Part shown: positions 1 through 64,000 of the stretch, piece after piece
Layout: each line of letters begins with the position of its first letter
Numbering within the stretch: the stretch's first letter is position 1
From: Pseudonocardia lacus
GTDB lineage: Bacteria > Actinomycetota > Actinomycetes > Mycobacteriales > Pseudonocardiaceae
NCBI RefSeq assembly: GCF_018531445.1
Contig: NZ_JAHDTH010000014.1
Location: 1 to 64,000, forward strand
Length of the DNA stretch: 64,000 nt
Direction of reading: 5' to 3'
Notes under the pieces: generated by a model
Told to the model about the DNA's origin: nothing
Seen by the model: the letters and a program-made list of their open reading frames with translations, nothing else
Databases searched by the model: none
Made by a program: the position numbers and the translations under genes

Positions 1-179
1 CCGCGGTCGGCCGCGATGGCCACCACGACCAGCGCGCCGCGCGCGTCGGTGGGCTCGGCGCGCAGGTCGGGGACCGTGCACACGTCGCGGATCTCGACCG
101 GGTCCGGGTCGCCGGCCAGCACCACCACCCCGTCCCAGTCGGGGTGGTCGAGCAGCGCGGGCAGGCGCAGCGCCGTCAC
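1..179 (-). CDS. PucR-type transcriptional regulator, N-terminal fragment
   Basis: Only the first 59 codons are inside the window. The gene begins with a GTG that overlaps the end of the preceding DUF917 gene by 4 bp, so it is the last visible gene of the operon. The residues read as the N-terminal purine-catabolism-regulator (PucR_1) domain: an opening with LPALL, then GVVVLAGDPD and VEIRDVCTVPDL, the usual start of PucR/CdaR-like activators that carry a C-terminal helix-turn-helix. PucR proteins commonly sit beside permease/hydantoinase/DUF917 operons and respond to a nitrogenous ring compound. Regulation of this operon is therefore inferred. The helix-turn-helix itself lies outside the window. 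Confidence 0.6.
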   Translation of the reverse strand, partial: MTALRLPALLDHPDWDGVVVLAGDPDPVEIRDVCTVPDLRAEPTDARGALVVVAIAADR

Positions 180-1216
180 ATCAGCACCGGGTCGCAGTCG
201 AGGCCGAACGCGCGCGGCCCGACGTGCACCAGCCGCTCGGGCCGGTCGCGCCACCACCGCGGCCCGGGCAGCACGACGACCGTGACGTCGTCGCCGACGC
301 GCAGCGCGTCGACGGCGATGGGCGCCGCGGTGCGCCGGTCGAGCACGCACAGCAGGTCGGGGCAGCTGGCCACGGGCTCGCCGTCGACCAGCGCCAGCAG
401 GTACTCGTTCTCGGCCTCCAGGCGCAGCACGGGGCCGGTGTCGTCGAGCACGGCGATGCCGGCGCGCCCGAACGTCGCCGACGCGTCGCGGGCGATCTCC
501 ACGACGCGCCCGGCGCCGAGCGCCCGCCCGTCGAGCGCCTCGGCGATCCGCGACGGCGGCGCGGCGGCGTGCGCCCGCCCGAGGTCGAGCGCGCGGGCCA
601 GGTTGCCCAGGCAGGCGTCGTCGCGGACGACGGAGGCGGGGGTCGGGGCGAACGCGCACCCGGCCCACCCGCCGCTCTGCGCGATGAACGCCCTGGCCAC
701 GCGCTCCAGCGACACCGCGTCGGCCCGGTCGAGCAGCACCGTCCGGCCGCCGGGCTCGGTCATCGCGAACGGGGTGAGCGACCCGCCGGCCACGGCCCGG
801 GTGGCCTGGTCGGCCCGCGGCAGGGCCCGCCCCATCAGGTCGGCGTCGACCAGCGGCAGGCGCAGCTCGGCGGCCGCGGCGACGGCGAGCGCGCCGTTGA
901 GCCCGGCCGCCTCCAACGCCATCACCGCCTCGGGTTCGGCTCCCGTCCACCGGGCCAGCGCCCGGACCGCGCCGACGACCTCGTGCCCGCCGGGCAGCTT
1001 CTCGGTGAGCATCCGCGTGCCGCCGAGCATCCCGACGGCGACGACCGGCGCCTCACCCAGCTCCTCGGGGGTGTGCAGGGTGAGCGCGCCATCGCCCAGC
1101 GCGCGGCGCAGCGTCGAGGCGAACACGCCGGCGTCGCCGCCCCCGCCCGATCCGAGCAGGCTGAGCCCGACGACCAGCGCGTCGACGTCCGCCGCCCGCA
1201 GCGCGTTGTCGATCAC
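176..1216 (-). CDS. DUF917 family protein, divergent third copy
   Basis: The protein has 346 residues and a GTG start. It shows the DUF917 hallmarks: an N-terminal glycine loop (GSGGGGD near residue 23), a central LPLVDADLMGRALP segment corresponding to the DADGMGRAFPE motif of the other copies, and a C-terminal CPDLLCVLD strand. Family members are now often described as S-methyl-thiohydantoin desulfurase-like, and they cluster with hydantoinase genes. It departs from the two copies before it: the MMGAPTVMVEK stretch has become MLGGTRMLTEK and the start of the glycine loop is altered, so it may have a different substrate or a partner role. It is the fifth gene of the operon, with 18 bp between it and the previous gene. 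The biochemical function is unknown. Confidence 0.75.
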   Translation of the reverse strand: MIDNALRAADVDALVVGLSLLGSGGGGDAGVFASTLRRALGDGALTLHTPEELGEAPVVAVGMLGGTRMLTEKLPGGHEVVGAVRALARWTGAEPEAVMALEAAGLNGALAVAAAAELRLPLVDADLMGRALPRADQATRAVAGGSLTPFAMTEPGGRTVLLDRADAVSLERVARAFIAQSGGWAGCAFAPTPASVVRDDACLGNLARALDLGRAHAAAPPSRIAEALDGRALGAGRVVEIARDASATFGRAGIAVLDDTGPVLRLEAENEYLLALVDGEPVASCPDLLCVLDRRTAAPIAVDALRVGDDVTVVVLPGPRWWRDRPERLVHVGPRAFGLDCDPVLM

Positions 1217-1234
1217 GCACGGGATCGTCGCAGA

Positions 1235-2371
1235 TCAACCCGGTGTGGAGTGGGTATCGCGGCCCGAACCGTGATACTCGCTCGCCACCTCCACGGGCCG
1301 GAACTCCTCGTCGAGGCCGAAGCACGCCGGCCCGAAGACGGCCAGCGCCTCCGGCGTCCGCATGATCTGCGGCGTCGAGATGCCCACCACGACGACCCGC
1401 TGCCCGTAGCGCAGCCCCTCGGTGGTGATCGGCTCGGCCGACTCCGCCTCCAGCACGCAGATCAGGTCGGGGACGATGGCCGCCACCTCGCCGTCGATCT
1501 CGGCGATCAGCGTCTCGTTCTGGAACCGGGTCCGCAGCGTCGAGGTGCCGTCGAAGGAGACGAACCGGGCCCGGCCGCGGGCGAACCCGTCGACCGTGCG
1601 CCGCTCGACGTCGGCAACCTTCCCGGCGAACAGCACCCGCAGGTGGGTGTAGATCGTCTCGGACAGCGCCTCGGCCAGCGCCGACACCGGGTCGCGCAGC
1701 TGCTCGCGCGCCTCCCGGATCGCCCGGCCGAGCGAGAGCCCCAGCGACAACGTGCGCGGGACGGCGGTGCGCTTCACGTCGGCGCCGCTCATCGCGTACT
1801 CCGCGATCAGCGCGGCGCCGCCCATCCGGATCGTCGCCCCGCGGGCCAGCCACTCCATCCGGATGTTGTCCTGGCCCGTGTCGATGGTGACGGTCTCGCC
1901 GTGGTCGCCGGAGACGACCATGGGCGAGCCCGGCACGCCGTAGACGCCGAAGGTCTCCATCTGCAGCTCGGGGAACGCCCGGCCCATCCCGTCGGCGTCG
2001 ACGACGGGCAGCCCGCTGCGCGCGGCCACCACCAGCGGGATCATCGAGTTGATCCCGCCGCACTCGATCGGCATGGTGGCCGTCGCGCGGCGCCCGAGCA
2101 GCCGTTCGAGGGTGCGCAGCGCGGTCACCGCCTCGTCGCCGCGCGGGATCTTCTCCACCATCACCGTCGGCGCGCCCATCATCGCCGTGGGGATGACGAA
2201 GGCGTCGTCGTCGACCTCGTCGGGGTCGAGCACGGTGATCGGGCCGTGCTCGCGCATGGCCTGCTGCACCATCAGCCGCCCGACGTGCGGGTCGCCCCCG
2301 CCGCCGGTGCCCAGCAGCGCGGCGCCCCTGGCCAGGTCGGGGAGGTCGTCGGGGCCCAGCGTCCAACTCAT
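1235..2371 (-). CDS. DUF917 family protein, second copy
   Basis: The protein has 378 residues. The ATG at 2371 overlaps the stop of the upstream DUF917 gene (ATGA, 4 bp), which fixes the start and indicates translational coupling. Motifs are the loop GTGGGGDPHVGRL near residue 21, MMGAPTVMVEKIP near 64, DADGMGRAFPELQ near 123, and a C-terminal PDLICVLE strand. The two-domain DUF917 (S-Me-THD-like) fold is inferred from the family. With the HyuA-like gene two genes upstream, it probably acts in the cytoplasm on a hydantoin- or thiohydantoin-like ring. The exact substrate cannot be read from the sequence. Confidence 0.8.
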   Translation of the reverse strand: MSWTLGPDDLPDLARGAALLGTGGGGDPHVGRLMVQQAMREHGPITVLDPDEVDDDAFVIPTAMMGAPTVMVEKIPRGDEAVTALRTLERLLGRRATATMPIECGGINSMIPLVVAARSGLPVVDADGMGRAFPELQMETFGVYGVPGSPMVVSGDHGETVTIDTGQDNIRMEWLARGATIRMGGAALIAEYAMSGADVKRTAVPRTLSLGLSLGRAIREAREQLRDPVSALAEALSETIYTHLRVLFAGKVADVERRTVDGFARGRARFVSFDGTSTLRTRFQNETLIAEIDGEVAAIVPDLICVLEAESAEPITTEGLRYGQRVVVVGISTPQIMRTPEALAVFGPACFGLDEEFRPVEVASEYHGSGRDTHSTPG

Positions 2372-3453
2372 GCCGTCACCCGCACCGGGTCGGTGTCGTA
2401 GCCGAAGTACCGCGGCCCGACCAGCTCGATCCCCTCCGGGGAGTGCCAGCGCTCGTCGGCAGGCGCGGCCAGCACGCACACCCGGTGCCCGAAGCGCAGG
2501 GCCTCGGTGGTCACCGGCTCGCCGGTGTCCTGGTCGAGCACGATGATCAGGTCGGGTGTGGTGACGACCGGCTCGCCGGCCCGCATCGCCATGAGGTGCT
2601 CGTTCTGGAAGTGCAGCACCAGGTCGCCGTCCGCCCCCGACACCACGGCCTCGCCGCGGGCGAAGCCGGTCGTCGTGCGCCGGACGACGTCGACGACCTT
2701 GCCGGTGTGCAGCACCACCCCGCCGACGGCGTCGACCACCGCCGCCACCGGGTCGGTGTGCGCGGCCCGCGCCGCCGACACCGCGCGCCCGATCGCCACG
2801 CACAGGCTCAGGGTGCCGTGCACGAGCGCGCTCTTCGCCTGGGCCCCGGTCATCACGTAGTTGCTGATGATCGCCGAGCAGCCCATGGTCACCGTCATCG
2901 AGCGGGCGAGGTCCTCGGCCCACTTGTTGTCCACGGTCCGCAGGACGCCGGTGTTGCCCTTCTCGTCGGAGATCGACATCGGCGTGCACAGGATCCCGTC
3001 GAGGGTCGCCAGCACCATCTGCAGCTCGGGGAACGCCCGGCCCATGCCGTCGCCGTCGACCAGCGGCAGCCCCAGCTGCGCCGCCGCGACCAGCGGGAAC
3101 GTCGAGTTGACCCCGCCGGCCTCGATGCAGGCCACGTGCGTGGGCGTGATCCCGAGGTGCTCGGCGAGCACGGTGACGGCGTGCCCGACCAGCTCGGTCG
3201 AGGGCGTCTTCTCGACCATCACCGTCGGCGCGCCCATCATCGCCACCGGCACCACGCAGGCGTCGGCGGGCAGGTCGTCGGGGTGCACGAGGCGGACCGG
3301 CCCGTGCTCGCGCAGCGCCGCCCCGGCGAGCAGCCGCCCCACGTACGGGTCGCCCCCGCCGCCGGTGCCCAGCACGGCGGCGCCGCGGGCCAGGTCGACC
3401 AGGTCGTCGACGGTGACGGTGTCGATCCGCCGGGCGCTGATCGTCGCGGTCAC
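2368..3453 (-). CDS. DUF917 family protein, first copy
   Basis: The protein has 361 residues and a GTG start overlapping the HyuA-like stop by 4 bp. It shares with the second copy the motifs GTGGGGDPYVGRL, MMGAPTVMVEKTP and DGDGMGRAFPELQ, and a C-terminal PDLIIVLDQ strand. The two are clear tandem paralogues, although similarity outside the motifs is moderate, so the duplication is not recent. The place in the operon, directly after the hydantoinase-like gene, is the common DUF917 arrangement. The copies may form a hetero-oligomer or act on successive intermediates; this is inference. Confidence 0.8.
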   Translation of the reverse strand: MTATISARRIDTVTVDDLVDLARGAAVLGTGGGGDPYVGRLLAGAALREHGPVRLVHPDDLPADACVVPVAMMGAPTVMVEKTPSTELVGHAVTVLAEHLGITPTHVACIEAGGVNSTFPLVAAAQLGLPLVDGDGMGRAFPELQMVLATLDGILCTPMSISDEKGNTGVLRTVDNKWAEDLARSMTVTMGCSAIISNYVMTGAQAKSALVHGTLSLCVAIGRAVSAARAAHTDPVAAVVDAVGGVVLHTGKVVDVVRRTTTGFARGEAVVSGADGDLVLHFQNEHLMAMRAGEPVVTTPDLIIVLDQDTGEPVTTEALRFGHRVCVLAAPADERWHSPEGIELVGPRYFGYDTDPVRVTA

Positions 3454-5018
3454 GAGCCGCTCCCCACCGGCGAGTCGATGCGCAGGTCGCCGACGGCCTT
3501 GCAGCGGATGCGGGTGGCGTTGCCCGGCAGGTACGGGATCGGCACCTCGTCGAAGTCGACGATCTCGATCGTGGACGGGTCGGCGCCGGCCACGACCGCC
3601 CGGTCGACGGCCTCCTGCCGGGCCTCGTCGACGACCGCGTCGCGGCGGCCGGGCTCGATCGCGAACACCCGGTCGACCTCACCGCCGACCTGGGCGATCG
3701 CCGCGCCGATGGCGTTGGCGACGGCGAAGTTCTCCGGCCGGTGCACCAACCCGATGCCGGGCAGCTCGTCGGGCAGCAGCACCGACCCGCCGCCCACGCC
3801 GACGACGGGCAGCGGGTCGGCGGAGACCCGCATCCGGTCGACGACGTCGGCCACGTCCGCGGCGATCCGCTCCAGCGCCGCCGCCACCAGCTCCCTCGGC
3901 AGCCCGGCCGTACGGCTGCGGTCGCCGATGTCGGCCCGGCCGGCGGCCACGGCCACGTCCGTGGCGGTGATCAGGTCGCCGCCGAACACCAGCGCCTTCT
4001 CGGTGAGCCGGTAGCCCACCGAGTCCGGCCCGACGGTCGGGGTCTCCAACCCCCGGACCAGGCTGCCGCCGCCGATGCCGACCGACAGCACGTCGGGCAT
4101 GCGGAAGTTGGTGCGGATGCCGGCCACGCTGACCTCGACCGTCGCCTCCCGCGGGAACCCGCCGTTCAGCACGCCCACGTCGGTGGTGGTGCCGCCGATG
4201 TCGACGACGGCGCAGGTGCCGAGCCCGGAGAGCACCGCGGCGCCGCGCATGGAGTTGGTCGGGCCGGAGGCGAACGTGGCCACCGGGTAGCGGCGGGCGA
4301 ACCCGACGTCCATCAGCGTGCCGTCGTTCTGGCTGAGGTAGAGCGGGGCGGTGATGCCGTGCCCGGCGATGGACGCGGCCAGGCCGTCGACGATGCCCGC
4401 GGCCAGCTCGCGCAGCGCCGCGTTGATGATCGTCGCGTTCTCCCGCTCCAGCAGCCCGACGCGGCCGATCTCGTGCGACAGCGAGATCGGCACGTCGTCG
4501 CCGAGCTCCTCGGCCACGATCTCCGCGGCGCGCACCTCGAACTCCGTGTTGACCGGCGAGAACACCGAGCTGATCGCGACCGACCGGACGCCGTGGGCGG
4601 CCATGTCGGCGGCGTGGCGGCGCAGCTCGTCGACGTCGAGCGCGGAGATCGGGCGCCCGTCGAACTCGTGGCCGCCGTGCGCCAGGTAGGACCGGCCGCT
4701 GATCGCGCCGACCAGCCGCTCGGGCCAGTCGACCATCGGCGGCAGCGAGGCCGTGGCCGGCAACCCCAGCCGCAGCGCGGCCGTCGGGGCGAGCCGGTCG
4801 GCCTCGACCAGGGCGTTGATGAAGTGCGTCGTGCCGATCATGACCGCGGCGATGTCGGCCGGCGCGAACGGGTGCGCGGCCTGCAGCGCGTCGAGCGCGG
4901 TGACGATGCCGGAGGTGACGTCGGAGGTGGTCGCCGACTTGACCGCGCCCAGCAGGCGCTCGCCGTCCATCAGCACTGCGTCGGTGTTGGTGCCGCCGAC
5001 GTCGATCCCGATCCGCAT
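3450..5018 (-). CDS. hydantoinase/oxoprolinase (HyuA-like) family protein
   Basis: The protein has 522 residues. The N-terminus opens with the phosphate-binding motif IGIDVGGTNTDAV of the Hydant_A_N domain. A second ASKHA-type motif, VVDIGGTTTDVGVLNGG, sits near residue 270, followed by the hydantoinase A region ending with VVGVGGGSVLLP. Such proteins are ATP-dependent amidohydrolases of 5-oxoproline or hydantoin rings, usually of 500-700 residues. No separate HyuB subunit is visible here, as is usual in DUF917 operons. The gene lies 5 bp after the permease gene and overlaps the first DUF917 gene by 4 bp. The substrate is unknown. Confidence 0.85.
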   Translation of the reverse strand: MRIGIDVGGTNTDAVLMDGERLLGAVKSATTSDVTSGIVTALDALQAAHPFAPADIAAVMIGTTHFINALVEADRLAPTAALRLGLPATASLPPMVDWPERLVGAISGRSYLAHGGHEFDGRPISALDVDELRRHAADMAAHGVRSVAISSVFSPVNTEFEVRAAEIVAEELGDDVPISLSHEIGRVGLLERENATIINAALRELAAGIVDGLAASIAGHGITAPLYLSQNDGTLMDVGFARRYPVATFASGPTNSMRGAAVLSGLGTCAVVDIGGTTTDVGVLNGGFPREATVEVSVAGIRTNFRMPDVLSVGIGGGSLVRGLETPTVGPDSVGYRLTEKALVFGGDLITATDVAVAAGRADIGDRSRTAGLPRELVAAALERIAADVADVVDRMRVSADPLPVVGVGGGSVLLPDELPGIGLVHRPENFAVANAIGAAIAQVGGEVDRVFAIEPGRRDAVVDEARQEAVDRAVVAGADPSTIEIVDFDEVPIPYLPGNATRIRCKAVGDLRIDSPVGSGS

Positions 5019-5023
5019 GCGCG

Positions 5024-6361
5024 TCAGTCCTTCGTGGAGACGAGTTCGGTGTCGGACAGGTCGGCGGTCGGGCTGGTGCCCACGCCCCGGACCAGCCCGA
5101 GCTTGCCGGCGACCGTGTAGAGCGCGAACGCCGCGACCAGGGAGTTGATGCTGGGCAGGCCCCAGGTGACGAAGTAGCCGATCACCGCCGACACCACCCA
5201 GACGACCAGCGTCGCGGGCACCCACGTCGGCGCCGACTCGGGCAGCCTGCCCGCGGCGCGGCTGGCCTCCAGCTCGCCGCGCCAGCGCTTCACCACGAAG
5301 TACTCGGCGACCATGATCCCGGCGATCGGCGGGAAGGCCACCCCGAGCACGGTCAGGAAGCCGATGAAGCTGTCCAGGATGCCGCCCGCGGCCAGCACGC
5401 TGCCCACCACGCCGAGGCACAGCGTGGCGACGGCCCGGTTGATCCGCTTGCCCAGCACCGTGCCGACGAAGTTCACCAGCCCCAGCCCGGAGCTGTAGAG
5501 GTTCCAGTCGTTGATCTTCAGCGTGCCCAGGATGATGACCAGGGTGCCGACCCAGCCCACCGACGACGTGACGATCGTGATGATGTCGTCGGAGCGGATG
5601 GCGTGCGCCAGCAGCACGCCCGACAGGCCGATCACGTACTCGCCGAGGGTGAACCCGACGACCGTCTGCTTGACGACGTCACCGGACGTGCGGTTGAACC
5701 GCGTCATGTCCGGGGTGATGACCGCGCCGACGATGAACCCGCCCGCGACCAGCGTGGTGCCCTCCAGCAGCGTCAGCTGCGGCCCCGGCGGCGGGCCGGT
5801 CATCAGCGTGCCGATGTCGTGGTTGAGCAGCTCGCTGCCGATCGACCACGCCACCAGCACCAGGAACGCCGGCACCGTCACGTAGGCGACCCACTTCATC
5901 GAGGCGAAGCCCCACAGCACGATGAACGTGACCGCCAACCCGAACAGCAGCGACCACACCCAGGTCGGCAGCACGCCGATCAGGCTGGCCAGCCCTTGCG
6001 CCGACACCCCCGACTGGATGCCGAACCAGCCGATCAGGCTGATCCCGATGGCCAGCCCCACGACGGCGCTGCCCCCGTGGCCGAACCCGGTCCAGCGCGT
6101 GAGCAGCGAGGTCTGCAGCCCCTCCCGGGCCCCGATGATCCCGACCCCGATGGAGACCAGCTCCAGGATCACCGCACCGAGCGTGAACGCCCAGAACGCC
6201 GTCCAGAAGTCCATCCCGAACCCGAGCGTCGAGCCGAGCAGGAACTGGCTCAGCGCCGAGACCTGGCCGAACCGCTGCACGGCGACCGACCACCACGAGT
6301 AGCGGGCGTCCCGCGGGACGCGGGTGAGCGCGTAGTCGTCGACTCCCACCTGACCTGCCAT
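5024..6361 (-). CDS. NCS1 family permease (CodB/purine-cytosine type)
   Basis: The protein has 445 residues with about 12 hydrophobic segments. The N-terminal RYSWWSVAVQRFGQVSALSQFLLG region and the internal GWFGIQ, ITPDMTRF and INDWNLYSSGLGL segments are typical of nucleobase:cation symporter-1 proteins of the CodB branch. It should import a nucleobase- or hydantoin-like compound across the cytoplasmic membrane for the downstream enzymes. The ATG at 6361 has a GGAGG five bases upstream. It is the first gene of the operon, so the promoter lies in the 203-bp divergent gap before it. The C-terminal tail is polar and acidic. Confidence 0.85.
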   Translation of the reverse strand: MAGQVGVDDYALTRVPRDARYSWWSVAVQRFGQVSALSQFLLGSTLGFGMDFWTAFWAFTLGAVILELVSIGVGIIGAREGLQTSLLTRWTGFGHGGSAVVGLAIGISLIGWFGIQSGVSAQGLASLIGVLPTWVWSLLFGLAVTFIVLWGFASMKWVAYVTVPAFLVLVAWSIGSELLNHDIGTLMTGPPPGPQLTLLEGTTLVAGGFIVGAVITPDMTRFNRTSGDVVKQTVVGFTLGEYVIGLSGVLLAHAIRSDDIITIVTSSVGWVGTLVIILGTLKINDWNLYSSGLGLVNFVGTVLGKRINRAVATLCLGVVGSVLAAGGILDSFIGFLTVLGVAFPPIAGIMVAEYFVVKRWRGELEASRAAGRLPESAPTWVPATLVVWVVSAVIGYFVTWGLPSINSLVAAFALYTVAGKLGLVRGVGTSPTADLSDTELVSTKD

Positions 6362-6460
6362 GGCATCCTCCGGCTCTCGGGCGGTGATGGAGTGGGGCCA
6401 CGCTAGGTCGGGGACGAGGCGGCGGTCACGAGGCGTGATGCCCAGCTGCGGCGCGGGTGC

Positions 6461-6475
6461 TGTGCAGCATGCACA
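6461..6475. promoter_or_regulatory. inverted repeat, candidate operator of the permease operon
   Basis: TGTGCA-GCA-TGCACA is a perfect 6-bp inverted repeat with a 3-bp spacer. It lies in the 203-bp gap between the minus-strand permease operon and the plus-strand peptidase gene. Position and symmetry suit a regulator-binding site, perhaps for the PucR-type protein encoded by the operon. There is no direct evidence. Confidence 0.35.
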
Positions 6476-6564
6476 AGTCGGTGCCCGTACATACGCGTGT
6501 GCCATCAGCAACCGCCGACTCCGCCGTCCTCGCGATGCGCGCCACCCGACGGTAGGAAGGAGGA

Positions 6565-7974
6565 GTGACCCCACCAGCCGAGCCAGGTTTGCCGGCCTGG
6601 CTGGTCGAGGAACTGCGCAGCGTCCCCGACTTCGCCACCTTCGCCGGTACTGACGAGCTGGCCGCCGACGCGATCCGCCTGACGAGCCGTTATGCGGGCG
6701 TGATGAGCAGCCGGGTGATCGGCTTGTCGGCCGGGAAAGAACCACTGATCTGCCTGACGATCACCGGTGGCTCGGCGGCGAGAAGGCACGCACTCGTCTA
6801 CGGCCTTCCCCACCCGAACGAGCCGGTAGGCGGACTGACGAGCCTGCACCTCGCCGAACGGCTGGCCGCGGACAGCTCGCTCCGGGAACGCCTGGGTCTG
6901 GTCTGGCACATCGTCCCGAACATCGACCCCGACGGCCTGCGGCTCAACAGTGGCTGGCTGCACGGCCCGTTCACGCGGGAGCATTACAGCCGCACGCTGT
7001 TCCGGCCGGCGTTCAACGAGCAAATCGACTGGAGCTTCCCTCTCAGCAACGAGTCCGCGCCGGACACGGACGACGAGCGGCCGCCCGAGACGCGCGCCCT
7101 GATGCAGCTGATCGACACGCACCGACCGGTCCTGCTGTCGTCGCTGCACAACGCGGAACAGGGCGAGGTCTACTACTACGTCGGCCGTGACGACCGGGAA
7201 CTGCTGGCGGCGCTGCAGCGGATCCCCGCCGCACTGGGCATGTCGCTCTACCGCGGGACACCCGAGTCCGGATGGGCCCACCGCCTCGCGGACGGCGTCT
7301 ACCGCTCCCTGGATATCCGCGACTCCATCGCCTACGAGCGCGCCGCAGGCGCTGTCCCCCCGACGCCGACCGGCAACTCCGGCTCCGCCTACGCCGCCCG
7401 GCACGGCGGGCTGTCGCTGACCATCGAGGTGCCCTACTGGCGCGACCCGCGGACCTCGAACGCCGAACCGACCCCGGTGCGGCTCGCCGACGCCCTCCTT
7501 AAGCACAGCCGGCTGCTCGCCGACCTGGGCGAAGTCCTGACGTCGACCCTCCGCTCGATCGACGGCGACACCCGCATCGACTCGCCGTTCCTGCGGGCCG
7601 GCCGCCACTTCGCCGCGAGCGCGACGATGGACGCCGCGGACTCCCTCCGCCGGGGCCGGGAACTGCCCGACGACCGACGCGCGACCGTCGCGGAACTCGT
7701 GTCCATCGAGGACAAGGTGTTCTTGTTCCGGCTGCGCAACACTGGTCTACTGCTGCGCGCGCTGGACCAGGAGATCATCCACGGCAACCGGAGCGAGGCC
7801 GTCCGCTCTGCGCACGACCGGCTCACCGATGTGCACGCGAAGTGGAGCGACGAGGTTACCGGCGCGGCGGCAGCGGCGGGGGTGACCCGCAACGCCATCG
7901 GCGCGATGGTCGCCGTCCAGTACGGTTCGGTGCTCGCCGCCGCGGCCCATCTCCGCGGCTCCGCAGGGGATTGA
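6565..7974 (+). CDS. M14-family zinc carboxypeptidase-like protein
   Basis: The protein has 469 residues. The M14 zinc motif HxxE is present as HPNEPVG (His83, Glu86), the third ligand as LSSLHNAEQG (His195), and the catalytic glutamate in SLTIEVPYW (Glu288). The core therefore ends near residue 300, and the last 170 residues are an extra, mainly helical region of unknown role. There is no signal peptide, so the enzyme appears cytoplasmic. The GTG start follows a purine-rich stretch (GGAAGGAGGA) with unusually tight spacing. It is transcribed away from the permease operon, and no partner gene is evident. The substrate (peptide or amide) is unknown. Confidence 0.7.
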   Translation: MTPPAEPGLPAWLVEELRSVPDFATFAGTDELAADAIRLTSRYAGVMSSRVIGLSAGKEPLICLTITGGSAARRHALVYGLPHPNEPVGGLTSLHLAERLAADSSLRERLGLVWHIVPNIDPDGLRLNSGWLHGPFTREHYSRTLFRPAFNEQIDWSFPLSNESAPDTDDERPPETRALMQLIDTHRPVLLSSLHNAEQGEVYYYVGRDDRELLAALQRIPAALGMSLYRGTPESGWAHRLADGVYRSLDIRDSIAYERAAGAVPPTPTGNSGSAYAARHGGLSLTIEVPYWRDPRTSNAEPTPVRLADALLKHSRLLADLGEVLTSTLRSIDGDTRIDSPFLRAGRHFAASATMDAADSLRRGRELPDDRRATVAELVSIEDKVFLFRLRNTGLLLRALDQEIIHGNRSEAVRSAHDRLTDVHAKWSDEVTGAAAAAGVTRNAIGAMVAVQYGSVLAAAAHLRGSAGD

Positions 7975-8058
7975 CCAACAGCGCGTCGACGACCGGAAGA
8001 CATCCGCGCGACTTCCGCGCATACTGAGGCCTCGCCGACGGAAGGGCCCCGTCCACGC

Positions 8059-8463
8059 ATGCACCCGAACGGTTTCGCGCGCGAGCTGATTGAGCTGCAG
8101 GAGTTGGCCCACACGTTGTTCGACGTGCTCCGGGAACGGTTCACGGTGGGCGAGAGCCTGCTCATCCGATTCGACCGGATCGACAGCCTCGCCGAAGCCG
8201 AGATCGGGCAGGAGCAGGTCGTCGCCACGGCCCTGCTGTGTTCGCAGTTGCTGCATCGGGTCACCACGGTGCCGTCCGAAACCGACCCGCGCCACATCGT
8301 CACGCTGTGCGATGTCATCGACCAGGCATTGATCAACCTGGTGGAGGAATGCGAGTGGGACCCCGCCATTGACGTCGTCAGCCGAACGCACAGGCGCATC
8401 TGCGACCTCGGCATGAACCTCGCCGTGCTCGCCGACCCCAGCGCGCCGGACTTCTCCGGATAG
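8059..8463 (+). CDS. hypothetical protein, helical, 134 aa
   Basis: I do not recognise the family. The protein is acidic and leucine-rich and probably all-helical (ELIELQELAHTLFDVLRERF, then several amphipathic stretches), with no membrane segment or signal peptide. Its ATG lies 84 bp after the M14 peptidase gene on the same strand, so co-transcription is possible. No clear ribosome-binding site precedes the ATG. The mid-length open frame with G/C-biased third positions supports it as coding. Confidence 0.5.
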   Translation: MHPNGFARELIELQELAHTLFDVLRERFTVGESLLIRFDRIDSLAEAEIGQEQVVATALLCSQLLHRVTTVPSETDPRHIVTLCDVIDQALINLVEECEWDPAIDVVSRTHRRICDLGMNLAVLADPSAPDFSG

Positions 8464-8492
8464 GCCGGACGCCCGAGCCGCCGCTCGTACGG

Positions 8493-8756
8493 CTACGGCC
8501 GCCGCGGCGCGGCGTGGTCGACGCCCTGCTCGTACCGCTCGCGCTGCTCCTCGGTGGACCGGTTGCCCGTCTCCTGCAGCACCCGCAGGATCTTGTCGCG
8601 GCCCTCGGTCTGCACGATGGCCGCGGACTTCTCGATGACGATCTCGCGCACGTAGTCCGACAGCGTCTGCCCGCGGAAGGCGGCAACCGTCTCCACGAGG
8701 CGTCGGTCCTGGACGGACAGCCGGAAGCACAGCGGACTGGACGACTCTCGGGGCAT
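8493..8756 (-). CDS. ribbon-helix-helix (DUF1778/CopG-like) protein, antitoxin-like
   Basis: The protein has 87 residues. A short basic/polar start is followed by LCFRLSVQDRRLVETVAAFRGQ and TLSDYVREIVIEK, the strand-helix-helix pattern of DUF1778-type (TacA-like) antitoxins, which dimerise and bind operator DNA. The ATG at 8756 has AGAGGA about 9 bases upstream; an open frame continues further upstream but without the family pattern. No acetyltransferase or other toxin lies on either side, so it is either an orphan antitoxin or a stand-alone RHH regulator. Confidence 0.6.
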   Translation of the reverse strand: MPRESSSPLCFRLSVQDRRLVETVAAFRGQTLSDYVREIVIEKSAAIVQTEGRDKILRVLQETGNRSTEEQRERYEQGVDHAAPRRP

Positions 8757-8830
8757 GTCGACGATCCTCTGGTCGCTGTTGCTGCGCCGCAGCTTCGGTC
8801 CGGGCGGGATGCTCCGATCCCGGATCCCCT

Positions 8831-8859
8831 GACTGTCTAACAGAATACGCATGACAGTC
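8831..8859. promoter_or_regulatory. inverted repeat upstream of the RHH gene
   Basis: GACTGTC and GACAGTC form perfect 7-bp arms 15 bp apart, 75-100 bp upstream of the RHH start codon, in an AT-richer patch. RHH antitoxins usually bind such repeats to autoregulate. The assignment as an operator is inference from position. Confidence 0.35.
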
Positions 8860-8907
8860 TGGGGCGCAAGCAAGTGCACGGCGCAACGCCACGACTCCGC
8901 TCAGGTA

Positions 8908-9240
8908 CTACATCGGAACCGACGAGCCCGCCTCCGAGGCGGGGGCCTCCCCGTCCCGAGCGAGTGCGGCCTCGACCTCCCGCCAAGCTCGCTCGGCCAG
9001 AAGCACGTCGAACTCCCGGGACAGTTGCACGCGCCGACCTGGTGAGCGGCGCAGGGCCAGCGCGCGCCAGCAGGCCGCGTAGCGGCGCTGGTCCATCGGC
9101 GAGGCGAGGCCGCGGCGGTGCCGCTCGCGGATCTCCCGCATCTCGACGTGCACACCGCAGACGTCGTCCAGCAGGTCGACCTGGCGATCGACCCCGCTCT
9201 CGCGACCTGGTCCCGCCGCAACCTCTGCAGACCGGTTCAC
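8908..9240 (-). CDS. small hypothetical protein divergent from the XRE regulator
   Basis: The protein has 110 residues. The GTG at 9240 is preceded by GGGAGG with six-base spacing, which fixes the start. It is rich in Arg and Glu and largely helical, with a run WRALALRRSPGRRVQLSREF and an AERAWREVEAALAR helix. I do not know the family. It faces away from the XRE/DUF5753 gene across a 148-bp AT-rich gap, which suggests shared control. Actinobacterial XRE/DUF397 loci of the abaA/whiJ type often carry a further small gene, and this may be that partner. Confidence 0.55.
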   Translation of the reverse strand: MNRSAEVAAGPGRESGVDRQVDLLDDVCGVHVEMREIRERHRRGLASPMDQRRYAACWRALALRRSPGRRVQLSREFDVLLAERAWREVEAALARDGEAPASEAGSSVPM

Positions 9241-9388
9241 GCCCACCTCCCGCCCCAGGTGCACCGGTGGGGCGAACTGCGCGAACCCGTCGTCCTCAAC
9301 ATCGCACGTGGCGCCGCTACGGTGTTCGCTGAGTATACGCAACAATCGAATGTGTACATCAAGATTTTTTTTGTTGCATGGAGGGCCC

Positions 9389-10273
9389 GTGGAACGACGG
9401 AGCGCAGGAGCTCAGCTGGCCAGGCGTCGACTGGGCACCAGCTTGCGACGCCTTCGCGAGGACGCGAACATCCGCATCGACGCCGCTGCGCGCGAGCTCG
9501 AGTGCTCGACGGCCAAGATCTCGCGGCTGGAGAACGGGCTCGGACCGGCGAAGCTGTGGGACGTGCGCATCCTGCTCGACCTGTACGGGATGCAGGACCC
9601 GAACACTCGACAGCGGTTCGAGCAGTGGGCGAAGGAGAGCAAGTCGACGGGGTGGTGGGAGTCGGACGCCGACCTCACCACCGACGACCTGGACCGCTAC
9701 CTCGCGATCGAGACGGACGCCCGACGGCTGCGCATCTTCTGCGCCCCCCAGGTACCGAGCCAGCTCCAGACCCCGGCCTATGCGAGGGCGCACATCGCCG
9801 CACTCCATCCGACCTGGACCGAAGCCGACGTCGCCCGCTTCGCCGACATGCGTACCGCCCGTCGTACGGCCCTCCTGGACCTCGATGATCCCACTGAGAT
9901 CCAGGCGATCGTCGACGAGGGAGCGCTGCTGCGCCGCGTCGGCGGTCGCCACGTCCACGCCGAGCAGCTGGAGTGGCTGGCGGCGACCCTCGACGAGTTC
10001 GAGGCGGCGAACCGCACGAACCTGCAGTTCCAGGTGTTGCCCTTCTCCGCGGGCAGCGGCAGGGCCATCAGCAGCTTGACCATCTTCGACCCACGACAGT
10101 CGGCGATCGACCCTCCGATCGCGCACCTGGAGGACTGGTTCGGCGCCTCCTGGGCCGAGGGCAAGGAGGTCGAGAGGTTCATCGAGGTCTTCACGGCGAC
10201 GGCCGCCCAGGCCCTCGATCCGCAGCAATCGCGCCAGCTGCTCGACGAGATCCTCCGAGCCGCTATGCAGTAG
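9389..10273 (+). CDS. XRE-family regulator with DUF5753 domain
   Basis: The protein has 294 residues. The helix-turn-helix occupies about residues 8-65 (LGTSLRRLREDANIRIDAAARE, then CSTAKISRLENG). The DUF5753 region follows from about residue 95 to the end, with the family hallmarks IFCAPQVPSQLQT, DEGALLRRVGG, LQFQVLPF and a C-terminal FIEVF segment. The GTG start at 9389 has GGAGGG four bases upstream; the frame is open further back but without support. These regulators of the WhiJ type pair with a DUF397 gene, here 296 bp downstream on the same strand, and usually control development or stress genes. The preceding 80 bp are unusually AT-rich, marking the promoter. Confidence 0.85.
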   Translation: MERRSAGAQLARRRLGTSLRRLREDANIRIDAAARELECSTAKISRLENGLGPAKLWDVRILLDLYGMQDPNTRQRFEQWAKESKSTGWWESDADLTTDDLDRYLAIETDARRLRIFCAPQVPSQLQTPAYARAHIAALHPTWTEADVARFADMRTARRTALLDLDDPTEIQAIVDEGALLRRVGGRHVHAEQLEWLAATLDEFEAANRTNLQFQVLPFSAGSGRAISSLTIFDPRQSAIDPPIAHLEDWFGASWAEGKEVERFIEVFTATAAQALDPQQSRQLLDEILRAAMQ

Positions 10274-10569
10274 TTGCTACAAATGCATAACAATCTTCGC
10301 GCTGGGCGCCCCGGGGGGACCGCTGGGCGCCCGCATCTCCTCACCCGATGCAGCTACATCGCCCGCCGGACGTCCTCTGGTCGTCACCCGACCACCACTC
10401 CCCGACGAGGGTCCCTGCCGAGACCGATTCGTGATGATCTACGCGCTAGATTCCGCCGACTTCGCGATCTGCCGCGCTCCCCCAGCTCGACCCGGTCCGC
10501 CCCACGACGCCCCGAGGACGACACACGTGCGGCGGTCGCGCTCAACAGCGCGAAAGGGACCGAGTACCG
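10274..10569. other. 296-bp gap between XRE and DUF397 genes
   Basis: No convincing gene is visible. Just after the XRE stop is a short AT-rich run (AAATGCATAACAATC), partly matching in inverted sense the TTGTTGCAT upstream of the XRE gene, and so possibly a regulator-binding element. The rest is GC-rich, and short open frames here lack ribosome-binding sites and codon bias. Confidence 0.4.
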
Positions 10570-10797
10570 ATGATCGAGTCCGAGCCGGCAGCCGCCAGCT
10601 CACCGAACTTCCGCACGTCGACTTTTCGCAAGTCGACCTTCTGCGCCACCGACGCCTGCGTAGAGGTGGCCCTCGATCATGACGTGCTCGTCCGCGACGG
10701 GAAGGACCGAGGCGCTCCTTCGCTGACCTTCAGCGGCGCGGCCTGGGTCGCCTTCCTCGGCGGCGTGATCAACGGGGAGTTCAGCCCCGGCGCTTGA
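10570..10797 (+). CDS. DUF397 domain protein
   Basis: The protein has 75 residues. It matches the DUF397 pattern: FRTSTFRKSTF, CVEVAL, VLVRDGKDR, LTFSGAAWVAFLGGV. DUF397 proteins of actinobacteria are encoded beside XRE/DUF5753 regulators and are thought to be their small partner proteins, sometimes toxin-like, in development. The typical CVEVA/VRDSK core and the expected length make the call secure, while the molecular function is unknown. A strong terminator follows 20 bp downstream. Confidence 0.85.
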   Translation: MIESEPAAASSPNFRTSTFRKSTFCATDACVEVALDHDVLVRDGKDRGAPSLTFSGAAWVAFLGGVINGEFSPGA

Positions 10798-10816
10798 CGA
10801 CCCGGACTGCAGGACG

Positions 10817-10852
10817 AAGAGGCCGGGCCCCACCCCAGGGGCCCGGCCTCTT
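10817..10852 (+). terminator. strong hairpin terminator after the DUF397 gene
   Basis: A perfect 15-bp stem is visible. Thirteen bp are G/C-rich (GAGGCCGGGCCCC pairing with GGGGCCCGGCCTC) and are extended by AA/TT. The loop is ACCCCA. Only two T residues follow, the usual short tail in high-GC actinobacteria. Confidence 0.75.
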
Positions 10853-10913
10853 GCATGCCTGACGTCTCGAACGTACCGTATACGTATTACAGATAACGTC
10901 TACGGAGGCGGAC

Positions 10914-11210
10914 ATGGGCAGCATGGCAGGTGTGGCAGTCGGGGGGCTGGGCCTGCTGATGGGGCTGGCGGTCCTGATCGGACGCCGACTCGACCAGGAC
11001 GCTCGACACGAGGCCTGGTTGCGGATCGCGGCCGCACGCCGCATCAACGCGGAGCAGCAGCGGCGCAACGAGCAGCAGGCACTCCTGCTCGACGTCCGCG
11101 AGGACGACCTCGATCTCCGCGAGCGCCGCCTCGACCTCCGCGAGACCCGGTTCCTCGAACGCGAGGAGCTGATGGCCGAGTACGAGCGGAAGCTCGACGA
11201 GGGCCGATGA
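10914..11210 (+). CDS. small membrane-anchored coiled-coil protein
   Basis: The protein has 98 residues. One N-terminal transmembrane helix (about residues 4-23, VAVGGLGLLMGLAVLIG) is followed by a highly charged coiled coil of about 70 residues with seven-residue spacing (LDVREDDLDLRERRLDLRE). The ATG has GGAGG five bases upstream. The upstream 50 bp are AT-rich and hold the 8-bp palindrome CGTATACG at about 10879, a possible operator or promoter element. I know no function. It resembles small septum- or membrane-scaffold coiled-coil proteins only in general design. Confidence 0.6.
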   Translation: MGSMAGVAVGGLGLLMGLAVLIGRRLDQDARHEAWLRIAAARRINAEQQRRNEQQALLLDVREDDLDLRERRLDLRETRFLEREELMAEYERKLDEGR

Positions 11211-11263
11211 GCTACGGGCGTGCGCCCGGTCCTATTGCTGAGTACAGCGAGAGGAGCGCGCGC

Positions 11264-11779
11264 ATGCCCGTACCCACGACCGACATCGACCCCCGCTACG
11301 GCGAACCCGACGCCACCCCCACCCCATGGGAAACCACCGAGCAGCGGTTGGCCGATGCCGAGGTCTACTGGCTGTCCACCGTCCGCCCCGACGGCCGCCC
11401 GCACGTCACCTCCCTGATCTCCGTGTGGCGGGGCGGTGCCGCGCACGTCTGCGCCGGCCCGCACGAGCGCAAGGCGCGCAACCTGGCGGAGAACCCGCAC
11501 GTCGTGCTCACCACCGGCACCCCCGACCTGCACGGCGGCCTGGACGTCGTCGTCGAGGGGCGGGTCGAGCGGGTCACCGACACCGACGAGCTGAAGGCGC
11601 TCGCGGCGGCGTGGGAGGAGAAGTACGGGGTCGAATGGCACTTCGACGTGCTCGACGGCGGCTTCGAGGGCGGCGGCGGGCTCGCGTACGTGTACCGGAT
11701 CGAGCCGACGACGGCGTTCGCGTTCGGCAAGGCCCCCTACAGCCAGACCCGCTACCGGTTCGCGGAGGTCGGGCGGTGA
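11264..11779 (+). CDS. pyridoxamine 5'-phosphate oxidase-like flavin/F420-binding protein
   Basis: The protein has 171 residues and a split-barrel PPOX fold signature: YWLSTVRPDGRPHVTSLISVW near the N-terminus, then KARNLAENPHVVLTTG and VVVEGRVERVTDTDELKAL. This subgroup reduces or oxidises small molecules with FMN or F420, and the cofactor cannot be told here. The ATG at 11264 has GAGAGGAG about seven bases upstream. It overlaps the following VOC gene by 4 bp, so the two are co-translated. Confidence 0.8.
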   Translation: MPVPTTDIDPRYGEPDATPTPWETTEQRLADAEVYWLSTVRPDGRPHVTSLISVWRGGAAHVCAGPHERKARNLAENPHVVLTTGTPDLHGGLDVVVEGRVERVTDTDELKALAAAWEEKYGVEWHFDVLDGGFEGGGGLAYVYRIEPTTAFAFGKAPYSQTRYRFAEVGR

Positions 11780-12192
11780 ACTGGACGCTCGAGGTCGCGC
11801 AGGTGACCGTCACCGACGTCGCCCGGGCCAAGGAGTTCTACGCCGACCGGGTCGGCTTCGTCGTCGACCACGACACCACGCTCGTCGACGGGACCACCCG
11901 GTTCGTGCAGCTCACCCCGCCCGGGTCGGGCTGCTCCATCGTGATCAGCACCGGGATGGTGGACATGGCGCCCGGCTCGCAGAAGGGCCTGCAGCTGGTC
12001 GTCAACGACGTCCGGGCGGCGCGCGCGGAGTTGGCCGCCCGCGGCGTCGAGGTCAGCGAGGTGCGGGTGCACTCCCGGGAGGGCCTGCGGGCCGCGCGCG
12101 ACGACGACGACCTCAACAACGTCGGGGTCTGCTCGTTCGACGACCCCGACGGCAACAGCTGGGTGGTGCAGCAGATCACCGCCCGGCCATAG
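11776..12192 (+). CDS. VOC (glyoxalase/bleomycin-resistance) family protein
   Basis: The protein has 138 residues and a GTG start within the GTGA overlap with the PPOX gene. It contains a typical VOC half-pair: VTDVARAKEFYADRVGF at the start and FDDPDGNSWVVQQ at the end. A metal-ligand glutamate is not obvious at the last position (WVVQQ rather than W.L.E), so a glyoxalase activity is doubtful. The coupled PPOX gene suggests a joint role in small-molecule detoxification. The substrate is unknown. Confidence 0.8.
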   Translation: MNWTLEVAQVTVTDVARAKEFYADRVGFVVDHDTTLVDGTTRFVQLTPPGSGCSIVISTGMVDMAPGSQKGLQLVVNDVRAARAELAARGVEVSEVRVHSREGLRAARDDDDLNNVGVCSFDDPDGNSWVVQQITARP

Positions 12193-12239
12193 GGCTCGCG
12201 GCCGGAGGTCGCCCGGTACGGGCAGCCGCCCGGCGCGGC

Positions 12240-12983
12240 TCAGCGCACCCCCACCAGCACGACGTCGTCGCCGCACTGCCACACCGTCGTGACGGTGCGG
12301 AAGCCGGCCTCGCGCAGCAGCGCCTGCTGCTGGCCCAGGGTCAGCGCGCTCTCCGCGCTGTGCGCCGCGCCCTCGCGCGACCGGGCCTCGGCCAGCGGGG
12401 CGAGGTCGTCGTCGGCGAGGACCGCGTCCCACCAGGCGCGCCAGTCCTCGTTGGCGTCGACGCCGACCCGGGCGGCGCGTGCGTCGCGGACGTGCCGGGC
12501 GAGCTCGCCCGCGGCCGGGCCGTCGAGCCCGCGGTGGTCGGCGTCGACGAAGACTCCGCCGGGGCGCAGCCGGGCGGCGAGCGTCGCGTACAGGGCGGCG
12601 AGGTCGTCGGGCGCGAGCCAGTGCAGCGCGGTGGACGACACGGCCGCGTCCCACGGGCCGTCGAGGCCCACCGCGTCCGGCCAGGTGGGGTCGGTCAGGT
12701 CGGCGCGCACGACCCGCGTCCCACCGGCCTCGGCCAGGCCGAGCAGCAGCGGGTCGGCGTCGACGCCGACGACCTCGACGCCGGGCAGCGCGGCGGCCAG
12801 CCGGGTGCCGAGCGACCCCGGTCCGCAGCCGAGGTCGACGACCCGGCCGCGGCCCGACGCCTCCCGCAGGGCCCACTCGACCACGTCGTTGACCACCCGG
12901 AACCGCTCCTCGCGGTCGGCGACGTAGCGCTCCTGCTGCGCGTCCCAGCGCCGGACCCACCGCTGCGCGACCTCGACCTGCAT
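12240..12983 (-). CDS. class I SAM-dependent methyltransferase
   Basis: The protein has 247 residues. SAM-binding motif I is VVDLGCGPGSLG (residues about 48-59), the acidic residue after strand 2 is in VVGVDADP, and the post-motif is PWDAAVSSTALHWL. It resembles trans-aconitate/ubiquinone-type small-molecule methyltransferases. The ATG has GAGGGGGAT just upstream. It is convergent with the VOC gene and divergent from the CGNR gene. The substrate is unknown. Confidence 0.8.
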   Translation of the reverse strand: MQVEVAQRWVRRWDAQQERYVADREERFRVVNDVVEWALREASGRGRVVDLGCGPGSLGTRLAAALPGVEVVGVDADPLLLGLAEAGGTRVVRADLTDPTWPDAVGLDGPWDAAVSSTALHWLAPDDLAALYATLAARLRPGGVFVDADHRGLDGPAAGELARHVRDARAARVGVDANEDWRAWWDAVLADDDLAPLAEARSREGAAHSAESALTLGQQQALLREAGFRTVTTVWQCGDDVVLVGVR

Positions 12984-13040
12984 GATCCCCCTCTTGTCAC
13001 TGCTGTTGTTGATGACGACGGTGACGCTAGCCCGTCCTGA

Positions 13041-13046
13041 TATAAC
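13041..13046 (+). promoter_or_regulatory. -10 element (TATAAC), leaderless promoter of the CGNR gene
   Basis: TATAAC ends seven bases before the GTG at 13054, so transcription would begin at or beside the start codon. There is no ribosome-binding site. This is the usual leaderless arrangement in actinobacteria. Confidence 0.5.
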
Positions 13047-13053
13047 TGGTCAA

Positions 13054-13641
13054 GTGGAGTTCGACAGTGACGTGAGCAGCGTGGTCCAGGCGGCCGTGTC
13101 CCTCGTCAACGCGACGACACCGGGCGAGCACGGCGGACGGCCGGTCGAGGCGCCGACCGGTCCCGCGCTCACCGCGGCCGTCGCCACGGCCGTCGCGCCG
13201 GCGAGCCGGCCCTCCGACGGGCCGATGACCGACGCCGTCGCCGGTGAGCTGGCCGGCTGGGCCGCCCGCCTGCGCGCCGTCGTCGAGCCGGTCGACGCGG
13301 GCGACCTCGACACCGCCTGCGCCCGGCTCAACGAGGTCCTGCGCGACGCGGCGGCCGTCCCCACCCTGACCCGCCACGACGGCGAGGGCTGGCACCTGCA
13401 CTTCCACCGGCCCGACGCCGACCTCGCCACCGGCTGGGCCGCGGGGATGGCCACCGGGCTGGCGATCGTGCTGGGCGGGCCGGCGGTCGAGCGGCTCGGC
13501 CTGTGCCGGGCCCCGCGCTGCGACCGCGCCTACCTGGACACCTCGCGCAACGGCACCCGCCGGTTCTGCTCGACGGCCTGCCAGAACCGGGTCAAGGCGG
13601 CCGCGTTCCGGGCCCGCCGGGACGCGGCGCCCGCGCGCTGA
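13054..13641 (+). CDS. CGNR zinc-finger / ABATE domain protein
   Basis: The protein has 195 residues. The C-terminus carries a zinc finger of the CGNR type: CRAPRC, then RRFCSTACQNRVKAAAFRARR, with four cysteines and a basic tail. The N-terminal 130 residues match the ABATE (stress-response) domain, here starting VEFDSDVSSVVQAAVSLVN. Such proteins are presumed DNA-binding regulators. The GTG start at 13054 is chosen because a -10 hexamer sits at leaderless distance, and longer upstream frames run into the promoter. The target genes are unknown. Confidence 0.75.
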   Translation: MEFDSDVSSVVQAAVSLVNATTPGEHGGRPVEAPTGPALTAAVATAVAPASRPSDGPMTDAVAGELAGWAARLRAVVEPVDAGDLDTACARLNEVLRDAAAVPTLTRHDGEGWHLHFHRPDADLATGWAAGMATGLAIVLGGPAVERLGLCRAPRCDRAYLDTSRNGTRRFCSTACQNRVKAAAFRARRDAAPAR

Positions 13642-13644
13642 ACC

Positions 13645-14124
13645 TCAGCCGACCTCCGGCCGCGACGGTGCCCCGCTGCCGTCCGGGCCCTCGGTGAAGA
13701 AGGAGATCTTGCCGTCGGCCTCGAACACCGCCAGGTCGATCCGGCTCAGCCGGCGGATCCCCTGCTCCCGGGCCGCGGCCAGCAGGTCGTCCACCGACAG
13801 CCGCTCCCGGTGCAGGACGTCGAACAGCGGCTCGCCGTCCTTGACCACCACCACCGGCACGCCGTGGGTGACCGGCCGGACCTTCGACCAGCGCGCGTTG
13901 ACCCACGCGATACCGATGGTGAGCAGCGCGAACACGCTGACCGCGAGCACTCCCGATGCCACCGAGTAGTCCTGCTGCGTCACCGCCTGCTGGACCATGT
14001 CGCCCATGGTCACGTAGAGGATCAGCTGGAACGTGCTGAGCTCCCCCAGCGTCGAGCGGCCGACCACCCGGGTGATCAGCCACAGGAAGCCGAACATGAC
14101 CACGGCCCGGACGACGATCTCCAT
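13645..14124 (-). CDS. DUF421 (YetF-like) membrane protein
   Basis: The protein has 159 residues. It contains three N-terminal hydrophobic segments (VVMFGFLWLITRVVG, LSTFQLILYVTMGDMV, VFALLTIGIAWV) and then the soluble YetF domain with VRPVTHGVPVVVVKDGEPL, LSVDDLLAAARE and IDLAVFEADGKISFF. YetF/DUF421 proteins are small membrane proteins of unclear function; in spore-formers relatives take part in spore-coat or germination-linked processes. The ATG overlaps the stop of the upstream gene by one base (TGATG), giving a two-gene operon. Confidence 0.8.
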   Translation of the reverse strand: MEIVVRAVVMFGFLWLITRVVGRSTLGELSTFQLILYVTMGDMVQQAVTQQDYSVASGVLAVSVFALLTIGIAWVNARWSKVRPVTHGVPVVVVKDGEPLFDVLHRERLSVDDLLAAAREQGIRRLSRIDLAVFEADGKISFFTEGPDGSGAPSRPEVG

Positions 14125-14648
14125 CAGGGCACCAGCGCCGTCGTGAAGTCGACCGAGACCACCCGCTGCCCGTCCTCGACGACGGCGACCGTGCCGCTCG
14201 CGCCCCACTGGGCGGCCGGCTGGATGTAGGCGTCGAAGTCGACGCCCAGGGTGTCGCCCGGCGGCGGGTCGAACGTCCAGTAGACGTCCTCGGCGTCCGC
14301 GGTCTGGCTCGCCGGTTCGGGGTCGAGTCCCTGCTCCTCGTAGATGTCGAAGTAGTCGCCGGTGACGGCCAGCGTGACCGGCCCGCTGAACCCGCCCTCG
14401 CGGCGCAGCTCGACCGACCACGGCACGTCCAGCCCGGCCCGCGCGATCCAGGCGTGCTCCACCGAGAGCGTGTAGCCGCCCGCGGTGGCCGTCGTCGTCG
14501 TGGACCGGACGCCGAACAGGCCCAGCGCGCCCGCGAGGACGATCACCAGCAGCAGCACGATGGACGCCGTGCGCATCCGCACGCTGCGCGGGCCCCGCTC
14601 GACCGGGCGCACGTCCGCCAGCGTCGACGCCCCATCCTGTTCGGACAC
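14124..14648 (-). CDS. membrane-anchored hypothetical protein preceding DUF421
   Basis: The protein has 174 residues from the GTG at 14648. A cytoplasmic N-terminus of about 25 residues is followed by one transmembrane helix (IVLLLVIVLAGALGLFG) and an extracytoplasmic beta-rich domain of about 125 residues with many acidic and aromatic residues. The start is uncertain; an ATG 23 codons later, just before the helix, is an alternative. Translational coupling to the DUF421 gene implies they act together at the membrane. I know no family. Confidence 0.6.
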   Translation of the reverse strand: MSEQDGASTLADVRPVERGPRSVRMRTASIVLLLVIVLAGALGLFGVRSTTTTATAGGYTLSVEHAWIARAGLDVPWSVELRREGGFSGPVTLAVTGDYFDIYEEQGLDPEPASQTADAEDVYWTFDPPPGDTLGVDFDAYIQPAAQWGASGTVAVVEDGQRVVSVDFTTALVP

Positions 14649-14752
14649 CCTGGTTGGTCTACCAGCTGCGGACCGCGACTGCCCGCTCTGACCGGCGTTT
14701 CGACCAGCCGCCGGCCGGCAACCCCGCACGGAGTCGATCGAGGAGGTTCGTC

Positions 14753-15010
14753 GTGGCCGGGTCCAGCGTCAAGGACAAGAAGACCTACGAGAAGGTCAAG
14801 GAGAGCGGGGCGTCGAAGGAGAAGGCCGCCCGCGTCGCCAACGCTTCGGCCGCGCAGGGCCGCAAGAAGGTCGCGAAGAAGGGCGGCAAGTCGTCCAAGT
14901 ACGACGACATGAGCAAGGAGGAGCTGCTCGCGCGGGCCAAGAAGGTCGGCATCAAGGGCCGCTCCAAGATGAAGAAGAAGGACCTGGTCGACGCCCTGCG
15001 CAACCACTGA
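14753..15010 (+). CDS. small basic Rho-termination-factor-N/SAP-like protein
   Basis: The protein has 85 residues. A lysine-rich N-terminal half (KDKKTYEKVKESGASKEKAARVANA) is followed by a SAP/Rho-N-like helical motif (MSKEELLARAKKVGIKGRSKMKKKDLVDALRN), typical of nucleic-acid binding. This small family is common in actinobacteria and often labelled plasmid-stabilisation or Rho-N-like, without proven function. The GTG has a perfect AGGAGG six bases upstream. Confidence 0.75.
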   Translation: MAGSSVKDKKTYEKVKESGASKEKAARVANASAAQGRKKVAKKGGKSSKYDDMSKEELLARAKKVGIKGRSKMKKKDLVDALRNH

Positions 15011-15059
15011 CGGACCGGCGCTTGACCTGGACCCCGGTGCAGGGGGAAGGGTGGCTGCC

Positions 15060-15881
15060 GTGGACACAACCTTCCCCGTCTGCGCCACCTGCGCCGTGGA
15101 GCACGCCGAGCGCGTCGACGTCTGCCGGATCTGCGACGACGAGCGCCAGTGGGTGCCCGCCGACGGCCAGGTCTGGACGACACTGGCGGAGCTGGCCGGC
15201 TCCGGCCGCGAGGCCCGCGTCTACGAGATGGAGCCCGACCTGCACGGCATCGTCACCGTGCCCGGCGTCGGGATCGGGCAGACCGCCGTGCTGGTCCGCA
15301 CCCCGGCCGGCAACCTGCTGTGGGACCCGATCGGCTACCTCGACGACGCGCTCGTCGAGCGGGTCCGCGCCCTCGGCGACGTGGTGGCGATCGCGGCCAG
15401 CCACCCGCACATGTTCGGGGTGCAGGTCGAGTGGAGCCGGGCGCTGGGCGGCCCGCCGGTCCTGGTGAACGAGGCCGACGCCGACTGGGTCGCCCGACCC
15501 GACCCGGCCATCGTCACCTGGACGGGCCGCCGGGATATCGCCCCCGGACTGGCGCTGCTCCAGATCGGCGGGCACTTCCCGGGCAGCGCCGTCGTCCACT
15601 GGGCGGCCGGCGCCGGCGGCAAGGGCGTGCTGCTGGCCGGCGACACCATCATGGCCTGCCCCGACCGGACCTCGGTGTCGTTCCAGCGCAGCTTCCCCAA
15701 CCGCATCCCGCTGTCCGGCGCGGTCGTCGACCGGGTGGCCAAGGCCGTCGACGGCCTGGAGTACGACCGCCTCTACAGCAACTTCGGCAACCAGGTCCCG
15801 ACCGACGCCCACGACGTCGTGCGCCGCTCCGCCGACCGCTACATCGCGTGGGTCCGCGGCGACTACGACCACCTCACCTGA
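15060..15881 (+). CDS. metallo-beta-lactamase-fold hydrolase, atypical
   Basis: The protein has 273 residues from the GTG at 15060; a GTG nine bases earlier is possible, but the GGGGGAAGG ribosome-binding site then abuts it. The start holds four cysteines (CATC and CRIC), suggesting a small zinc-binding N-terminal element. The MBL fold is indicated by TAVLVRTPAGNLLWDPIG, IAASHPHMFG, QIGGHFPGSAVVHW and VLLAGDTIM. The canonical HxHxDH motif is reduced to SHPHMFG, so the metal site is unusual. Substrate unknown. It is convergent with the SDR gene. Confidence 0.7.
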   Translation: MDTTFPVCATCAVEHAERVDVCRICDDERQWVPADGQVWTTLAELAGSGREARVYEMEPDLHGIVTVPGVGIGQTAVLVRTPAGNLLWDPIGYLDDALVERVRALGDVVAIAASHPHMFGVQVEWSRALGGPPVLVNEADADWVARPDPAIVTWTGRRDIAPGLALLQIGGHFPGSAVVHWAAGAGGKGVLLAGDTIMACPDRTSVSFQRSFPNRIPLSGAVVDRVAKAVDGLEYDRLYSNFGNQVPTDAHDVVRRSADRYIAWVRGDYDHLT

Positions 15882-15892
15882 GGGGCCGCCGG

Positions 15893-16651
15893 TCAGCGGG
15901 CTGTGTAGCCGCCGTCGACGACCAGTTCGGCGCCGGTGACCCAGCGGGCCTCGTCGGAGGCGAGGTAGACCACGGCCCAGGAGACGTCGTCGGGGGCGCC
16001 GATGCCGCCGAGCGGGTGCAGCGGGTCGAGGCGGGCGCGGGCCTCGGCCTCGGCCAGGCCGGCCCGCTCGGTGGAGCCGCGGACCATGTCGGTCCACACG
16101 TAGCCGGGGTGGACCGAGTTGACCCGGATGCGGTCCGGGGCGTAGGCGAGGGCATCGGTCTTGGTCATCGCCCGCACCGCTCCCTTCGAAGCGTGGTAGG
16201 CCGGGATGCCCCCGCTGCCGACCAGCCCGAAGATCGACGAGATGGTGACGATGCTGCCGGAGCCGGTGGCGCGCAGGTGCGGGACGGCGTGCTTGGTGCC
16301 CAGGAACGCCGCGGTGCTGTTCACGGCCATCACGCGCTCCCAGTCGGCGAGTGACAGCTCGTCGGCCGGCCCCGACGGTCCGGTGATGCCGGCGTTGTTG
16401 ACCAGCACGTCGAGCCGACCGTGGGCGGCCACCACGTCCGCGAACGCGGCCTCGACGGCCGGCTCGTCGGTGACGTCGCAGACGTGGGCGGTGGCGGCGG
16501 GGAGCGCCGCGGCTACCCGCTTGGCGCCGGCCTCGTCGACGTCGAGGACGGCGACGGTGGCGCCCTCCTCGGCCATCCGGGTCGCGATGGCCTCGCCGAG
16601 GCCGCCCGCCCCGCCGGTGACGATCGCGACCTTCGCGTCCAGCCGTCCCAT
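15893..16651 (-). CDS. SDR-family oxidoreductase
   Basis: The protein has 252 residues, the classical short-chain dehydrogenase length. Cofactor motif is TGGAGGLG (residues about 13-20), with NNAG near 90, catalytic Ser in TISSIFG, and YHASK near 152-156. Asp after strand 2 (VLDVDEAG) favours NAD(H). The closest named relatives would be 3-alpha/beta-hydroxysteroid or glucose dehydrogenase-type enzymes. The ATG has GGGGGAG upstream. It is followed by an independent TetR gene. Confidence 0.85.
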   Translation of the reverse strand: MGRLDAKVAIVTGGAGGLGEAIATRMAEEGATVAVLDVDEAGAKRVAAALPAATAHVCDVTDEPAVEAAFADVVAAHGRLDVLVNNAGITGPSGPADELSLADWERVMAVNSTAAFLGTKHAVPHLRATGSGSIVTISSIFGLVGSGGIPAYHASKGAVRAMTKTDALAYAPDRIRVNSVHPGYVWTDMVRGSTERAGLAEAEARARLDPLHPLGGIGAPDDVSWAVVYLASDEARWVTGAELVVDGGYTAR

Positions 16652-16786
16652 GTGGTTCTCCCCCGAAGCGCCGATGGTCATCCGCCACCGCCATCCTCAC
16701 TCGGCCACCGCCCCGAAACCCCGTCGAGAACGAAGTTGCCGTGCGTTGGACCGGTCCAAAATCGCGACAACGTCGTTCTCGACGGG

Positions 16787-17428
16787 TCAGGGCGGGGTGG
16801 GTAGGCGCGGGGGCCAGGCCGCGTCGACCGAACGGGCGCAGCGGTCGGGCTCGTCGCCGACCGCGACGAACAGCGCCACCGCGATCCGCGGCCACTGCGC
16901 CAGCAGCACCTCGACCGGCAGCACCCCGGTCAGCACCAGGGTCGTCAACCCGTGCCCGCTGGCCCAGACGCGCACCGCCAACTGCTCGGGGTCGCAGTCG
17001 GGCGCGAACCGACCGGCGGCCCGGGCCCGGTCCGCGGCGGCCACCAGCGCGCTGAACCCACCGTCGGCCGCCGACCGGTCCGCCAGGCCCGCGACCTCGT
17101 CGAACATGGCCCGGTACAGGTCGGGGTGGGCGAACGCGTTCTCGGTGTAGGCGGCGCCGAGCGCGACGACATCGCGCACCGGGTCGTCGGTCGGCGGGAC
17201 CGCGGCGAGCCGGGCGGCCAGCCGGGCGAACCCCTCCTCGCGCACCGCCCGCCACAGCCCGGGCATGCCGCCGAAGTGCGTGTACACGGCCATCGTCGAC
17301 GCCCCCGTCCCGGCGACGACCGAGCGCAGGGTCACCGGTTCGCGGCGGGCGAGCATGGCGGCGGCGCGCTCGACCAGCGCGGCGCGCACCTGCGGCGGGG
17401 CGGTCTTCGGCACTTGCCCAGAATACAT
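16787..17428 (-). CDS. TetR/AcrR family regulator
   Basis: The protein has 213 residues. The N-terminal helix-turn-helix reads RAALVERAAAMLARREPVTLRSVVAGTGASTMAVYTHFGGM in its typical order, followed by a helical ligand-binding domain with VRVWASGHGLTTLVL. It is transcribed away from the RidA gene across a 53-bp gap filled with two related operator-like sites, so it most likely represses itself and the RidA/LLM genes. The ATG at 17428 lies inside the first site; a GTG at 17413 is the alternative start. Confidence 0.85.
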   Translation of the reverse strand: MYSGQVPKTAPPQVRAALVERAAAMLARREPVTLRSVVAGTGASTMAVYTHFGGMPGLWRAVREEGFARLAARLAAVPPTDDPVRDVVALGAAYTENAFAHPDLYRAMFDEVAGLADRSAADGGFSALVAAADRARAAGRFAPDCDPEQLAVRVWASGHGLTTLVLTGVLPVEVLLAQWPRIAVALFVAVGDEPDRCARSVDAAWPPRLPTPP

Positions 17429-17465
17429 AGCAGTGCTATACCTCGGTATGCATAGCGTTGATATG
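17423..17465. promoter_or_regulatory. two related operator-like sites between TetR and RidA genes
   Basis: ATACATAGCAGTGCTATAC starts at 17423 and contains the perfect 13-bp palindrome ATAGCAGTGCTAT (17427-17439). A second copy, ATGCATAGCGTTGATATG, starts at 17448, 25 bp on, and agrees at about 13 of 18 positions. The spacing of two copies in a divergent gap is typical of TetR-family operators. Confidence 0.55.
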
Positions 17466-17481
17466 TCACCGAGGAGGAGCA

Positions 17482-17889
17482 ATGCCCGTCGAGTTCCTGA
17501 ACCCGCCCGCCCTGCCCCAGCCCGAGCACTACTGGCAGATGTCGGTGGCCTCCGGGTCGCGCACCGTCCACCTGTCCGGCCAGGTCGCCCGCGCCGCCGA
17601 CGGCACCCCGGTCGGCGACGGCGACCTGGCCGCCCAGGTCGAGCAGGCCTACCTGAACGTGGCGGCCGCGCTGGACGCCGTCGGCGGCAGCTTCGCCGAC
17701 GTCGCCAAGCTGACCGTCTACGTCGTGGACTGGTCGCCGGACAAGCTGCCCGCCCTCGGCGCCGGCGTGGGCAGGGCCGCCGAGCGGCTCGGCACCGACC
17801 TGCGGCGCCCGATCACGCTGCTCGGGGTGGCCGGGCTCGGCGAGCCCGACCTGCTGGTCGAGGTCGAGGCCGTCGCCGTCCTCCCATGA
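17482..17889 (+). CDS. RidA family (YjgF/UK114) protein
   Basis: The protein has 135 residues. It matches the RidA pattern: LSGQVARAADGTPVGDGDLAAQVEQAYLN near the middle and RRPITLLGVAGLGEPDLLVEVEAVAV at the end. RidA proteins hydrolyse reactive enamine/imine intermediates; many of the Rid1-Rid7 branches have other substrates. A conserved arginine near the end appears replaced by leucine (VAGLG rather than the V..R of true RidA), so imine deaminase activity is not certain. The ATG has AGGAGG five bases before. Confidence 0.8.
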   Translation: MPVEFLNPPALPQPEHYWQMSVASGSRTVHLSGQVARAADGTPVGDGDLAAQVEQAYLNVAAALDAVGGSFADVAKLTVYVVDWSPDKLPALGAGVGRAAERLGTDLRRPITLLGVAGLGEPDLLVEVEAVAVLP

Positions 17890-17962
17890 TCGCGCTCTTG
17901 CCGTCCGGCGCGGCCTCGCGCAGGCTGGGGCGACGGCACGGGCTCCGACGGGGGAGTGATCG

Positions 17963-19024
17963 GTGAGGGTCGAGACGCAGCTGCCACTGGGCAAGGTCGA
18001 TCCCGGGCTGCGGCCCGCCGACACGACCGTCGACATGCGCACCTTCGGCCGCCAGGCCGAGCTCGTCGAGCGGCTCGGCTTCGACGGCCTCGCGCTCACC
18101 GAGACCAAGGAGGACCCGATCGTCGCGCTCGCCGTCGCCGCCGAGCGCACCGAGCGGATCCGGCTCAGCACGGCCGTGGTCATCGCCTTCCCCCGCAGCC
18201 CGACGGCCGTCGCGCTGAGCGCGTGGACGATGTCGCGGCTGTCCGGCGGGCGGTTCACCCTCGGGCTGGGCACCCAGGTCAAGGGGCACATCGAGCGCCG
18301 GTACGGGGTGCGGTGGTCGGCACCCGGGCCGTGGATCAAGGAGTACGTGCAGGCCGTTCGGGCGGTCTGGCGCACGTGGCAGGAGGGCGTGCCGCTCGAC
18401 CACCACGGCGAGCACTACGACCTCACCCTGATGAACCCGCTGTTCGACCCCGGCCCCATCGAGCACCCGGACATCCCCGTGCACCTGGCCGCGGTGCGCC
18501 CGGGGATGGCCCGGATCGGCGGCGAGGTCGCCGACGGCGTCCGGCCGCACCCGATCTGCACCCGCGCCTACCTCGAGGAGGTGCTGCGCCCCGCCGTCGA
18601 CCGGGGCGCCGCCGCGGCGGGGCGCGACCCGGGCGCCATCGAGGTGGTGGCCAGCCCGCTGATCGTCACCGCGCCGACGGAACGGGAGCTGGAGGCCCGG
18701 GTCAGCGACGTGCGGGCGCGGATCTCGTTCTACGCCTCCACCCGCACCTACCGGCCCGTCTTCGCCCACCACGGCTGGGACGACATCGCGGAGGAACTGT
18801 CGACCCTCTCCCGCGCGCAGCGGTGGGCCGAGATGGAGCGCCTGGTCAGCGACGAGATGGTGGAGACGATCGCGGTGGTCGGCACCCACGACCGGATCGC
18901 CGAGCGGGTCTGGCGGCGCTACCAGGGGGTGTGCTCCGCGGTGGAGTTCAGCCTCCCGGTCAACGGCCCGGCCGACGAGGAGCGGATGACGGCGGAGGTC
19001 GCCGCGGTCCGGCGCGGGTTCTGA
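17963..19024 (+). CDS. LLM-class (TIGR03617-like) F420-dependent oxidoreductase
   Basis: The protein has 353 residues and a luciferase-like TIM barrel: FDGLALTETKEDPIVALAVAAERTERIRLSTAV near the N-terminus, PRSPTAVALSAWTMSRLSGGRFTLGLGTQVKGHIERR, and the C-terminal barrel strands VEVVASPLIV and VGTHDRIAERV. This branch is mostly F420-dependent in actinobacteria. The GTG has GGGGGAG six bases before it and lies 73 bp after RidA on the same strand, so both may answer to the TetR regulator. The substrate is unknown. Confidence 0.8.
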   Translation: MRVETQLPLGKVDPGLRPADTTVDMRTFGRQAELVERLGFDGLALTETKEDPIVALAVAAERTERIRLSTAVVIAFPRSPTAVALSAWTMSRLSGGRFTLGLGTQVKGHIERRYGVRWSAPGPWIKEYVQAVRAVWRTWQEGVPLDHHGEHYDLTLMNPLFDPGPIEHPDIPVHLAAVRPGMARIGGEVADGVRPHPICTRAYLEEVLRPAVDRGAAAAGRDPGAIEVVASPLIVTAPTERELEARVSDVRARISFYASTRTYRPVFAHHGWDDIAEELSTLSRAQRWAEMERLVSDEMVETIAVVGTHDRIAERVWRRYQGVCSAVEFSLPVNGPADEERMTAEVAAVRRGF

Positions 19025-19069
19025 CCGGTCCGACGGGTTGCTCCGTCCGGCAGCGGGTAGATCGTCCGC

Positions 19070-19390
19070 ATGGCTGACGACGTGCAGGCCGAGTTCGACG
19101 ACGCCGTGAACATGACCGCCGGCGAGCTGGAGAAGTGGCTCGACACCGACGAGTCGAAGGCGGCGGGGCAGGACAAGGGCGGCGGCGAGTCGACCGGGCA
19201 CGCGTCCGGGCGGCGGATCGTGGAGATCCTGCGGGCGGAGAAGACCGACCTGACCGACGACGACCGCGCGCACATGCGCAAGGTCGTCGGCTACGTGCAC
19301 CGCCACACGGCCCAGCGCCCGAAGGGCGACATCGAGGGCAGCACCTGGCGGCACTCGCTGATGAACTGGGGCCACGACCCGGTCAAGTGA
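19070..19390 (+). CDS. DUF3140 family protein
   Basis: The protein has 106 residues. The sequence carries the conserved DUF3140 stretches NMTAGELEKWLDTDESKAAG, HASGRRIVEILR, DDRAHMRKVVGYVHRH and the C-terminal WRHSLMNWGHDP. The family is widespread in actinobacteria and fungi, probably DNA-associated, without proven function. It is a single-gene unit ending before a bidirectional hairpin. Confidence 0.85.
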   Translation: MADDVQAEFDDAVNMTAGELEKWLDTDESKAAGQDKGGGESTGHASGRRIVEILRAEKTDLTDDDRAHMRKVVGYVHRHTAQRPKGDIEGSTWRHSLMNWGHDPVK

Positions 19391-19470
19391 CCGGCGCGAG
19401 ATCCGCATGACGCGCCTCGGGGAGCGCGCGGAGGTGCATGGTCTACATCCCGTGGGCGCCCTCCCTCCGC

Positions 19471-19498
19471 TGTCCTCGCAGCACGCTCTGCGAGGACA
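19471..19498. terminator. hairpin between convergent genes
   Basis: TGTCCTCGCAG pairs perfectly with CTGCGAGGACA (11 bp) around a CACGCT loop. It sits between the ends of the DUF3140 gene and the O-methyltransferase gene, so it can serve both strands. No T-tract follows. Its CTCGCAG/CTGCGAG arms recur in the repeat block near 59.7 kb. Confidence 0.55.
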
Positions 19499-19508
19499 CC
19501 CACCACCG

Positions 19509-20093
19509 CTACCGGCGCAGCGCCAGCAGCTCCCCCTTGCCGACGCCGATCGTCGTCGTGACGAGCGCGGGGTCGGCCTCGATGAGCGCGCGCAGCGGCG
19601 CGATCTCCTCCGGGTGCGAGGTGGCGTTGTCGGCCACCAGCACCCCGCCCGGGCGCAGCACCCGCGACGGGTGCGGCCACCACCCCGGGTACTCGGTGCG
19701 CTCCGCGTCCAGGAACAGCAGGTCGACCTCGCCGTCGCCGTAGCCGGCCAGCGCGGCGCCGCCGTCGTCCACCCGGAAGGACACGTGCTCGCCGAGGCCG
19801 GCGCCGTCGACGGTGCGCCGGGCGTGCTCCTGCGCGGTGGCGTCGGTGTCGACGGTGACGACCCGGCCTCCGGTGGCCCGGGCGGCGTCGGCCAGCCAGA
19901 GCGTCGACACCCCGAGCGACGTGCCGATCTCGACGATCGTCGTGGCGCGCAGGGACTGCGCGAGGAACCACAGGAAGCGCCCGGCGTCGGGTTCCAGGAC
20001 GCGCCACCGGTCGAGCCGGTCGGCCTGGCGCGCGTCGTGCTCCTCCGCGGCCCGGGTCAGGTCGTCGATGATCTGCTGCACCGTGGCGTCCAC
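19509..20093 (-). CDS. O-methyltransferase-like SAM-dependent enzyme
   Basis: The protein has 194 residues from the GTG at 20093. Motif I is TIVEIGTSLGVSTLWLA, the acidic residue after strand 2 is in VVTVDTDA, then DLLFLDAERTEYPGWWP and the strand RPGGVLVADNATSHPEE typical of the catechol O-methyltransferase (class MT_3) group. A metal site (DAE, DN) is present. The upstream GNAT gene ends 7 bp before, so they form a two-gene operon. The start could also be a nearby GTG because no strong ribosome-binding site is seen. Confidence 0.8.
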   Translation of the reverse strand: MDATVQQIIDDLTRAAEEHDARQADRLDRWRVLEPDAGRFLWFLAQSLRATTIVEIGTSLGVSTLWLADAARATGGRVVTVDTDATAQEHARRTVDGAGLGEHVSFRVDDGGAALAGYGDGEVDLLFLDAERTEYPGWWPHPSRVLRPGGVLVADNATSHPEEIAPLRALIEADPALVTTTIGVGKGELLALRR

Positions 20094-20100
20094 GACCGGA

Positions 20101-20685
20101 TCATCCCAGCCGGGGGTCGTCGTGCAGCCGGGCGTGCAGGTGCACGTCGTGCCAGCCGTCGACGTGGCGCATGTGCCCGCGCATCGTCCCCTCCAGCGCG
20201 TACCCGGCCCGTTCCGCCACCCGGCACGACGCCGTGTTGCGCACCGAGTGGACGAGTTCGATCCGGTGCAGCCCCAGCACCGTGAACGCCCAGTGGCCGG
20301 CCAGCCGCACGGCCCGCGTCGCCACGCCGGCGCCGCGGGCGCCCGGTAAGACCCAGTAGGACACCTTCGCGCTGCCCGCGAAGGGCCGGAAGCCGCGCAG
20401 GGCGACGTAGCCGATGAGCCGGTCGTCGGGGTCGGCGACGGCCCAGCAGGCGTCGGTGCCGGCCCGCCACAGCCGGCCCCAGCCGCCGACCCACTCCGCG
20501 GCCTCGTCGGGGTCGAGCCTGCGCCGGTGCCAGTGCTGGATGTCCGGGTCGGCGAAGGCGACGAGCACACCCGCGGTGTCGCGGGGCCGCCACGGGCGCA
20601 GCCGCACCCCGTCGCCCCGCAGCGTCGGCTGGACGTGGCGGGCCAGGGCGGTGCGGGGCAGGGCGGGGGCGACGAGGAGCGGCAC
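20101..20685 (-). CDS. GNAT N-acetyltransferase (RimJ/RimL type)
   Basis: The protein has 194 residues. The GNAT fold is shown by RLRPWRPRDTAGVLVAFADPD near the start, LIGYVALRG, the acetyl-CoA loop PGARGAGVATRAVRLAGHWAF, and LHRIELVHSVRNTASCRVAERAGYALEG, a string typical of RimJ/RimL-like enzymes that acetylate N-termini or small amines. It is the first gene of the pair with the O-methyltransferase. Substrate unknown. Confidence 0.85.
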   Translation of the reverse strand: MPLLVAPALPRTALARHVQPTLRGDGVRLRPWRPRDTAGVLVAFADPDIQHWHRRRLDPDEAAEWVGGWGRLWRAGTDACWAVADPDDRLIGYVALRGFRPFAGSAKVSYWVLPGARGAGVATRAVRLAGHWAFTVLGLHRIELVHSVRNTASCRVAERAGYALEGTMRGHMRHVDGWHDVHLHARLHDDPRLG

Positions 20686-20918
20686 CGGCCGATCCTCCCG
20701 GAAATCGCTGGCCGGGTTCCGGTGAGCGCGGCTATCGTCCTGTCGTTCGCTCCGGTTCCTCCTGAGAAGGCGATGCCATGGTCACCCCCCGGTCGCACCG
20801 GGGCGGATGACGACCCGGCCGACAGTCGGCCGCCTCCGCGCGTCTCGCGCGCGGCATCGTCGTGCCCCGGTGCTCGTCAGCACGTCTCACGAGCACATCC
20901 TTTTGGAGCACACCCGAA

Positions 20919-21674
20919 GTGACCACCGATTCCCTGTCCGCCTGGTACGCGGACTTCTTCACCGAGCTGCCCAACGCCTTCTGGCGGGCGGCCGTCCCGG
21001 CCGAGGCGACCGCCGCCGAGGTCGACTTCCTGCAGCGGGCGACGGGCCTGCCGCCGGGCGGGCGCGTCCTGGACGTGGCCTGCGGCAGCGGCCGGCACGC
21101 CCTCGTGCTGGCCCGGCGCGGGCACCGGGTCACCGGCCTGGACGTGTCGACCGAGGCCGTCGGGTTCGCCCGGGCCGCGGCCGCCGCCGAGGGCCTGGCG
21201 CTCGACCTGCGCGTCGGCGACATGCGGGCGCTGCCCGCGGACGTCCGGGCCGACCTGGCGATCTGCATGGGCAACGCGTTCGGCTACCTCGACCACGAGG
21301 GCACCCGGGCGTCCCTGGCCGACCTGGCCGGGCTCGTCGTGCCCGGCGGCGCGCTCGTCCTGGACTACGCGTTCGCGGCCGAGTCGCTGCTGCCCGGGCT
21401 GAGCCTGGACGAGGAGCCGATGACCCTCGGCGGGGTGGAGGCCACGCAGGTCAACACCTACGACGCCGTCGACGGCCGGTGGCTGACGGAGTTCACGTTC
21501 CGCCGCGGCACCGAGGTGCACCGCGGCACGAGCGTGCAGCACGTCTACACCGCGGCCGAGGTCGTGCGGCTGGTCCGCGGGGCCGGGTTCGGCGGGGTCG
21601 AGCTGTTCGGCGACCCCGACGGCGCGCCGTACGCGTTGGGCAGCCCGCGCCTGCTGCTGGTCGCCCGCCGCTGA
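20919..21674 (+). CDS. class I SAM-dependent methyltransferase
   Basis: The protein has 251 residues and a GTG start preceded by TGGAG about 11 bases away. Motif I is RVLDVACGSGRHALVLA, motif II GHRVTGLDVSTEAVGFARA, then DLAICMGNAFGYL. This matches Methyltransf_25-type enzymes that act on small molecules. The longer frame upstream lacks support. No functional partner is evident. Confidence 0.8.
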   Translation: MTTDSLSAWYADFFTELPNAFWRAAVPAEATAAEVDFLQRATGLPPGGRVLDVACGSGRHALVLARRGHRVTGLDVSTEAVGFARAAAAAEGLALDLRVGDMRALPADVRADLAICMGNAFGYLDHEGTRASLADLAGLVVPGGALVLDYAFAAESLLPGLSLDEEPMTLGGVEATQVNTYDAVDGRWLTEFTFRRGTEVHRGTSVQHVYTAAEVVRLVRGAGFGGVELFGDPDGAPYALGSPRLLLVARR

Positions 21675-21785
21675 CCGCGTCGGGGGGAGGGATCCGCGGT
21701 CCCGGCCGTGGGACCCTCCCCCGACCGGTGAGTCGCGGGCCCGGTCCGAGTCGTACCCGCAGCGACCGACCGGGAGGAAACCGCC

Positions 21786-22247
21786 ATGACCACCACCGAC
21801 CGCAGCCCCGCCCTCGCCGCGCTGGACGTCCTCGTGGGCTCGTGGACCGTCCGGCCCGTCCCCCCGCCGGAGTGGGGCGTCGTCGACCCCGACGCCATGG
21901 CCGGCGGCGTCACCTTCGAGTGGGCGCTGGGCGGCGCGTACCTGGTGGGGCGGTCGCACGCCCCCGACCCGGTGCCCGACAGCATGACCGTCATCGCCCC
22001 CGACGGCGACGGCTACCGCCAGCACTACTACGACTCCCGCGGCGTCACCCGGCTCTACCGGATGACCCTGGCCGACGGCGTCTGGACGCTGCTGCGCACC
22101 GAGCCCGACTTCTCGCCCCTGGACTTCGCGCAGCGCTTCGTCGGCGAGTTCGACCCCGACGCCACGACGATCGCCGGGCGCTGGGAGCAGTCCCACGACG
22201 GCGGGCGCACCTGGGAGCTGGACTTCGAGCTCACCTACCGGCGCTGA
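21786..22247 (+). CDS. DUF1579-like small protein
   Basis: The protein has 153 residues. The start [14 protein letters not shown], the inner [14 protein letters not shown], and [12 protein letters not shown] / [40 protein letters not shown] follow the lipocalin-like DUF1579 pattern. It has a GGGAGG box upstream and sits one base before the sigma-factor gene, so they are co-transcribed. It may bind a small ligand or be a target or partner of the sigma factor; this is inference. Confidence 0.7.
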
Positions 22248-22248
22248 C

Positions 22249-23253
22249 GTGACCGATCTGCTCACCGCGGCCATGGCGGGCGAGCCGGGCGCCTTCGACC
22301 GGCTCGTCGGCCCGCACCGGGCCGAGCTGGAGGCGCACTGCTACCGCATGGTCGGCTCCCTGCACGACGCCCAGGACCTGGTCCAGGAGACGCTGCTGCG
22401 GGCGTGGCGCGGCCTGGGCGGGTTCGACGGCCGCGGCCCGATCCGGCCGTGGCTGTACCGGATCGCCACGAACCGGTGCCTGACGCTGCTGGAGCGGCGC
22501 GGGCGCCGCGAGCTGCCCACCGACCTGGCCCCGGGCGCGGCCGAGGCCGCCGAGCGGTCGTGGCTGGAGCCCTACCCCGACCAGCGGCTCGACGCGCCGG
22601 GGCAGAGCGCCGAGCAGCGCTACGTGCTGCGCGAGGGCGTCGAGCTCGCGTTCGTGGCCGCGCTGCAGCACCTGCCGGCCCGGCAGCGGGCGGCGCTGGT
22701 GCTCTGCGAGGTGCTGGCGTTCACCGCCGAGGAGGCCGCCGGCATGCTCGACACGAGCGTCCCGGCGGTGACCAGCGCGCTGCAGCGGGCCCGCCGCACG
22801 CTGCGCGGCCGCGCGCACAGCCAGCAGGACGTCCAGCGCGCGCTGGGCGACGCGGGCGTGCGCGACCTCGCCGACCGCTACACCGCGGCGTGGGAGGCGG
22901 GCGACGTCGACGGGATCGTCGCGATGCTGACCGACGACGCCCGCTACGCGATGCCGCCGCAGCCGGCCTGGTTCGAGGGCCGCGCGGCGATCCGGGAGTT
23001 CCTGATCGGCGGCCCGCTGGGTTCGCAGTGGCTGTTCCGGCCGGCCCGCGCCAACGGCCAGCTCGCGTTCGCCACCTACCTGCGCGAGCGGCCCCACGAG
23101 CGCTGGGTCGCCGGGGGCCTGGACGTGCTGGCCCTGCGCGGCGACCGGATCGCCGAGGTCGTGTCGTTCCTGGGGCCCGAGGTGTTCGTCGCGTTCGGGC
23201 TCCCGACTTCCCTCGACCCGACCGATGATCCGGCGGCACCGGCGGGGTTGTAG
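22249..23253 (+). CDS. sigma-70 family (SigG/ECF-like) factor with SnoaL-like C-terminus
   Basis: The protein has 334 residues. Sigma region 2 is [25 protein letters not shown] (residues about 24-48) and region 4 is [42 protein letters not shown] (about 143-184). A SnoaL/NTF2-like domain fills residues 205-320, as in TIGR02960/SigG-type and ECF41-like factors, where the extra domain tunes activity instead of an anti-sigma factor. The GTG follows the DUF1579 stop by one base. The next gene is a double SnoaL protein, which fits such loci. Confidence 0.85.
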
Positions 23254-23257
23254 CGGT

Positions 23258-24064
23258 ATGAGCGACGACGAGAAGACCATCCGCGAGCAGATCGAGCGCT
23301 GGGCCGAGGCCGTGCACCGCGGCGACGTGGACGCCGTGCTGGCCGACCGCAGCCCCGACATCGTCATGTTCGACGTGCCGCCCCCGCAGGACGGCGTGCG
23401 CGGCATCGACGCCTACCGCGAGACCTGGCCGCCCTTCTTCGAGTGGCTGGCGTCGGGGGCGCTGTTCGAGGTCGTGTCGGTCGAGGTGACCGCGGGCGTG
23501 GACGTCGCGTTCGCGCACGCGCTGCTGCGCTGCGGGATGCCCGACGAGCTGGCCGCGAACCCGGACCACCGGCTGCGGGTCACGTTCGGGCTGCGCAAGC
23601 GGGACGGCCGCTGGCTCGTCGCGCACGAGCACCACTCGTTCCCCGACGCGAGCGGCGCCGACGCCGACGCCGTCCGGGCGCTGCACCGGCGCTGGTACGC
23701 CGCCACGGCCGCCAAGGACCTCGACGGGATCATGGACGGCATCGCCGACGACGTCGTCTCCTACGAGCACGAGGCGCCGCTGGTGCACCGGGGCGCCGAC
23801 GCCGTGCGCGAGGTCTGCCGCGGCGGGCTGGAGGCGTCCACCGGCACCGTCACCTGGGACGTCCCCGACCTGGAGGTCGCCGTGGTCGGCGACCTGGCCG
23901 TCGGCTGGGGGCTCAACCGGGTGCGCGCCGACGGGCACGAGTCGTGGTCGCGGGGGACCCGGGTCTTCCGGCGCCGCGGCGACCGCTGGGAGATGGTCCA
24001 CCAGCACGTCTCCTACCCCTACGATCCGGGGACGGGCGCGGCGCTGACCGACCTGACCCCGTAA
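23258..24064 (+). CDS. tandem SnoaL-like (NTF2-fold) protein
   Basis: The protein has 268 residues and two NTF2-like domains. The first (1-130) has IERWAEAVHRGDVDAVLADRSPDIVMFDVPPP and GRWLVAHEHHSFPD; the second (about 140-260) has LHRRWYAATAAKDLDGIMDGIADDVVSYEHEAP and GDRWEMVHQHVSYPYDP. The two look like an internal duplication of a DUF4440/SnoaL unit. The start at 23258 lies 4 bp after the sigma-gene stop; an ATG at 23225 overlapping that gene is less likely. Functions of such orphan SnoaL proteins are unknown, and a link to the sigma factor is inferred from position. Confidence 0.75.
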   Translation: MSDDEKTIREQIERWAEAVHRGDVDAVLADRSPDIVMFDVPPPQDGVRGIDAYRETWPPFFEWLASGALFEVVSVEVTAGVDVAFAHALLRCGMPDELAANPDHRLRVTFGLRKRDGRWLVAHEHHSFPDASGADADAVRALHRRWYAATAAKDLDGIMDGIADDVVSYEHEAPLVHRGADAVREVCRGGLEASTGTVTWDVPDLEVAVVGDLAVGWGLNRVRADGHESWSRGTRVFRRRGDRWEMVHQHVSYPYDPGTGAALTDLTP

Positions 24065-24177
24065 TCGTCGCCCCCCGAACAGGGCCAATCCCCGTATCTG
24101 CCGCCCGGTCGCCGGGCTCATCATCGCTGCGGCGCGGCCGACCGGCGGCGGCCCGATGGGTGATGTTGGGGGAAGCC

Positions 24178-25416
24178 ATGGACCGGATCCACGACGTCGT
24201 GGTCGTCGGCGGGGGCATCGCGGGATCCGCGCTGGCCACGGTGCTCGCCCGCGACGGCTACGACGTGCTCGTGCTGGAGCGCCAGACGTCCTACCGCGAC
24301 AAGGTGCGCGGCGAGACGCTGCTCTGCTGGGGCGTCGTCGAGCTGCAGCGGTTGGGCCTGGAGCAGGTGCTGCTGGACGCCGGCGGGTGCTACGCCACGC
24401 GGATGGTGCCCTACGACGAGCTCCTGCCGCCCGCGCACGCCGAGGCGGCCGCCGCGCCGCTGGCCGGGCTGCTGCCCGGCGTGCCGGGCGCCCTGGACGT
24501 CGGGCACCCCGAGGCCTGCGAGGCACTGGCCACCGCGGCTGCCGGCGCTGGGGCGACGGTCGTCCGCGGGGTGGGCGACGTTGAGGTCGTGCCCGGCGAG
24601 GAGCCCGTCGTGCGGTACGAGCACGACGACGTCGCGTACCAGGTCGGCTGCCGGCTGGTGGTCGGCGCGGACGGGCGGATGTCGACGGTGCGCCGGCAGC
24701 TGGGCATCGAGCTGCAGCAGTGCGCCCCGCGCACGATGGGCGGCGGCATGCTGGTCGACGGCCTGCACGACTGGCCGGCCGGGCAGATGTCGCTGGGCAC
24801 CGAGGGCGACGTGTACTACCTGATGTTCCCCCGGGCCGGCGGGCGGGCGCGGCTGTACCTGATGCACGACCTCGCCCAGCGCGGCCGGTTCGCCGGGCCC
24901 GACCGGGAGAAGGCGTTCCTGGACGCCTACCAGCTGAGCTGCATCCCGGGCAGCGCGATGTTCGCCGCCGCCGAGCCCGCCGGGCCGTGCGTCTTCTACC
25001 CGATGAACGACAGCTGGGTCGACGACCCGCGCGCGCCCGGCGTGGTGCTGATCGGCGACGCCGCCGGCTGGAACGACCCGATCATCGGCCAGGGCCTGTC
25101 GATCTCGCTGCGCGACGTGCGGATGGTGGCCGACGTCCTGCGCGCGAGCACCGACCGCTCCCCCGCCGCGTTCACCCCCTACGTCGAGGAGCGCCGCGAG
25201 CGGATGCGGCGGCTGCGGATCTCGGCCGAGGTCGTCACCGCCCTGTCGGCCACGTTCACCCCGCAGGCCACCGCCCGGCGCGCCGCCTACAGCGCGGTGT
25301 TCCGCACGGACCCCGTGCTGGGCGGTCCCAGGCTGGCCACCATCGTGGGGCCGGACCAGCTGCCGGCCGAGGGGTTCACCAGGCAGAACGTGGAACGGAT
25401 CCTGGCGATGGGCTGA
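24178..25416 (+). CDS. FAD-dependent monooxygenase/oxidoreductase
   Basis: The protein has 412 residues. The N-terminal Rossmann motif is VVVVGGGIAGSALATVLARDGYDVLVLER (residues about 7-35), followed by the R-G-E segment DKVRGETLLCWGV, GADGRMSTVRRQLG, and the second FAD motif VVLIGDAAGWNDPIIGQGLSISLRDVRMV. This is the PHBH/geranylgeranyl-reductase-like group A flavoprotein family. The ATG has GGGGGA six bases before. It stands alone, and the substrate (aromatic, polyketide or isoprenoid) cannot be judged. Confidence 0.8.
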   Translation: MDRIHDVVVVGGGIAGSALATVLARDGYDVLVLERQTSYRDKVRGETLLCWGVVELQRLGLEQVLLDAGGCYATRMVPYDELLPPAHAEAAAAPLAGLLPGVPGALDVGHPEACEALATAAAGAGATVVRGVGDVEVVPGEEPVVRYEHDDVAYQVGCRLVVGADGRMSTVRRQLGIELQQCAPRTMGGGMLVDGLHDWPAGQMSLGTEGDVYYLMFPRAGGRARLYLMHDLAQRGRFAGPDREKAFLDAYQLSCIPGSAMFAAAEPAGPCVFYPMNDSWVDDPRAPGVVLIGDAAGWNDPIIGQGLSISLRDVRMVADVLRASTDRSPAAFTPYVEERRERMRRLRISAEVVTALSATFTPQATARRAAYSAVFRTDPVLGGPRLATIVGPDQLPAEGFTRQNVERILAMG

Positions 25417-25424
25417 CGCGATCC

Positions 25425-25859
25425 TCAGCCGACGAGCGTGAACCCGAGCGTGACCGTGTCGAACCGCTCAACCCCGCCCGCCCCGGCCGACGCCCTGGTC
25501 GACACGCTCAACTCGCCGGGCTCGAAGGGCGCACCGGTGAGGTGCGGCAGCACGGCGTCCCACACCACGGGCCCACCCGGCAGGCAGTCGACGTAGGCGT
25601 CGAACATGCCGAACGCCCCGCTGGAGAACTGCACGGCGTCGCCCGACACCCTCACCCGGGCGGCCTCAGAACAGGTGACGGTGCCCTCGACGATCGGGTA
25701 CCCGGTGCCGCCGTCGATGACGCCGCCGGTGGTCTCGATGCCCAGCTCCGGGGACGTCCCCCCGGCGGCGGACGCCGTGCCGGGCAGGGTCACCGCGGCG
25801 ACCAGGGCGACCAGGGCGACGACGGCTGACGCGGTGGTGCGACGCACGAGAACTCCCAC
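25425..25859 (-). CDS. secreted hypothetical protein
   Basis: The protein has 144 residues. A classical signal peptide covers about residues 1-31 (basic MGVLVRRT, hydrophobic VVALVALVAAVTL, cleavage near TASA-AG). The mature part is a beta-rich domain of about 110 residues with a pair of cysteines (TVTCSEA and YVDCLPG), likely one disulfide. The GTG has GGGGGA about five bases before. It resembles small exported actinobacterial proteins of no known function. Confidence 0.65.
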   Translation of the reverse strand: MGVLVRRTTASAVVALVALVAAVTLPGTASAAGGTSPELGIETTGGVIDGGTGYPIVEGTVTCSEAARVRVSGDAVQFSSGAFGMFDAYVDCLPGGPVVWDAVLPHLTGAPFEPGELSVSTRASAGAGGVERFDTVTLGFTLVG

Positions 25860-26046
25860 GAGGTCCCCCGATGGTGGGCGGTGATCGTCGCATCTCTAGC
25901 GGGGAGCCACCGCGGGTGTCAATCCGCGCGACCCGGCCGGCCGCCGTAGCGCCCGGCTGGACGAGAGCGGATGTGGTCCAACGTGGTTGGACGGATGCCG
26001 CTTTCGTCCGGTCGGGGGCGAGGTGTGCGCGGCGGGCGATCGTGCG

Positions 26047-26121
26047 TGGAGCCGGAGGTCGGGATCGAACCGACGACCTACCGCTTACAAGGCGGTTGCT
26101 CTACCACTGAGCTACACCGGC
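26047..26121 (-). tRNA. tRNA-Thr (anticodon UGU)
   Basis: On the minus strand the gene folds as a full cloverleaf: acceptor GCCGGTG/CTCCGGC, D-stem GCTC/GAGC, anticodon stem ACCGC/GCGGT with loop CTTGTAA (anticodon TGT), T-stem GTCGG/CCGAC with loop TTCGATC, discriminator T and encoded CCA. There is one T-T mismatch at acceptor position 6. Bases 26084-26121 (5' end to anticodon loop) are repeated at 47194-47231, which marks it as the integration target of the island to its right. Confidence 0.9.
26084..26121. repeat. left 38-bp attachment-site repeat (inside tRNA-Thr)
   Basis: This begins at the anticodon loop (CTTACAAGGCGG on the plus strand) and ends exactly at the tRNA 5' end (ACACCGGC). 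It is identical in sequence and orientation to 47194-47231. Bases beyond both ends differ between copies. Confidence 0.85.
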
Positions 26122-26141
26122 GGTGGAACTTGCCTTCCACC
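26122..26141. repeat. inverted repeat abutting the tRNA 5' end, island side
   Basis: GGTGGAA and TTCCACC are perfect 7-bp arms around a CTTGCC loop, starting at the base after the tRNA 5' end. The site is in the tRNA leader as now transcribed and in the island side of the attachment site. It could be a recombinase-binding arm or a leader hairpin. Confidence 0.45.
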
Positions 26142-26251
26142 TGCGGAGACTCTACCCAACAGCCCGCAGCGACACATGCACAACGCTATCACCAGTCGAC
26201 AGCGTGCCGCGGACGCAGGAGGGTGGAAGCGGGAAGGGCGCATCCTCGCTC

Positions 26252-26734
26252 ATGACCGACGCCACCCCAGGTGAGGTGTTCGTGCTCTCGCGGGAAACTC
26301 ATGTCGTGCATCGCCCACACCCAAGCAGCGACGGCGTCAGCGATCGCATGTCGCGCCAACGCCGTACCGGCACCTCGCCGGAGCTCGCGCTACGCAGCGA
26401 GCTGCACCGGCGAGGACTGCGGTTCCGGGTCGACCGGACGGTCGACGTCGACGGATTGCGCCGGCGCCGTGCGGATGTGGTGTTCACCCGTCGCCGGATC
26501 GCGGTGTTCGTGGACGGCTGCTTCTGGCATGCCTGTCCACTGCACGCGACATCGCCGAAGGCGAACGGGGAGTGGTGGGCGGCGAAGCTGGCCGGCAACG
26601 TCGCGCGGGACCGGGACACCGACGCACGGCTCGCGGCGGCCGGATGGACGGTCGTGCGGGTTTGGGAGCACGAGTCGGTCCAGGAGGCGGCGGACCGTGT
26701 CGAGGGCGTGGCCAGGCCTGCGGGCAACGCCTGA
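26252..26734 (+). CDS. vsr: very short patch repair (Vsr) endonuclease
   Basis: The protein has 160 residues from the ATG at 26252; internal starts up to 26348 are possible because the conserved part begins at MSRQRRTGTSPELALR. The Vsr fold and site are seen in HRRGLRFRVDRTVDVDG, RRADVVFTRRRIAVFVDGCFWHACPLH and the C-terminal GWTVVRVWEHE. Vsr nicks at T:G mismatches left by deamination of 5-methylcytosine and so protects hosts that carry a Dcm-type methyltransferase. One is encoded 7 kb downstream as the last gene of this operon. It is the first gene inside the island. Confidence 0.85.
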   Translation: MTDATPGEVFVLSRETHVVHRPHPSSDGVSDRMSRQRRTGTSPELALRSELHRRGLRFRVDRTVDVDGLRRRRADVVFTRRRIAVFVDGCFWHACPLHATSPKANGEWWAAKLAGNVARDRDTDARLAAAGWTVVRVWEHESVQEAADRVEGVARPAGNA

Positions 26735-26808
26735 TTCATCCAGATCACCGATCGTGCGCGTCGTGAGTGACTCCTTTCTGGGCTCCGCGTAGGGTGCCGA
26801 TCCGGTCG

Positions 26809-29403
26809 ATGATCAGGGGGATGCTCAGCGTGCTGGACGACCTGTTCCCGGTTTTCGCGGACTGGGCACGCAAGCAAGGCCTCGACGAGGCGAAGCGACG
26901 TTTCGGTCGGGCACTGGGCGATGATCTCGACGCCTACGTGGCCGAGTACGAGCGGCGGATCGCGGTGATCGAGAGCGATGATCCGCCGGTGCTGCACGGC
27001 CCGAGTGATCCGTGGTACCCGGGACCGAACGAGGCCGTCGACGTGTACTGGCCCGCGCTGCGGACGCACTTCACGACGGCGTTGGGCTGGCCCGACGAGC
27101 GGGTACGTCCGGTCGACCGCGCGTCGAGCAAGGTTGTGGCGTATACACCCCATCCGGCCCGGCCGACGTGGACGTCGAAGGGGCTCGTCGTCGGGTACGT
27201 GCAGAGCGGCAAGACCACGAACTTCACCTCGGTGATCGCGAAGGCCGCTGACGCCGGCTACAAGCTGGTGATCGTGCTGTCGGGCATTCACAACGGTCTT
27301 CGTCGGCAGACCCAGGAGCGCCTCGACGAACAACTGCACGAGCTGCGGCCGACCTCGTGGCTGATGTTGACCGACCGGGCCGACGACTTCCGCCCGCCGA
27401 AGATCCAGTCGACGGCGCTGCTGCACGGCCAGGAGTCGAAGGTCGCGCTGTGCGTGGCCAAGAAGAACGCCCGCGTCCTGGCCCGGTTGGACGCGTGGTT
27501 GGAGGACGCGTCGAAGCGGCGGATCCTGGCAGACCTCCCGGTCCTGGTGATCGACGACGAGGCCGACCAGGCCAGTGTCGCGACCACGACGATCAATCCG
27601 TTGATCAGGAAGATCCTGGCCAAGCTGCCGCGCTGCACCTACATCGGCTACACGGCCACGCCGTTCGCCAACGTCCTGATCGATCCGGCAGCGGACGACC
27701 TCTATCCGGAGGACTTCATCCTCAACCTGCCGCGCCCCGACGGGTACTTCGGCACCGAGCGGGTCTTCGGTCGGGACGCGGTCGAGGGCGACGAGGCCAA
27801 CGGCACGGATCTCGACGGCTTCGACATGGTCCGGTTCATCGACGACAGCGAGCTCGACAAGCTGCGGCCGGCCGGGAAGAAGGCCGAGGCGAGATTCGAA
27901 CCGGAGATCACCGAATCGCTGGAGGCAGCGACCCGCTGGTTCTGGCTCGCCACCGCCGCTCGCCGGGCCCGCGGCGACGACGAGCACTCGACCATGCTGG
28001 TTCACACGTCGATGAAGATCGCGGTGCACGAGAGCTTCAAGGAGCCGTTGATCGACCTTCGCGACTCGACGGTCGCGAAGTTGCGCTCGCGCGACCCGGT
28101 CCTCCTCCGGCAACTGCGGTCCCAGTGGGAGGACGAGACCGGCCGGATCCCGCGCGACGAGCTGCCCGAGTTACCCGACACCTCTTTCGGCGAGCTGCTG
28201 GAGCATCTTACCGAAGTCGTCGCGGGCACCCGCGTGGTGCTGGACAACTGCCGCAGTGAGGACCGGCTCGACTACAGCGGTGAGCCGCAGGTCGCGATCG
28301 CGGTCGGCGGCAACACCCTCAGCCGCGGTCTGACCCTCGAGGGCCTGGTCGTGAGCTACTTCGTCCGGGCCGCGAAGGCCTACGACACCCTGCTGCAGAT
28401 GGCGCGGTGGTTCGGGTTCCGCCCGGGGTACGAAGACCTGCCCCGGATCTGGATGACCGGGCAGCTGGAGTCGTGGTTCCGTCACCTCGCGACCGTGGAG
28501 CACGAGATCCGGCTGGACATCGACCGGTATGAACAACAGGGTCTGTCCCCGCGGGAGTTCGGGGTGCGGATTCGCACCCATCCCGTCCTTCGGATCACGG
28601 CGAAGATGGGCCACGCCCAGCCCGCGTACGCCTCGTACGGCGGCCGGCGGATCCAGACCCGCTTCTTCCCCGAGAGCGACACGACCTGGCTGCGCGACAA
28701 CCTGACGGCCGCGGACACGCTCATCCGCGACGCACGCGCCGACGGCGCCGTCGGGGAGTCGATGCCCGGCGGCGGAAGGCTGTTCCGGGACGTCGACGCC
28801 GACATCGTCGAGCGCTTTCTCGGCAGCTACCGCACCCACGCGGACTCCCCCGACCTGGACTCCCGCCTGGTGTCGGCCTACATCCACAAGCAGCGCACGG
28901 TCGGCAGCCTGGACCGGTGGAGCGTCGCGGTGATGGGCGCGGACGACGACAAGCACGGCACGGTCCGGCTGGGCGGACACGACTTCGGGCGGATCACCCG
29001 CGCGAAGCTCCGCGGGACCGGCCCGGACCGCGCCGACATCAAGACCCTGATGTCGAAGGACCACCGGGTCGTCGACCTGCCGATCACCGCGCAGCAGGCG
29101 CGGGCGATGAACGAGTCTGAACTGATGGGGGCCCGCAACACCGACCCCGTCGCTCGCGACCGCGGGCTGCTGCTGCTGTACCCGATCGACCCGCACTCCC
29201 AGCCCGACCCGCGCAACGTCCGGACCCGCGCCCCGCTGGACGCCGGGGACGAGGTCATCGGCATGGCCCTGGTGTTCCCCGGCAACGCCGAGGAGAAGAC
29301 GCGGGTCACCAGTAGCTACGTCAGCGTCGACCTTTCCGCCCTCGCCGTGGAGGAGCCCGAGGAAGCCGAGTACGCGAGTTTGCGCGGCGAGGACGAAGGA
29401 TGA
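26809..29403 (+). CDS. Z1 domain helicase-like ATPase (Mza/MORC-type restriction component)
   Basis: The protein has 864 residues. It carries a Walker A loop GYVQSGKTTNF, a DE motif VLVIDDEADQAS, a motif III-like IGYTATPFANVLID, and the hallmark late Z1 segment NTLSRGLTLEGLVVSYFVRAAKAYDTLLQMARWFG. The Z1 domain is a superfamily II helicase relative found beside MutL/MORC-type GHKL ATPases and DUF4420 endonucleases (Iyer and Aravind restriction systems; Mza defence system). The start is taken at 26809, a few bases after a TAGGGT hexamer; 26767 and 26821 are alternatives. It overlaps the next gene by 4 bp. Confidence 0.85.
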   Translation: MIRGMLSVLDDLFPVFADWARKQGLDEAKRRFGRALGDDLDAYVAEYERRIAVIESDDPPVLHGPSDPWYPGPNEAVDVYWPALRTHFTTALGWPDERVRPVDRASSKVVAYTPHPARPTWTSKGLVVGYVQSGKTTNFTSVIAKAADAGYKLVIVLSGIHNGLRRQTQERLDEQLHELRPTSWLMLTDRADDFRPPKIQSTALLHGQESKVALCVAKKNARVLARLDAWLEDASKRRILADLPVLVIDDEADQASVATTTINPLIRKILAKLPRCTYIGYTATPFANVLIDPAADDLYPEDFILNLPRPDGYFGTERVFGRDAVEGDEANGTDLDGFDMVRFIDDSELDKLRPAGKKAEARFEPEITESLEAATRWFWLATAARRARGDDEHSTMLVHTSMKIAVHESFKEPLIDLRDSTVAKLRSRDPVLLRQLRSQWEDETGRIPRDELPELPDTSFGELLEHLTEVVAGTRVVLDNCRSEDRLDYSGEPQVAIAVGGNTLSRGLTLEGLVVSYFVRAAKAYDTLLQMARWFGFRPGYEDLPRIWMTGQLESWFRHLATVEHEIRLDIDRYEQQGLSPREFGVRIRTHPVLRITAKMGHAQPAYASYGGRRIQTRFFPESDTTWLRDNLTAADTLIRDARADGAVGESMPGGGRLFRDVDADIVERFLGSYRTHADSPDLDSRLVSAYIHKQRTVGSLDRWSVAVMGADDDKHGTVRLGGHDFGRITRAKLRGTGPDRADIKTLMSKDHRVVDLPITAQQARAMNESELMGARNTDPVARDRGLLLLYPIDPHSQPDPRNVRTRAPLDAGDEVIGMALVFPGNAEEKTRVTSSYVSVDLSALAVEEPEEAEYASLRGEDEG

Positions 29404-30395
29404 CCGCTCCGCACGACTGGGCCCGCGAGCTCCGCCACTCGTGGCCACTCCTGCGGCCCCGGACGTCGACCGAGGTGACGACCGCGCCCCTGCCTCTCAC
29501 CTCCGACGCCCATCCGGTGCGGCTGGGGGTCGACGGGGCCGGCGCCCGTCACCTGCTGGTCCCCCTCGGTGAGGGCGACACGACCCGCGGCGACGACGGG
29601 GAGGCGACGCTCTCGGTCCGGGTCCGCACCTTCACCTTCGCCCGGGTCCCGCTGCGCTACCTCGACATCGTGTGCCTGCGCCCGGATCTGTTCGACCTGT
29701 TCGACGACGTCCTGATCGACGTGCTCGGCGCGATCGCTGCCGCGGACGGGCCCGCGGCCCGCGCTGCGGTCGACATCGTCGCGCGGTGGCGCGCACTGCT
29801 CGGCACCCGCCGGGGGCAGCTGCTGACCCTGGTCGGACAGATGTCGCTGTTCGCCGAGCTGACCGTGCTCGACCTCGTCACTCGCGGCCGACCGCTCGAC
29901 ATCGCGTGGTGGCGCGGGCCGCTGCGGGAGCCGCACGACATCGTCCTCCCGGACCGGGCGGTCGAGGTCAAGGCCGTCGGCGCGACCTCGACCTCCGTGG
30001 AGATCCACGGTGTGCAACAGCTCGAACCACCGGGACTTCCGCTGGCCCTCGTGCTCGTCGACGTGCAGGAGGACCGTGACGGGGCGACGCTGCCCGAACT
30101 CGTCGGGCGGGTGCTCGGCCGGGTCGCCGACCGGGGTGAGGCCGGCAGGCTGCTGGCCGCCGCCGGCTACTCGACACCCGACGCCGACCGCTACGACGAG
30201 CGGTTCGCCGTGACCGGACTCGGCACGGTCGAGATCACCGAGGCCGTCCCGCGGATCGTCCCGTCCTCGTTCGGCCCCGACGGCGTCCCGAAGGGCATCG
30301 GTGCGGTGACCTATCACCTGGGCCTGGATTCCCTGGACGTGCACGTCCAGCGCGGGGAGAGCGCGCTCCTCGAGTGGGTCGGAGCGACGACATGA
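29400..30395 (+). CDS. PD-(D/E)XK motif (DUF4420) nuclease-like protein
   Basis: The protein has 331 residues. The N-terminal 150 residues are a beta-rich DUF4420 module. The nuclease signature is a helix glutamate (QMSLFAELTVLD, Glu153), then PHDIVLPDRAVEVKAV with Asp180, Glu189 and Lys191, giving the E-D-ExK metal site of PD-(D/E)XK enzymes. DUF4420 proteins accompany Z1 and MutL-like ATPases in Mza/MORC systems and probably cut DNA. It overlaps both neighbours by 4 bp (ATGA), so Z1, nuclease and ATPase should be made in fixed ratio. Confidence 0.8.
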   Translation: MTAPHDWARELRHSWPLLRPRTSTEVTTAPLPLTSDAHPVRLGVDGAGARHLLVPLGEGDTTRGDDGEATLSVRVRTFTFARVPLRYLDIVCLRPDLFDLFDDVLIDVLGAIAAADGPAARAAVDIVARWRALLGTRRGQLLTLVGQMSLFAELTVLDLVTRGRPLDIAWWRGPLREPHDIVLPDRAVEVKAVGATSTSVEIHGVQQLEPPGLPLALVLVDVQEDRDGATLPELVGRVLGRVADRGEAGRLLAAAGYSTPDADRYDERFAVTGLGTVEITEAVPRIVPSSFGPDGVPKGIGAVTYHLGLDSLDVHVQRGESALLEWVGATT

Positions 30396-32203
30396 CAACG
30401 GCGCGGTGGTGGTCGCAGCCGGTCGCGGCCGAGGGCTCCACGGCCTCGAAGGGCATCCGTCGCCAGTTGGGCAGGCCCCAGCTCGACCCGCTCACCGTCC
30501 TGATCCGGGAGACCGCGCAGAACACCTGCGACGCGGCCCTTCCCGGCGGCGGGGACGTCGAGTTCGCGGTGCGCCTGCACCGACTGTCGGGCAACAAGTA
30601 CGCCGCCTGGCGTGACTTCCTGCTGCCAGAGCCGGAAGGTTCCAGCCTGGGCCTCACCGAGGCGATGGCGGCTGCACCGCTGATCATGTCCATCTCCGAC
30701 CGCGGGACGACGGGCCTCGGCGGGCCGCTGCGCGCCGACGAGAACCCGCTCGACGGCGAGCGACCGGACTTCGTCAACTTCATCCGGAACGTCGGCGAGC
30801 CCAAGTCCGTCGACCTCGGGGGCGGCTCCTACGGGTTCGGCAAGGGGATCCTCTACAACGTCAGCCGCTGCCACGTCGTCGTCGCCGACAGCGTCTGCGA
30901 GTTCCGCGGCAGACTGCAACGCCGGCTGATCGGAGCCGCGCTGGGCGACGGCTACAACCACGACGGGCGCCGGTTCACCGGACGGCATTGGCTCGGGGTG
31001 GCCGACGACGGACACACCCGCCCGCTGCTGGACGACGAGGCGACGGCGATGGCCGAACGGCTGGGCATGCCCCGGTTCGCTCCCGGCGCCACCGGTACGA
31101 CGGTCACCGTCGTCGACGTCGACCTCGGACGCCGATGGGGCCAGGACGACACCGCCCGCGAACCCGAGGACGCGGCCGACTACATCGTCTCCACCATGCT
31201 GTGGAACCTGTGGCCGCGGATGCTGCAGGGCCGGACCAACCGGCTCGTCTGCTCGATGCTGCGCGACGGGTTCCGGTCCGACATCCCCGATCCGGAGCGG
31301 CTCGTCGAGCTCCAACCCTTCGTGAAGGCCTACCGCGCGCTGCAGGTGGAGGGGAACTACCAGGTACCCGTCCGCCGGACGCCGCCGACCGAGATCGGTC
31401 GCTTCGCCCTCGTCGAGGGCATGGCTCCGGTGGTGGCCGACCCGCTGCTCGCGGCTGCAGCCCCGTTCACCGGCCGGGCCCACCACTGCGCGCGGATGCG
31501 CCAGGCCGACCTCGTGGTCGACTACCAGGCAGGTGACGCGCCGGGCGACGAGATGATCCAGTTCGGGGCGGTGTTCCGGGCCAGCATGGAGGCCGACACG
31601 TTCTTCGCCGAGGCCGAGCCGCCCACCCACGACGACTGGGTGCTGAGCGGTCTGCGCGGCACGGCTCGTGGCGTGGTCCTGCTGGCCAACGGATTCGTCC
31701 GCGATCGGATGAAGGAGCGGCGCGGCGGCGACGGCCCCCGCCCGGCCGGTGAGACCCCCCTTGCCGCGCTCGCCGGACGTCTCGCCGGCCTGATGACCGG
31801 CGACGGCGACCTGGCCGAGGCGACCACCCGCTCGGGGTCCGCGCCCACGCAGGGCCGCCGCTCCGGGTCCGGCCCGCGGTTCGTGGTCGCCCCGGAGCTC
31901 GTCGACGACGGCGGATCCCCGGTGATCCGCGCCGTGGTCGCCCTGCCGACGTGGCCCACCACCCGCACCGTGACCGTCGAACCGGTCGTCGTGCTGGACA
32001 ACGGCATCGAGCCAGCCGAGGACGGTGCCGGCCGACCGGTCGTCATCGGATGGCGGTCCACCGACTCCGACCGGTCCGTCGCAGGCGCGGAACTCCTGGT
32101 CGACCGGGACACCGACCGCACCTGGGAGGTCCGGGTCCGCGCGCTGCCCGACGCTGTGGTCCGCCTCGGACTGTCCGTCCGCGAGATCGGGGCGCAGCGG
32201 TGA
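30392..32203 (+). CDS. GHKL ATPase, MutL/MORC-like
   Basis: The protein has 603 residues. The Bergerat ATP site is complete: N-box LIRETAQNTCDA (Glu40, Asn44, Asp47), DxGxG-like ISDRGTTGLGG (Asp103), and lid LGGGSYGFGKGILYNVS (143-157). The C-terminal half is beta-rich and ends with a serine/glycine/arginine-rich linker (about 475-495) and a further domain. It fits the bacterial MutL/MORC-type ATPases of restriction systems (Iyer et al.) and the MutL of Mza. Such proteins clamp and loop DNA on ATP binding. The ATG overlaps the nuclease stop by 4 bp. Confidence 0.8.
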   Translation: MTTARWWSQPVAAEGSTASKGIRRQLGRPQLDPLTVLIRETAQNTCDAALPGGGDVEFAVRLHRLSGNKYAAWRDFLLPEPEGSSLGLTEAMAAAPLIMSISDRGTTGLGGPLRADENPLDGERPDFVNFIRNVGEPKSVDLGGGSYGFGKGILYNVSRCHVVVADSVCEFRGRLQRRLIGAALGDGYNHDGRRFTGRHWLGVADDGHTRPLLDDEATAMAERLGMPRFAPGATGTTVTVVDVDLGRRWGQDDTAREPEDAADYIVSTMLWNLWPRMLQGRTNRLVCSMLRDGFRSDIPDPERLVELQPFVKAYRALQVEGNYQVPVRRTPPTEIGRFALVEGMAPVVADPLLAAAAPFTGRAHHCARMRQADLVVDYQAGDAPGDEMIQFGAVFRASMEADTFFAEAEPPTHDDWVLSGLRGTARGVVLLANGFVRDRMKERRGGDGPRPAGETPLAALAGRLAGLMTGDGDLAEATTRSGSAPTQGRRSGSGPRFVVAPELVDDGGSPVIRAVVALPTWPTTRTVTVEPVVVLDNGIEPAEDGAGRPVVIGWRSTDSDRSVAGAELLVDRDTDRTWEVRVRALPDAVVRLGLSVREIGAQR

Positions 32204-33081
32204 AGGACGTCCGGCCGTTCTTCGTCCCGCGGAACGACCTCGTCCGGGTGTCGACGTGGAGCCGCCTGGTCGAGGACGACTGGGAGGACCTCGGGGCCTT
32301 CGTCGAGAACTGGGACTACCGCACCCGGCTTCACCTGCGCTGCCACGTCGCGTGCGACGTCGCCGCAATCCGCACGTCGGCACGGCTCGACGACGGAAGT
32401 CCGATCGGCTGGTCGCTGGGCTGGCGCGCCACCGACACCGGTCTCCTCGGGGATCCCGTCGTGGTGCCGGTGTCGGACGAACCACAGACCGTCGTCCTGG
32501 ACATCCCGGCCGACCGGGCAGGCGCCGGCCTGATGCTGACCCGCCGGATCGTGCTGCGCCGCGACCGCATGTCGGCAACCCCGGGCACAGCCCGATGGGC
32601 CGGGAGCATCCTGTGGTCCGACGAGACACCGCTGCGGCTCACCGGACAGGGCTCGGCGTTCCCCAGCGAGGCGGTGGACTTCCGCGCGTACGGCCTGGAT
32701 CCCGCCGTCAGCTGGTACCTCGAGCTCCCCGCCACCACCGACCTGCCAGCGATGGGATCGATGCTGCTCCTGATCAACTCGGCCGACGCCGCACTCGTCG
32801 CTGCGGTCACCCGGCAGCGACGGCACACGGAGGTCCAGACCGCACTGGTCCAGGCGATGGAGGAGGGGGTGGTCGAGCAGCTCGTCCGGTGGGCACTGGT
32901 CCGGTGGGACCAGTTGGACGATGTCGAGCCCGACTCGATCGGTGCAGCCGCCCGGACCCTCGCCACCCGGGTGCTGCCCGATCCCGACGGCTGGACCGAC
33001 CCCCACGTGGACCAGATGGATCTCACCGCGGCCATCATCGCCGGCGCCCGCCGGATCGGCTGGGGCAGGTCGTTGGCATGA
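32200..33081 (+). CDS. uncharacterised protein of the island operon (beta-rich, 293 aa)
   Basis: I do not recognise the family. The GTG start overlaps the ATPase stop by 4 bp and the stop overlaps the next gene by 4 bp, so it is an integral part of the operon. The first 200 residues are beta-rich (HLRCHVACDVAAIRTSARL, WSLGWRATDTG, PVSDEPQTVVLDIPA), resembling a nucleic-acid or phage-protein-binding domain; the last 90 are helical (VEQLVRWALVRWDQLDDVE). No catalytic motif is seen. It takes the place that AIPR occupies in known Mza loci. Confidence 0.55.
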   Translation: MKDVRPFFVPRNDLVRVSTWSRLVEDDWEDLGAFVENWDYRTRLHLRCHVACDVAAIRTSARLDDGSPIGWSLGWRATDTGLLGDPVVVPVSDEPQTVVLDIPADRAGAGLMLTRRIVLRRDRMSATPGTARWAGSILWSDETPLRLTGQGSAFPSEAVDFRAYGLDPAVSWYLELPATTDLPAMGSMLLLINSADAALVAAVTRQRRHTEVQTALVQAMEEGVVEQLVRWALVRWDQLDDVEPDSIGAAARTLATRVLPDPDGWTDPHVDQMDLTAAIIAGARRIGWGRSLA

Positions 33082-33872
33082 CCCAGCTGTGGCCACGCCT
33101 CGGCCCCGCCGCAGCACGCACGATCTACTTCGGCCTGCGGCGACGCACGATCACCGAACTCGCCGGCGAAGCCCGGCCGACCCACGACCGCGTCACCTAC
33201 GCCGCGACCGGCGGGAGCCGGGTCGCCCCGACCGAGATCGCCGCGCTCACCGACGACCTCCGCCGCGCCGCCACCGAGTTCGGCTACCCGGTACCGGCCG
33301 AGGACGCCGAGCGGATCGCGTTCGACCGGGCTGCCGCTGAGATCCTCTACGCCCGCATGGACCTCACCACCGTCGAGGCCGCCCACAACGGCATCTGGAA
33401 CTTCCTCGCCCTGGTCGCCGCACCTGACCTCGTCCTCTGGCGCTGGACCGGCAGCACGAACGTCGAACGCTGGATCTGCACCGACCGCACCCGCCACATG
33501 TTCGCCCGCCTGTGGTGGCAGGCCCTCACCTTCGACACCCCCACCGGCGACGGCCGCCCCGACCACTCGCTCCTGCGGTCGCTCAGCGAGAGCGACCTCA
33601 ACCAGATCACCGAGCGTCGCTCCATCGCCGGCAACCCCCGCCTCGCCCAGGCCGTCGCCCGGCTCCTCGCCACGGCCCCGGCCGAGACCCGACGTCGCGA
33701 CCTGCTGCGCACCATCACCCCCCGCCTGCGCCGCAGACTCGCGTTCGTCGACTTCTCCGTCCTCACCGACGAACAGCTCGACGACCACCTCCGCGTGCTC
33801 GCCCAGGCACCGGATGACCACGCGACTGTCACGCCGGCGTGGCACCATCCGATCGCACAGACGTTCGAGTAG
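33078..33872 (+). CDS. DUF6339-like protein of the island operon
   Basis: The protein has 264 residues and an ATG inside an ATGA overlap with the previous gene. It has a helical and tryptophan-rich middle (HNGIWNFLALVAAPDLVLWRW, RLWWQAL), then LSESDLNQITERRSIAGNPRLAQAVARLL and an arginine-rich stretch RRRDLLRTITPRLRRRLAF. The pattern is that of DUF6339, a family I associate with methyltransferase-linked defence loci; the assignment is from memory and moderate. No catalytic motif is evident. It ends 6 bp before the methyltransferase gene. Confidence 0.55.
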   Translation: MTQLWPRLGPAAARTIYFGLRRRTITELAGEARPTHDRVTYAATGGSRVAPTEIAALTDDLRRAATEFGYPVPAEDAERIAFDRAAAEILYARMDLTTVEAAHNGIWNFLALVAAPDLVLWRWTGSTNVERWICTDRTRHMFARLWWQALTFDTPTGDGRPDHSLLRSLSESDLNQITERRSIAGNPRLAQAVARLLATAPAETRRRDLLRTITPRLRRRLAFVDFSVLTDEQLDDHLRVLAQAPDDHATVTPAWHHPIAQTFE

Positions 33873-33878
33873 CGTCCG

Positions 33879-35030
33879 ATGGCGGGAACGGCGGGAACGG
33901 CGGGAAGCGAGGACCCGGTGAGCGACGAGGTGCAGCAGCCCGATACGGTCCGGCCGGTGCCGCAGCTCCGCATGATCGATCTCTTCGCCGGCTGCGGTGG
34001 TCTCACCGCCGGCTTCGTGGGCACCGGGTCCTACCGCCCGGTCGCCGCCGTGGAGAACGACTTCGCCGCGGCCGCCACCTACGCCGCCAACTACGGCGAG
34101 GACCACATCCACTGGGGCGACATCGGCAAGTGGGTCACCAGCGGGGACGTCCCCGAGGCCGACATCGTCGTCGGCGGCCCGCCCTGCCAGGGCTTCTCCA
34201 ACCTCGGACACCGCAAGGTCCACGACCCCCGCAACAGCCTTTGGCGCCGCTACCTCGACACCCTGCTCATCAGCCGACCCCGGGCCTTCCTGCTGGAGAA
34301 CGTCGACCGCTTCTACAAGAGCGACCAACTGAAGTCCCTGATCCACGAGACGTTCCGGGACGGGCGGTTGCGGGACTACCGCATCGACGCCCACATCGTG
34401 CGGGCCACCGACCACGACGCCGCACAGCTGCGGAAGCGCACCATCGTGATCGGTACCCACCGCGACCTCCCACAGGTTCTCGTCCCGCGGGATCAACGGC
34501 CGAGCACGGAGTGGACGACGGTCAAGAGCACCATCGCCGACCTGCCCCGCTGGATCGACCCCGACCACCGCGATCTCGCCGACATCACCACCACCGCCTT
34601 CGGCCTCCCCATCGCCGGCACGTTCACCTCGACGGACCTGCACGTGACCCGCCGCTACACCGACCTGTCACTGCAACGGTTCTCCCACATCCCGGTCGGC
34701 GGCAACCGCATGAACCTCCCCGACGAGCTCAAGGCGCGCTGCTGGATCGGCCACGACACCGGATCTCATGATGTGCTGGGGCGCATGCACTGGGACCGAC
34801 CCTCGGTCACCATCCGCACCGAGTTCTTCAAGCCCGAGAAGGGCCGCTACCTGCACCCGGAGGAGAACCGGGCCATCAGCCACCACGAGGCCGCCCGCCT
34901 GCAGGGATTCCCGGACGACTACCGCTGGCGCGGCACCAAACTTGAGATCGCGAAGCAGATCGGCAACGCGGTTCCGGTCCCGCTGGCGCGCTCGCTGGCG
35001 CGGCATCTCCGGGACTCGCTGGAAGAGTGA
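33879..35030 (+). CDS. C5-cytosine DNA methyltransferase
   Basis: The protein has 383 residues and all core motifs in order: I MIDLFAGCGGLTAGF (32-46), IV VVGGPPCQGFSNLG with catalytic Cys103, VI FLLENVDRF, VIII AAQLRKRTIVIG, IX AARLQGFPDDYRW and X QIGNAVPVPLARSLA. It should protect host DNA for the operon, with Vsr repairing deamination damage. DISARM class 2 also uses a C5 methyltransferase (DrmMII), and this gene ends 22 bp from the drmB end, so a shared role is possible. The N-terminus contains a 9-bp tandem repeat (GGCGGGAAC), giving AGTAGTAG; a GTG at 33918 is an alternative start. Confidence 0.9.
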   Translation: MAGTAGTAGSEDPVSDEVQQPDTVRPVPQLRMIDLFAGCGGLTAGFVGTGSYRPVAAVENDFAAAATYAANYGEDHIHWGDIGKWVTSGDVPEADIVVGGPPCQGFSNLGHRKVHDPRNSLWRRYLDTLLISRPRAFLLENVDRFYKSDQLKSLIHETFRDGRLRDYRIDAHIVRATDHDAAQLRKRTIVIGTHRDLPQVLVPRDQRPSTEWTTVKSTIADLPRWIDPDHRDLADITTTAFGLPIAGTFTSTDLHVTRRYTDLSLQRFSHIPVGGNRMNLPDELKARCWIGHDTGSHDVLGRMHWDRPSVTIRTEFFKPEKGRYLHPEENRAISHHEAARLQGFPDDYRWRGTKLEIAKQIGNAVPVPLARSLARHLRDSLEE

Positions 35031-35052
35031 GCGGACGGGCGCGACTGTCGGG

Positions 35053-36894
35053 TCAGGTCGGGAAGTAGCCGGCGCACGTCCCGTCGGGGGTGCCGACGAG
35101 CATCGCCCGGTCGAGGAACGTGTTGTTCAGCTCGCAACTCGTCTCCGGCAGGAGCACACAGGAGTGGCAGGCCGCCAGGTTGAGGCTGTCGGTGCCGGCG
35201 GCCTCGGACTCCATGCAGAGCGGATCGGCAGAGCACCAGGACGCCCTCGCGATCGCCGATCGCAGCGAGGTCGCGAGCCGGTGCGGCTCGCCCTGGCCGA
35301 CGAGTCCACCCAGGCTGCCGGCCGAGTCGCTGCTCGCCGTGTAGATGAGCACGCCGGCCATGTCGTCGGAGATGTAGAGGCGTTCGCGCAGGGCCGAGGC
35401 CGGATAGCCGGCGTCGAGGCTCCACTCGTTGATCAGCGCATGGGCGAGGGTGTGGACGAGCACGAGACGGGCCCGGACCGGTGAGGGCGGGAGCTGACGG
35501 GCCGTGCCCGCGCGTCGGGCCATGATCGTCTCGTGCTGCCTACGGATCTGCCTGGCACGCCGTTCCGGTGATTCCGGTCGATCGGCGGGCGTCTCCCACC
35601 CTTCCAGAGCCGCCGCGTCGAGCGTCAGGAACACGCCCTCACCGATGACCTCGACCCCGGGGAGCCAGTCGATGCGATCCGTGCTCAGCTCGGCGAGGCG
35701 GGCCCGGTCGTCGCCCTCGACCGGGGCGTCGACCCGGGTGAAGGTCTGCAGGACCCGGACCTCGCGGAGCCGTTTCACCAGCATGGTCTGCCCGATCCCC
35801 GGCGGGAGCGGGGTCGAGGTCGCCCCGGACGGCGGCACGCACTCGAACTCGTCGGTCTCATCGCCGCCCTCGAGCTGACGGTACTCCTCCACGCGGATGA
35901 CGTCGGCAGCCTCGAACCCGGTCAGCACCGAAGGATCCGGGCGCTCGCCCGCCTCGTAGCTCTCGAAATCGCGGACCGCCCGGACCACGTCCGCGGCGGA
36001 GTACTGCACGCCGGCGAGGCCCTGTCGCTCGGCCTGCTCGGCGATCAGCGCGTCGTCCTTGCCCCGCCACATCTTGATGTACCGGCCGACGTTGTCGTAG
36101 AGCTCCCGGGAGAACGGTGGGATCGACAATGCCGACCGGACGACCGGGAACCAGGCCGCGGACGACCCGCGCTGGAGGGTGCGGCACTCGGCGGCGCAAC
36201 CATCCACCCGGCCCGCCTGTCCGAGCCAGGGGCGGCCGCCACGGCAGGTGTACCTGATCGACGCCATCGCTCCGGGGCCGAACGCGCCTTCCATCGACGC
36301 CTCCTTGCCGCAGCTGCAGCCGATGACGATCGATCGCAGGGAGGCGGTCCTGCCGGTTGTGCGGACCGACAGCTCGTGACGGTCCGCGCCATCATCACCG
36401 GGGCGGCCGCTGTGGACCCACTTCCAGTAGGGGAACTCGTCGAGGTGGCCGTTGCGGCAGGCGACGACGAATCGCGACGGGGTCAACGGCCCACCGCAGG
36501 ACGCGCACTGGTTGCCGTTGCGGGGCGAGTTGAAATCCTTGTGCGGTCGGAGGTTGTGCTCGCACTGCCCGGTGCCGTCGACGCCGCGCCCGGGGCACGA
36601 GTAGAAGTCCGGGAACAGGCGGACCCGCACGCCGTCTCCCGCAGGCGGGTCGGAGGCGGGCGGCAGGTAGAAGCCCCGCACACCGAGGCGGGTCTGCAGA
36701 CGGAACTCCCGCAGGTCCGGCTCGCCCCGCACATGCCAGCTGTCGAGGCCGCCCACGATGTACGACCGCTCGCCCAGGGCGATCATCGCCCCGACACCGT
36801 AGGTGGTGATGAGTTGGGTACGACGGACCGACCCCTCGGGTTTCCTGGTCCGCGCCTCGCCGATGGCGCCCCGGCGACGTGTACGAGCGGGCAT
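35053..36894 (-). CDS. drmB: DrmB-like DUF1998 protein
   Basis: The protein has 613 residues. The N-terminus RRTQLITTYGVGAMIAL is the usual DrmB opening. A first cysteine cluster lies at CPGRGV..CEHNLRPH..CASCGGP..VACRNGHLDEFP. The DUF1998 core is LVLVHTLAHALINEWSLDAGYPASALRERLYI, GVLIYTASSDSAGSLGGLV, and the terminal cluster CSADPLC..CHSC..TSCELNN. DrmB partners the DrmA helicase in DISARM, where both are needed to block phage DNA. It follows drmA with a one-base gap. No phospholipase-D gene (drmC) follows; the operon ends here, convergent with the methyltransferase gene. Confidence 0.8.
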   Translation of the reverse strand: MPARTRRRGAIGEARTRKPEGSVRRTQLITTYGVGAMIALGERSYIVGGLDSWHVRGEPDLREFRLQTRLGVRGFYLPPASDPPAGDGVRVRLFPDFYSCPGRGVDGTGQCEHNLRPHKDFNSPRNGNQCASCGGPLTPSRFVVACRNGHLDEFPYWKWVHSGRPGDDGADRHELSVRTTGRTASLRSIVIGCSCGKEASMEGAFGPGAMASIRYTCRGGRPWLGQAGRVDGCAAECRTLQRGSSAAWFPVVRSALSIPPFSRELYDNVGRYIKMWRGKDDALIAEQAERQGLAGVQYSAADVVRAVRDFESYEAGERPDPSVLTGFEAADVIRVEEYRQLEGGDETDEFECVPPSGATSTPLPPGIGQTMLVKRLREVRVLQTFTRVDAPVEGDDRARLAELSTDRIDWLPGVEVIGEGVFLTLDAAALEGWETPADRPESPERRARQIRRQHETIMARRAGTARQLPPSPVRARLVLVHTLAHALINEWSLDAGYPASALRERLYISDDMAGVLIYTASSDSAGSLGGLVGQGEPHRLATSLRSAIARASWCSADPLCMESEAAGTDSLNLAACHSCVLLPETSCELNNTFLDRAMLVGTPDGTCAGYFPT

Positions 36895-36895
36895 C

Positions 36896-39800
36896 TCAGA
36901 TCTCCGGGTAGAGGTGGGACTCGACGTCGACGTCGCGGAGGCTCCACATCGTGTCCTGCGCCTCCTCGAGGTCCTCGTCCTGGGCGAATGCGCGCAGCAA
37001 CGCCGTGGCCGGACCCCGTGGGCCGCCACCGATGACCCGCCGTGGCGCTTCGTAGACCAATGGATTGTCCCGGGCCAGCTCCCGCCAGTCCTCGATGAAC
37101 CAGGTCAGGTCACGCTCCGTACCGGGGCGCTCCTCGGTTTCGACTGCCGCCACCCGGTCCAGGATCACCTGACTCACGACGTACACCTCGTCCAGGAAGT
37201 CCTCCACCCGCGCCGCGGCGTCGTTGGGTCGGGCGATCGGATGCAGGACGCGGAGCAGCCCGACGAGGACGGCATGCAGAGCCCGATCCCGGGCGCGGGC
37301 CGCGAACGGCGTGACGCTGGTCGACTCGACCTGCCGGTACAACGCGGAGTGGTAGGACGCGAAGTCCTCGTAGTGCGACCGGTCCCGGGACCGTGACGAG
37401 TTGAGCATGGTGACCACCAGCCCGGGATCGCGGCGCCCGACCCGACTCGTGGCCTGGATGTACTCCGCGGTGGTCTGCGGTTGGCCCATGACGGCCATCA
37501 GACCGAGCCGTTCGACGTCGACCCCGACCGAGATCATGTTGGTCGCCAGCACCACGTCGATCGTCGACCGGTTCGGGAGCCCGACGAACAGCTCGTTGAG
37601 CTGCTGCGGGATCCTGCTCGACTCGATCCGACTGGTGAGCTCGGCCAGGATGTCCACCGAACGTCCCGATCCGCCCTCCCGCCCGGCCAGCTGGGTCAGC
37701 CGCTCCTGGACGTCGGCGTGAACCTGCAGCTCGGCCGCCGACAGCAGCCGGAGGCTGTTGAAGTAGCCCACCAGCGTCCAGTAGGCGTCGCGGACCACCT
37801 CGTCGCCGTCGATGCGGGCAGCGTGGTGCAGCAGGGCCGCGTACACGCGGATCAACAGGGTCGCCTGGCTCGTGGCCGGCGCGAGCACACCGACATAGCG
37901 CCGGGTGGCCTTGGCGGTGCGCGGCGCCTCCACGGCGAACCAGGAGTCGCGGGCGTCCAGACCGGCCGGCGGGAACTGTTGCACCTCGCGGTCGAACAGC
38001 CGCGCTCCCTGTTCCTGCGCCCGCCGGATCGTGGCCGTCGACGCGATCACTTTCGGTCGCCCCGCGGCGACGTCGATCGCGGTCTCGTACAGGCCCGCGA
38101 GGGTGCCCAGCGGTCCGGAGATCAGGTGCAGCTCGTCCTGGATGACGAGCTCCGGCGGCGGGGTGCCCTCCGGGGCCCCATCGCGGTTGAACAGCGACGC
38201 CACTGTGCCACGCCAGGCGATCTGGGCGAACTTGTCCGCGGTCGCGATGACCAGGGTGGGGCGGACGGCGTAGAGGTCCTCGTCGACGACGTGGACGGGC
38301 AGCCCGGTCCGGAACTCGCACTCGGCGTTGCGGCAGAGGATCGACATCCGCCCGGCCCGGCGGTCGACGTGGTAATCCTGGTGGTCCATCGGGGTGGCGC
38401 ACCAGGGACAGGAGCGCAGCTGCACCGGGTTCTTCTCCTGCACGGGCCGATCCCTGCGCAGTTCCTCCAGGCTCTTGAATGCATCGTCGAGCCGGTTGGG
38501 CGTCGCGGCGGCGCCGACCCACATCCCGATCGAGATCGGTTCCGCCCCCAGTAGTTCGACATTCCCCCGCCGCAGGACGTCCATTGCGCAGATGAGGGTT
38601 GCGGCGCGCTCGAACTGCTGGAGGGTGAGCAGGCGCAGGGTGTACCGCATCAGCACCGTGACGCCTCCACCACGGTCGCCGTGCCGGATCCGCCGCAGGA
38701 AGGTGGTGAATGCGATGAGCCCGAGGTAGGCCTCCGTCTTGCCGCCACCGGTGGGGAACCACAGCAGGTCCGCGACGCCGCGATCAGGGCTGTCGGTGTC
38801 GACGATGCCGTCCAGGCAGAGCAGCACGAACCCGATCTGGAACGGCCGCCAGCGCCCCTTCGAAGGATCGGGCAGGCCCGACCGATCGGCCCGCATCCAC
38901 ATGGTCCTCGCCCGCTGATGGGCCATGGCCTCGCAGGCGAGTCGGAACGCGATGCGGGCACTCTCGTCGCGAGCCAGGAGGTCGATGCCGATACGCATCC
39001 GTCGGGCGGCCCGGGCGCAGGACTCGATCTGGGCCGCGGCGACGGGCCCGAGATCATCTGCCCCCAGCGCGGCCGCGTCCTGCGAACGGTCCGCGATCCA
39101 CTGCTGGTATCCGTCGACCAGGGTCCCGAGGGTGTCCACGAGCTCCTCGGTCGATGCCGTCGCCAGGTCCAGCATGCCCGGCTCGGTGACCTCGGGGTTG
39201 GAGTCCGTCAGGAGGACCTCCCGATCCGGGACGAACGACGACCACACCGACGCCGTTGCAGCACGCGTGGCCGACCGGGCCCCGCGGGGCGCGGGCGGTG
39301 TCCAGTCCCAGTCCGCCGAGCAACCGTGCCCGGTCGCGAACATCGGAGCGTGCCGGTGCAGAAGAGCGCTGAGCTGCAACTCCTTCTCGTCGGCACTCAG
39401 GCCCTGCGGCCGTTCGACCAGCGCGGCCGCCTCGCCCGGCACCTCGATGCGCAGCTCCGGCTGGAAGATGCAGAGCGGGTCCAGCAGTTGCTTCGAGTCG
39501 GCGACGACCTGGTCGTTGACCAGCGTCACCGTCACGGCGGCGACACCGTCCGGGTCGGCAGCGCGAACCCGGATCCTGACCTGCAACCCGACACCCAGAT
39601 CGATCGAGGGTGGCGTGGCTGCCGCACCGACGGAGATCGCGAGCGGATCGACCGTGAAGGGGCGTCTGCGCCACTTCACGGTGTTCTCGTCGTCGGTGCC
39701 TCTGCGTTCTGCTCGTTCAGCCCGGACCGCCGCTCCGCCGGCGTCGATCGGTTCATAGGTTGCGCCGGTGACGCGCAGCGTCACGGTTGTGGTCTGCCGG

Positions 39801-40102
39801 GTGTCCACCGCAAAGGTGATCCCCATGGCCGACGGCATCGAGCGGTTGGCCATGGCCACCCCGGTGTCGGGAACCTCGTCGACAGTGGCGTTCGCCGGGG
39901 TGAGGTCGACGTCCTGCTCGTTCACCCGCTCTCCGGTCGACCCGCGTCCACGGTCGCGCGGATAGAGCACCCCGGTGATGTAGGCGGTCGCCGGTTCCTC
40001 GTCGAGCACCTCGTCCTGGCCGCCGACAGGCCCGAGGAGGTCCCGACGCAGCCGCTCCACCAGTTCGTCCCGGAACAGGTAGTGCGGGCCGAGATCACGC
40101 AT
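36896..40102 (-). CDS. drmA: DrmA-like SF2 helicase
   Basis: The protein has 1068 residues. About 400 residues of DrmA-type N-terminal region, with a beta-rich part (GITFAVDTRQTTTVTLRVTG), precede the helicase core: Walker A LWFPTGGGKTEAYLG near 448-460, TLRLLTLQQFERA, motif II VIQDELHLISGPLG near 656, motif III STATIRRAQEQ, and late motifs TNMISVGVDVERLGLM and EYIQATSRVGRRDPG. This order is that of DISARM DrmA. The ATG overlaps the UvrD stop by 8 bp. It should load on invading DNA with DrmB. Confidence 0.8.
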   Translation of the reverse strand: MRDLGPHYLFRDELVERLRRDLLGPVGGQDEVLDEEPATAYITGVLYPRDRGRGSTGERVNEQDVDLTPANATVDEVPDTGVAMANRSMPSAMGITFAVDTRQTTTVTLRVTGATYEPIDAGGAAVRAERAERRGTDDENTVKWRRRPFTVDPLAISVGAAATPPSIDLGVGLQVRIRVRAADPDGVAAVTVTLVNDQVVADSKQLLDPLCIFQPELRIEVPGEAAALVERPQGLSADEKELQLSALLHRHAPMFATGHGCSADWDWTPPAPRGARSATRAATASVWSSFVPDREVLLTDSNPEVTEPGMLDLATASTEELVDTLGTLVDGYQQWIADRSQDAAALGADDLGPVAAAQIESCARAARRMRIGIDLLARDESARIAFRLACEAMAHQRARTMWMRADRSGLPDPSKGRWRPFQIGFVLLCLDGIVDTDSPDRGVADLLWFPTGGGKTEAYLGLIAFTTFLRRIRHGDRGGGVTVLMRYTLRLLTLQQFERAATLICAMDVLRRGNVELLGAEPISIGMWVGAAATPNRLDDAFKSLEELRRDRPVQEKNPVQLRSCPWCATPMDHQDYHVDRRAGRMSILCRNAECEFRTGLPVHVVDEDLYAVRPTLVIATADKFAQIAWRGTVASLFNRDGAPEGTPPPELVIQDELHLISGPLGTLAGLYETAIDVAAGRPKVIASTATIRRAQEQGARLFDREVQQFPPAGLDARDSWFAVEAPRTAKATRRYVGVLAPATSQATLLIRVYAALLHHAARIDGDEVVRDAYWTLVGYFNSLRLLSAAELQVHADVQERLTQLAGREGGSGRSVDILAELTSRIESSRIPQQLNELFVGLPNRSTIDVVLATNMISVGVDVERLGLMAVMGQPQTTAEYIQATSRVGRRDPGLVVTMLNSSRSRDRSHYEDFASYHSALYRQVESTSVTPFAARARDRALHAVLVGLLRVLHPIARPNDAAARVEDFLDEVYVVSQVILDRVAAVETEERPGTERDLTWFIEDWRELARDNPLVYEAPRRVIGGGPRGPATALLRAFAQDEDLEEAQDTMWSLRDVDVESHLYPEI

Positions 40103-41966
40103 CGTCGCTCTTCCCGTCGTACCGGAACAAGCTGAGTCCGGTCAGCCGCGGTGCCAGCCACATCCCCCGATCACCGATCCCGGCGATCGACCCGGAAGCG
40201 ACGCTCCCGGTCACCGTCTCGATCGCATCGATCCGGACGTCGAAGAGGTATCGGGGGTAGCTCTTGGGCTGATAGACCTTGCGCCCGCCGAGTACGCGGA
40301 ACATCGACCGGCGGAAGGCCTCCGATACCACTCCAATCGGAAGGTCGCGGCGGATGATCAGATACGGTGGACTCATCCCGTCCTCGACAGCCGTCTGCGT
40401 CAGGCGCTCGAGCACGACAGGATCCCCGGGCGCGACCTCGGACATCATCCGTTCCTGCAGTTCCTCGACCCCGGCCCGGAATCCGACGGTTCCGGCCGGG
40501 TCGGTCGGATGGACGTCCTCACCGCCGATCTCCAGACCGAAGCGCTGCCACTTCTGCCGGCCGAATCGCGCGTACCGCCCGGCGCGGCCGTCCCGCCTGA
40601 CATTCCAGGTGCGCAGCGGGTCGGTCCAGCGGAGGTCGTCGCGCGGTCTGGTCATCGCGACGTAGAGGAGCCGGGCTTCCTCGTCCTCGGGCGTGTCCTC
40701 GCCCTCCCTGAGCGGTCCGGGGTCGATGACGACCACCTGGTCGAACTCCAGTCCCTTGGCACGATGGAAGGTCGACACCACCAAGGCACTCGGCGGCTGA
40801 GCGGTGATCTCGTCCGGCAGACGCTTCTCGGCGACGAGCCGTCGCAAACGGTCCATGTCGACCGAACGGCGACCACGGTCCCCTGCCGAGCGGACCAGGA
40901 GCCCCCACACGACGTCCGGATCGTGGTGCCGGGGCAGGGCGAGTGTGTCGGTCAGCGCCTCGTAGGCGGCCCGGGTGAGCACGGTGCCTGTGTGCTGTCG
41001 GAACAACCCTGCGAGCCAGGCAGGTGCGACTCGCTCCTGCACGGTCCGCTGGACACGGTGGGGCACCTCGCCGCCGGCGAGCAGACCCGACGCCAACAGG
41101 GCCTCCCCGTTGGTCCGGCAGAGGATCGCGGTGGTCCCCGGCGTCTCCCGGAGCTCGCGCCGGACGAGGTCGTCGCTCAGCTCACCGAGGTACAACGCTC
41201 CCATCAGGCTGGTCCGCAGGGACTCGTAGCGGCCGCCGCTCCCGGAATGCGCTGCTTCGGCCGATTCCCGCAGCTCCGGGCCGAACGGGAGCGCCGTCCG
41301 GGCCTCGTCCGTCCGCGCCCGGAAGTTCCGGGTGAGTTCGAGCTCGGTGAGCTCGTCGCCGAACCGCGAGCGCAGCCACCGGAAGCAGGCGTCTGCGCCC
41401 CGGGCCCGCTCCTCCGGGTCCTCGATCTGGAATCCGTAGATCGACTGGGCGGCGTCGCCGACCACGGTGAAGTCGCAGTCGCTGTGCTCGATCACCGCCC
41501 GCACCAGCTCCAGCCGCACCCCGACGAGGTCCTGTGCCTCGTCGACGACGAGATGGCGGATGTCAGCGAGGCGTTCGTCCGCAGCGCCGGTCCGGATCCG
41601 GGCGACCGCCGCGGCGATGCGGTCGTCGAACGGTTCCCGGTGCCACTCCCGGTCGCCGTCGAACTCCATGAGCAGGTCCAGCGCCCAGGAGTCGAACGTG
41701 CGCACCGGCACCAGCCGGCCGGCCTGACCGGTCGCCCCGAGCCGCTCACGCAGTTCGCGTACGGCGCTCCGGGCGAAGCTGAGCACCAGCACCTCATGGA
41801 CCCGCAGGTCCTCTTCCGCCAGCAGCCGGGCCACTCGTCGGACCATGGTATGGGTCTTGCCCGCCCCCGCACCCGCGGTGACGACCAGAAAGGTCTCGGC
41901 GGGGAGATCGACGACGGCCTGCTGCTCGTCGGTCAACTCCGCCGAGTGCCCCTGTCCCACCCTCAC
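40095..41966 (-). CDS. UvrD/Rep-type SF1 helicase
   Basis: The protein has 623 residues from a GTG overlapping the stop of the giant gene upstream (GTGA). It is shorter than housekeeping UvrD (about 720). Motifs are LTDEQQAVVD and Walker A VTAGAGAGKTHT (30-40), motif Ia VLSFARSAVRELRERL, II HLVVDEAQDLVG, III VVGDAAQSIYGFQ, V VSTFHRAKGLEFDQVVVID and VI LLYVAMTRPRDDLRWT. The last 170 residues are unlike UvrD. A UvrD partner is not part of described DISARM classes, so this helicase is one reason to regard the operon as new. Confidence 0.8.
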   Translation of the reverse strand: MRVGQGHSAELTDEQQAVVDLPAETFLVVTAGAGAGKTHTMVRRVARLLAEEDLRVHEVLVLSFARSAVRELRERLGATGQAGRLVPVRTFDSWALDLLMEFDGDREWHREPFDDRIAAAVARIRTGAADERLADIRHLVVDEAQDLVGVRLELVRAVIEHSDCDFTVVGDAAQSIYGFQIEDPEERARGADACFRWLRSRFGDELTELELTRNFRARTDEARTALPFGPELRESAEAAHSGSGGRYESLRTSLMGALYLGELSDDLVRRELRETPGTTAILCRTNGEALLASGLLAGGEVPHRVQRTVQERVAPAWLAGLFRQHTGTVLTRAAYEALTDTLALPRHHDPDVVWGLLVRSAGDRGRRSVDMDRLRRLVAEKRLPDEITAQPPSALVVSTFHRAKGLEFDQVVVIDPGPLREGEDTPEDEEARLLYVAMTRPRDDLRWTDPLRTWNVRRDGRAGRYARFGRQKWQRFGLEIGGEDVHPTDPAGTVGFRAGVEELQERMMSEVAPGDPVVLERLTQTAVEDGMSPPYLIIRRDLPIGVVSEAFRRSMFRVLGGRKVYQPKSYPRYLFDVRIDAIETVTGSVASGSIAGIGDRGMWLAPRLTGLSLFRYDGKSDDA

Positions 41967-44900
41967 CCGACACCCCACAGGTGCTCGAACTCCGTGAACG
42001 CCAGGGACTTGCCGTAGTTCTCGACGTTGTCGTGCACGTCGAGGATCAGGCACGTCTCCGAACCGCCGTTGCGCGGCCCGCGCAGCCCGCGCCCGATCAT
42101 CTGCTGGTACACGTTGGGGCTGTAGGTGGGTCGGGCGATCACCACCGCTCGGGTCCTCGGCGCGTCGAACCCCTGGGCGAGGACCCCGTAGTTGGTGATC
42201 ACCCGCGTCCGCAACGACCGGTAGGCCTCGATCTTCCTGCGCCGCTCCGGCATCGGGGTGTAGCTGTCGATCGAGGTCGATCCGATTCCCCGGTCGTTGA
42301 GCATCGCGGTGAGCAGGTTCGAGTGGTTGACCGATGTCGCGAAGACGAGGACGGGCCAATCGTCGGGGAGCTCCGCGATCGCCTCCAGCAGCATCTCGTT
42401 GCGATCCATGTCCCGACCGAGTTCCTCCTCGGCCGAGGAGGGCAGCGTCCCGAAGGTGGTGATGCCCGCCAGCTGAGCGAGGTCGAGGCTGATCGTCGCG
42501 CCGGGGAGCTCCCTGTGCTCCACCTTCGCGAGCACCCCGATCGCCTGCAGGGCCGGGTAGGGGTCGTCGGGGAACAGCCCGTCGTCCAGCCTGCGCCCAC
42601 CGAAACGGTCGACGAGCCGCTGGGTCTCCTGGACGTTGCGCCCGCGGAAAGGGGTGGCTGTGAGGCCCACGAGCGGACGATCGGTCCGCCGACTCGTCAG
42701 TCCGAGCTGCTCGAGGATGGCCGTGTAGCTCCTGGCGATCGCCCGGTGGGCCTCGTCGACGATCACGATCGACGGCTGGCGCAGCCAGGCGTAATCCTCG
42801 TCCTGCAGACGGCTGGTCAGCTTGGCGTCGGTCGCCACGACGAGCTGGGTGGTGTCGAGCACCTGCGCGGCATCGTTGCCGCCCCAGAACCGGTTGATCG
42901 TCAGCCGCTGCTCCGGCCCGACCTTCGACCAGACGAACTTCCAGGCCTCCACGGCCTGCTCGCAGAGCTCGTCCGACTGCGCGATCCACAGGACCGGTCC
43001 CTCGACCCCTCGCTCACGGACCACCCGGATGACGGCCTCCACCGCGACCCGGGTCTTCCCCGCGCCGGTCGGCAGGCGCAGCATTGCCCGCTCGGGCATC
43101 GGTTGGAGCAGCAGATCCACCATCGCGGTCGCGACGTGTTCCTGGTAGTCGTGCAGCGGTGGCAGGTCCGCGGGCCCCTCCACCTCCTCCATCTCGGGAG
43201 GGGTGACGGCAGCCGAGCCCGCCAGGGAGCCGGGAAGGCCGAGCTCTGCGACGTAGCGCCGGGCGGCAGTGCCGCCGGCGAAGGTCCGGGGAGCCTCGAC
43301 GTTCCCGGCCGTGATGTCCTTGCTGTGGTGCCGGAGGATGCCCTCGCCGTGCGTGTTGACCGCCAGCTGCACCACGCGCTCCGGCGAGGGGGCCGATCCC
43401 GTCCTCGCGACCTCGCGCTCCTCCAGGCCGGCCGGCAGACCGGCTCGGAGGGCATCGGTGCCGACCAGCCGGAGGAGCTTCTGCTCGGTCGTCGGGGCCT
43501 CCCGGACCGCCCGGATCCGTTCGGTGTCGCGCTGCCGCTGACGACGGTCGAGAACAGACCTGCACCCGCTCGCTCCGAGATCGAGTCCGAGCACGTCGTC
43601 CACGGCCATGAGCGCTGCGAAGTCGTCCTCGGGTCGCAGCACCAGGACCGAACTCCCGAACCGTGCCCTGGGCAACTGCGTCGTCCGCATGCCGTTGGGC
43701 GTTCGGGTGATCTCCTCCAGTTCGGTGCAGCGGGTCAACGTCCACGTCTCCCCGTCGTGCAGCCGCTGACGGAGATGGGAGCGAACGTGCGGGAAGAGGT
43801 CGACGAGCAGCACCGGCTCGGACTCCGCGACGAACCTGATCTCCTTGGTGATCACTTCCGCCGCGGTGAGCATCCCCCACGCCTCGACCATCCGGTCCGC
43901 CGCCGCGGCGTCGGGGGCGAGAAGGGCCGGGACCCCCTCGCGCACCATCGTCTCGTACTCGGCCAGGACGGCGGTCACCGCGATCGCATGGTCGTTCGTA
44001 TCGGAGGACCACCCGTCGCCGATCCGGCACCGGGTCGTCGCACCGTCGGGCCAATCCGCCCCGGCCTCCAGCAACAGGGCGTATACCTTTCCAGGGAAGG
44101 CGTCGTCAGTGCTTTCGGCCGCGTCGGCCACGATCTCTCGCCAGATCCCCGGCTGCACCTTCGCCAGGGACGAGGGCAGCCGCAGAAATGCAGCGATCGC
44201 CGGAGAAACCTGGGCGACCGGCAGGACGCCGTGATGCTCCCGGAGCGACGGCGCGACGCAATGGGCCACCGGCCGGAGCCCGCGCGAGGTACGGAGGTGC
44301 CCTTCCTTCCACGCCATCCAGAGCAGCGGTGATCGGATCGGCTTGCGGGTGCTCTGTTGACGACCCGCCTGGACGGTCCACTGAGTGGTGAGGCCGTGGG
44401 ACGGGAGGTTCTCGATGAAGGCTGCTCTCCCGACCGGTGAAAGTGCACGGATGAAGCGCAGCGGGCCTGCCGGGCTCGCGCCGTCCACCCGCATCGTCGC
44501 CTGCTGCGGACGGTGTGCCTTGTCGTCCAGCGACCGGAGGTGGAACTCCCAAGCGAACGTCCGGTACTCCTCGAACCAGGGCTCCTCGGTCGGATCCTGC
44601 CCGACGACGGGGCCGTCGAGCAGGCCGAGCCCGGGGAGCACCTCGCGATCGTCGGCGTGGAACTCCAGGTCGACCGCAACGGTCCCGTCACGGCTGCCGT
44701 CAGCCGGCACGACCGGACCGGGAAGCAGGCAGTCACTTGCCGGACGGAACCCGCCCGCGACCGTCCGGACCCGTACATCTCGGCGGACCCCGATCGCCTG
44801 TGCCCGCAAAGCCTCCAGGACAGCACCCGCCCCCGCTGCCCGCCCCAGCTCCCAGAAGGCGATCCACTGATCATCGGTGTAGTCGGCGAAGCCGCGATCG

Positions 44901-46639
44901 ACGACGGCGGCGAACCGGCCCGCGGCATCGGCCTCCCGGACGCCCAGCAGATCGAGCGCTGAGGTGACACCGAAACTGTCGACGACCCGCTCGTCGACGT
45001 AGACCAGGCGATCGGACAGTGAGTCGGTGGTGCTCCGGCGGAAGACCTCACCCCGGACCGGCGCGACGAACCCGCCCGACTCGGTGAGGACCACCCGGGC
45101 CCGCGCCGCCTGCTCGGCCAGGGCGTGACCCGCCTCGACCATTCCGGCAACGATCCGCACGGCTGCCGCGGATCCCTCCGGCTTCCCGTCGGTGACCAGC
45201 GCCTCGAGCCACCGGACGACGGACGTGTCCGACCGGCCGGCGCGACCGAGGATGAGCGCGACCCGGGCCCGCCGCTCCCGCCGCTCGGCGGAGTGGTGCA
45301 CCCACCCGTCGGGACGTCCGGGATGGTCGGCCCATAGCTTCAGCCACTCCTCCCGCAGGTCCTCGGGGTGCAGTTCGATCTGTGCAGGCGATCGGAGCAC
45401 CCCGTCCTGGTCGACGAGGGTCGGCTTCCCGGAGGCGACGCGCCAGATGGCGTCGGTCAGCCGCTCGTCCGCGAACTGGGGCGCCTCGCGACCGCGGCCG
45501 GGGAGGTAGTCGATGTAGCAGGCCGGGTCCTCGGCCGTGGTGAGCTGCGGCAACGACTCGATCACCAACTCGGCGGCGACGCCGATCAGTTCATCGTTGA
45601 AGGCGTTCCCGTCGAAGATGGCCTGGCGGTCCTCCGAGGTCTTCCACGGCGCGTTCAGGATGCCGCGCAGGGTGGTCGCGAACTTGGTCGGGAAGTAGGC
45701 CCAGAACACTCCCCGGGAACCGCTCCGCCCGGGCACCGCCCACGAGATGTCGATCTCCGGGCGATCGTGCAGCTCACCGGCGGCGCTCAACGCGCGGGCG
45801 GACGGCCGATGTCCGCGGGAGAAGACCCGCCACCGGTGGTCGATCGTCGAGTCGTCGGTCCTGACCTCCTGCAGCGTCCGGTGCACCCCGTCGCACCGCT
45901 GGAAGATCTGGCGCTTCCACACCACCCCGCCGCGCCGGTCCTCCAACGTGACCGTTCCGACGTGCGGGGAGAACAGCGGGAACTCCACGGGGAACGACCG
46001 GAGATCCAGCCCCAGCCGGGTAACGCTGCCCGACTTGAGCGGAAGCCGGACGACCGTGGTCGCCCACTGCGACAACTCGTCCAGCACCCGATCCAGATCA
46101 CGTGACCGCCGCGGATCCAGCACCCGGGCCATGCGGAGGACCGGCATCTCGTCCGCGCCGGGGTGGACGCGCCGGATCTCGCCGGCCGACCACTCCCGAT
46201 CGAAGCCGAACCCGAACTGCACACCGTCGACCGTGCTGAAGAACTCCGGCGAGTCCGAGATGGTCAGTACCGACTTCACCCCGACACCGAAACGGCCGAT
46301 CTGCCCGCCGCGCTTCCGCGACACGCTCATCCGCAGGATGGTGTCGGCGCCCTCGGGAGTGACCGGGCTGCCCTCGTTTGCGCAGTAGAGGTGGGTCGGG
46401 GTCAGGACGACCGCGATCTCGCCACCCGGCGTCGCCCGGATCTCGTCGGCCGCGTTCTGCACGAGCTCGAAGACCTGTCGGTCGCCGTAGCCGCCTTGCG
46501 AGATCCGCCTCTCGCCGTTCGCGTGCTCCTCGATGAGGCCGGGATCGGCCCGGTAGACGTCCAGCGCCCGGCGCGACCGGTCACGGATGACATCGAGCAC
46601 GCTCAGGCACCCCGGCACGGGGCCGACCCCAGTCGTCAC
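41963..46639 (-). CDS. sacsin-type GHKL ATPase fused to an SF2 helicase (about 1560 aa)
   Basis: This is the first and largest gene of the leftward operon. Near the N-terminus lies a sacsin-like Bergerat site: ISQGGYGDRQVFELVQNAADE (N-box), then CANEGSPVTPEGADTILRMSVSRKRGGQIGRFGVGVKSVL. A middle of about 900 residues has no domain I recognise. The C-terminal 400 residues are an SF2 helicase: MLRLPTGAGKTRVAVEA near 1190, VIVDEAHRAIARSY, GLTATPFRG, ITNYGVLAQGFDAPRTRAVVIARPT, and QQMIGRGLRGPRNGG. Start is uncertain: GTGs at 46681, 46639, 46618 and 46600 are possible. It overlaps the UvrD gene by 4 bp. Confidence 0.75.
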   Translation of the reverse strand: MTTGVGPVPGCLSVLDVIRDRSRRALDVYRADPGLIEEHANGERRISQGGYGDRQVFELVQNAADEIRATPGGEIAVVLTPTHLYCANEGSPVTPEGADTILRMSVSRKRGGQIGRFGVGVKSVLTISDSPEFFSTVDGVQFGFGFDREWSAGEIRRVHPGADEMPVLRMARVLDPRRSRDLDRVLDELSQWATTVVRLPLKSGSVTRLGLDLRSFPVEFPLFSPHVGTVTLEDRRGGVVWKRQIFQRCDGVHRTLQEVRTDDSTIDHRWRVFSRGHRPSARALSAAGELHDRPEIDISWAVPGRSGSRGVFWAYFPTKFATTLRGILNAPWKTSEDRQAIFDGNAFNDELIGVAAELVIESLPQLTTAEDPACYIDYLPGRGREAPQFADERLTDAIWRVASGKPTLVDQDGVLRSPAQIELHPEDLREEWLKLWADHPGRPDGWVHHSAERRERRARVALILGRAGRSDTSVVRWLEALVTDGKPEGSAAAVRIVAGMVEAGHALAEQAARARVVLTESGGFVAPVRGEVFRRSTTDSLSDRLVYVDERVVDSFGVTSALDLLGVREADAAGRFAAVVDRGFADYTDDQWIAFWELGRAAGAGAVLEALRAQAIGVRRDVRVRTVAGGFRPASDCLLPGPVVPADGSRDGTVAVDLEFHADDREVLPGLGLLDGPVVGQDPTEEPWFEEYRTFAWEFHLRSLDDKAHRPQQATMRVDGASPAGPLRFIRALSPVGRAAFIENLPSHGLTTQWTVQAGRQQSTRKPIRSPLLWMAWKEGHLRTSRGLRPVAHCVAPSLREHHGVLPVAQVSPAIAAFLRLPSSLAKVQPGIWREIVADAAESTDDAFPGKVYALLLEAGADWPDGATTRCRIGDGWSSDTNDHAIAVTAVLAEYETMVREGVPALLAPDAAAADRMVEAWGMLTAAEVITKEIRFVAESEPVLLVDLFPHVRSHLRQRLHDGETWTLTRCTELEEITRTPNGMRTTQLPRARFGSSVLVLRPEDDFAALMAVDDVLGLDLGASGCRSVLDRRQRQRDTERIRAVREAPTTEQKLLRLVGTDALRAGLPAGLEEREVARTGSAPSPERVVQLAVNTHGEGILRHHSKDITAGNVEAPRTFAGGTAARRYVAELGLPGSLAGSAAVTPPEMEEVEGPADLPPLHDYQEHVATAMVDLLLQPMPERAMLRLPTGAGKTRVAVEAVIRVVRERGVEGPVLWIAQSDELCEQAVEAWKFVWSKVGPEQRLTINRFWGGNDAAQVLDTTQLVVATDAKLTSRLQDEDYAWLRQPSIVIVDEAHRAIARSYTAILEQLGLTSRRTDRPLVGLTATPFRGRNVQETQRLVDRFGGRRLDDGLFPDDPYPALQAIGVLAKVEHRELPGATISLDLAQLAGITTFGTLPSSAEEELGRDMDRNEMLLEAIAELPDDWPVLVFATSVNHSNLLTAMLNDRGIGSTSIDSYTPMPERRRKIEAYRSLRTRVITNYGVLAQGFDAPRTRAVVIARPTYSPNVYQQMIGRGLRGPRNGGSETCLILDVHDNVENYGKSLAFTEFEHLWGVG

Positions 46640-46681
46640 TCGCCACCCCCGAGCAGCCGATCTGACGCGTAATGCGTCCAC

Positions 46682-47193
46682 CCCCCGACGAGCTGCGCAG
46701 CCCGTGGTGCCCCGACGCGACGTGGATCACCGTCCTGTAGATCGTCGTTGTGGAGAGCGACGCGTTACGGACTCATCGTCACAATCTGATCACTGATCGG
46801 GTGAAGTCGGGGCGGGCGAATCCGGCTGCCGCGCTGGTGGGGCCAGGCGTTCCCACCCGGAACGGCCGCCTGAGCCAGTCGTCCTGAACGGACTCGATCC
46901 ACGTCGTGCGTCGCAGCCCGGCCCGCGCTCCGGTCGTGAACCCCGCCCCGCGCGGTCTGCGGCACGGCGCCCTCTCTCGGCACTACCGGCACCTGGATCG
47001 TGAAGCTGCCATGGCGCGGGATGCCACCCTCACAAGCCCGTCTCGTACCTCGAGACGACCATGGTCGAGATCCACTACAGTGCGACGGAACGGTGATCAA
47101 GACGCGAGCAACCTACTTCGACTTCCCTGCTCGGCACGATCTGGTATCCGTGCAGGTCGGATGCAGAGCCGGCACAGCGCTCAGCGCCGGTCA
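46682..47193. other. gene-free right end of the island (about 510 bp)
   Basis: No convincing gene is seen on either strand. Short open frames here lack ribosome-binding sites and show no protein family pattern, and I found no trace of an integrase C-terminus (no RHxxR or HxxxY stretch). The part near 46760-46800 is AT-richer (ACAATCTGATCACTGATCG) and is the likely promoter area of the leftward operon. The rest may hold decayed sequence or attachment-site arms. Confidence 0.5.
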
Positions 47194-47231
47194 CTTACAA
47201 GGCGGTTGCTCTACCACTGAGCTACACCGGC
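47194..47231. repeat. right 38-bp attachment-site repeat (tRNA-Thr 5' fragment)
   Basis: The copy is identical to 26084-26121 and consists of the tRNA-Thr 5' end through the anticodon loop on the minus strand. The 3' half is absent, so it cannot make a tRNA. On the minus strand a TACGAT hexamer lies nine bases before its 5' end, perhaps the original tRNA promoter. Confidence 0.85.
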
Positions 47232-47288
47232 ACGCGGTCGATCGTAGTGCGACCGGTCGTCCCCGCGCCCACCCCTACCCTGGCCGCC

Positions 47289-48701
47289 ATGACTCCCCGC
47301 CGCTTCACCCGACGCGTGCGGGGCACCTTGCGTCGCGACCCGCACGGCCTGCTGCACGGTGGGCCGCCCACGCAGCCCGCCCTGCGGCCGATCGGGCCGG
47401 AGGTGCCGTCGGATTCGCACGTCCAGCAGGTGCTCGACCTGTGCATGCAGGTCGGGGAGGTGCTGTTGTCGAGCGGGGAGAACGCCGAGGAGACGACGGC
47501 GCGGATGCTGCGGATCTCGGCGGCGGCCGGGTTGCCGACGGTGGACGTGGACATCACGTTCACCTCGATCACGATGTGCTGCCACCGGGGGAACGCGGCG
47601 GCGCCGGTGACGTCGATGCGGTTGATCCGGTACCGGACGCTCGACCTGAGCCGGTTGGCGCAGGTCAACCGGGTCGTCGAGCGGGTGGAGCGGGGGGCGT
47701 TGGACGTGCGGGCGGCGGCCATCGCGCTCGACACGGCGGTGCGGGCGGCGCACCCCTACCCGCGGTGGGTGGCGACGGCGGGGTGGGCGGGGCTGGCGGC
47801 GTCGGTGGCGCTGCTGCTGGGTGCCGAGCCGTTGACGGCGGTGGTCGCGTTCGTGGTCACCGCGCTGATCGACCGGGTGGGGCGGCTGCTGAACCGGTGG
47901 CAGCTGCCGGCGTTCTTCCAGCAGGTCTGCGGGGGGTTCCTGGCCACGGGGTCGACGCTGCTGCTGTTCGCGACCGGGCTGTTCGCGGAGGGCACGCGGC
48001 CCTCGCTGGTGGTCGCGGCCGGCATCACGGTGCTGCTGTCGGGGTTGTCGGTGGTCGGGACGGTGCAGGACGCCATCGCCAGCTACTACGTGACGGCGGC
48101 CGGGCGGGCCGCGGAGATCGCGTTGCTGTCGGCGGGGCTGCTGACCGGGGTCGTGCTCGCGCTCAAGATCGGGTTCACGTTCGGGGTGACGCTGGAGGTG
48201 GCCGAGGCGCTGCCGCCGGGGGTGGGGCGGTTCAGCGTCGCCACGGCGGCGGCCGGGGTGGGGGCGGCCTGCTACGCGCTGGCCGGGTACGCGCCGCTGC
48301 GGTCGTTGCTCGCGGCCGGGCTGGCCGGGGCGGCGGGCTGGGCCACGTACGGGACGGGGGTGCAGCTGCTGCAGCTGGGGCCGGTGGCGGCGACCGGGGC
48401 GGCGGCCGTGGTCGTCGGGGCGGCGGCGGGGCTGCTGCGCCGGCGCGGCGGGGTGCAGTCGCTGGTGGTGACGCTGGCCGGGATCACCCCGCTGCTACCG
48501 GGGCTGGTCGCCTACCGGGGCTTCTACCAGCTGGCCGTCGAGGGCGTCGCCGACGGGCTGGTCACCGTGACCCTGGCGCTCGGGATCGGGTTGGCGCTGG
48601 CCGCCGGGGTGGCCCTCGGCGACTTCATCACCCGTCCCCGCCGGCCCCGGCCCGGCGGGCCGGCGGAGGCGGACGAACCGGTCGGCCCACGGGCGTCGTA
48701 G
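47289..48701 (+). CDS. thrE: threonine/serine exporter (ThrE family)
   Basis: The protein has 470 residues. The N-terminal cytoplasmic ThrE domain contains [26 protein letters not shown] and [14 protein letters not shown]. About ten transmembrane helices follow, including [17 protein letters not shown] and the second ThrE_2 domain with [17 protein letters not shown]. It exports threonine and serine. The ATG at 47289 follows a TACCCT hexamer at leaderless distance. The gene lies just outside the right island repeat. Confidence 0.85.
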
Positions 48702-48795
48702 CCCGCCCGCGACCAGCTGGGTGCACAGCGTCGCCACCCGGACGCGCGCGGTCGCGAGGCAGCTCACAGAGCCCGCGCCGCGCGCGCACCATCAG

Positions 48796-48801
48796 TAGGG
48801 T
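48796..48801 (+). promoter_or_regulatory. -10 element (TAGGGT), leaderless promoter of otsA
   Basis: TAGGGT lies seven bases before the otsA ATG at 48809, so the mRNA should begin at the start codon. No ribosome-binding site is visible. Confidence 0.5.
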
Positions 48802-48808
48802 CGGGCCC

Positions 48809-50229
<1,421 letters not shown>

Positions 50230-50233
<4 letters not shown>

Positions 50234-50991
50234 GCGCGCTCGACCCGGCGCTGGTCGCGGCCCTGCGCGAGCTGGCCGAGGTGCCGCGACTGCTCGCCGC
50301 GTTCGACTTCGACGGCGTGCTCTCCCCGATCGTGGAGGTGCCCTCGCAGGCGCGGCCGCTGCCGGAGACGGCGCGGCTGCTCACCGAGCTCGCCGACCAG
50401 CCCGACACGGTCGTCGCCCTGGTCTCCGGGCGCGGCCTGGCCGACCTGGGCGCGGTGTCCGGGTTCGGGGCGCCGATGCGGCTGGTCGGCAGCCACGGCG
50501 GCGAGTTCGACGACGGTGCCGCCGTCCTGGACGACGACCAGCGCGCCCTCCTCGACAGCCTGGTCGCGGAGCTGCGCGACCTGGTCGACGGCGAGCCGGG
50601 GGTGGCGCTGGAGGACAAGCCCGCCGGGGTCGCGGTGCACGTCCGCAACGCTCCGGCCGACGTGGGCACGCGGGTGCTGGCCGCGGTGGCGGCCGGGCCG
50701 GGCGCGCGTCCGGGGGTCGAGGCGGTGCCGGGCAAGGCGGTGCTCGACCTGTCGGTGGTGCGGACGTCGAAGGGGTCGGCGATCGACCTGCTGCGCGAGC
50801 GGGTGAAGGCCGACGCCGTGTTCTTCGCCGGCGACGACGTCACCGACGAGACCGCGCTGTCCCGGCTGCGGCCCGGGGACGTCGGGGTGAAGGTCGGCGA
50901 CGGCGACACGGCCGCTACGTACCGGGTCGCCGACCCGCGGGCCGTCACCGAGTTGCTGGCCGTCCTCCTGGACGCCCGCCGGGGGTCGTGA
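50230..50991 (+). CDS. otsB: trehalose-6-phosphate phosphatase
   Basis: The protein has 253 residues. HAD-family motifs are [13 protein letters not shown] (nucleophile Asp), [29 protein letters not shown] and [15 protein letters not shown]. It removes the phosphate from trehalose-6-phosphate. The GTG overlaps the otsA stop. Its last 47 bp overlap the convergent gene behind it. Confidence 0.93.
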
Positions 50992-51361
50992 GCCGGCCGC
51001 GGGCCTCGTCCCAGGTCGGCGGGTACTCGGCGGGGGCGTAGAAGACGAACTGCGAGTCGGCCATGGCCGCGCGGTAGCGGCCCATGATCGAGCGGTGCGG
51101 CTCGGCGCGCACCATCGCGTCCAGCGACTCGCGGTCGCGCCACGCGCTGAGCGTGGCGAACTCACGGCGCAGCGGGCGCGCCACCAGCGACACCCCCAGC
51201 GCGCCGGGTGAGCGGCGCACGAGAGTGCGCACCCGCATGGCGTCGCGCAGGAACGGCAGCACGTCGCGGTAGCGGCGCAGCTGGAACCGCGAGGCCATGA
51301 CGAGCGGCTCGCTCGCGGTGCGGTCGGCGGTCTCGACATCGGTCCAGGGCAGGGTCGGCAT
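50945..51361 (-). CDS. DUF3291/antibiotic-monooxygenase-like small protein
   Basis: The protein has 138 residues. It has a ferredoxin-like monooxygenase pattern (FQLRRYRDVLPFLRDAMRVR, LRREFATLSAWRDRESLDAMVRAEPHRSIMGRY), as in DUF3291 and ABM-type proteins, but the family is not certain. The ATG has AGGAG eight bases before. It diverges from a TetR gene with two strong operators between them, so it is the probable target of that repressor. The 3' end overlaps otsB by 47 bp. Confidence 0.65.
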   Translation of the reverse strand: MPTLPWTDVETADRTASEPLVMASRFQLRRYRDVLPFLRDAMRVRTLVRRSPGALGVSLVARPLRREFATLSAWRDRESLDAMVRAEPHRSIMGRYRAAMADSQFVFYAPAEYPPTWDEARGRLTTPGGRPGGRPATR

Positions 51362-51386
51362 CTCGGGTCTCCTCGTGCTCGGCAGG

Positions 51387-51436
51387 TCTTGTCATTGACA
51401 AGATGCCTCGTCGACACCATCTTGTCAACGACAAGA
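51387..51436. promoter_or_regulatory. two 17-bp palindromic TetR operators
   Basis: TCTTGTCATTGACAAGA (51387-51403) and TCTTGTCAACGACAAGA (51420-51436) share the arms TCTTGTC/GACAAGA and lie 33 bp apart, centre to centre. The second overlaps the -10 region (TACCCT at 51444) side of the TetR promoter, and the first lies 26 bp from the start of the opposite gene. Both should bind the divergent TetR protein. Confidence 0.75.
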
Positions 51437-51456
51437 CGCGCGGTACCCTCGGAACC

Positions 51457-52011
51457 GTGCCCTACCACCACGGCGACCTCCGCCGGACCCTGCTGGACGC
51501 CGCGCTCGTCGCGATCGCCGAGCACGGGCCGGTCGCGGTCAGCCTGCGCGAGCTGGCCCGGCGCGCCGGCGTCTCGCACGCCGCGCCGACGCACCACTTC
51601 CGCGACAAGACCGGGCTCCTCACGGCCGTCGCCGCCGAGGGGTGGACGCTCCTGGCCGACGCGCTGGACGCGGTGACCGACCGCGAGTTCTCCGAGATGG
51701 GGGTCGCCTACGTGGTCTTCGCCACCACCCACCCCGCGCACTTCGCCGTGATGCGCACGCCCGGCCTCGTGCACGCCGACGACCCGGCGCTGGTCGCCGC
51801 GCAGCAACGCGCGGGGCGGTCGCTGCAGACCGAGCCCGACGGCGCGGCGCGCGACCGGGCGACCGCGCTGGCCGGCTGGTCGCTGGTGCACGGGCTGTCC
51901 GCGCTGCTGCTGGAGGGACTGGTCGCCCCCGACCCGGGGTCCGACGTGGAGGCGCTGGCCCGGGCCGTGACCGGTCGGCTCGGGCGGCCCCTTCCCCGCC
52001 GGCAGGGGTAG
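51457..52011 (+). CDS. TetR family regulator (TetR_C_13-like)
   Basis: The protein has 184 residues. The helix-turn-helix LLDAALVAIAEHGPVAVSLRELARRAGVSHAAPTHHFRDKTGLLTAV starts at residue 10; the opening PYHHGDLRRTLLDAA is typical of a large actinobacterial TetR subgroup. The GTG sits seven bases after a TACCCT hexamer, so the mRNA is probably leaderless. Two operators upstream imply autoregulation and repression of the divergent DUF3291-like gene. Confidence 0.88.
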   Translation: MPYHHGDLRRTLLDAALVAIAEHGPVAVSLRELARRAGVSHAAPTHHFRDKTGLLTAVAAEGWTLLADALDAVTDREFSEMGVAYVVFATTHPAHFAVMRTPGLVHADDPALVAAQQRAGRSLQTEPDGAARDRATALAGWSLVHGLSALLLEGLVAPDPGSDVEALARAVTGRLGRPLPRRQG

Positions 52012-52027
52012 CGACCATCATCGGGGG

Positions 52028-52771
52028 ATGGCCGTCTACGACCGGATCGGGCGCGACTACCGGACGACCCGGCGGCCGGACCCGCGGATCGCGGCGCGGG
52101 TGGGCGCCGCACTGGCGGGCGCGACCAGCATCGTCAACGTCGGAGCCGGCACGGGCTCCTACGAGCCCGCGGAGACGGTCGTGGCGGTCGAGCCGAGCTC
52201 GGTGATGGTCGCGCAGCGCCCCGCCGGGGCGGCCCCCTGCGTGCGCGGCACGGCCGAGGCGTTGCCGCTGTCCGACGGCGCCGTCGACGCCGCCCTCGCG
52301 GTGCTGACCGTCCACCACTGGACCGACGTCGACGCCGGGATCGCCGAGCTCCGCCGGGTCGCCCGCCGCCGGGTCGTGGTCCTCACCTGGGACCAGGCGG
52401 TGCTCCGCGACTTCTGGCTGGTGCGCGAGTACCTGCCGGCCGCCGCCGCGGTCAGCGCGGGCCACGCCGTCCCCGTCGCCCGGCTCGTCGAACTGCTGCC
52501 GGGCGCCCGGATCGAGCCGGTGCTGGTCCCGCACGACTGCGTCGACGGCTTCGGGGCCGCCTTCTGGCGCCGGCCGGCGGCCTACCTGGACCCGGCGGTC
52601 CGGGAGGGCATCTCGATGCTGGCCCAGGCCGACCCGCGCGATCTGACCGACGGGCTGGCGGCGCTCGCCGCCGACCTGGAGTCCGGCGCCTGGCAGGAGC
52701 GCCACCGCGACCTGTCGTCCCTCGACATGTTCGACGCCGGGTACCGGTTGGTCGTGAGCGGGCCCGGCTGA
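52028..52771 (+). CDS. SAM-dependent methyltransferase
   Basis: The protein has 247 residues. Motif I is SIVNVGAGTGSYEPA, then VVAVEPSSVMVAQRP, EALPLSDGAVDAALAVLTVHHWTD and LRRVARRRVVVLTWD. This is the Methyltransf_11 group. GGGGG precedes the ATG, and it starts 17 bp after the TetR gene, so the two may be co-transcribed. Substrate unknown. Confidence 0.8.
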   Translation: MAVYDRIGRDYRTTRRPDPRIAARVGAALAGATSIVNVGAGTGSYEPAETVVAVEPSSVMVAQRPAGAAPCVRGTAEALPLSDGAVDAALAVLTVHHWTDVDAGIAELRRVARRRVVVLTWDQAVLRDFWLVREYLPAAAAVSAGHAVPVARLVELLPGARIEPVLVPHDCVDGFGAAFWRRPAAYLDPAVREGISMLAQADPRDLTDGLAALAADLESGAWQERHRDLSSLDMFDAGYRLVVSGPG

Positions 52772-52775
52772 CCCG

Positions 52776-53879
52776 TCACCAGCCGGAGAAGAAGCGCTGG
52801 TCGGAGCGCGGGGGGCCGCTGGTGGTGCCCACCACCAGCTCGGTGGGCAGGGTGACCCGCCGCGAGCGGTTGCGGTCGCCGCGCTGCAGCAGTAGCTCGC
52901 CGGCGATCCGGCCCTTCTCCAGCACCGGCTGGTTGACCGTGGTCAGCCCGGCCCGGCCGGCCTCCGGCACGCCGTCGAAGCCGGTCACCGACAGGTCGTC
53001 GGGCACGGAGAGGCCGCGCTCGGCGGCGTGCTGCAGGGCGCCGAGGGCGAGGATGTCGGAGGTGCAGACGACCGCGGTCAGGTCGGCGTGGGCGGCCATC
53101 AGCTCGGCCGCGGCGTCGCGGCCGGCCTCGACGCTGTGCTCGAACCGCTCGATGACCGGGACGTCGGCCCAGTCGACGCCGACCTCGGCCAGCCCGTCGC
53201 GGATGCCGCCGAGGCGGTCGCGCTGCACCGGGTAGGTGATCGACTCCTGGCGCTGGGCCGAGGCCGGGCCGTCGTTGTGGCCGGCGGCCAGCCGCATGCA
53301 GATCACCCCGAACCGGCGGTGGCCCAGGCCGGTCAGGTGGCGGGCGAGGCCGAGCATGCCGGCGCGGTCGTCGACGCCGACCCGGTCGACCCCCTCGACG
53401 CCGGTGGGCTGGTCGCACACGACGGTGGGCACCGGCCGCTCCAGCACGGCCATGAAGTGCGGGTCGTCCTCGCGGACGGAGTACACGACGAAGCCGTCGA
53501 CGCCGGCCTGGTGCACGGCCGTGACGTCGACGTGGTCGGGGCTCACCGGCACCAGCAGCAGGCCCTGGTTGGCCTGCTCGCAGGCCAGCGCAAGGCCCTC
53601 CAGGAACCCGGTGGCCGCCGGGTCGCGGAACGCGTAGGAGAGGGCCTCGGTGAGCAGCAGGCCGACCGCGCCGGCCTTGCGGGTGCGCAGTGAACGGGCC
53701 ACCGGGTCGGGACCGGGGTACCCCAGCCTGCGCGCCGCTTCCAGCACCCGCTCGCGCAGGGGCGCGGACAGCTGGTCGGGGCGGTTGTAGGCGTTGGAGA
53801 CCGTCGTCCGCGATACGCCCAGCTCTGCGGCCAACGACGCGAGCGTCGCAGGCCGGCGGACGTGTGAGGGCCCGGGCAT
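52776..53879 (-). CDS. LacI family regulator
   Basis: The protein has 367 residues. The N-terminal LacI helix-turn-helix is TLASLAAELGVSRTTVSNAYNRPDQLSAPLRERVLEAARRLGY (about residues 12-54). The periplasmic-binding-like ligand domain follows (AGAVGLLLTEALSYAFRD, GVDGFVVYSVRE, VVCTSDILALGAL, LSVTGFDGVPEAG). It looks like a sugar- or nucleoside-responsive repressor. No obvious target gene lies next to it. It is divergent from the zinc operon. ATG 53879 is used; a GTG one codon earlier is equally possible. Confidence 0.85.
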   Translation of the reverse strand: MPGPSHVRRPATLASLAAELGVSRTTVSNAYNRPDQLSAPLRERVLEAARRLGYPGPDPVARSLRTRKAGAVGLLLTEALSYAFRDPAATGFLEGLALACEQANQGLLLVPVSPDHVDVTAVHQAGVDGFVVYSVREDDPHFMAVLERPVPTVVCDQPTGVEGVDRVGVDDRAGMLGLARHLTGLGHRRFGVICMRLAAGHNDGPASAQRQESITYPVQRDRLGGIRDGLAEVGVDWADVPVIERFEHSVEAGRDAAAELMAAHADLTAVVCTSDILALGALQHAAERGLSVPDDLSVTGFDGVPEAGRAGLTTVNQPVLEKGRIAGELLLQRGDRNRSRRVTLPTELVVGTTSGPPRSDQRFFSGW

Positions 53880-53964
53880 CACCGGACCGTAACGGTTCAG
53901 AGCCTCACCGGGAAAGTGCCGGACGGGGGGTGCGACGAGCCCCTGGTCACAAGATAGAGTGAAT

Positions 53965-53981
53965 CGACAATCATTTTCAGT
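53965..53981. promoter_or_regulatory. Zur-box-like site before the zinc operon
   Basis: CGACAATCATTTTCAGT resembles the actinobacterial Zur box (TGAAAATGATTTTCA), keeping the AAT.ATTTTCA core. It lies 18-34 bp before the ZnuA-like start codon, a normal place for repression by zinc-loaded Zur. Confidence 0.6.
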
Positions 53982-53998
53982 TGCAGGAGTAACCGAAC

Positions 53999-54997
53999 AT
54001 GGCCCACCGCCCGACCGGCCCGCTCGTCGCGACCCTGGCCGCCGTCCTGACCGCGACGCTGACCGCGTGCGGCACCGACGCCCCGGCCGGCGCGCCGGTC
54101 GACGCCCCGGACCAGGCCGAACTGCTCGACGTCGTCACGTCCACCAACGTCTACGGCGCCGTCGTGCGAGCCGTCGGGGGCGACCTGGTCGAGGTCACCT
54201 CGCTGATCGACGACCCGACCGCCGACCCGCACTCCTACGAGAGCACGCCGGCCGACGCCGCGGCGGTCGCCGGCGCCGACCTGGTGGTGGTCAACGGCGG
54301 CGGCTACGACGACTTCATGACCCGGTTGGTCGAGTCGAGCGGCGGCGAGGCCGACGTGATCGACGTCGTGGCGCTGTCCGGGCTGGCCCCGGCCGAGGAC
54401 GGCGAGGGCCACACCGCCGACGACGGCCACGAGCACACCGCCGACGACGGCCACGAACACGGCTCCTTCAACGAGCACGTCTGGTACAGCCTGCCGACCG
54501 TGCGGAAGCTGGCCGAGCGGCTCGCCACCGACATGGGTGCGGCCGACGCGGCCAACGCCGCCACCTACACCGCCAACGCCGAGCAGTTCTCCGCCGCGGT
54601 CGACGAGCTGGCCACCGAGGCGGGCGCCATCGCCACCGCGGCGCCGGGCGCGCGGGTCGCCGCGACCGAGCCCGTCCCGGGGTACCTGCTGGAGGCCGCC
54701 GGGCTCACCGACGTCACCCCGGAGGCGTTCACCGAGGCCGTCGAGGAGGACAGCGACCCACCCGCCGCCGCACTGGCCGAGACGCTGACCCTGTTCGGGC
54801 CGCCCGAGCCGGTGGCCGCGCTGATCGTCAACCCGCAGACCGCCACCCCCTCGACCGACCAGGTCCGGGCCGCGGCGCAGACTGGAGGGGTGCCGGTCGT
54901 GGAGTTCACCGAGACCCTCCCCGAGGGCACCACCGACTACCCGACCTGGATGGGCGCCCAGATCGACGCCCTGTCCGCCGCCCTGAACGGGAACTGA
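53999..54997 (+). CDS. znuA: zinc ABC transporter substrate-binding lipoprotein (ZnuA-like)
   Basis: The protein has 332 residues. A signal peptide ends in the lipobox LTACG (Cys25), so the mature protein is membrane-anchored. The ZnuA fold is indicated by LDVVTSTNVYGAVVRAVGGD, PTADPHSYESTP, and HVWYSLPTVRKLAERLATDM. The middle has a histidine/aspartate-rich loop with repeated GHTADDGHEH-like units (about 137-157), a typical zinc-collecting loop. The ATG has AGGAG nine bases before. The putative Zur box supports zinc instead of manganese. Confidence 0.85.
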   Translation: MAHRPTGPLVATLAAVLTATLTACGTDAPAGAPVDAPDQAELLDVVTSTNVYGAVVRAVGGDLVEVTSLIDDPTADPHSYESTPADAAAVAGADLVVVNGGGYDDFMTRLVESSGGEADVIDVVALSGLAPAEDGEGHTADDGHEHTADDGHEHGSFNEHVWYSLPTVRKLAERLATDMGAADAANAATYTANAEQFSAAVDELATEAGAIATAAPGARVAATEPVPGYLLEAAGLTDVTPEAFTEAVEEDSDPPAAALAETLTLFGPPEPVAALIVNPQTATPSTDQVRAAAQTGGVPVVEFTETLPEGTTDYPTWMGAQIDALSAALNGN

Positions 54998-55001
54998 CGC
55001 C

Positions 55002-55841
55002 GTGACCGCGCCCACCACCACATCCCGGATCACCACACCCGCGCTCTCGCTGCGCGGCGCCCAGGTGCGGATGGGGGGGCGCACGCTGTGGGACGGGCTC
55101 GACCTGGACATCGCGCCCGGCGAGTTCGTCGCCGTGCTCGGCCCGAACGGCTCGGGCAAGACGACGCTGGTCCGGGTCCTGCTGGGGCTGGTCGAGCTGG
55201 CCCGCGGCGAGGTCCGCATCGGCGGGCGCCCGGCCCGGCGGGGCGCGCCGGAGATCGGCTACGTGCCCCAGCAGAAGGCGCTCGACCCCGACCTCCCGCT
55301 GCGCGGGCGCGACCTCGTCGGCCTCGGCCTGGACGGCCACCGGCTCGGCCTGGGCATCCGCGGGCGACGCGCGCGCCGGGCTCGGGTGGACGCCGCGCTC
55401 GCCGCCGTCGGCGGCAGCGGGTACGCCGACGCCCCGGTCGGCAGGCTCTCCGGCGGCGAGCAGCAGCGGCTGCGGGTCGCGCAGGCACTGGTGGGCGACC
55501 CCGCCGTGCTGCTGTGCGACGAGCCGTTGCTCTCCCTCGACCTCGCCCACCAGCGCACCGTCACCCGGTTGATCGACGAGCGGCGCCGGGCGGCCGACAC
55601 CGCGGTGCTGTTCGTGACCCACGAGATCAACCCGGTGCTGCCGATGGTCGACCGCGTCCTCTACCTGGTCGACGGCCGGTTCCGGATCGGCCCGCCGTCG
55701 GAGGTCATGACCTCGGCCGTGCTGAGCGAGCTCTACCGCACCGACGTCGACGTCCTGCGCCTGCGCGACCGGCTGGTGGTGGTCGGGACCGAGGAGCACG
55801 CGCACTGCGACGACCCGCTGGTCGGCGAGGAGCCGGCCTGA
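55002..55841 (+). CDS. znuC: metal ABC transporter ATP-binding protein (ZnuC-like)
   Basis: The protein has 279 residues. Motifs are Walker A LGPNGSGKTTLV, Q-loop YVPQQKAL, signature LSGGEQQRL, Walker B VLLCDEPLLSLDLA and H-loop LFVTHEIN. It is unusual in reading DEPLLSLD instead of DEPTxGLD. The C-terminal His/Cys/Asp-rich tail (EEHAHCDDP) may sense zinc. It begins with GTG four bases after ZnuA and overlaps the permease gene by one base. Confidence 0.88.
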   Translation: MTAPTTTSRITTPALSLRGAQVRMGGRTLWDGLDLDIAPGEFVAVLGPNGSGKTTLVRVLLGLVELARGEVRIGGRPARRGAPEIGYVPQQKALDPDLPLRGRDLVGLGLDGHRLGLGIRGRRARRARVDAALAAVGGSGYADAPVGRLSGGEQQRLRVAQALVGDPAVLLCDEPLLSLDLAHQRTVTRLIDERRRAADTAVLFVTHEINPVLPMVDRVLYLVDGRFRIGPPSEVMTSAVLSELYRTDVDVLRLRDRLVVVGTEEHAHCDDPLVGEEPA

Positions 55842-56692
55842 TGGACACCCTCATCAGCTTCGACGGCCTCGGCGAGCTGCTCGCGCTGCCGTTCGTGCAG
55901 AACGCGCTGGTCGCCTGCGCCGTGCTGGGCCTGGTGGCCGGCCTGCTGACGCCGCTGATCGTGGCCCGCGGGATGGCGTTCGCCGTGCACGGGACCGCCG
56001 AGCTCGCCTTCACCGGCGGCGCGGCCGCGCTGCTGACCGGTTTCGCCGTCGGGATCGGCGCGGTGGCCGGGGCGGTGCTGGCCGGGCTGGTGTTCGGCGT
56101 GCTGGGCCTGCGCCACCGCGAGCGCGACTCGGTGATCGGGGTGGTGCTGGCGTTCGGGTTGGGCCTGGGCGTGCTGATGCTGGCCCTCTACGACGGGCGG
56201 GCGTCGAACAAGTTCGGGCTGCTCACCGGCTCCATCGTGGCCGTCGACTCGACCAACATCATCGTGCTGGCCGTGGTGGCGGTGCTGGTCGTCGGGGTGC
56301 TCGCGGTGCTGTACCGGCCGCTGCTGTTCGCCAGCACCGACCCCGACGTGGCCGTGGCCCGCGGCGTGCCGGTCCGGGTGCTGTCGCTGGTGTTCGCGGT
56401 GCTCATCGGGTTGACCACGGCGCTGGCCGTGCCGATCGTCGGGGCGATCCTGGTGCTGTCGGTGATGATCGCGCCGGGGGCGGCGGCCGCGCAGGTCACC
56501 GCCAGCCCGGTGCGGGCCACGCTGCTGGCGGTGCTGTTCGCCGAGGTGTCGCTGGTCGGCGGGACGATCCTGTCGCTGGCCCCCGGCCTGCCCGTGTCCG
56601 GCTACGTGGCGGCGCTGGCCTTCGCCTGCTACCTGGGCTGCCGGGTCGTCGCCTCCGTGCGGGCCCGCGTGCCCGCCGCCCGGAGTTCGTGA
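55841..56692 (+). CDS. znuB: metal ABC transporter permease (ZnuB-like)
   Basis: The protein has 283 residues and 7-9 transmembrane helices. Typical ABC-3 segments are LIVARGMAFAVHGTAELAFTGGAAALLTG, ERDSVIGVVLAFGLGLGVLML and VPIVGAILVLSVMIAPGAAAAQVT. It is the last gene of the zinc operon and ends just before the convergent rlmB gene. Confidence 0.88.
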   Translation: MDTLISFDGLGELLALPFVQNALVACAVLGLVAGLLTPLIVARGMAFAVHGTAELAFTGGAAALLTGFAVGIGAVAGAVLAGLVFGVLGLRHRERDSVIGVVLAFGLGLGVLMLALYDGRASNKFGLLTGSIVAVDSTNIIVLAVVAVLVVGVLAVLYRPLLFASTDPDVAVARGVPVRVLSLVFAVLIGLTTALAVPIVGAILVLSVMIAPGAAAAQVTASPVRATLLAVLFAEVSLVGGTILSLAPGLPVSGYVAALAFACYLGCRVVASVRARVPAARSS

Positions 56693-56696
56693 GGCG

Positions 56697-57683
56697 TCAG
56701 CGCCGGCGGCGGGCCACTTCGGCCAGGACGACACCGGCCGCGACCGAGGCGTTGAGCGACTCGACCGGGCCCGCCATCGGGATGGAGACGGTGACGTCGC
56801 AGGTCTGGCGGACCAGCCGCGACAGGCCCTTGCCCTCCGAGCCGATCACCAGGACCAGCGGGTCGGCGGCGAGGTCGAAGTGGTCGAGGTCGACCGAGCC
56901 CTCGGCGTCGAGGCCCGCCACCATGTAGCCGGCCTCGGCGTACTCGCGCAGCGTGCGGGTGAGGTTGGTGGCGCGGGCCACCGGCACCCTCGCCGCGGTG
57001 CCCGCCGACGTGCGCCAGGCGACCGCGGTCATCCCCGCGGCGCGCCGCTGCGGGACCACCACGCCGTGCCCGCCGAACGCCCCCACGGAGCGGACGATGG
57101 CGCCCAGGTTGCGCGGGTCGGTGACGCCGTCCAGCGCGACGATCAGCCCCGGCGTGCCGGACTCGGAGGCGATCTCCAGCAGCTCGTCGGGGTGGGCGTA
57201 CTCGTAGGGCGGCACCTGCAGCGCCACGCCCTGGTGCAGCGCGCCGCCGGCGATCCGGTCGAGCTCGCCGCGCTGCAACTCCAGGATCGAGATGCCCATT
57301 CCGGCGGCCAGGTGCACCGCCTCGGCGACCCGCTCGTCGGTGGTGCTGCCCACCACGACCTGCAGCGCCGTGGCCGGGACGCCGGCGCGCAGGCACTCCA
57401 GCACCGGGTTGCGCCCGAGCACGGTCTCCGGGGTCTCGCCGTCGCCGGGGCGGCGGCGGTTGCCCGCGACGGAGCCGCCGCGCGAACCGGTGGGGCGCCC
57501 GGCGCTCTTCTTGGCCACCGCCTTCGCCTTGCGGGCGGCGGCGTGGCCCGGCCGCATCTCCTTGGGCGGGGTCGGGCCCCTGCCCTCCAAGCCGCGCCGG
57601 CGCTGACCGCCGGAGCCCGTGACGGCGCCCTTCTTCGTGCCGTCCTTGCGGATCGCACCCCGGCGCCGGGAATTGCCGGCCAT
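56697..57683 (-). CDS. rlmB: 23S rRNA (guanosine-2'-O)-methyltransferase RlmB
   Basis: The protein has 328 residues. A basic, low-complexity N-terminal tail of about 85 residues is followed by the substrate-binding domain ([17 protein letters not shown]) and the SpoU/TrmH knotted domain with [38 protein letters not shown] and [20 protein letters not shown]. It methylates G2251 of 23S rRNA by homology. It lies five bases after cysS, as in most actinobacteria, where rlmB follows cysS. Confidence 0.93.
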
Positions 57684-57688
57684 ATCGC

Positions 57689-59083
57689 TTACACGCCCTT
57701 CAAGGTCCAGGTGGGGCCGTCGGGGCTGTCCTCGACGATGACCCCGGCTGCGGTGAGGCGGTCGCGCACCTCGTCGGCGGCGGCGAAGTCGCGCGCCTTG
57801 CGGGCGGCGGCCCGCTGCTCGAGCAGGTCGTCGACCAGCGCGGCGAGCGCCCCGGCGGCCGCGTCGTGGGCGGCGTCGCCGGTGGCCCACTGCGGGTCGA
57901 GCGGGTCGAGCCCGAGCACGTCGGTCATCGCCCGCACGCGCTCGGCCGCGGCCAGGGCCGCGGACCGGTCGCCCCCGTCGAGGGCGCTGTTGCCCTCGCG
58001 GACGGTGGCGTGCACCGCGGCCAGCGCGGTCGGTGTGCCCAGGTCGTCGTCCATGGCGGCGGCGAAGCGCGGGTCGACCTCGCCGACGTCGGGCGCGCCG
58101 ACCCGCTCGCGCACGCGGTGCACGAACGACTCGATCCGCCGGTACGCGACCACCGACTCCTCCAGCGCCGCCGGCGAGTAGTCGATCATCGACCGGTAGT
58201 GCGGGCCGACCAGGTAGTAGCGGACCTCGACACCGCGGGCCAGCCGCAGCAGCTCCTCGACCGGCACGACGTTGCCCAGCGACTTGGACATCTTCTCACC
58301 CTTGACGGTGAGCAGGCCGTTGTGCATCCAGAACCGGGCGAACCGGTCGCCCGCCGCGTTCGACTGCGCGCGCTCGTTCTCGTGGTGCGGGAACACCAGG
58401 TCGAGGCCGCCGCCGTGGACGTCGAACTCGGGGCCCAGGTAGAACGTCGACATCGCCGAGCACTCCAGGTGCCAGCCGGGGCGCCCGGGGCCCCACGGGG
58501 TCGGCCAGGACGGCTCGCCCGGCTTGACCCCCTTCCACAGGGCGAAGTCGAGCGGGTCGCGCTTGCCCTCGGCCGCGGCCTCGCCCTGGTTGAGCTCGTC
58601 CGGGTCCTGGTTGGACAGCGCGCCGTAGCCCGGGAAGGAGCGCACCGAGAAGTAGACGTCGCCGCCTGCGGCGTAGGCGTGCCCGCTGTCGATCAGCCGG
58701 TGCATGAGCTCGACCATCTGCGGCACGTGCCCGGTGGCCCGCGGCTCGATCGACGGGGGCAGGCAGCCCAGCGCGGCGTAGGCGGCCTGGAAGGCGCGCT
58801 CGTGCAGCGCACCCCACTCCCACCACGGCCGACCCGACTCGTACGCCTTGAGGATGATCTTGTCGTCGATGTCGGTGACGTTGCGGACGAGCCGGACGTC
58901 GAGCCCGCCGTGGGCGAGCCAGCGGCGCAGCACGTCGTAGTTCAGGCCGGAGCGGACGTGCCCGATGTGCGGATGGCCCTGCACGGTGGCGCCACAGACG
59001 TAGATCGACGCAACCCCGGCCCGCACCGGGACGAAGTCCCGCTGCTCCCTGGTGGCGCTGTCGAACAGTCTGAGGCTCACCAT
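57689..59083 (-). CDS. cysS: cysteinyl-tRNA synthetase
   Basis: The protein has 464 residues, the normal CysRS length. The HIGH motif is [14 protein letters not shown], zinc ligands include YVCGATV, C in WHLECSAM and HHENE, and the KMSKS motif is [16 protein letters not shown]. It loads Cys onto tRNA-Cys. Its normal upstream neighbour ispF is here 4.1 kb away because other genes lie between. Confidence 0.96.
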
Positions 59084-59176
59084 CCCAGAGTACGGACAAC
59101 GTGCCGACGGCGACCGGCCAGGTCAGTTCCGTTTCGTCCACGACAGCGGGGGCCGGCCGCCGCGATGATCGCCACC

Positions 59177-59623
59177 ATGAGCGAATCGACTGCTACCGGC
59201 GACCTGGTGGGACTGCACCCGCGGCTGGTCGTCGAGGGCGCGGACGCCGCGCTGGAGTTCTACACCGCCGCGTTCGGCGGGGAGGTCGTCGAGCGCTACA
59301 CCGACGGCGACGGCCGCGTGGTCCACTCGATGGTGGTCGCCGGCCCCGTCCGGTTCGCGGTCAAGGACGCCGGCGACGGCGACCCCGCCCCCACCGACGG
59401 CGGCATCCCGGTGATCATGAGCCTGGACGTGTCCGACGCCGACGCCGTCGCGGCCCGGATGCGCGCGGGCGGCGCCACCACGATCTTCGAGCTGGCCGAC
59501 CACGGCTACGGCGCCTACGGCGGCCGGCTGCGCGACCCGTTCGGCCACCAGTGGATGCTCAGCCAGCCGATCGAGGAGCTGACCGCGGAGCAGACCCAGG
59601 CCCGCCTCGACGCGATGTCCTGA
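59177..59623 (+). CDS. VOC family protein (PhnB-like)
   Basis: The protein has 148 residues. The start LHPRLVVEGADAALEFYTAAFGGEVVERY, the inner VMSLDVSDADAVAARMRAGGATTIFE and the end GGRLRDPFGHQWMLSQPIE are typical of the PhnB-like VOC group, probably involved in small-molecule binding or antibiotic resistance. ATG 59177 (MSEST) is used; one 12 bases earlier is possible. It starts 93 bp from cysS, divergent. Confidence 0.82.
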   Translation: MSESTATGDLVGLHPRLVVEGADAALEFYTAAFGGEVVERYTDGDGRVVHSMVVAGPVRFAVKDAGDGDPAPTDGGIPVIMSLDVSDADAVAARMRAGGATTIFELADHGYGAYGGRLRDPFGHQWMLSQPIEELTAEQTQARLDAMS

Positions 59624-59664
59624 CGCCCGGCGGTCGGTCCTGAGCACACCTCGCAGCCCCGACC

Positions 59665-59905
59665 GTGTTCTCGCAGCCCGCCGGCGCGCTGCGACGACAC
59701 ACCCGACGCTGCACAACGCAACTGACTCTGCGAGCACGCGCCCCGGGCGGGGGCGCGCAGCACGGGGCGCGCCCCGCAGCGCTGGCTGTGCTCTCGCAGC
59801 CCGCCGGCGGGCTGCGACGACACACCCGACGCTGCGCGACACAGCTAGGTCTGCGAGGACCCGCGGGGGCGGGGCGGGGCGCGCAGCACGGGGCGCCCCG
59901 CAGCT
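59665..59905. repeat. two-copy 123-bp tandem repeat with internal palindrome
   Basis: Unit 1 starts at GTGTTCTCGCAG (59665) and unit 2 at GTGCTCTCGCAG (59788). Both continue with GACGACACACCCGACGCTGC and end with GCGCAGCACGGGGCG. Each unit holds TCGCAGCCCGCCGGCGGGCTGCGA or a one-mismatch version; in unit 2 it is a perfect 24-bp palindrome (59794-59817). There is no gene here. It fills most of the 336-bp gap between two convergent genes and may act as a bidirectional terminator. Confidence 0.75.
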
Positions 59906-59959
59906 ACACCGCCGCCGAGTGGCAGGCGTCCGGGCCGGCGAGTTCGACCGACCGGACCC

Positions 59960-60343
59960 TCACGCCGCGGGAACGCCGCCCACGCCGGAACGAGCGGCCG
60001 GCACGCCGAGCAGCTCGACGGTGGTCCGCGCGGCGGCCGGGGCGCCCAGGGCCCGGCCGACCGCGCCGGTCAGCTCCGCGATGAGCCGGGCTGCGCGGGC
60101 GTCGCCGTGCGGGGGCCGGAGGGCCTCGGCGCGCATGCTCAGCGTGACCGCCGGGACGGGCGCGGCGGGCACGCCGCCCACGCCCCAGCGGCCGGGCGGG
60201 ATGCCGATGATCTCGACGACGGCGTGCGGCCGGGCACACTCGCCGTAGACCGCGGCGATGGCCTCGGTGAGCTCGGCGATGACGCGGGCCGCGACGGCGT
60301 CGTCGACGTCGTCCTCCGAGAGCCGGACCTGCAGGTGGGGCAT
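59960..60343 (-). CDS. fused two-domain tautomerase (4-oxalocrotonate tautomerase-like)
   Basis: The protein has 127 residues and two half-domains of about 62. The first begins MPHLQVRLSEDD with Pro after Met, the catalytic Pro1 of the tautomerase superfamily, and includes VVEIIGIPPGRWGVGGVP. The second (AVTLSMRAEALRP...RTTVELLGVPAARSGVGGVP) repeats the pattern without an N-terminal proline, so only one active site is expected per chain. This fusion is known from some superfamily branches. It is divergent from a MarR gene. Confidence 0.7.
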   Translation of the reverse strand: MPHLQVRLSEDDVDDAVAARVIAELTEAIAAVYGECARPHAVVEIIGIPPGRWGVGGVPAAPVPAVTLSMRAEALRPPHGDARAARLIAELTGAVGRALGAPAAARTTVELLGVPAARSGVGGVPAA

Positions 60344-60391
60344 GGTGCGCTCCTGTCGGGCGGCGGTACCGTCCGTCGATACCGTTCACCC

Positions 60392-60413
60392 CAAAGTACC
60401 TTTGCTGTCAAAG
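60392..60413. promoter_or_regulatory. MarR operator-like inverted repeats
   Basis: CAAAG-TAC-CTTTG-CTGT-CAAAG gives two overlapping inverted repeats in the 89-bp gap between the tautomerase and MarR genes. The position is right for a site through which MarR controls both. Confidence 0.5.
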
Positions 60414-60432
60414 CTGAATCGGAGGCAGGTCG

Positions 60433-60933
60433 GTGCCGACGCCGGACCCCGAGCTCGACGACCCCGTGCGCGCACTGCTGCTGCTCATGCCCCGGCTCGT
60501 CGGGCGGGCGAAGCGGATCCCGGTGCCGGCCGAGCTGCGGTCCATGGCGCTCGCCCCCCGGCACCTGTCGCTGCTGTCCCACCTGCTGTTCGACGGCCCG
60601 ACCACCGTCAACGAGCTGGCGGGGCGGCTGGAGGTCGCCGCGACGACGGTCAGCCTGATGGTCGCCGACCTGAGCCGGCACGGCGTCGTCGAGCGCATCG
60701 AGGACGACGCCGACCGCCGCCGGCGCATCGTCCGGATCGCCGAGCCCCACCGCCCCGCGATCGAGACCTGGCTGACCGGCAGCGCATCGGCCTGGCGGCG
60801 CGCCCTGGCCCCACTCACCCCTCGGGAGCGCAGCCTGGTCGTCGACACCCTGCGCGCCTTCGAAACCGCCCTCGAACGCCCCGTCGACGACGACCGACCC
60901 ACCCCGCCCCACGGCCGGAGCGCTACCCGGTGA
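60433..60933 (+). CDS. MarR family regulator
   Basis: The protein has 166 residues. The winged helix is HLSLLSHLLFDGPTTVNELAGRLEVAATTVSLMVADLSRHGVVERIEDDADRRRRIVRI (about residues 37-97), the typical MarR order ending in the DxRR wing. The GTG has GGAGG seven bases before. Divergent placement makes the tautomerase gene its likely target. The 3' end overlaps the convergent gene by 11 bp. Confidence 0.85.
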   Translation: MPTPDPELDDPVRALLLLMPRLVGRAKRIPVPAELRSMALAPRHLSLLSHLLFDGPTTVNELAGRLEVAATTVSLMVADLSRHGVVERIEDDADRRRRIVRIAEPHRPAIETWLTGSASAWRRALAPLTPRERSLVVDTLRAFETALERPVDDDRPTPPHGRSATR

Positions 60934-61282
60934 CCTCGCCCGGGGCGCCCGCCGGCGTCTCCTGCGCCGCCGCCGTGGACGCGGCGGCCGGAGCGGTCGT
61001 GGTGAGCCGTCGGAGCTCGGCGACATGGGCGTCGAACGCCCGCCGCCCGGCGGCGGTGAAGCTCGCCCACGTACGCACCCGCCCGAACCCCACTGGCTTC
61101 GCGAGCGTGATGTACCCGGCATCCAGCAGCACCTTGAGGTGCTTGCTGAGCACGGAGTCGGCGACGCCGAGCATGTCGCGCAAGGTGGCGAACTCGACTT
61201 CGGTCACGGTGGCCAGGGCGGCGCAGATCCGCAGCCGGTTCGGCGCGTGGATGATCTCGTCGAAGGCGGGCGTCGTGCTCAC
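60923..61282 (-). CDS. winged-helix regulator (HTH_34 type)
   Basis: The protein has 119 residues. The DNA-binding part is IIHAPNRLRICAALATVTEVEFATLRDMLGVADSVLSKHLKVLLDAGYITLAKPVGFGRVRTWASFTAAGRRAFDAHV in its usual order, the small stand-alone HTH_34/ArsR-like group. The C-terminus is Ala/Thr-rich. The GTG overlaps the stop of the upstream membrane-protein gene by 4 bp, so they form an operon. A perfect palindrome at the operon start is the likely autoregulatory site. Confidence 0.82.
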   Translation of the reverse strand: MSTTPAFDEIIHAPNRLRICAALATVTEVEFATLRDMLGVADSVLSKHLKVLLDAGYITLAKPVGFGRVRTWASFTAAGRRAFDAHVAELRRLTTTAPAAASTAAAQETPAGAPGEVTG

Positions 61283-61755
61283 CGGGCCCTCCCGTCACCA
61301 GGTGTCCTGATGCGGGTCGCGCTGACGTCGAGTTCCCGGCGGAGCGCCGCGTCGTAGCGGCGGCCGAGCCAGATCGTCGCGAGGACGACGGCGACAGCCG
61401 CCAGCACCGTCGTCGTGACGTCGTCCGCGACCGCCGCGATCCAGACACCGGCGAACACGACGCCGACGCGCAGGCACATCACGGCCCAGCTGCGTGGGCC
61501 CCTCGGGCAGGCGACGAGCAGGCCGCGCGATCGGCGAGCGGACGCGACGAGCGCCGTGGCCCCGCCGACGAGGAGGAGGAAGGACGGCAGCGTCCAGTTG
61601 CGGTCGTCCACGCCCTGGACCAGGACGTGCTGAGCGGTGAGCACGCCGAGAAGCGGATGGAACCACCGGGGCGACGCCATGCGCTCGGCGAGGCCCGTGC
61701 GCACGTCGGCGATCGCCGACAGGGCGTCCCGGATGCGAGCAGCGTCGTTTTCCAT
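61279..61755 (-). CDS. small membrane protein paired with a wHTH regulator
   Basis: The protein has 158 residues and four hydrophobic segments (WFHPLLGVLTAQHVLVQ, LPSFLLLVGGATALVAS, WAVMCLRVGVVFAGVWI, VTTTVLAAVAVVLATIWL), with a charged C-terminal tail. It resembles small actinobacterial membrane proteins encoded with HTH_34-type regulators, which may sense a membrane or ligand signal. The start codon lies inside a perfect palindrome. Function unknown. Confidence 0.7.
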   Translation of the reverse strand: MENDAARIRDALSAIADVRTGLAERMASPRWFHPLLGVLTAQHVLVQGVDDRNWTLPSFLLLVGGATALVASARRSRGLLVACPRGPRSWAVMCLRVGVVFAGVWIAAVADDVTTTVLAAVAVVLATIWLGRRYDAALRRELDVSATRIRTPGDGRAR

Positions 61756-61763
61756 GATGGAAA
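61749..61763. promoter_or_regulatory. 15-bp palindromic operator
   Basis: TTTCCATGATGGAAA is a perfect palindrome that includes the start codon of the membrane-protein gene and lies 66 bp before the divergent hydrolase gene. It probably binds the wHTH protein of the same operon. Another TTTCC half-site lies at about 61778. Confidence 0.55.
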
Positions 61764-61828
61764 GTTACCGCTACTGTTTCCGTTGTGGCAAGCCAGTGGA
61801 GAGTGCGGGTACGGGGCGGGGAACGCGC

Positions 61829-63157
61829 ATGACGGCGTCCCCGCCGACGCCCGGAGACGATCGAGGGGTGGCCGCCCGCCGGCGGCAGCGGACCGGGCGG
61901 CGGGTCGGCGGGTGGGTCCTCGTCGCCGTGACGGTCCCGGTGGGGGCGATCAGCGCGGGCACGGCCCTGCTCGCCACGGCGGCGCTGACCGGGCACCGGC
62001 TCGTCGCCGCCGCCGTGGCGGTCGCGGCGGCGGCGGCCGTCGGCTGCCTGCCGGCGCGGGCCGGCGCGACACGCGTGGCGGACACCCCGCTACGGCAGCG
62101 GCTGACGGTGATCGGCGCGATCGGGCTGTCCGTCCTGGTCACGGTCGTCCTCGGCGGCGGGCTCATCTACGACGACGCGCCGCGCCCCACACGGCCCGAC
62201 CCCACCGGCGCGCGGTTCTGGGACCTGCCCGACGGATCGCGCATCGCCTACTGGCGAACGCCGCCGGTGGGGCAGCCGCACCCGACGCCGGTCGTCCTGG
62301 TCCACGGCGGACCCGGCGCACCGGACGGCAGCACCGGCCCGATCGCGGCCGCGCTCGCCGGCAGCGGGTTCGACGTCTACCGCTACCACCAGTTCGGCTC
62401 CGGGCTGTCCAGCCGTCCCGCTGACATCGGCGAGTACACGGTGCACCGGCACGTCTCCGACATCGAGGCCATCCGGGTCGCCCTCGGGGCCGAGCGGCTC
62501 GTACTCGTCGGCGGCTCCTGGGGTGGTCAGCTCATCGCGAACTACCTCGCGGCCCACCCCGACCGCGTCGACCGGGCAGTGCTGTCCTCTCCCGCACCCA
62601 TCTGGGCGCCCGCGTACAGCGACGACACCCGCCTGACCCGGGCCGGACGCGACGACCAGCGTGCCGTCATCGCCGAGCATCCCCGGTTCGCGGTGGCGCA
62701 CGTCCTGCTGAACGCGGTGGGCCCGGGAACGGCGCACGCCCTGCTCCCCGACGATCCGATGGACGGCGTGTTCGAGGCGGTCGTCGCCGGGTTCGACATG
62801 CGACCGGGCTGCCCGGCCGGGGGTGCCGGCGACCACCGCGAACACCCCGCGGGCCTGGGGTTCTGGGCGAACGCGATGACCGTGCGGGACTCCCGCCGGA
62901 CCCCCGATCCGCGCCCGGCGCTCCGGGAGACCCGGACCCCCGTCCTGATCCTGCGTGGCGAGTGCGACTACCAGTCGTGGGAGGTCGCACGCGAGTACCG
63001 GGACGTCCTCCCCGGGGCCGTCCTGCTCCCCGTCGACGGCGCCGGGCACAGCATCCAGACCGACCGGCCGGACGTCCACCTCGCCGCCGTGAGCGCGTTC
63101 CTGCTGGATCGACCACTGCCCGGGCAGCCCCACACATCGCCGGAACCACCGTGGTGA
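61829..63157 (+). CDS. membrane-anchored alpha/beta hydrolase (proline iminopeptidase-like)
   Basis: The protein has 442 residues. Three hydrophobic segments lie within the first 115 residues (GWVLVAVTVPVGAISAGTALLA, VAAAVAVAAAAAVGCL, LTVIGAIGLSVLVTVVLGGGLI). The catalytic domain outside has the oxyanion motif VVLVHGGPGAPDGS, the nucleophile elbow LVGGSWGGQLIANYL, Asp in ILRGECDYQSWEV and His in VDGAGHSIQTDRP. It is an S33-like peptidase or esterase. The ATG has GGGGCGGGGA before it. It is divergent from the regulator/membrane-protein pair. The substrate is unknown. Confidence 0.8.
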   Translation: MTASPPTPGDDRGVAARRRQRTGRRVGGWVLVAVTVPVGAISAGTALLATAALTGHRLVAAAVAVAAAAAVGCLPARAGATRVADTPLRQRLTVIGAIGLSVLVTVVLGGGLIYDDAPRPTRPDPTGARFWDLPDGSRIAYWRTPPVGQPHPTPVVLVHGGPGAPDGSTGPIAAALAGSGFDVYRYHQFGSGLSSRPADIGEYTVHRHVSDIEAIRVALGAERLVLVGGSWGGQLIANYLAAHPDRVDRAVLSSPAPIWAPAYSDDTRLTRAGRDDQRAVIAEHPRFAVAHVLLNAVGPGTAHALLPDDPMDGVFEAVVAGFDMRPGCPAGGAGDHREHPAGLGFWANAMTVRDSRRTPDPRPALRETRTPVLILRGECDYQSWEVAREYRDVLPGAVLLPVDGAGHSIQTDRPDVHLAAVSAFLLDRPLPGQPHTSPEPPW

Positions 63158-63210
63158 CCCGAACGCGACCCTGGGGGGCAGCCCCTCCCGGATGGGAGCG
63201 GGGCGGGAGG

Positions 63211-63678
63211 TCAGGAGCGGGGCAGCAGGAGGGCGGTGGCGACGGCGGCGAGGCCTTCGCCACGGCCGGTGAGGCCGAGGCCGTCGGTGGTGGTGCCGGA
63301 GACCGCGACCGGTCCGCCGGCCGCGGCCGAGAGCACCTCCTGGGCCTCGGCGCGGCGGGGGCCGATCCGCGGGCGGTTCCCGATGACCTGGACCGCGGCG
63401 TTGCCCAGCACCCAGTCCCGCGCCGCCAGCAGCTCGCGGACCTCCGTGAGCAACGCCACGCCGCTGGCGTCCGTCCACTCGGGGCGCCCGGTGCCGAACA
63501 CGGCGCCGAGGTCGCCCAGGCCCGCGGCGGAGAGCAGGGCGTCGCAGAGGGCGTGCGCGGCCACATCACCGTCGGAGTGCCCGGCGCAGCCGTCGGCGTC
63601 GGCCCAGCGCAGCCCGGCCAGCCAGCACGCCCGCCCCGGCTCGATCGGGTGCACGTCCGTGCCGATCCCGACGCGCAT
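63211..63678 (-). CDS. ispF: 2-C-methyl-D-erythritol 2,4-cyclodiphosphate synthase
   Basis: The protein has 155 residues, the family length. Zinc ligands are in GIGTDVHPI (Asp8, His10) and [10 protein letters not shown] (His42). HSDGD (34-38) and the C-terminal [21 protein letters not shown] with the TT/E substrate residues are present. It makes the cyclodiphosphate of the MEP isoprenoid pathway. ispD lies 28 bp upstream on the same strand. Confidence 0.95.
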
Positions 63679-63706
63679 CCGCTCCCCCTCCGCCGACGAG
63701 GCGACG

Positions 63707-64000
63707 CTAGTGCACGAGGAGCTCGGCCAGCCGCAGGTCCCACGCCGTCCGCACGGGGAAGGCGGCCGGGTCGCCGGGGACGTGGCGCACGGCGCCCTCC
63801 GCGGCCAGCCGCAGGACGGTCGCGAACGGGTCCTCGGTGGGCACCAGCAGCGCGGTGCGGACGACCTGCGGGGTCTGCAGGACGCGCAGATCGGCACGGT
63901 CGGGGGTGGCGGTGATGAGGTCGGCGTCGTCGACGAGCTTGACCGTGTCGGTCAGCGGGAGGACCGGCACCACGGCGGCGCACCCGGTGGCGGCTTCGGC
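63707..64000 (-). CDS. ispD: 2-C-methyl-D-erythritol 4-phosphate cytidylyltransferase, C-terminal part
   Basis: The last 97 codons are in the window. They read [31 protein letters not shown] and [22 protein letters not shown], the C-terminal part of IspD with the LQTPQ motif. The catalytic N-terminal nucleotide-binding half is outside the window. The pairing with ispF is the standard actinobacterial order. Confidence 0.9.

Follow-up and report, generated by a model that had tools for sequence, protein, structure and literature searches.

The window, the whole 64,000-nucleotide stretch of Pseudonocardia lacus DNA analyzed here, contains a four-gene operon in which genes resembling drmA and drmB, the core pair of the DISARM defense system, are joined to two further helicase genes. 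The question raised by this locus is whether the operon represents a form of DISARM outside the described classes and, if so, how such a form might act. It was originally predicted to be a DISARM-like operon lacking drmC, drmD/E and a methyltransferase of its own, and possibly a third class of DISARM.

Gene Organization of the SacH-DrmAB Operon

The four genes are located on the minus strand and run from 46.6 to 35.05 kb in the order SacH, UvrD-type helicase, DrmA, and DrmB, where SacH is a label coined here for a protein that combines a sacsin-type GHKL ATPase with an SF2 helicase. Their coordinates and best matches are as follows.

35053..36894, minus strand: DrmB (MZB/DUF1998); NCBIfam NF038324, 449 bits (cut-off 240); PDB 7s9v_B, 3.2e-74
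36896..40102, minus strand: DrmA, SF2 helicase, short form; NF038325, 980.7 bits (cut-off 950); 7s9v_A, 2.6e-281 (family profile)
40095..41966, minus strand: UvrD-type SF1 helicase with an extra C-terminal domain; Pfam; model pLDDT 89.5; UvrD fold, Z 32
41963..46639, minus strand: SacH, sacsin-type GHKL ATPase, middle part, and ResIII/RadD-like SF2 helicase; P_loop_sacsin, 64.3 bits (cut-off 50); ResIII, 3.4e-21; sacsin structures

Translation of SacH may begin at a GTG codon at 46639 or 46618, and the gene extends to 41963. The UvrD-type helicase gene ends at 40095, and comparison with relatives placed its start at a GTG at 41966 or 41960, the former resulting in a 4-bp GTGA overlap with SacH; a 964-aa open reading frame for this gene was rejected as over-long, the gene encoding about 621–623 aa. 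An 8-bp overlap follows between the helicase gene and drmA, and a one-base gap between drmA and drmB, so that the predicted joining of the four genes by 4- to 8-bp overlaps or a one-base gap was borne out by the coordinates. Across 80 loci from the GTDB scan described below, the median gap at all three junctions was −4 bp (n = 79, 78, and 78). From the co-orientation, overlaps, and conservation of the genes, we infer that the four products may act as one machine.

Both core proteins scored above their NCBIfam cut-offs and matched the DrmAB structures of Serratia DISARM, confirming the DISARM core pair on the profile check; DrmA qualifies as a DISARM DrmA helicase and DrmB as a separate gene adjoining it. 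The PTGGGKT and DELH motifs of DrmA were invariant in 16 aligned sequences, and the C-x2-C-x6-9-C motif was present in the window's DrmB and in 105/105 DrmB proteins longer than 500 aa. According to our reading of the alignment with Serratia DrmA, the window's protein lacks about 130 N-terminal residues of the latter and has about 40 residues at the position of its trigger loop (176–232).

The SacH head was matched by sacsin crystal structures (best 8.5e-08) and by the NCBIfam P_loop_sacsin profile, and its C-terminal part was recognized as a ResIII/RadD-like SF2 helicase by both Pfam and NCBIfam. Residues E51, N55, and D58, the GRFGxGxKS motif, the helicase AGKT motif, and the DExH residues were invariant in 16 sequences. 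The middle of SacH (residues 381–1165, 785 residues) was modeled with a mean pLDDT of 88.7 and a pTM of 0.65; a Foldseek search of the PDB with this model gave no match better than E 0.3, which in itself establishes no new fold. Residues 28–394 also matched the PADLOC profile TmtA (1.6e-40), which we take to be the single-gene system Tiamat, but this match is confined to the N-terminal part, and SacH differs in having the ResIII/RadD-like helicase and in belonging to a DrmAB operon. In the UvrD-type helicase, DExQD was invariant and GxGKT nearly so (29 sequences). Its model aligned to UvrD structures over residues 6–466 (4c2t, Z 32.2, rmsd 6.0, 403 residues aligned); the structural matches shown end by residue 467, and about 150 C-terminal residues lie beyond them. 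Although the best PADLOC matches of this protein were GajB profiles of the Gabija system (7.5e-30), no GajA was found among the matches listed in the island, and the fold is closest to UvrD/PcrA/Rep rather than to GajB.

The Operon Lies in a tRNA-Bounded Island with a Convergent Methylase Operon

The region beyond the DrmB end of the operon, up to and including a tRNA gene, and the distal repeat contain the following features.

26047..26121, minus strand: tRNA-Thr (TGT), island insertion site; ARAGORN; empty site in relatives
26084..26121, no strand: 38-bp direct repeat, copy 1 (5' part of the tRNA); exact match
26348..26734, plus strand: Vsr very-short-patch-repair endonuclease; Pfam Vsr, 2.5e-14
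26809..29403, plus strand: Z1-domain helicase (MzaC-like) with a DTLLQMARWFG motif; Pfam Z1, 8.5e-67; MzaC, 399 bits (below cut-off 1500)
29400..30395, plus strand: DUF4420 PD-(D/E)XK protein (MzaD-like); Pfam, 7.8e-38; MzaD, 69 bits (below cut-off 420)
30392..32203, plus strand: GHKL ATPase, weakly PDC-M33A-like; PADLOC, 8e-06; alignment
32200..33081, plus strand: M33B (label coined here), middle gene of the GHKL trio, no known domain; profile scans
33078..33872, plus strand: DUF6339 protein, PDC-M33C-like; Pfam, 7.5e-10; PADLOC, 3.4e-05
33918..35030, plus strand: cytosine-5 DNA methyltransferase; Pfam, 5.8e-57; NCBIfam dcm, 166 bits (cut-off 100.65)
47194..47231, no strand: 38-bp direct repeat, copy 2, adjoining the ThrE exporter gene; exact match; ThrE by Pfam

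The two repeat copies enclose 21 kb with exactly 11 genes, as called by the gene caller, comprising both convergent operons; no integrase match was obtained for any of the 11. Among 22 ThrE loci scanned in relatives, 15 contained an intact tRNA-Thr(TGT), which in three of them was located 99–106 bp before the ThrE match, and the exact 38-mer was present in four. The other 7/22 had no tRNA in the locus, with tRNA-Thr found further upstream in three of the seven. Because tRNA-Thr lies next to ThrE in relatives, as in an empty site, the island is an insertion. Within the genus, SacH is patchy, being found in 2/60 genomes, the window's own among them. The closest relative by ThrE (G311, locus L211) was rejected as an empty site, as it carries a decayed repeat copy and different genes upstream; judging from this genome, insertions may have occurred repeatedly at the ThrE/tRNA-Thr site.

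The claim that the operon has no methyltransferase of its own did not hold at the level of the locus. The stop codon of a cytosine-5 (C5) methylase gene is located 22 bp from that of drmB, within the same tRNA-bounded insertion, and such a gene is present in 75/80 GTDB loci. In PADLOC, the methylase matched the DrmMII profile (6.3e-42), but the DruM and MTase_II profiles scored better. The motifs of the window's GHKL ATPase are presumably of the MutL/MORC type.

Search for DISARM Components and a Nuclease

According to the portion of PMC9252829 available, the DISARM classes require DrmC together with either DrmD and DrmMI or DrmE and DrmMII; the window's set fits neither definition. It has in common with classes 1 and 2 the separate DrmA and DrmB genes and, as in class 2, a nearby C5 methylase, whereas no DrmC, DrmD, DrmE, or DrmMI-type methylase was found, and the SF1 helicase and SacH genes are placed directly upstream of drmA. 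DrmC was not among the PADLOC and NCBIfam matches listed for 10 of the 11 island proteins (the best 25 of 47 for the UvrD-type helicase and the best 25 of 61 for the methylase), while Vsr was scanned with Pfam only. The HxKx4D motif was absent from all 11 island proteins, the four operon products included, in accordance with the predicted lack of a paired motif in the latter; it was present in 6/6 proteins labeled by the DrmC HMM, one of which is a DrmD/DrmC remnant (L095). Neither the DrmD SNF2 helicase nor the DrmMI methylase was among the PADLOC and NCBIfam matches listed for the island proteins, and the DrmE profile NF038316 matched nothing in the window's whole genome, a result on which the UvrD-type helicase was also rejected as a DrmE homologue. 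The predicted absence of drmC and drmD/E thus agreed with these searches. Likewise, no BrxHII or PglX homologue was among the matches listed for the island proteins with general Pfam/PADLOC profiles.

A DrmC or another nuclease hidden in one of the four proteins was not revealed by Pfam, PADLOC, NCBIfam, the HxKx4D motif, or the models of the UvrD-type helicase and SacH residues 381–1165; despite these results, a nuclease may lie inside the middle of SacH or the C-terminus of the UvrD-type helicase. The absence of DrmC by itself is not new, as the accessible passages of PMC9142583 report DrmC to be dispensable and often missing, with host phospholipase D (PLD) proteins proposed as substitutes. 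In the order sample, a gene matching the DrmC profile adjoined drmB in five of six loci with a DrmC-clade DrmA (L086–L091, the exception being L087), and NCBIfam confirmed DrmC in the two of these loci checked. In Pseudonocardia sp. CNS-004, one open reading frame upstream of the SacH operon (L095:5176-6231) is matched by DrmD at its beginning and by DrmC at its final part; apparently, a deletion collapsed a class-1 DISARM and left this remnant.

Conservation of the Operon

We searched an order-level sample of 298 genomes for SacH at a threshold of 1e-30. Matches were obtained in 20/298 genomes, in 4 of them to the helicase part only, and the other 16 hold 17 full-length or near-full-length SacH places, two of which were pieced together from two matches. 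The SF1 helicase, DrmA, and DrmB follow SacH in 16/17 of these places; the exception (G067) carries DrmA, DrmB, and UvrD on the SacH contig, but at a distance of about 29 kb. In the 16 operons, the second slot is occupied by a UvrD-type helicase in 7 and by a NERD/SF1 fusion in 9 (Pfam NERD was checked in four of the nine, and the rest were called by a family HMM). When the genomes of 84,980 species in GTDB were scanned, 388 stretches were found to encode a SacH relative. Of the best 80 of these 388, which were examined, 78 showed the four-gene order (77 by the gene-call script and one with UvrD located by tblastn), and the other two run off contig ends; these 80 loci are not independent, since their titles are actinobacterial, mostly Streptomyces. 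A Rhodococcus locus that appeared to hold SacH without UvrD (L163) proved to be a gene-caller miss, tblastn finding the UvrD gene. These counts answer how often UvrD and sacsin-helicase genes are direct neighbors of DrmAB, and confirm the two extra motors as parts of a conserved operon. Among viral contigs, one SacH relative was found, on a contig that ends after SacH.

The linkage was also counted from the DrmA side. In 296 order genomes, 27 close DrmA places were found (E below 1e-120); 16 were SacH operons, and 25/27 had an SF1-helicase family match beside DrmA or DrmB. UvrD-DrmA-DrmB also occurs on Tsukamurella, Rhizobium, and Azospirillum plasmids, in stretches where no SacH-like gene is annotated; in those of Rhizobium and Azospirillum, a NERD protein follows. 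The DrmA-side count and the plasmid loci indicate that DrmAB is accompanied more constantly by the SF1 helicase than by SacH, which is a frequent partner in actinobacteria.

Linkage between the SacH-DrmAB and Methylase/GHKL Operons

Across the 80 GTDB loci, a C5 methylase was present in 75, at least two in 72, Vsr in 59, Z1 in 16, and DUF4420 in one. The GHKL/M33B/DUF6339 trio was present in 75/80, upstream of SacH and on the opposite strand in all 75. In the order sample, 13/16 SacH operons had a C5 methylase or GHKL gene within the stretch of about 20 kb (12 by gene calls, and L035 by a tblastn match to the methylase with 25% identity and 7e-14), and three (L030, L033, and L039) had neither in that stretch. 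GHKL and SacH genes co-occur in 7 genomes, compared with 1.1 expected (GHKL 20/296, SacH 16/298; Fisher p 1.7e-5, and 1.1e-4 with the window genome left out). An N-terminal extension, identified as an HTH in the one protein examined with Pfam, was observed in 5/7 aligned GHKL proteins but not in those of the window and L041.

Such linkage bears on whether the island is one system or two. Eight stretches were fetched from the 20 GHKL places in the order sample. Three of them (L240, L241, and L246) hold Z1-DUF4420-GHKL-M33B-M33C with a C5 methylase and Vsr; a further one (L242) holds Z1-DUF4420 and the GHKL trio without a labeled methylase, and L239 and L244 are variations, all of them without SacH or DrmAB. 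In the accessible text of PMC2292703, MORC/paraMORC restriction-modification (RM) operons are described that, like the window, combine a GHKL ATPase, a Z1-type helicase with the motif DThhQxuRhFG, a PD-(D/E)XK protein, a C5 methylase, and Vsr. This motif occurs in the window's Z1 protein as DTLLQMARWFG (residue 526), and with the restriction-fold partner, C5 methylase, and Vsr, the set agrees with the third type of operon in that text; it differs from the MORC RM operons and from MZA in being joined to a DISARM-type operon within one insertion, and both Mza matches fell far short of the equivalog cut-offs listed above. It is quite possible, although we think it on balance unlikely, that two separate defense systems share one island, with SacH-UvrD-DrmA-DrmB being self-sufficient and Vsr-Z1-DUF4420-GHKL-M33B-M33C-C5 methylase traveling as a complete MORC-type RM system. 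The free-standing methylase/GHKL sets, the published operons with their shared helicase motif, the three SacH operons with neither gene nearby, and the convergent orientation in the window favor this explanation. It is opposed by the fixed position of the trio opposite SacH, the presence of the C5 methylase in most GTDB loci, the non-random sharing of genomes, and locus L239, where C5 methylases and the GHKL trio are accompanied by Z1-DUF4420 in the place that SacH-UvrD-DrmAB occupies in its relatives. The latter arrangement suggests exchangeable effector arms. As the trio is linked to SacH yet also found without it, either one core with two arms or two systems in one island would fit.

Phylogeny of DrmA

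The DrmA tree comprised 60 rows, with 20 of the 80 GTDB loci entered, and was built as a "quick" tree with SH-aLRT support only; four long-branched or odd rows (L084, L092, L093, and L094) were dropped after the first tree, and L179 and L180 before the AU test (58 rows). True class-2 rows are nearly absent: the Lactiplantibacillus L179 was rejected as a class-2 comparator because it has no DrmE match, and the Priestia L180 has one below the cut-off only, so that class 2 is poorly represented.

The 29 UvrD-type DrmA rows formed one clade (support about 99–99.9), consisting of 26 rows with SacH and UvrD, one with SacH in which UvrD was missed by the gene caller, and two without adjoining SacH. 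The nine SacH-NERD rows formed a second clade (99), and the eight DrmC/class-1-type rows a third (100). A single clade of all SacH-linked DrmA rows (with L175 and L085) was rejected by the AU test (p 4e-40), rejecting a single origin of SacH-DrmAB under the model, with gain not separable from loss. The suggestion of a third class is accordingly fair for the UvrD-type DrmA clade, but does not extend to SacH, which is tied to two DrmA lineages rather than one clade and is a less constant partner than the SF1 helicase.

The tree also weighs against an ordinary DISARM that lost DrmC and relies on a host-supplied PLD nuclease, with SacH and UvrD as accessories. The reported dispensability of DrmC (PMC9142583, passages cited above) and the closeness of the core pair to Serratia DrmAB would allow for it, but we consider it improbable, because the operon's DrmA belongs to its own clade (99.9) apart from the DrmC-linked one (100), DrmD, DrmE, and a DrmMI-like methylase were also not found, and almost all SacH loci observed have both SacH and an SF1 helicase linked to DrmAB.

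Comparison with ARMADA and Proposed Function

ARMADA type II, as presented in the available sections of PMC12458937, also has four genes, three helicases, a YprA-family motor, and a GajB/UvrD-like helicase. In the window, however, the YprA and DUF1998 parts are split rather than on a single chain, a sacsin-GHKL protein is present instead, neither of the ARMADA-related proteins BrxHII and PglX was among the matches listed, and Vsr is a separate gene. In these sections, the survey defines ARMADA, BRIGADE, and TALON, and contains neither an account of the window's set nor the word "sacsin". Among the matches listed from the open-licence PMC literature, supplements aside, no description of the gene set was found, and we file the operon as a putative undescribed DISARM variant.

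On balance, we consider it probable that the region is a mobile anti-phage or anti-element island of the DISARM superfamily acting by the mechanism proposed below; that is, a soil bacterium's mobile predicted defense cluster, recurring in many actinobacteria, which probably defends the cell. Gene content, intact ATPase and helicase motifs, conservation, phylogenetic separation, and the location in one tRNA-bounded insertion are the observed basis of this reading. A DNA-repair or genome-maintenance operon, for which the UvrD-like and RadD-like helicase parts and the repair roles of YprA relatives (PMC12458937, same sections) might speak, appears very improbable in view of the patchiness within the genus (2/60), the tRNA-bounded insertion, the linkage to methylases and restriction-type genes, and the placement of DrmA within the DISARM family.

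In the proposed mechanism of the defense island, the C5 methylase would mark host DNA, and Vsr would repair mismatches arising from deamination of methylcytosine. DrmA-DrmB would load on DNA that is unmethylated and has single-stranded ends or gaps, a mode of loading reported for DrmAB of Serratia, and its translocation would block replication and transcription; a block of phage DNA by DrmAB translocation is proposed in the passages of PMC9142583 at hand. The UvrD-type helicase might unwind or strip the substrate, and SacH could serve as an ATP-gated clamp, with its sacsin/Hsp90-type GHKL head on an SF2 motor, coupling recognition to the other motors. As the search of the four proteins yielded no nuclease, a partner would have to carry out any destruction of DNA. 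In the window, the simplest candidates are Vsr and the DUF4420 PD-(D/E)XK protein; in the sister type, the candidate is the NERD domain of the fusion that takes the place of UvrD, and otherwise host nucleases might act. Beyond gene content, this mechanism draws on the DrmAB work (PMC9142583, in part), the NERD fusion, and what is generally known about UvrD, Vsr, and GHKL proteins.

As a more speculative and rather doubtful extension, the island may be a modular defense with one core (C5 methylases, Vsr, GHKL, M33B, and M33C) and two exchangeable arms, either Z1 with the PD-(D/E)XK protein or a nuclease-free SacH, SF1 helicase, and DrmAB set; the window and L041 hold both on one core, and the DrmAB arm would constitute a third class of DISARM, in which the motors by themselves halt phage DNA. 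More generally, the operon as a DISARM variant would broaden the concept of DISARM, so far "methylase + DrmAB + PLD nuclease", into a platform of motors with an optional and swappable nuclease. SacH relatives are common, as the 388 stretches indicate. How DrmC-less DISARM destroys DNA, a puzzle in the accessible text of PMC9142583, could be tested in the natural pairs of UvrD and NERD types.

Other Gene Clusters near DrmAB and SacH

Downstream of DrmB in L095–L174, a HATPase-like gene occurs in 31/80 loci and an HTH gene in 30/80, with mean identities of 57–60%, which may point to a fixed location in the Streptomyces chromosome. Another type of DrmAB operon (L079–L083) encodes a protein of about 505 aa, with no NCBIfam match in the one checked (L080), followed by a NERD/SF1 helicase, DrmA (about 1160 aa), and DrmB. 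Finally, a protein of about 2,130 aa and a UvrD-type helicase of about 738 aa form another cluster near SacH-like genes in L028 and L044.
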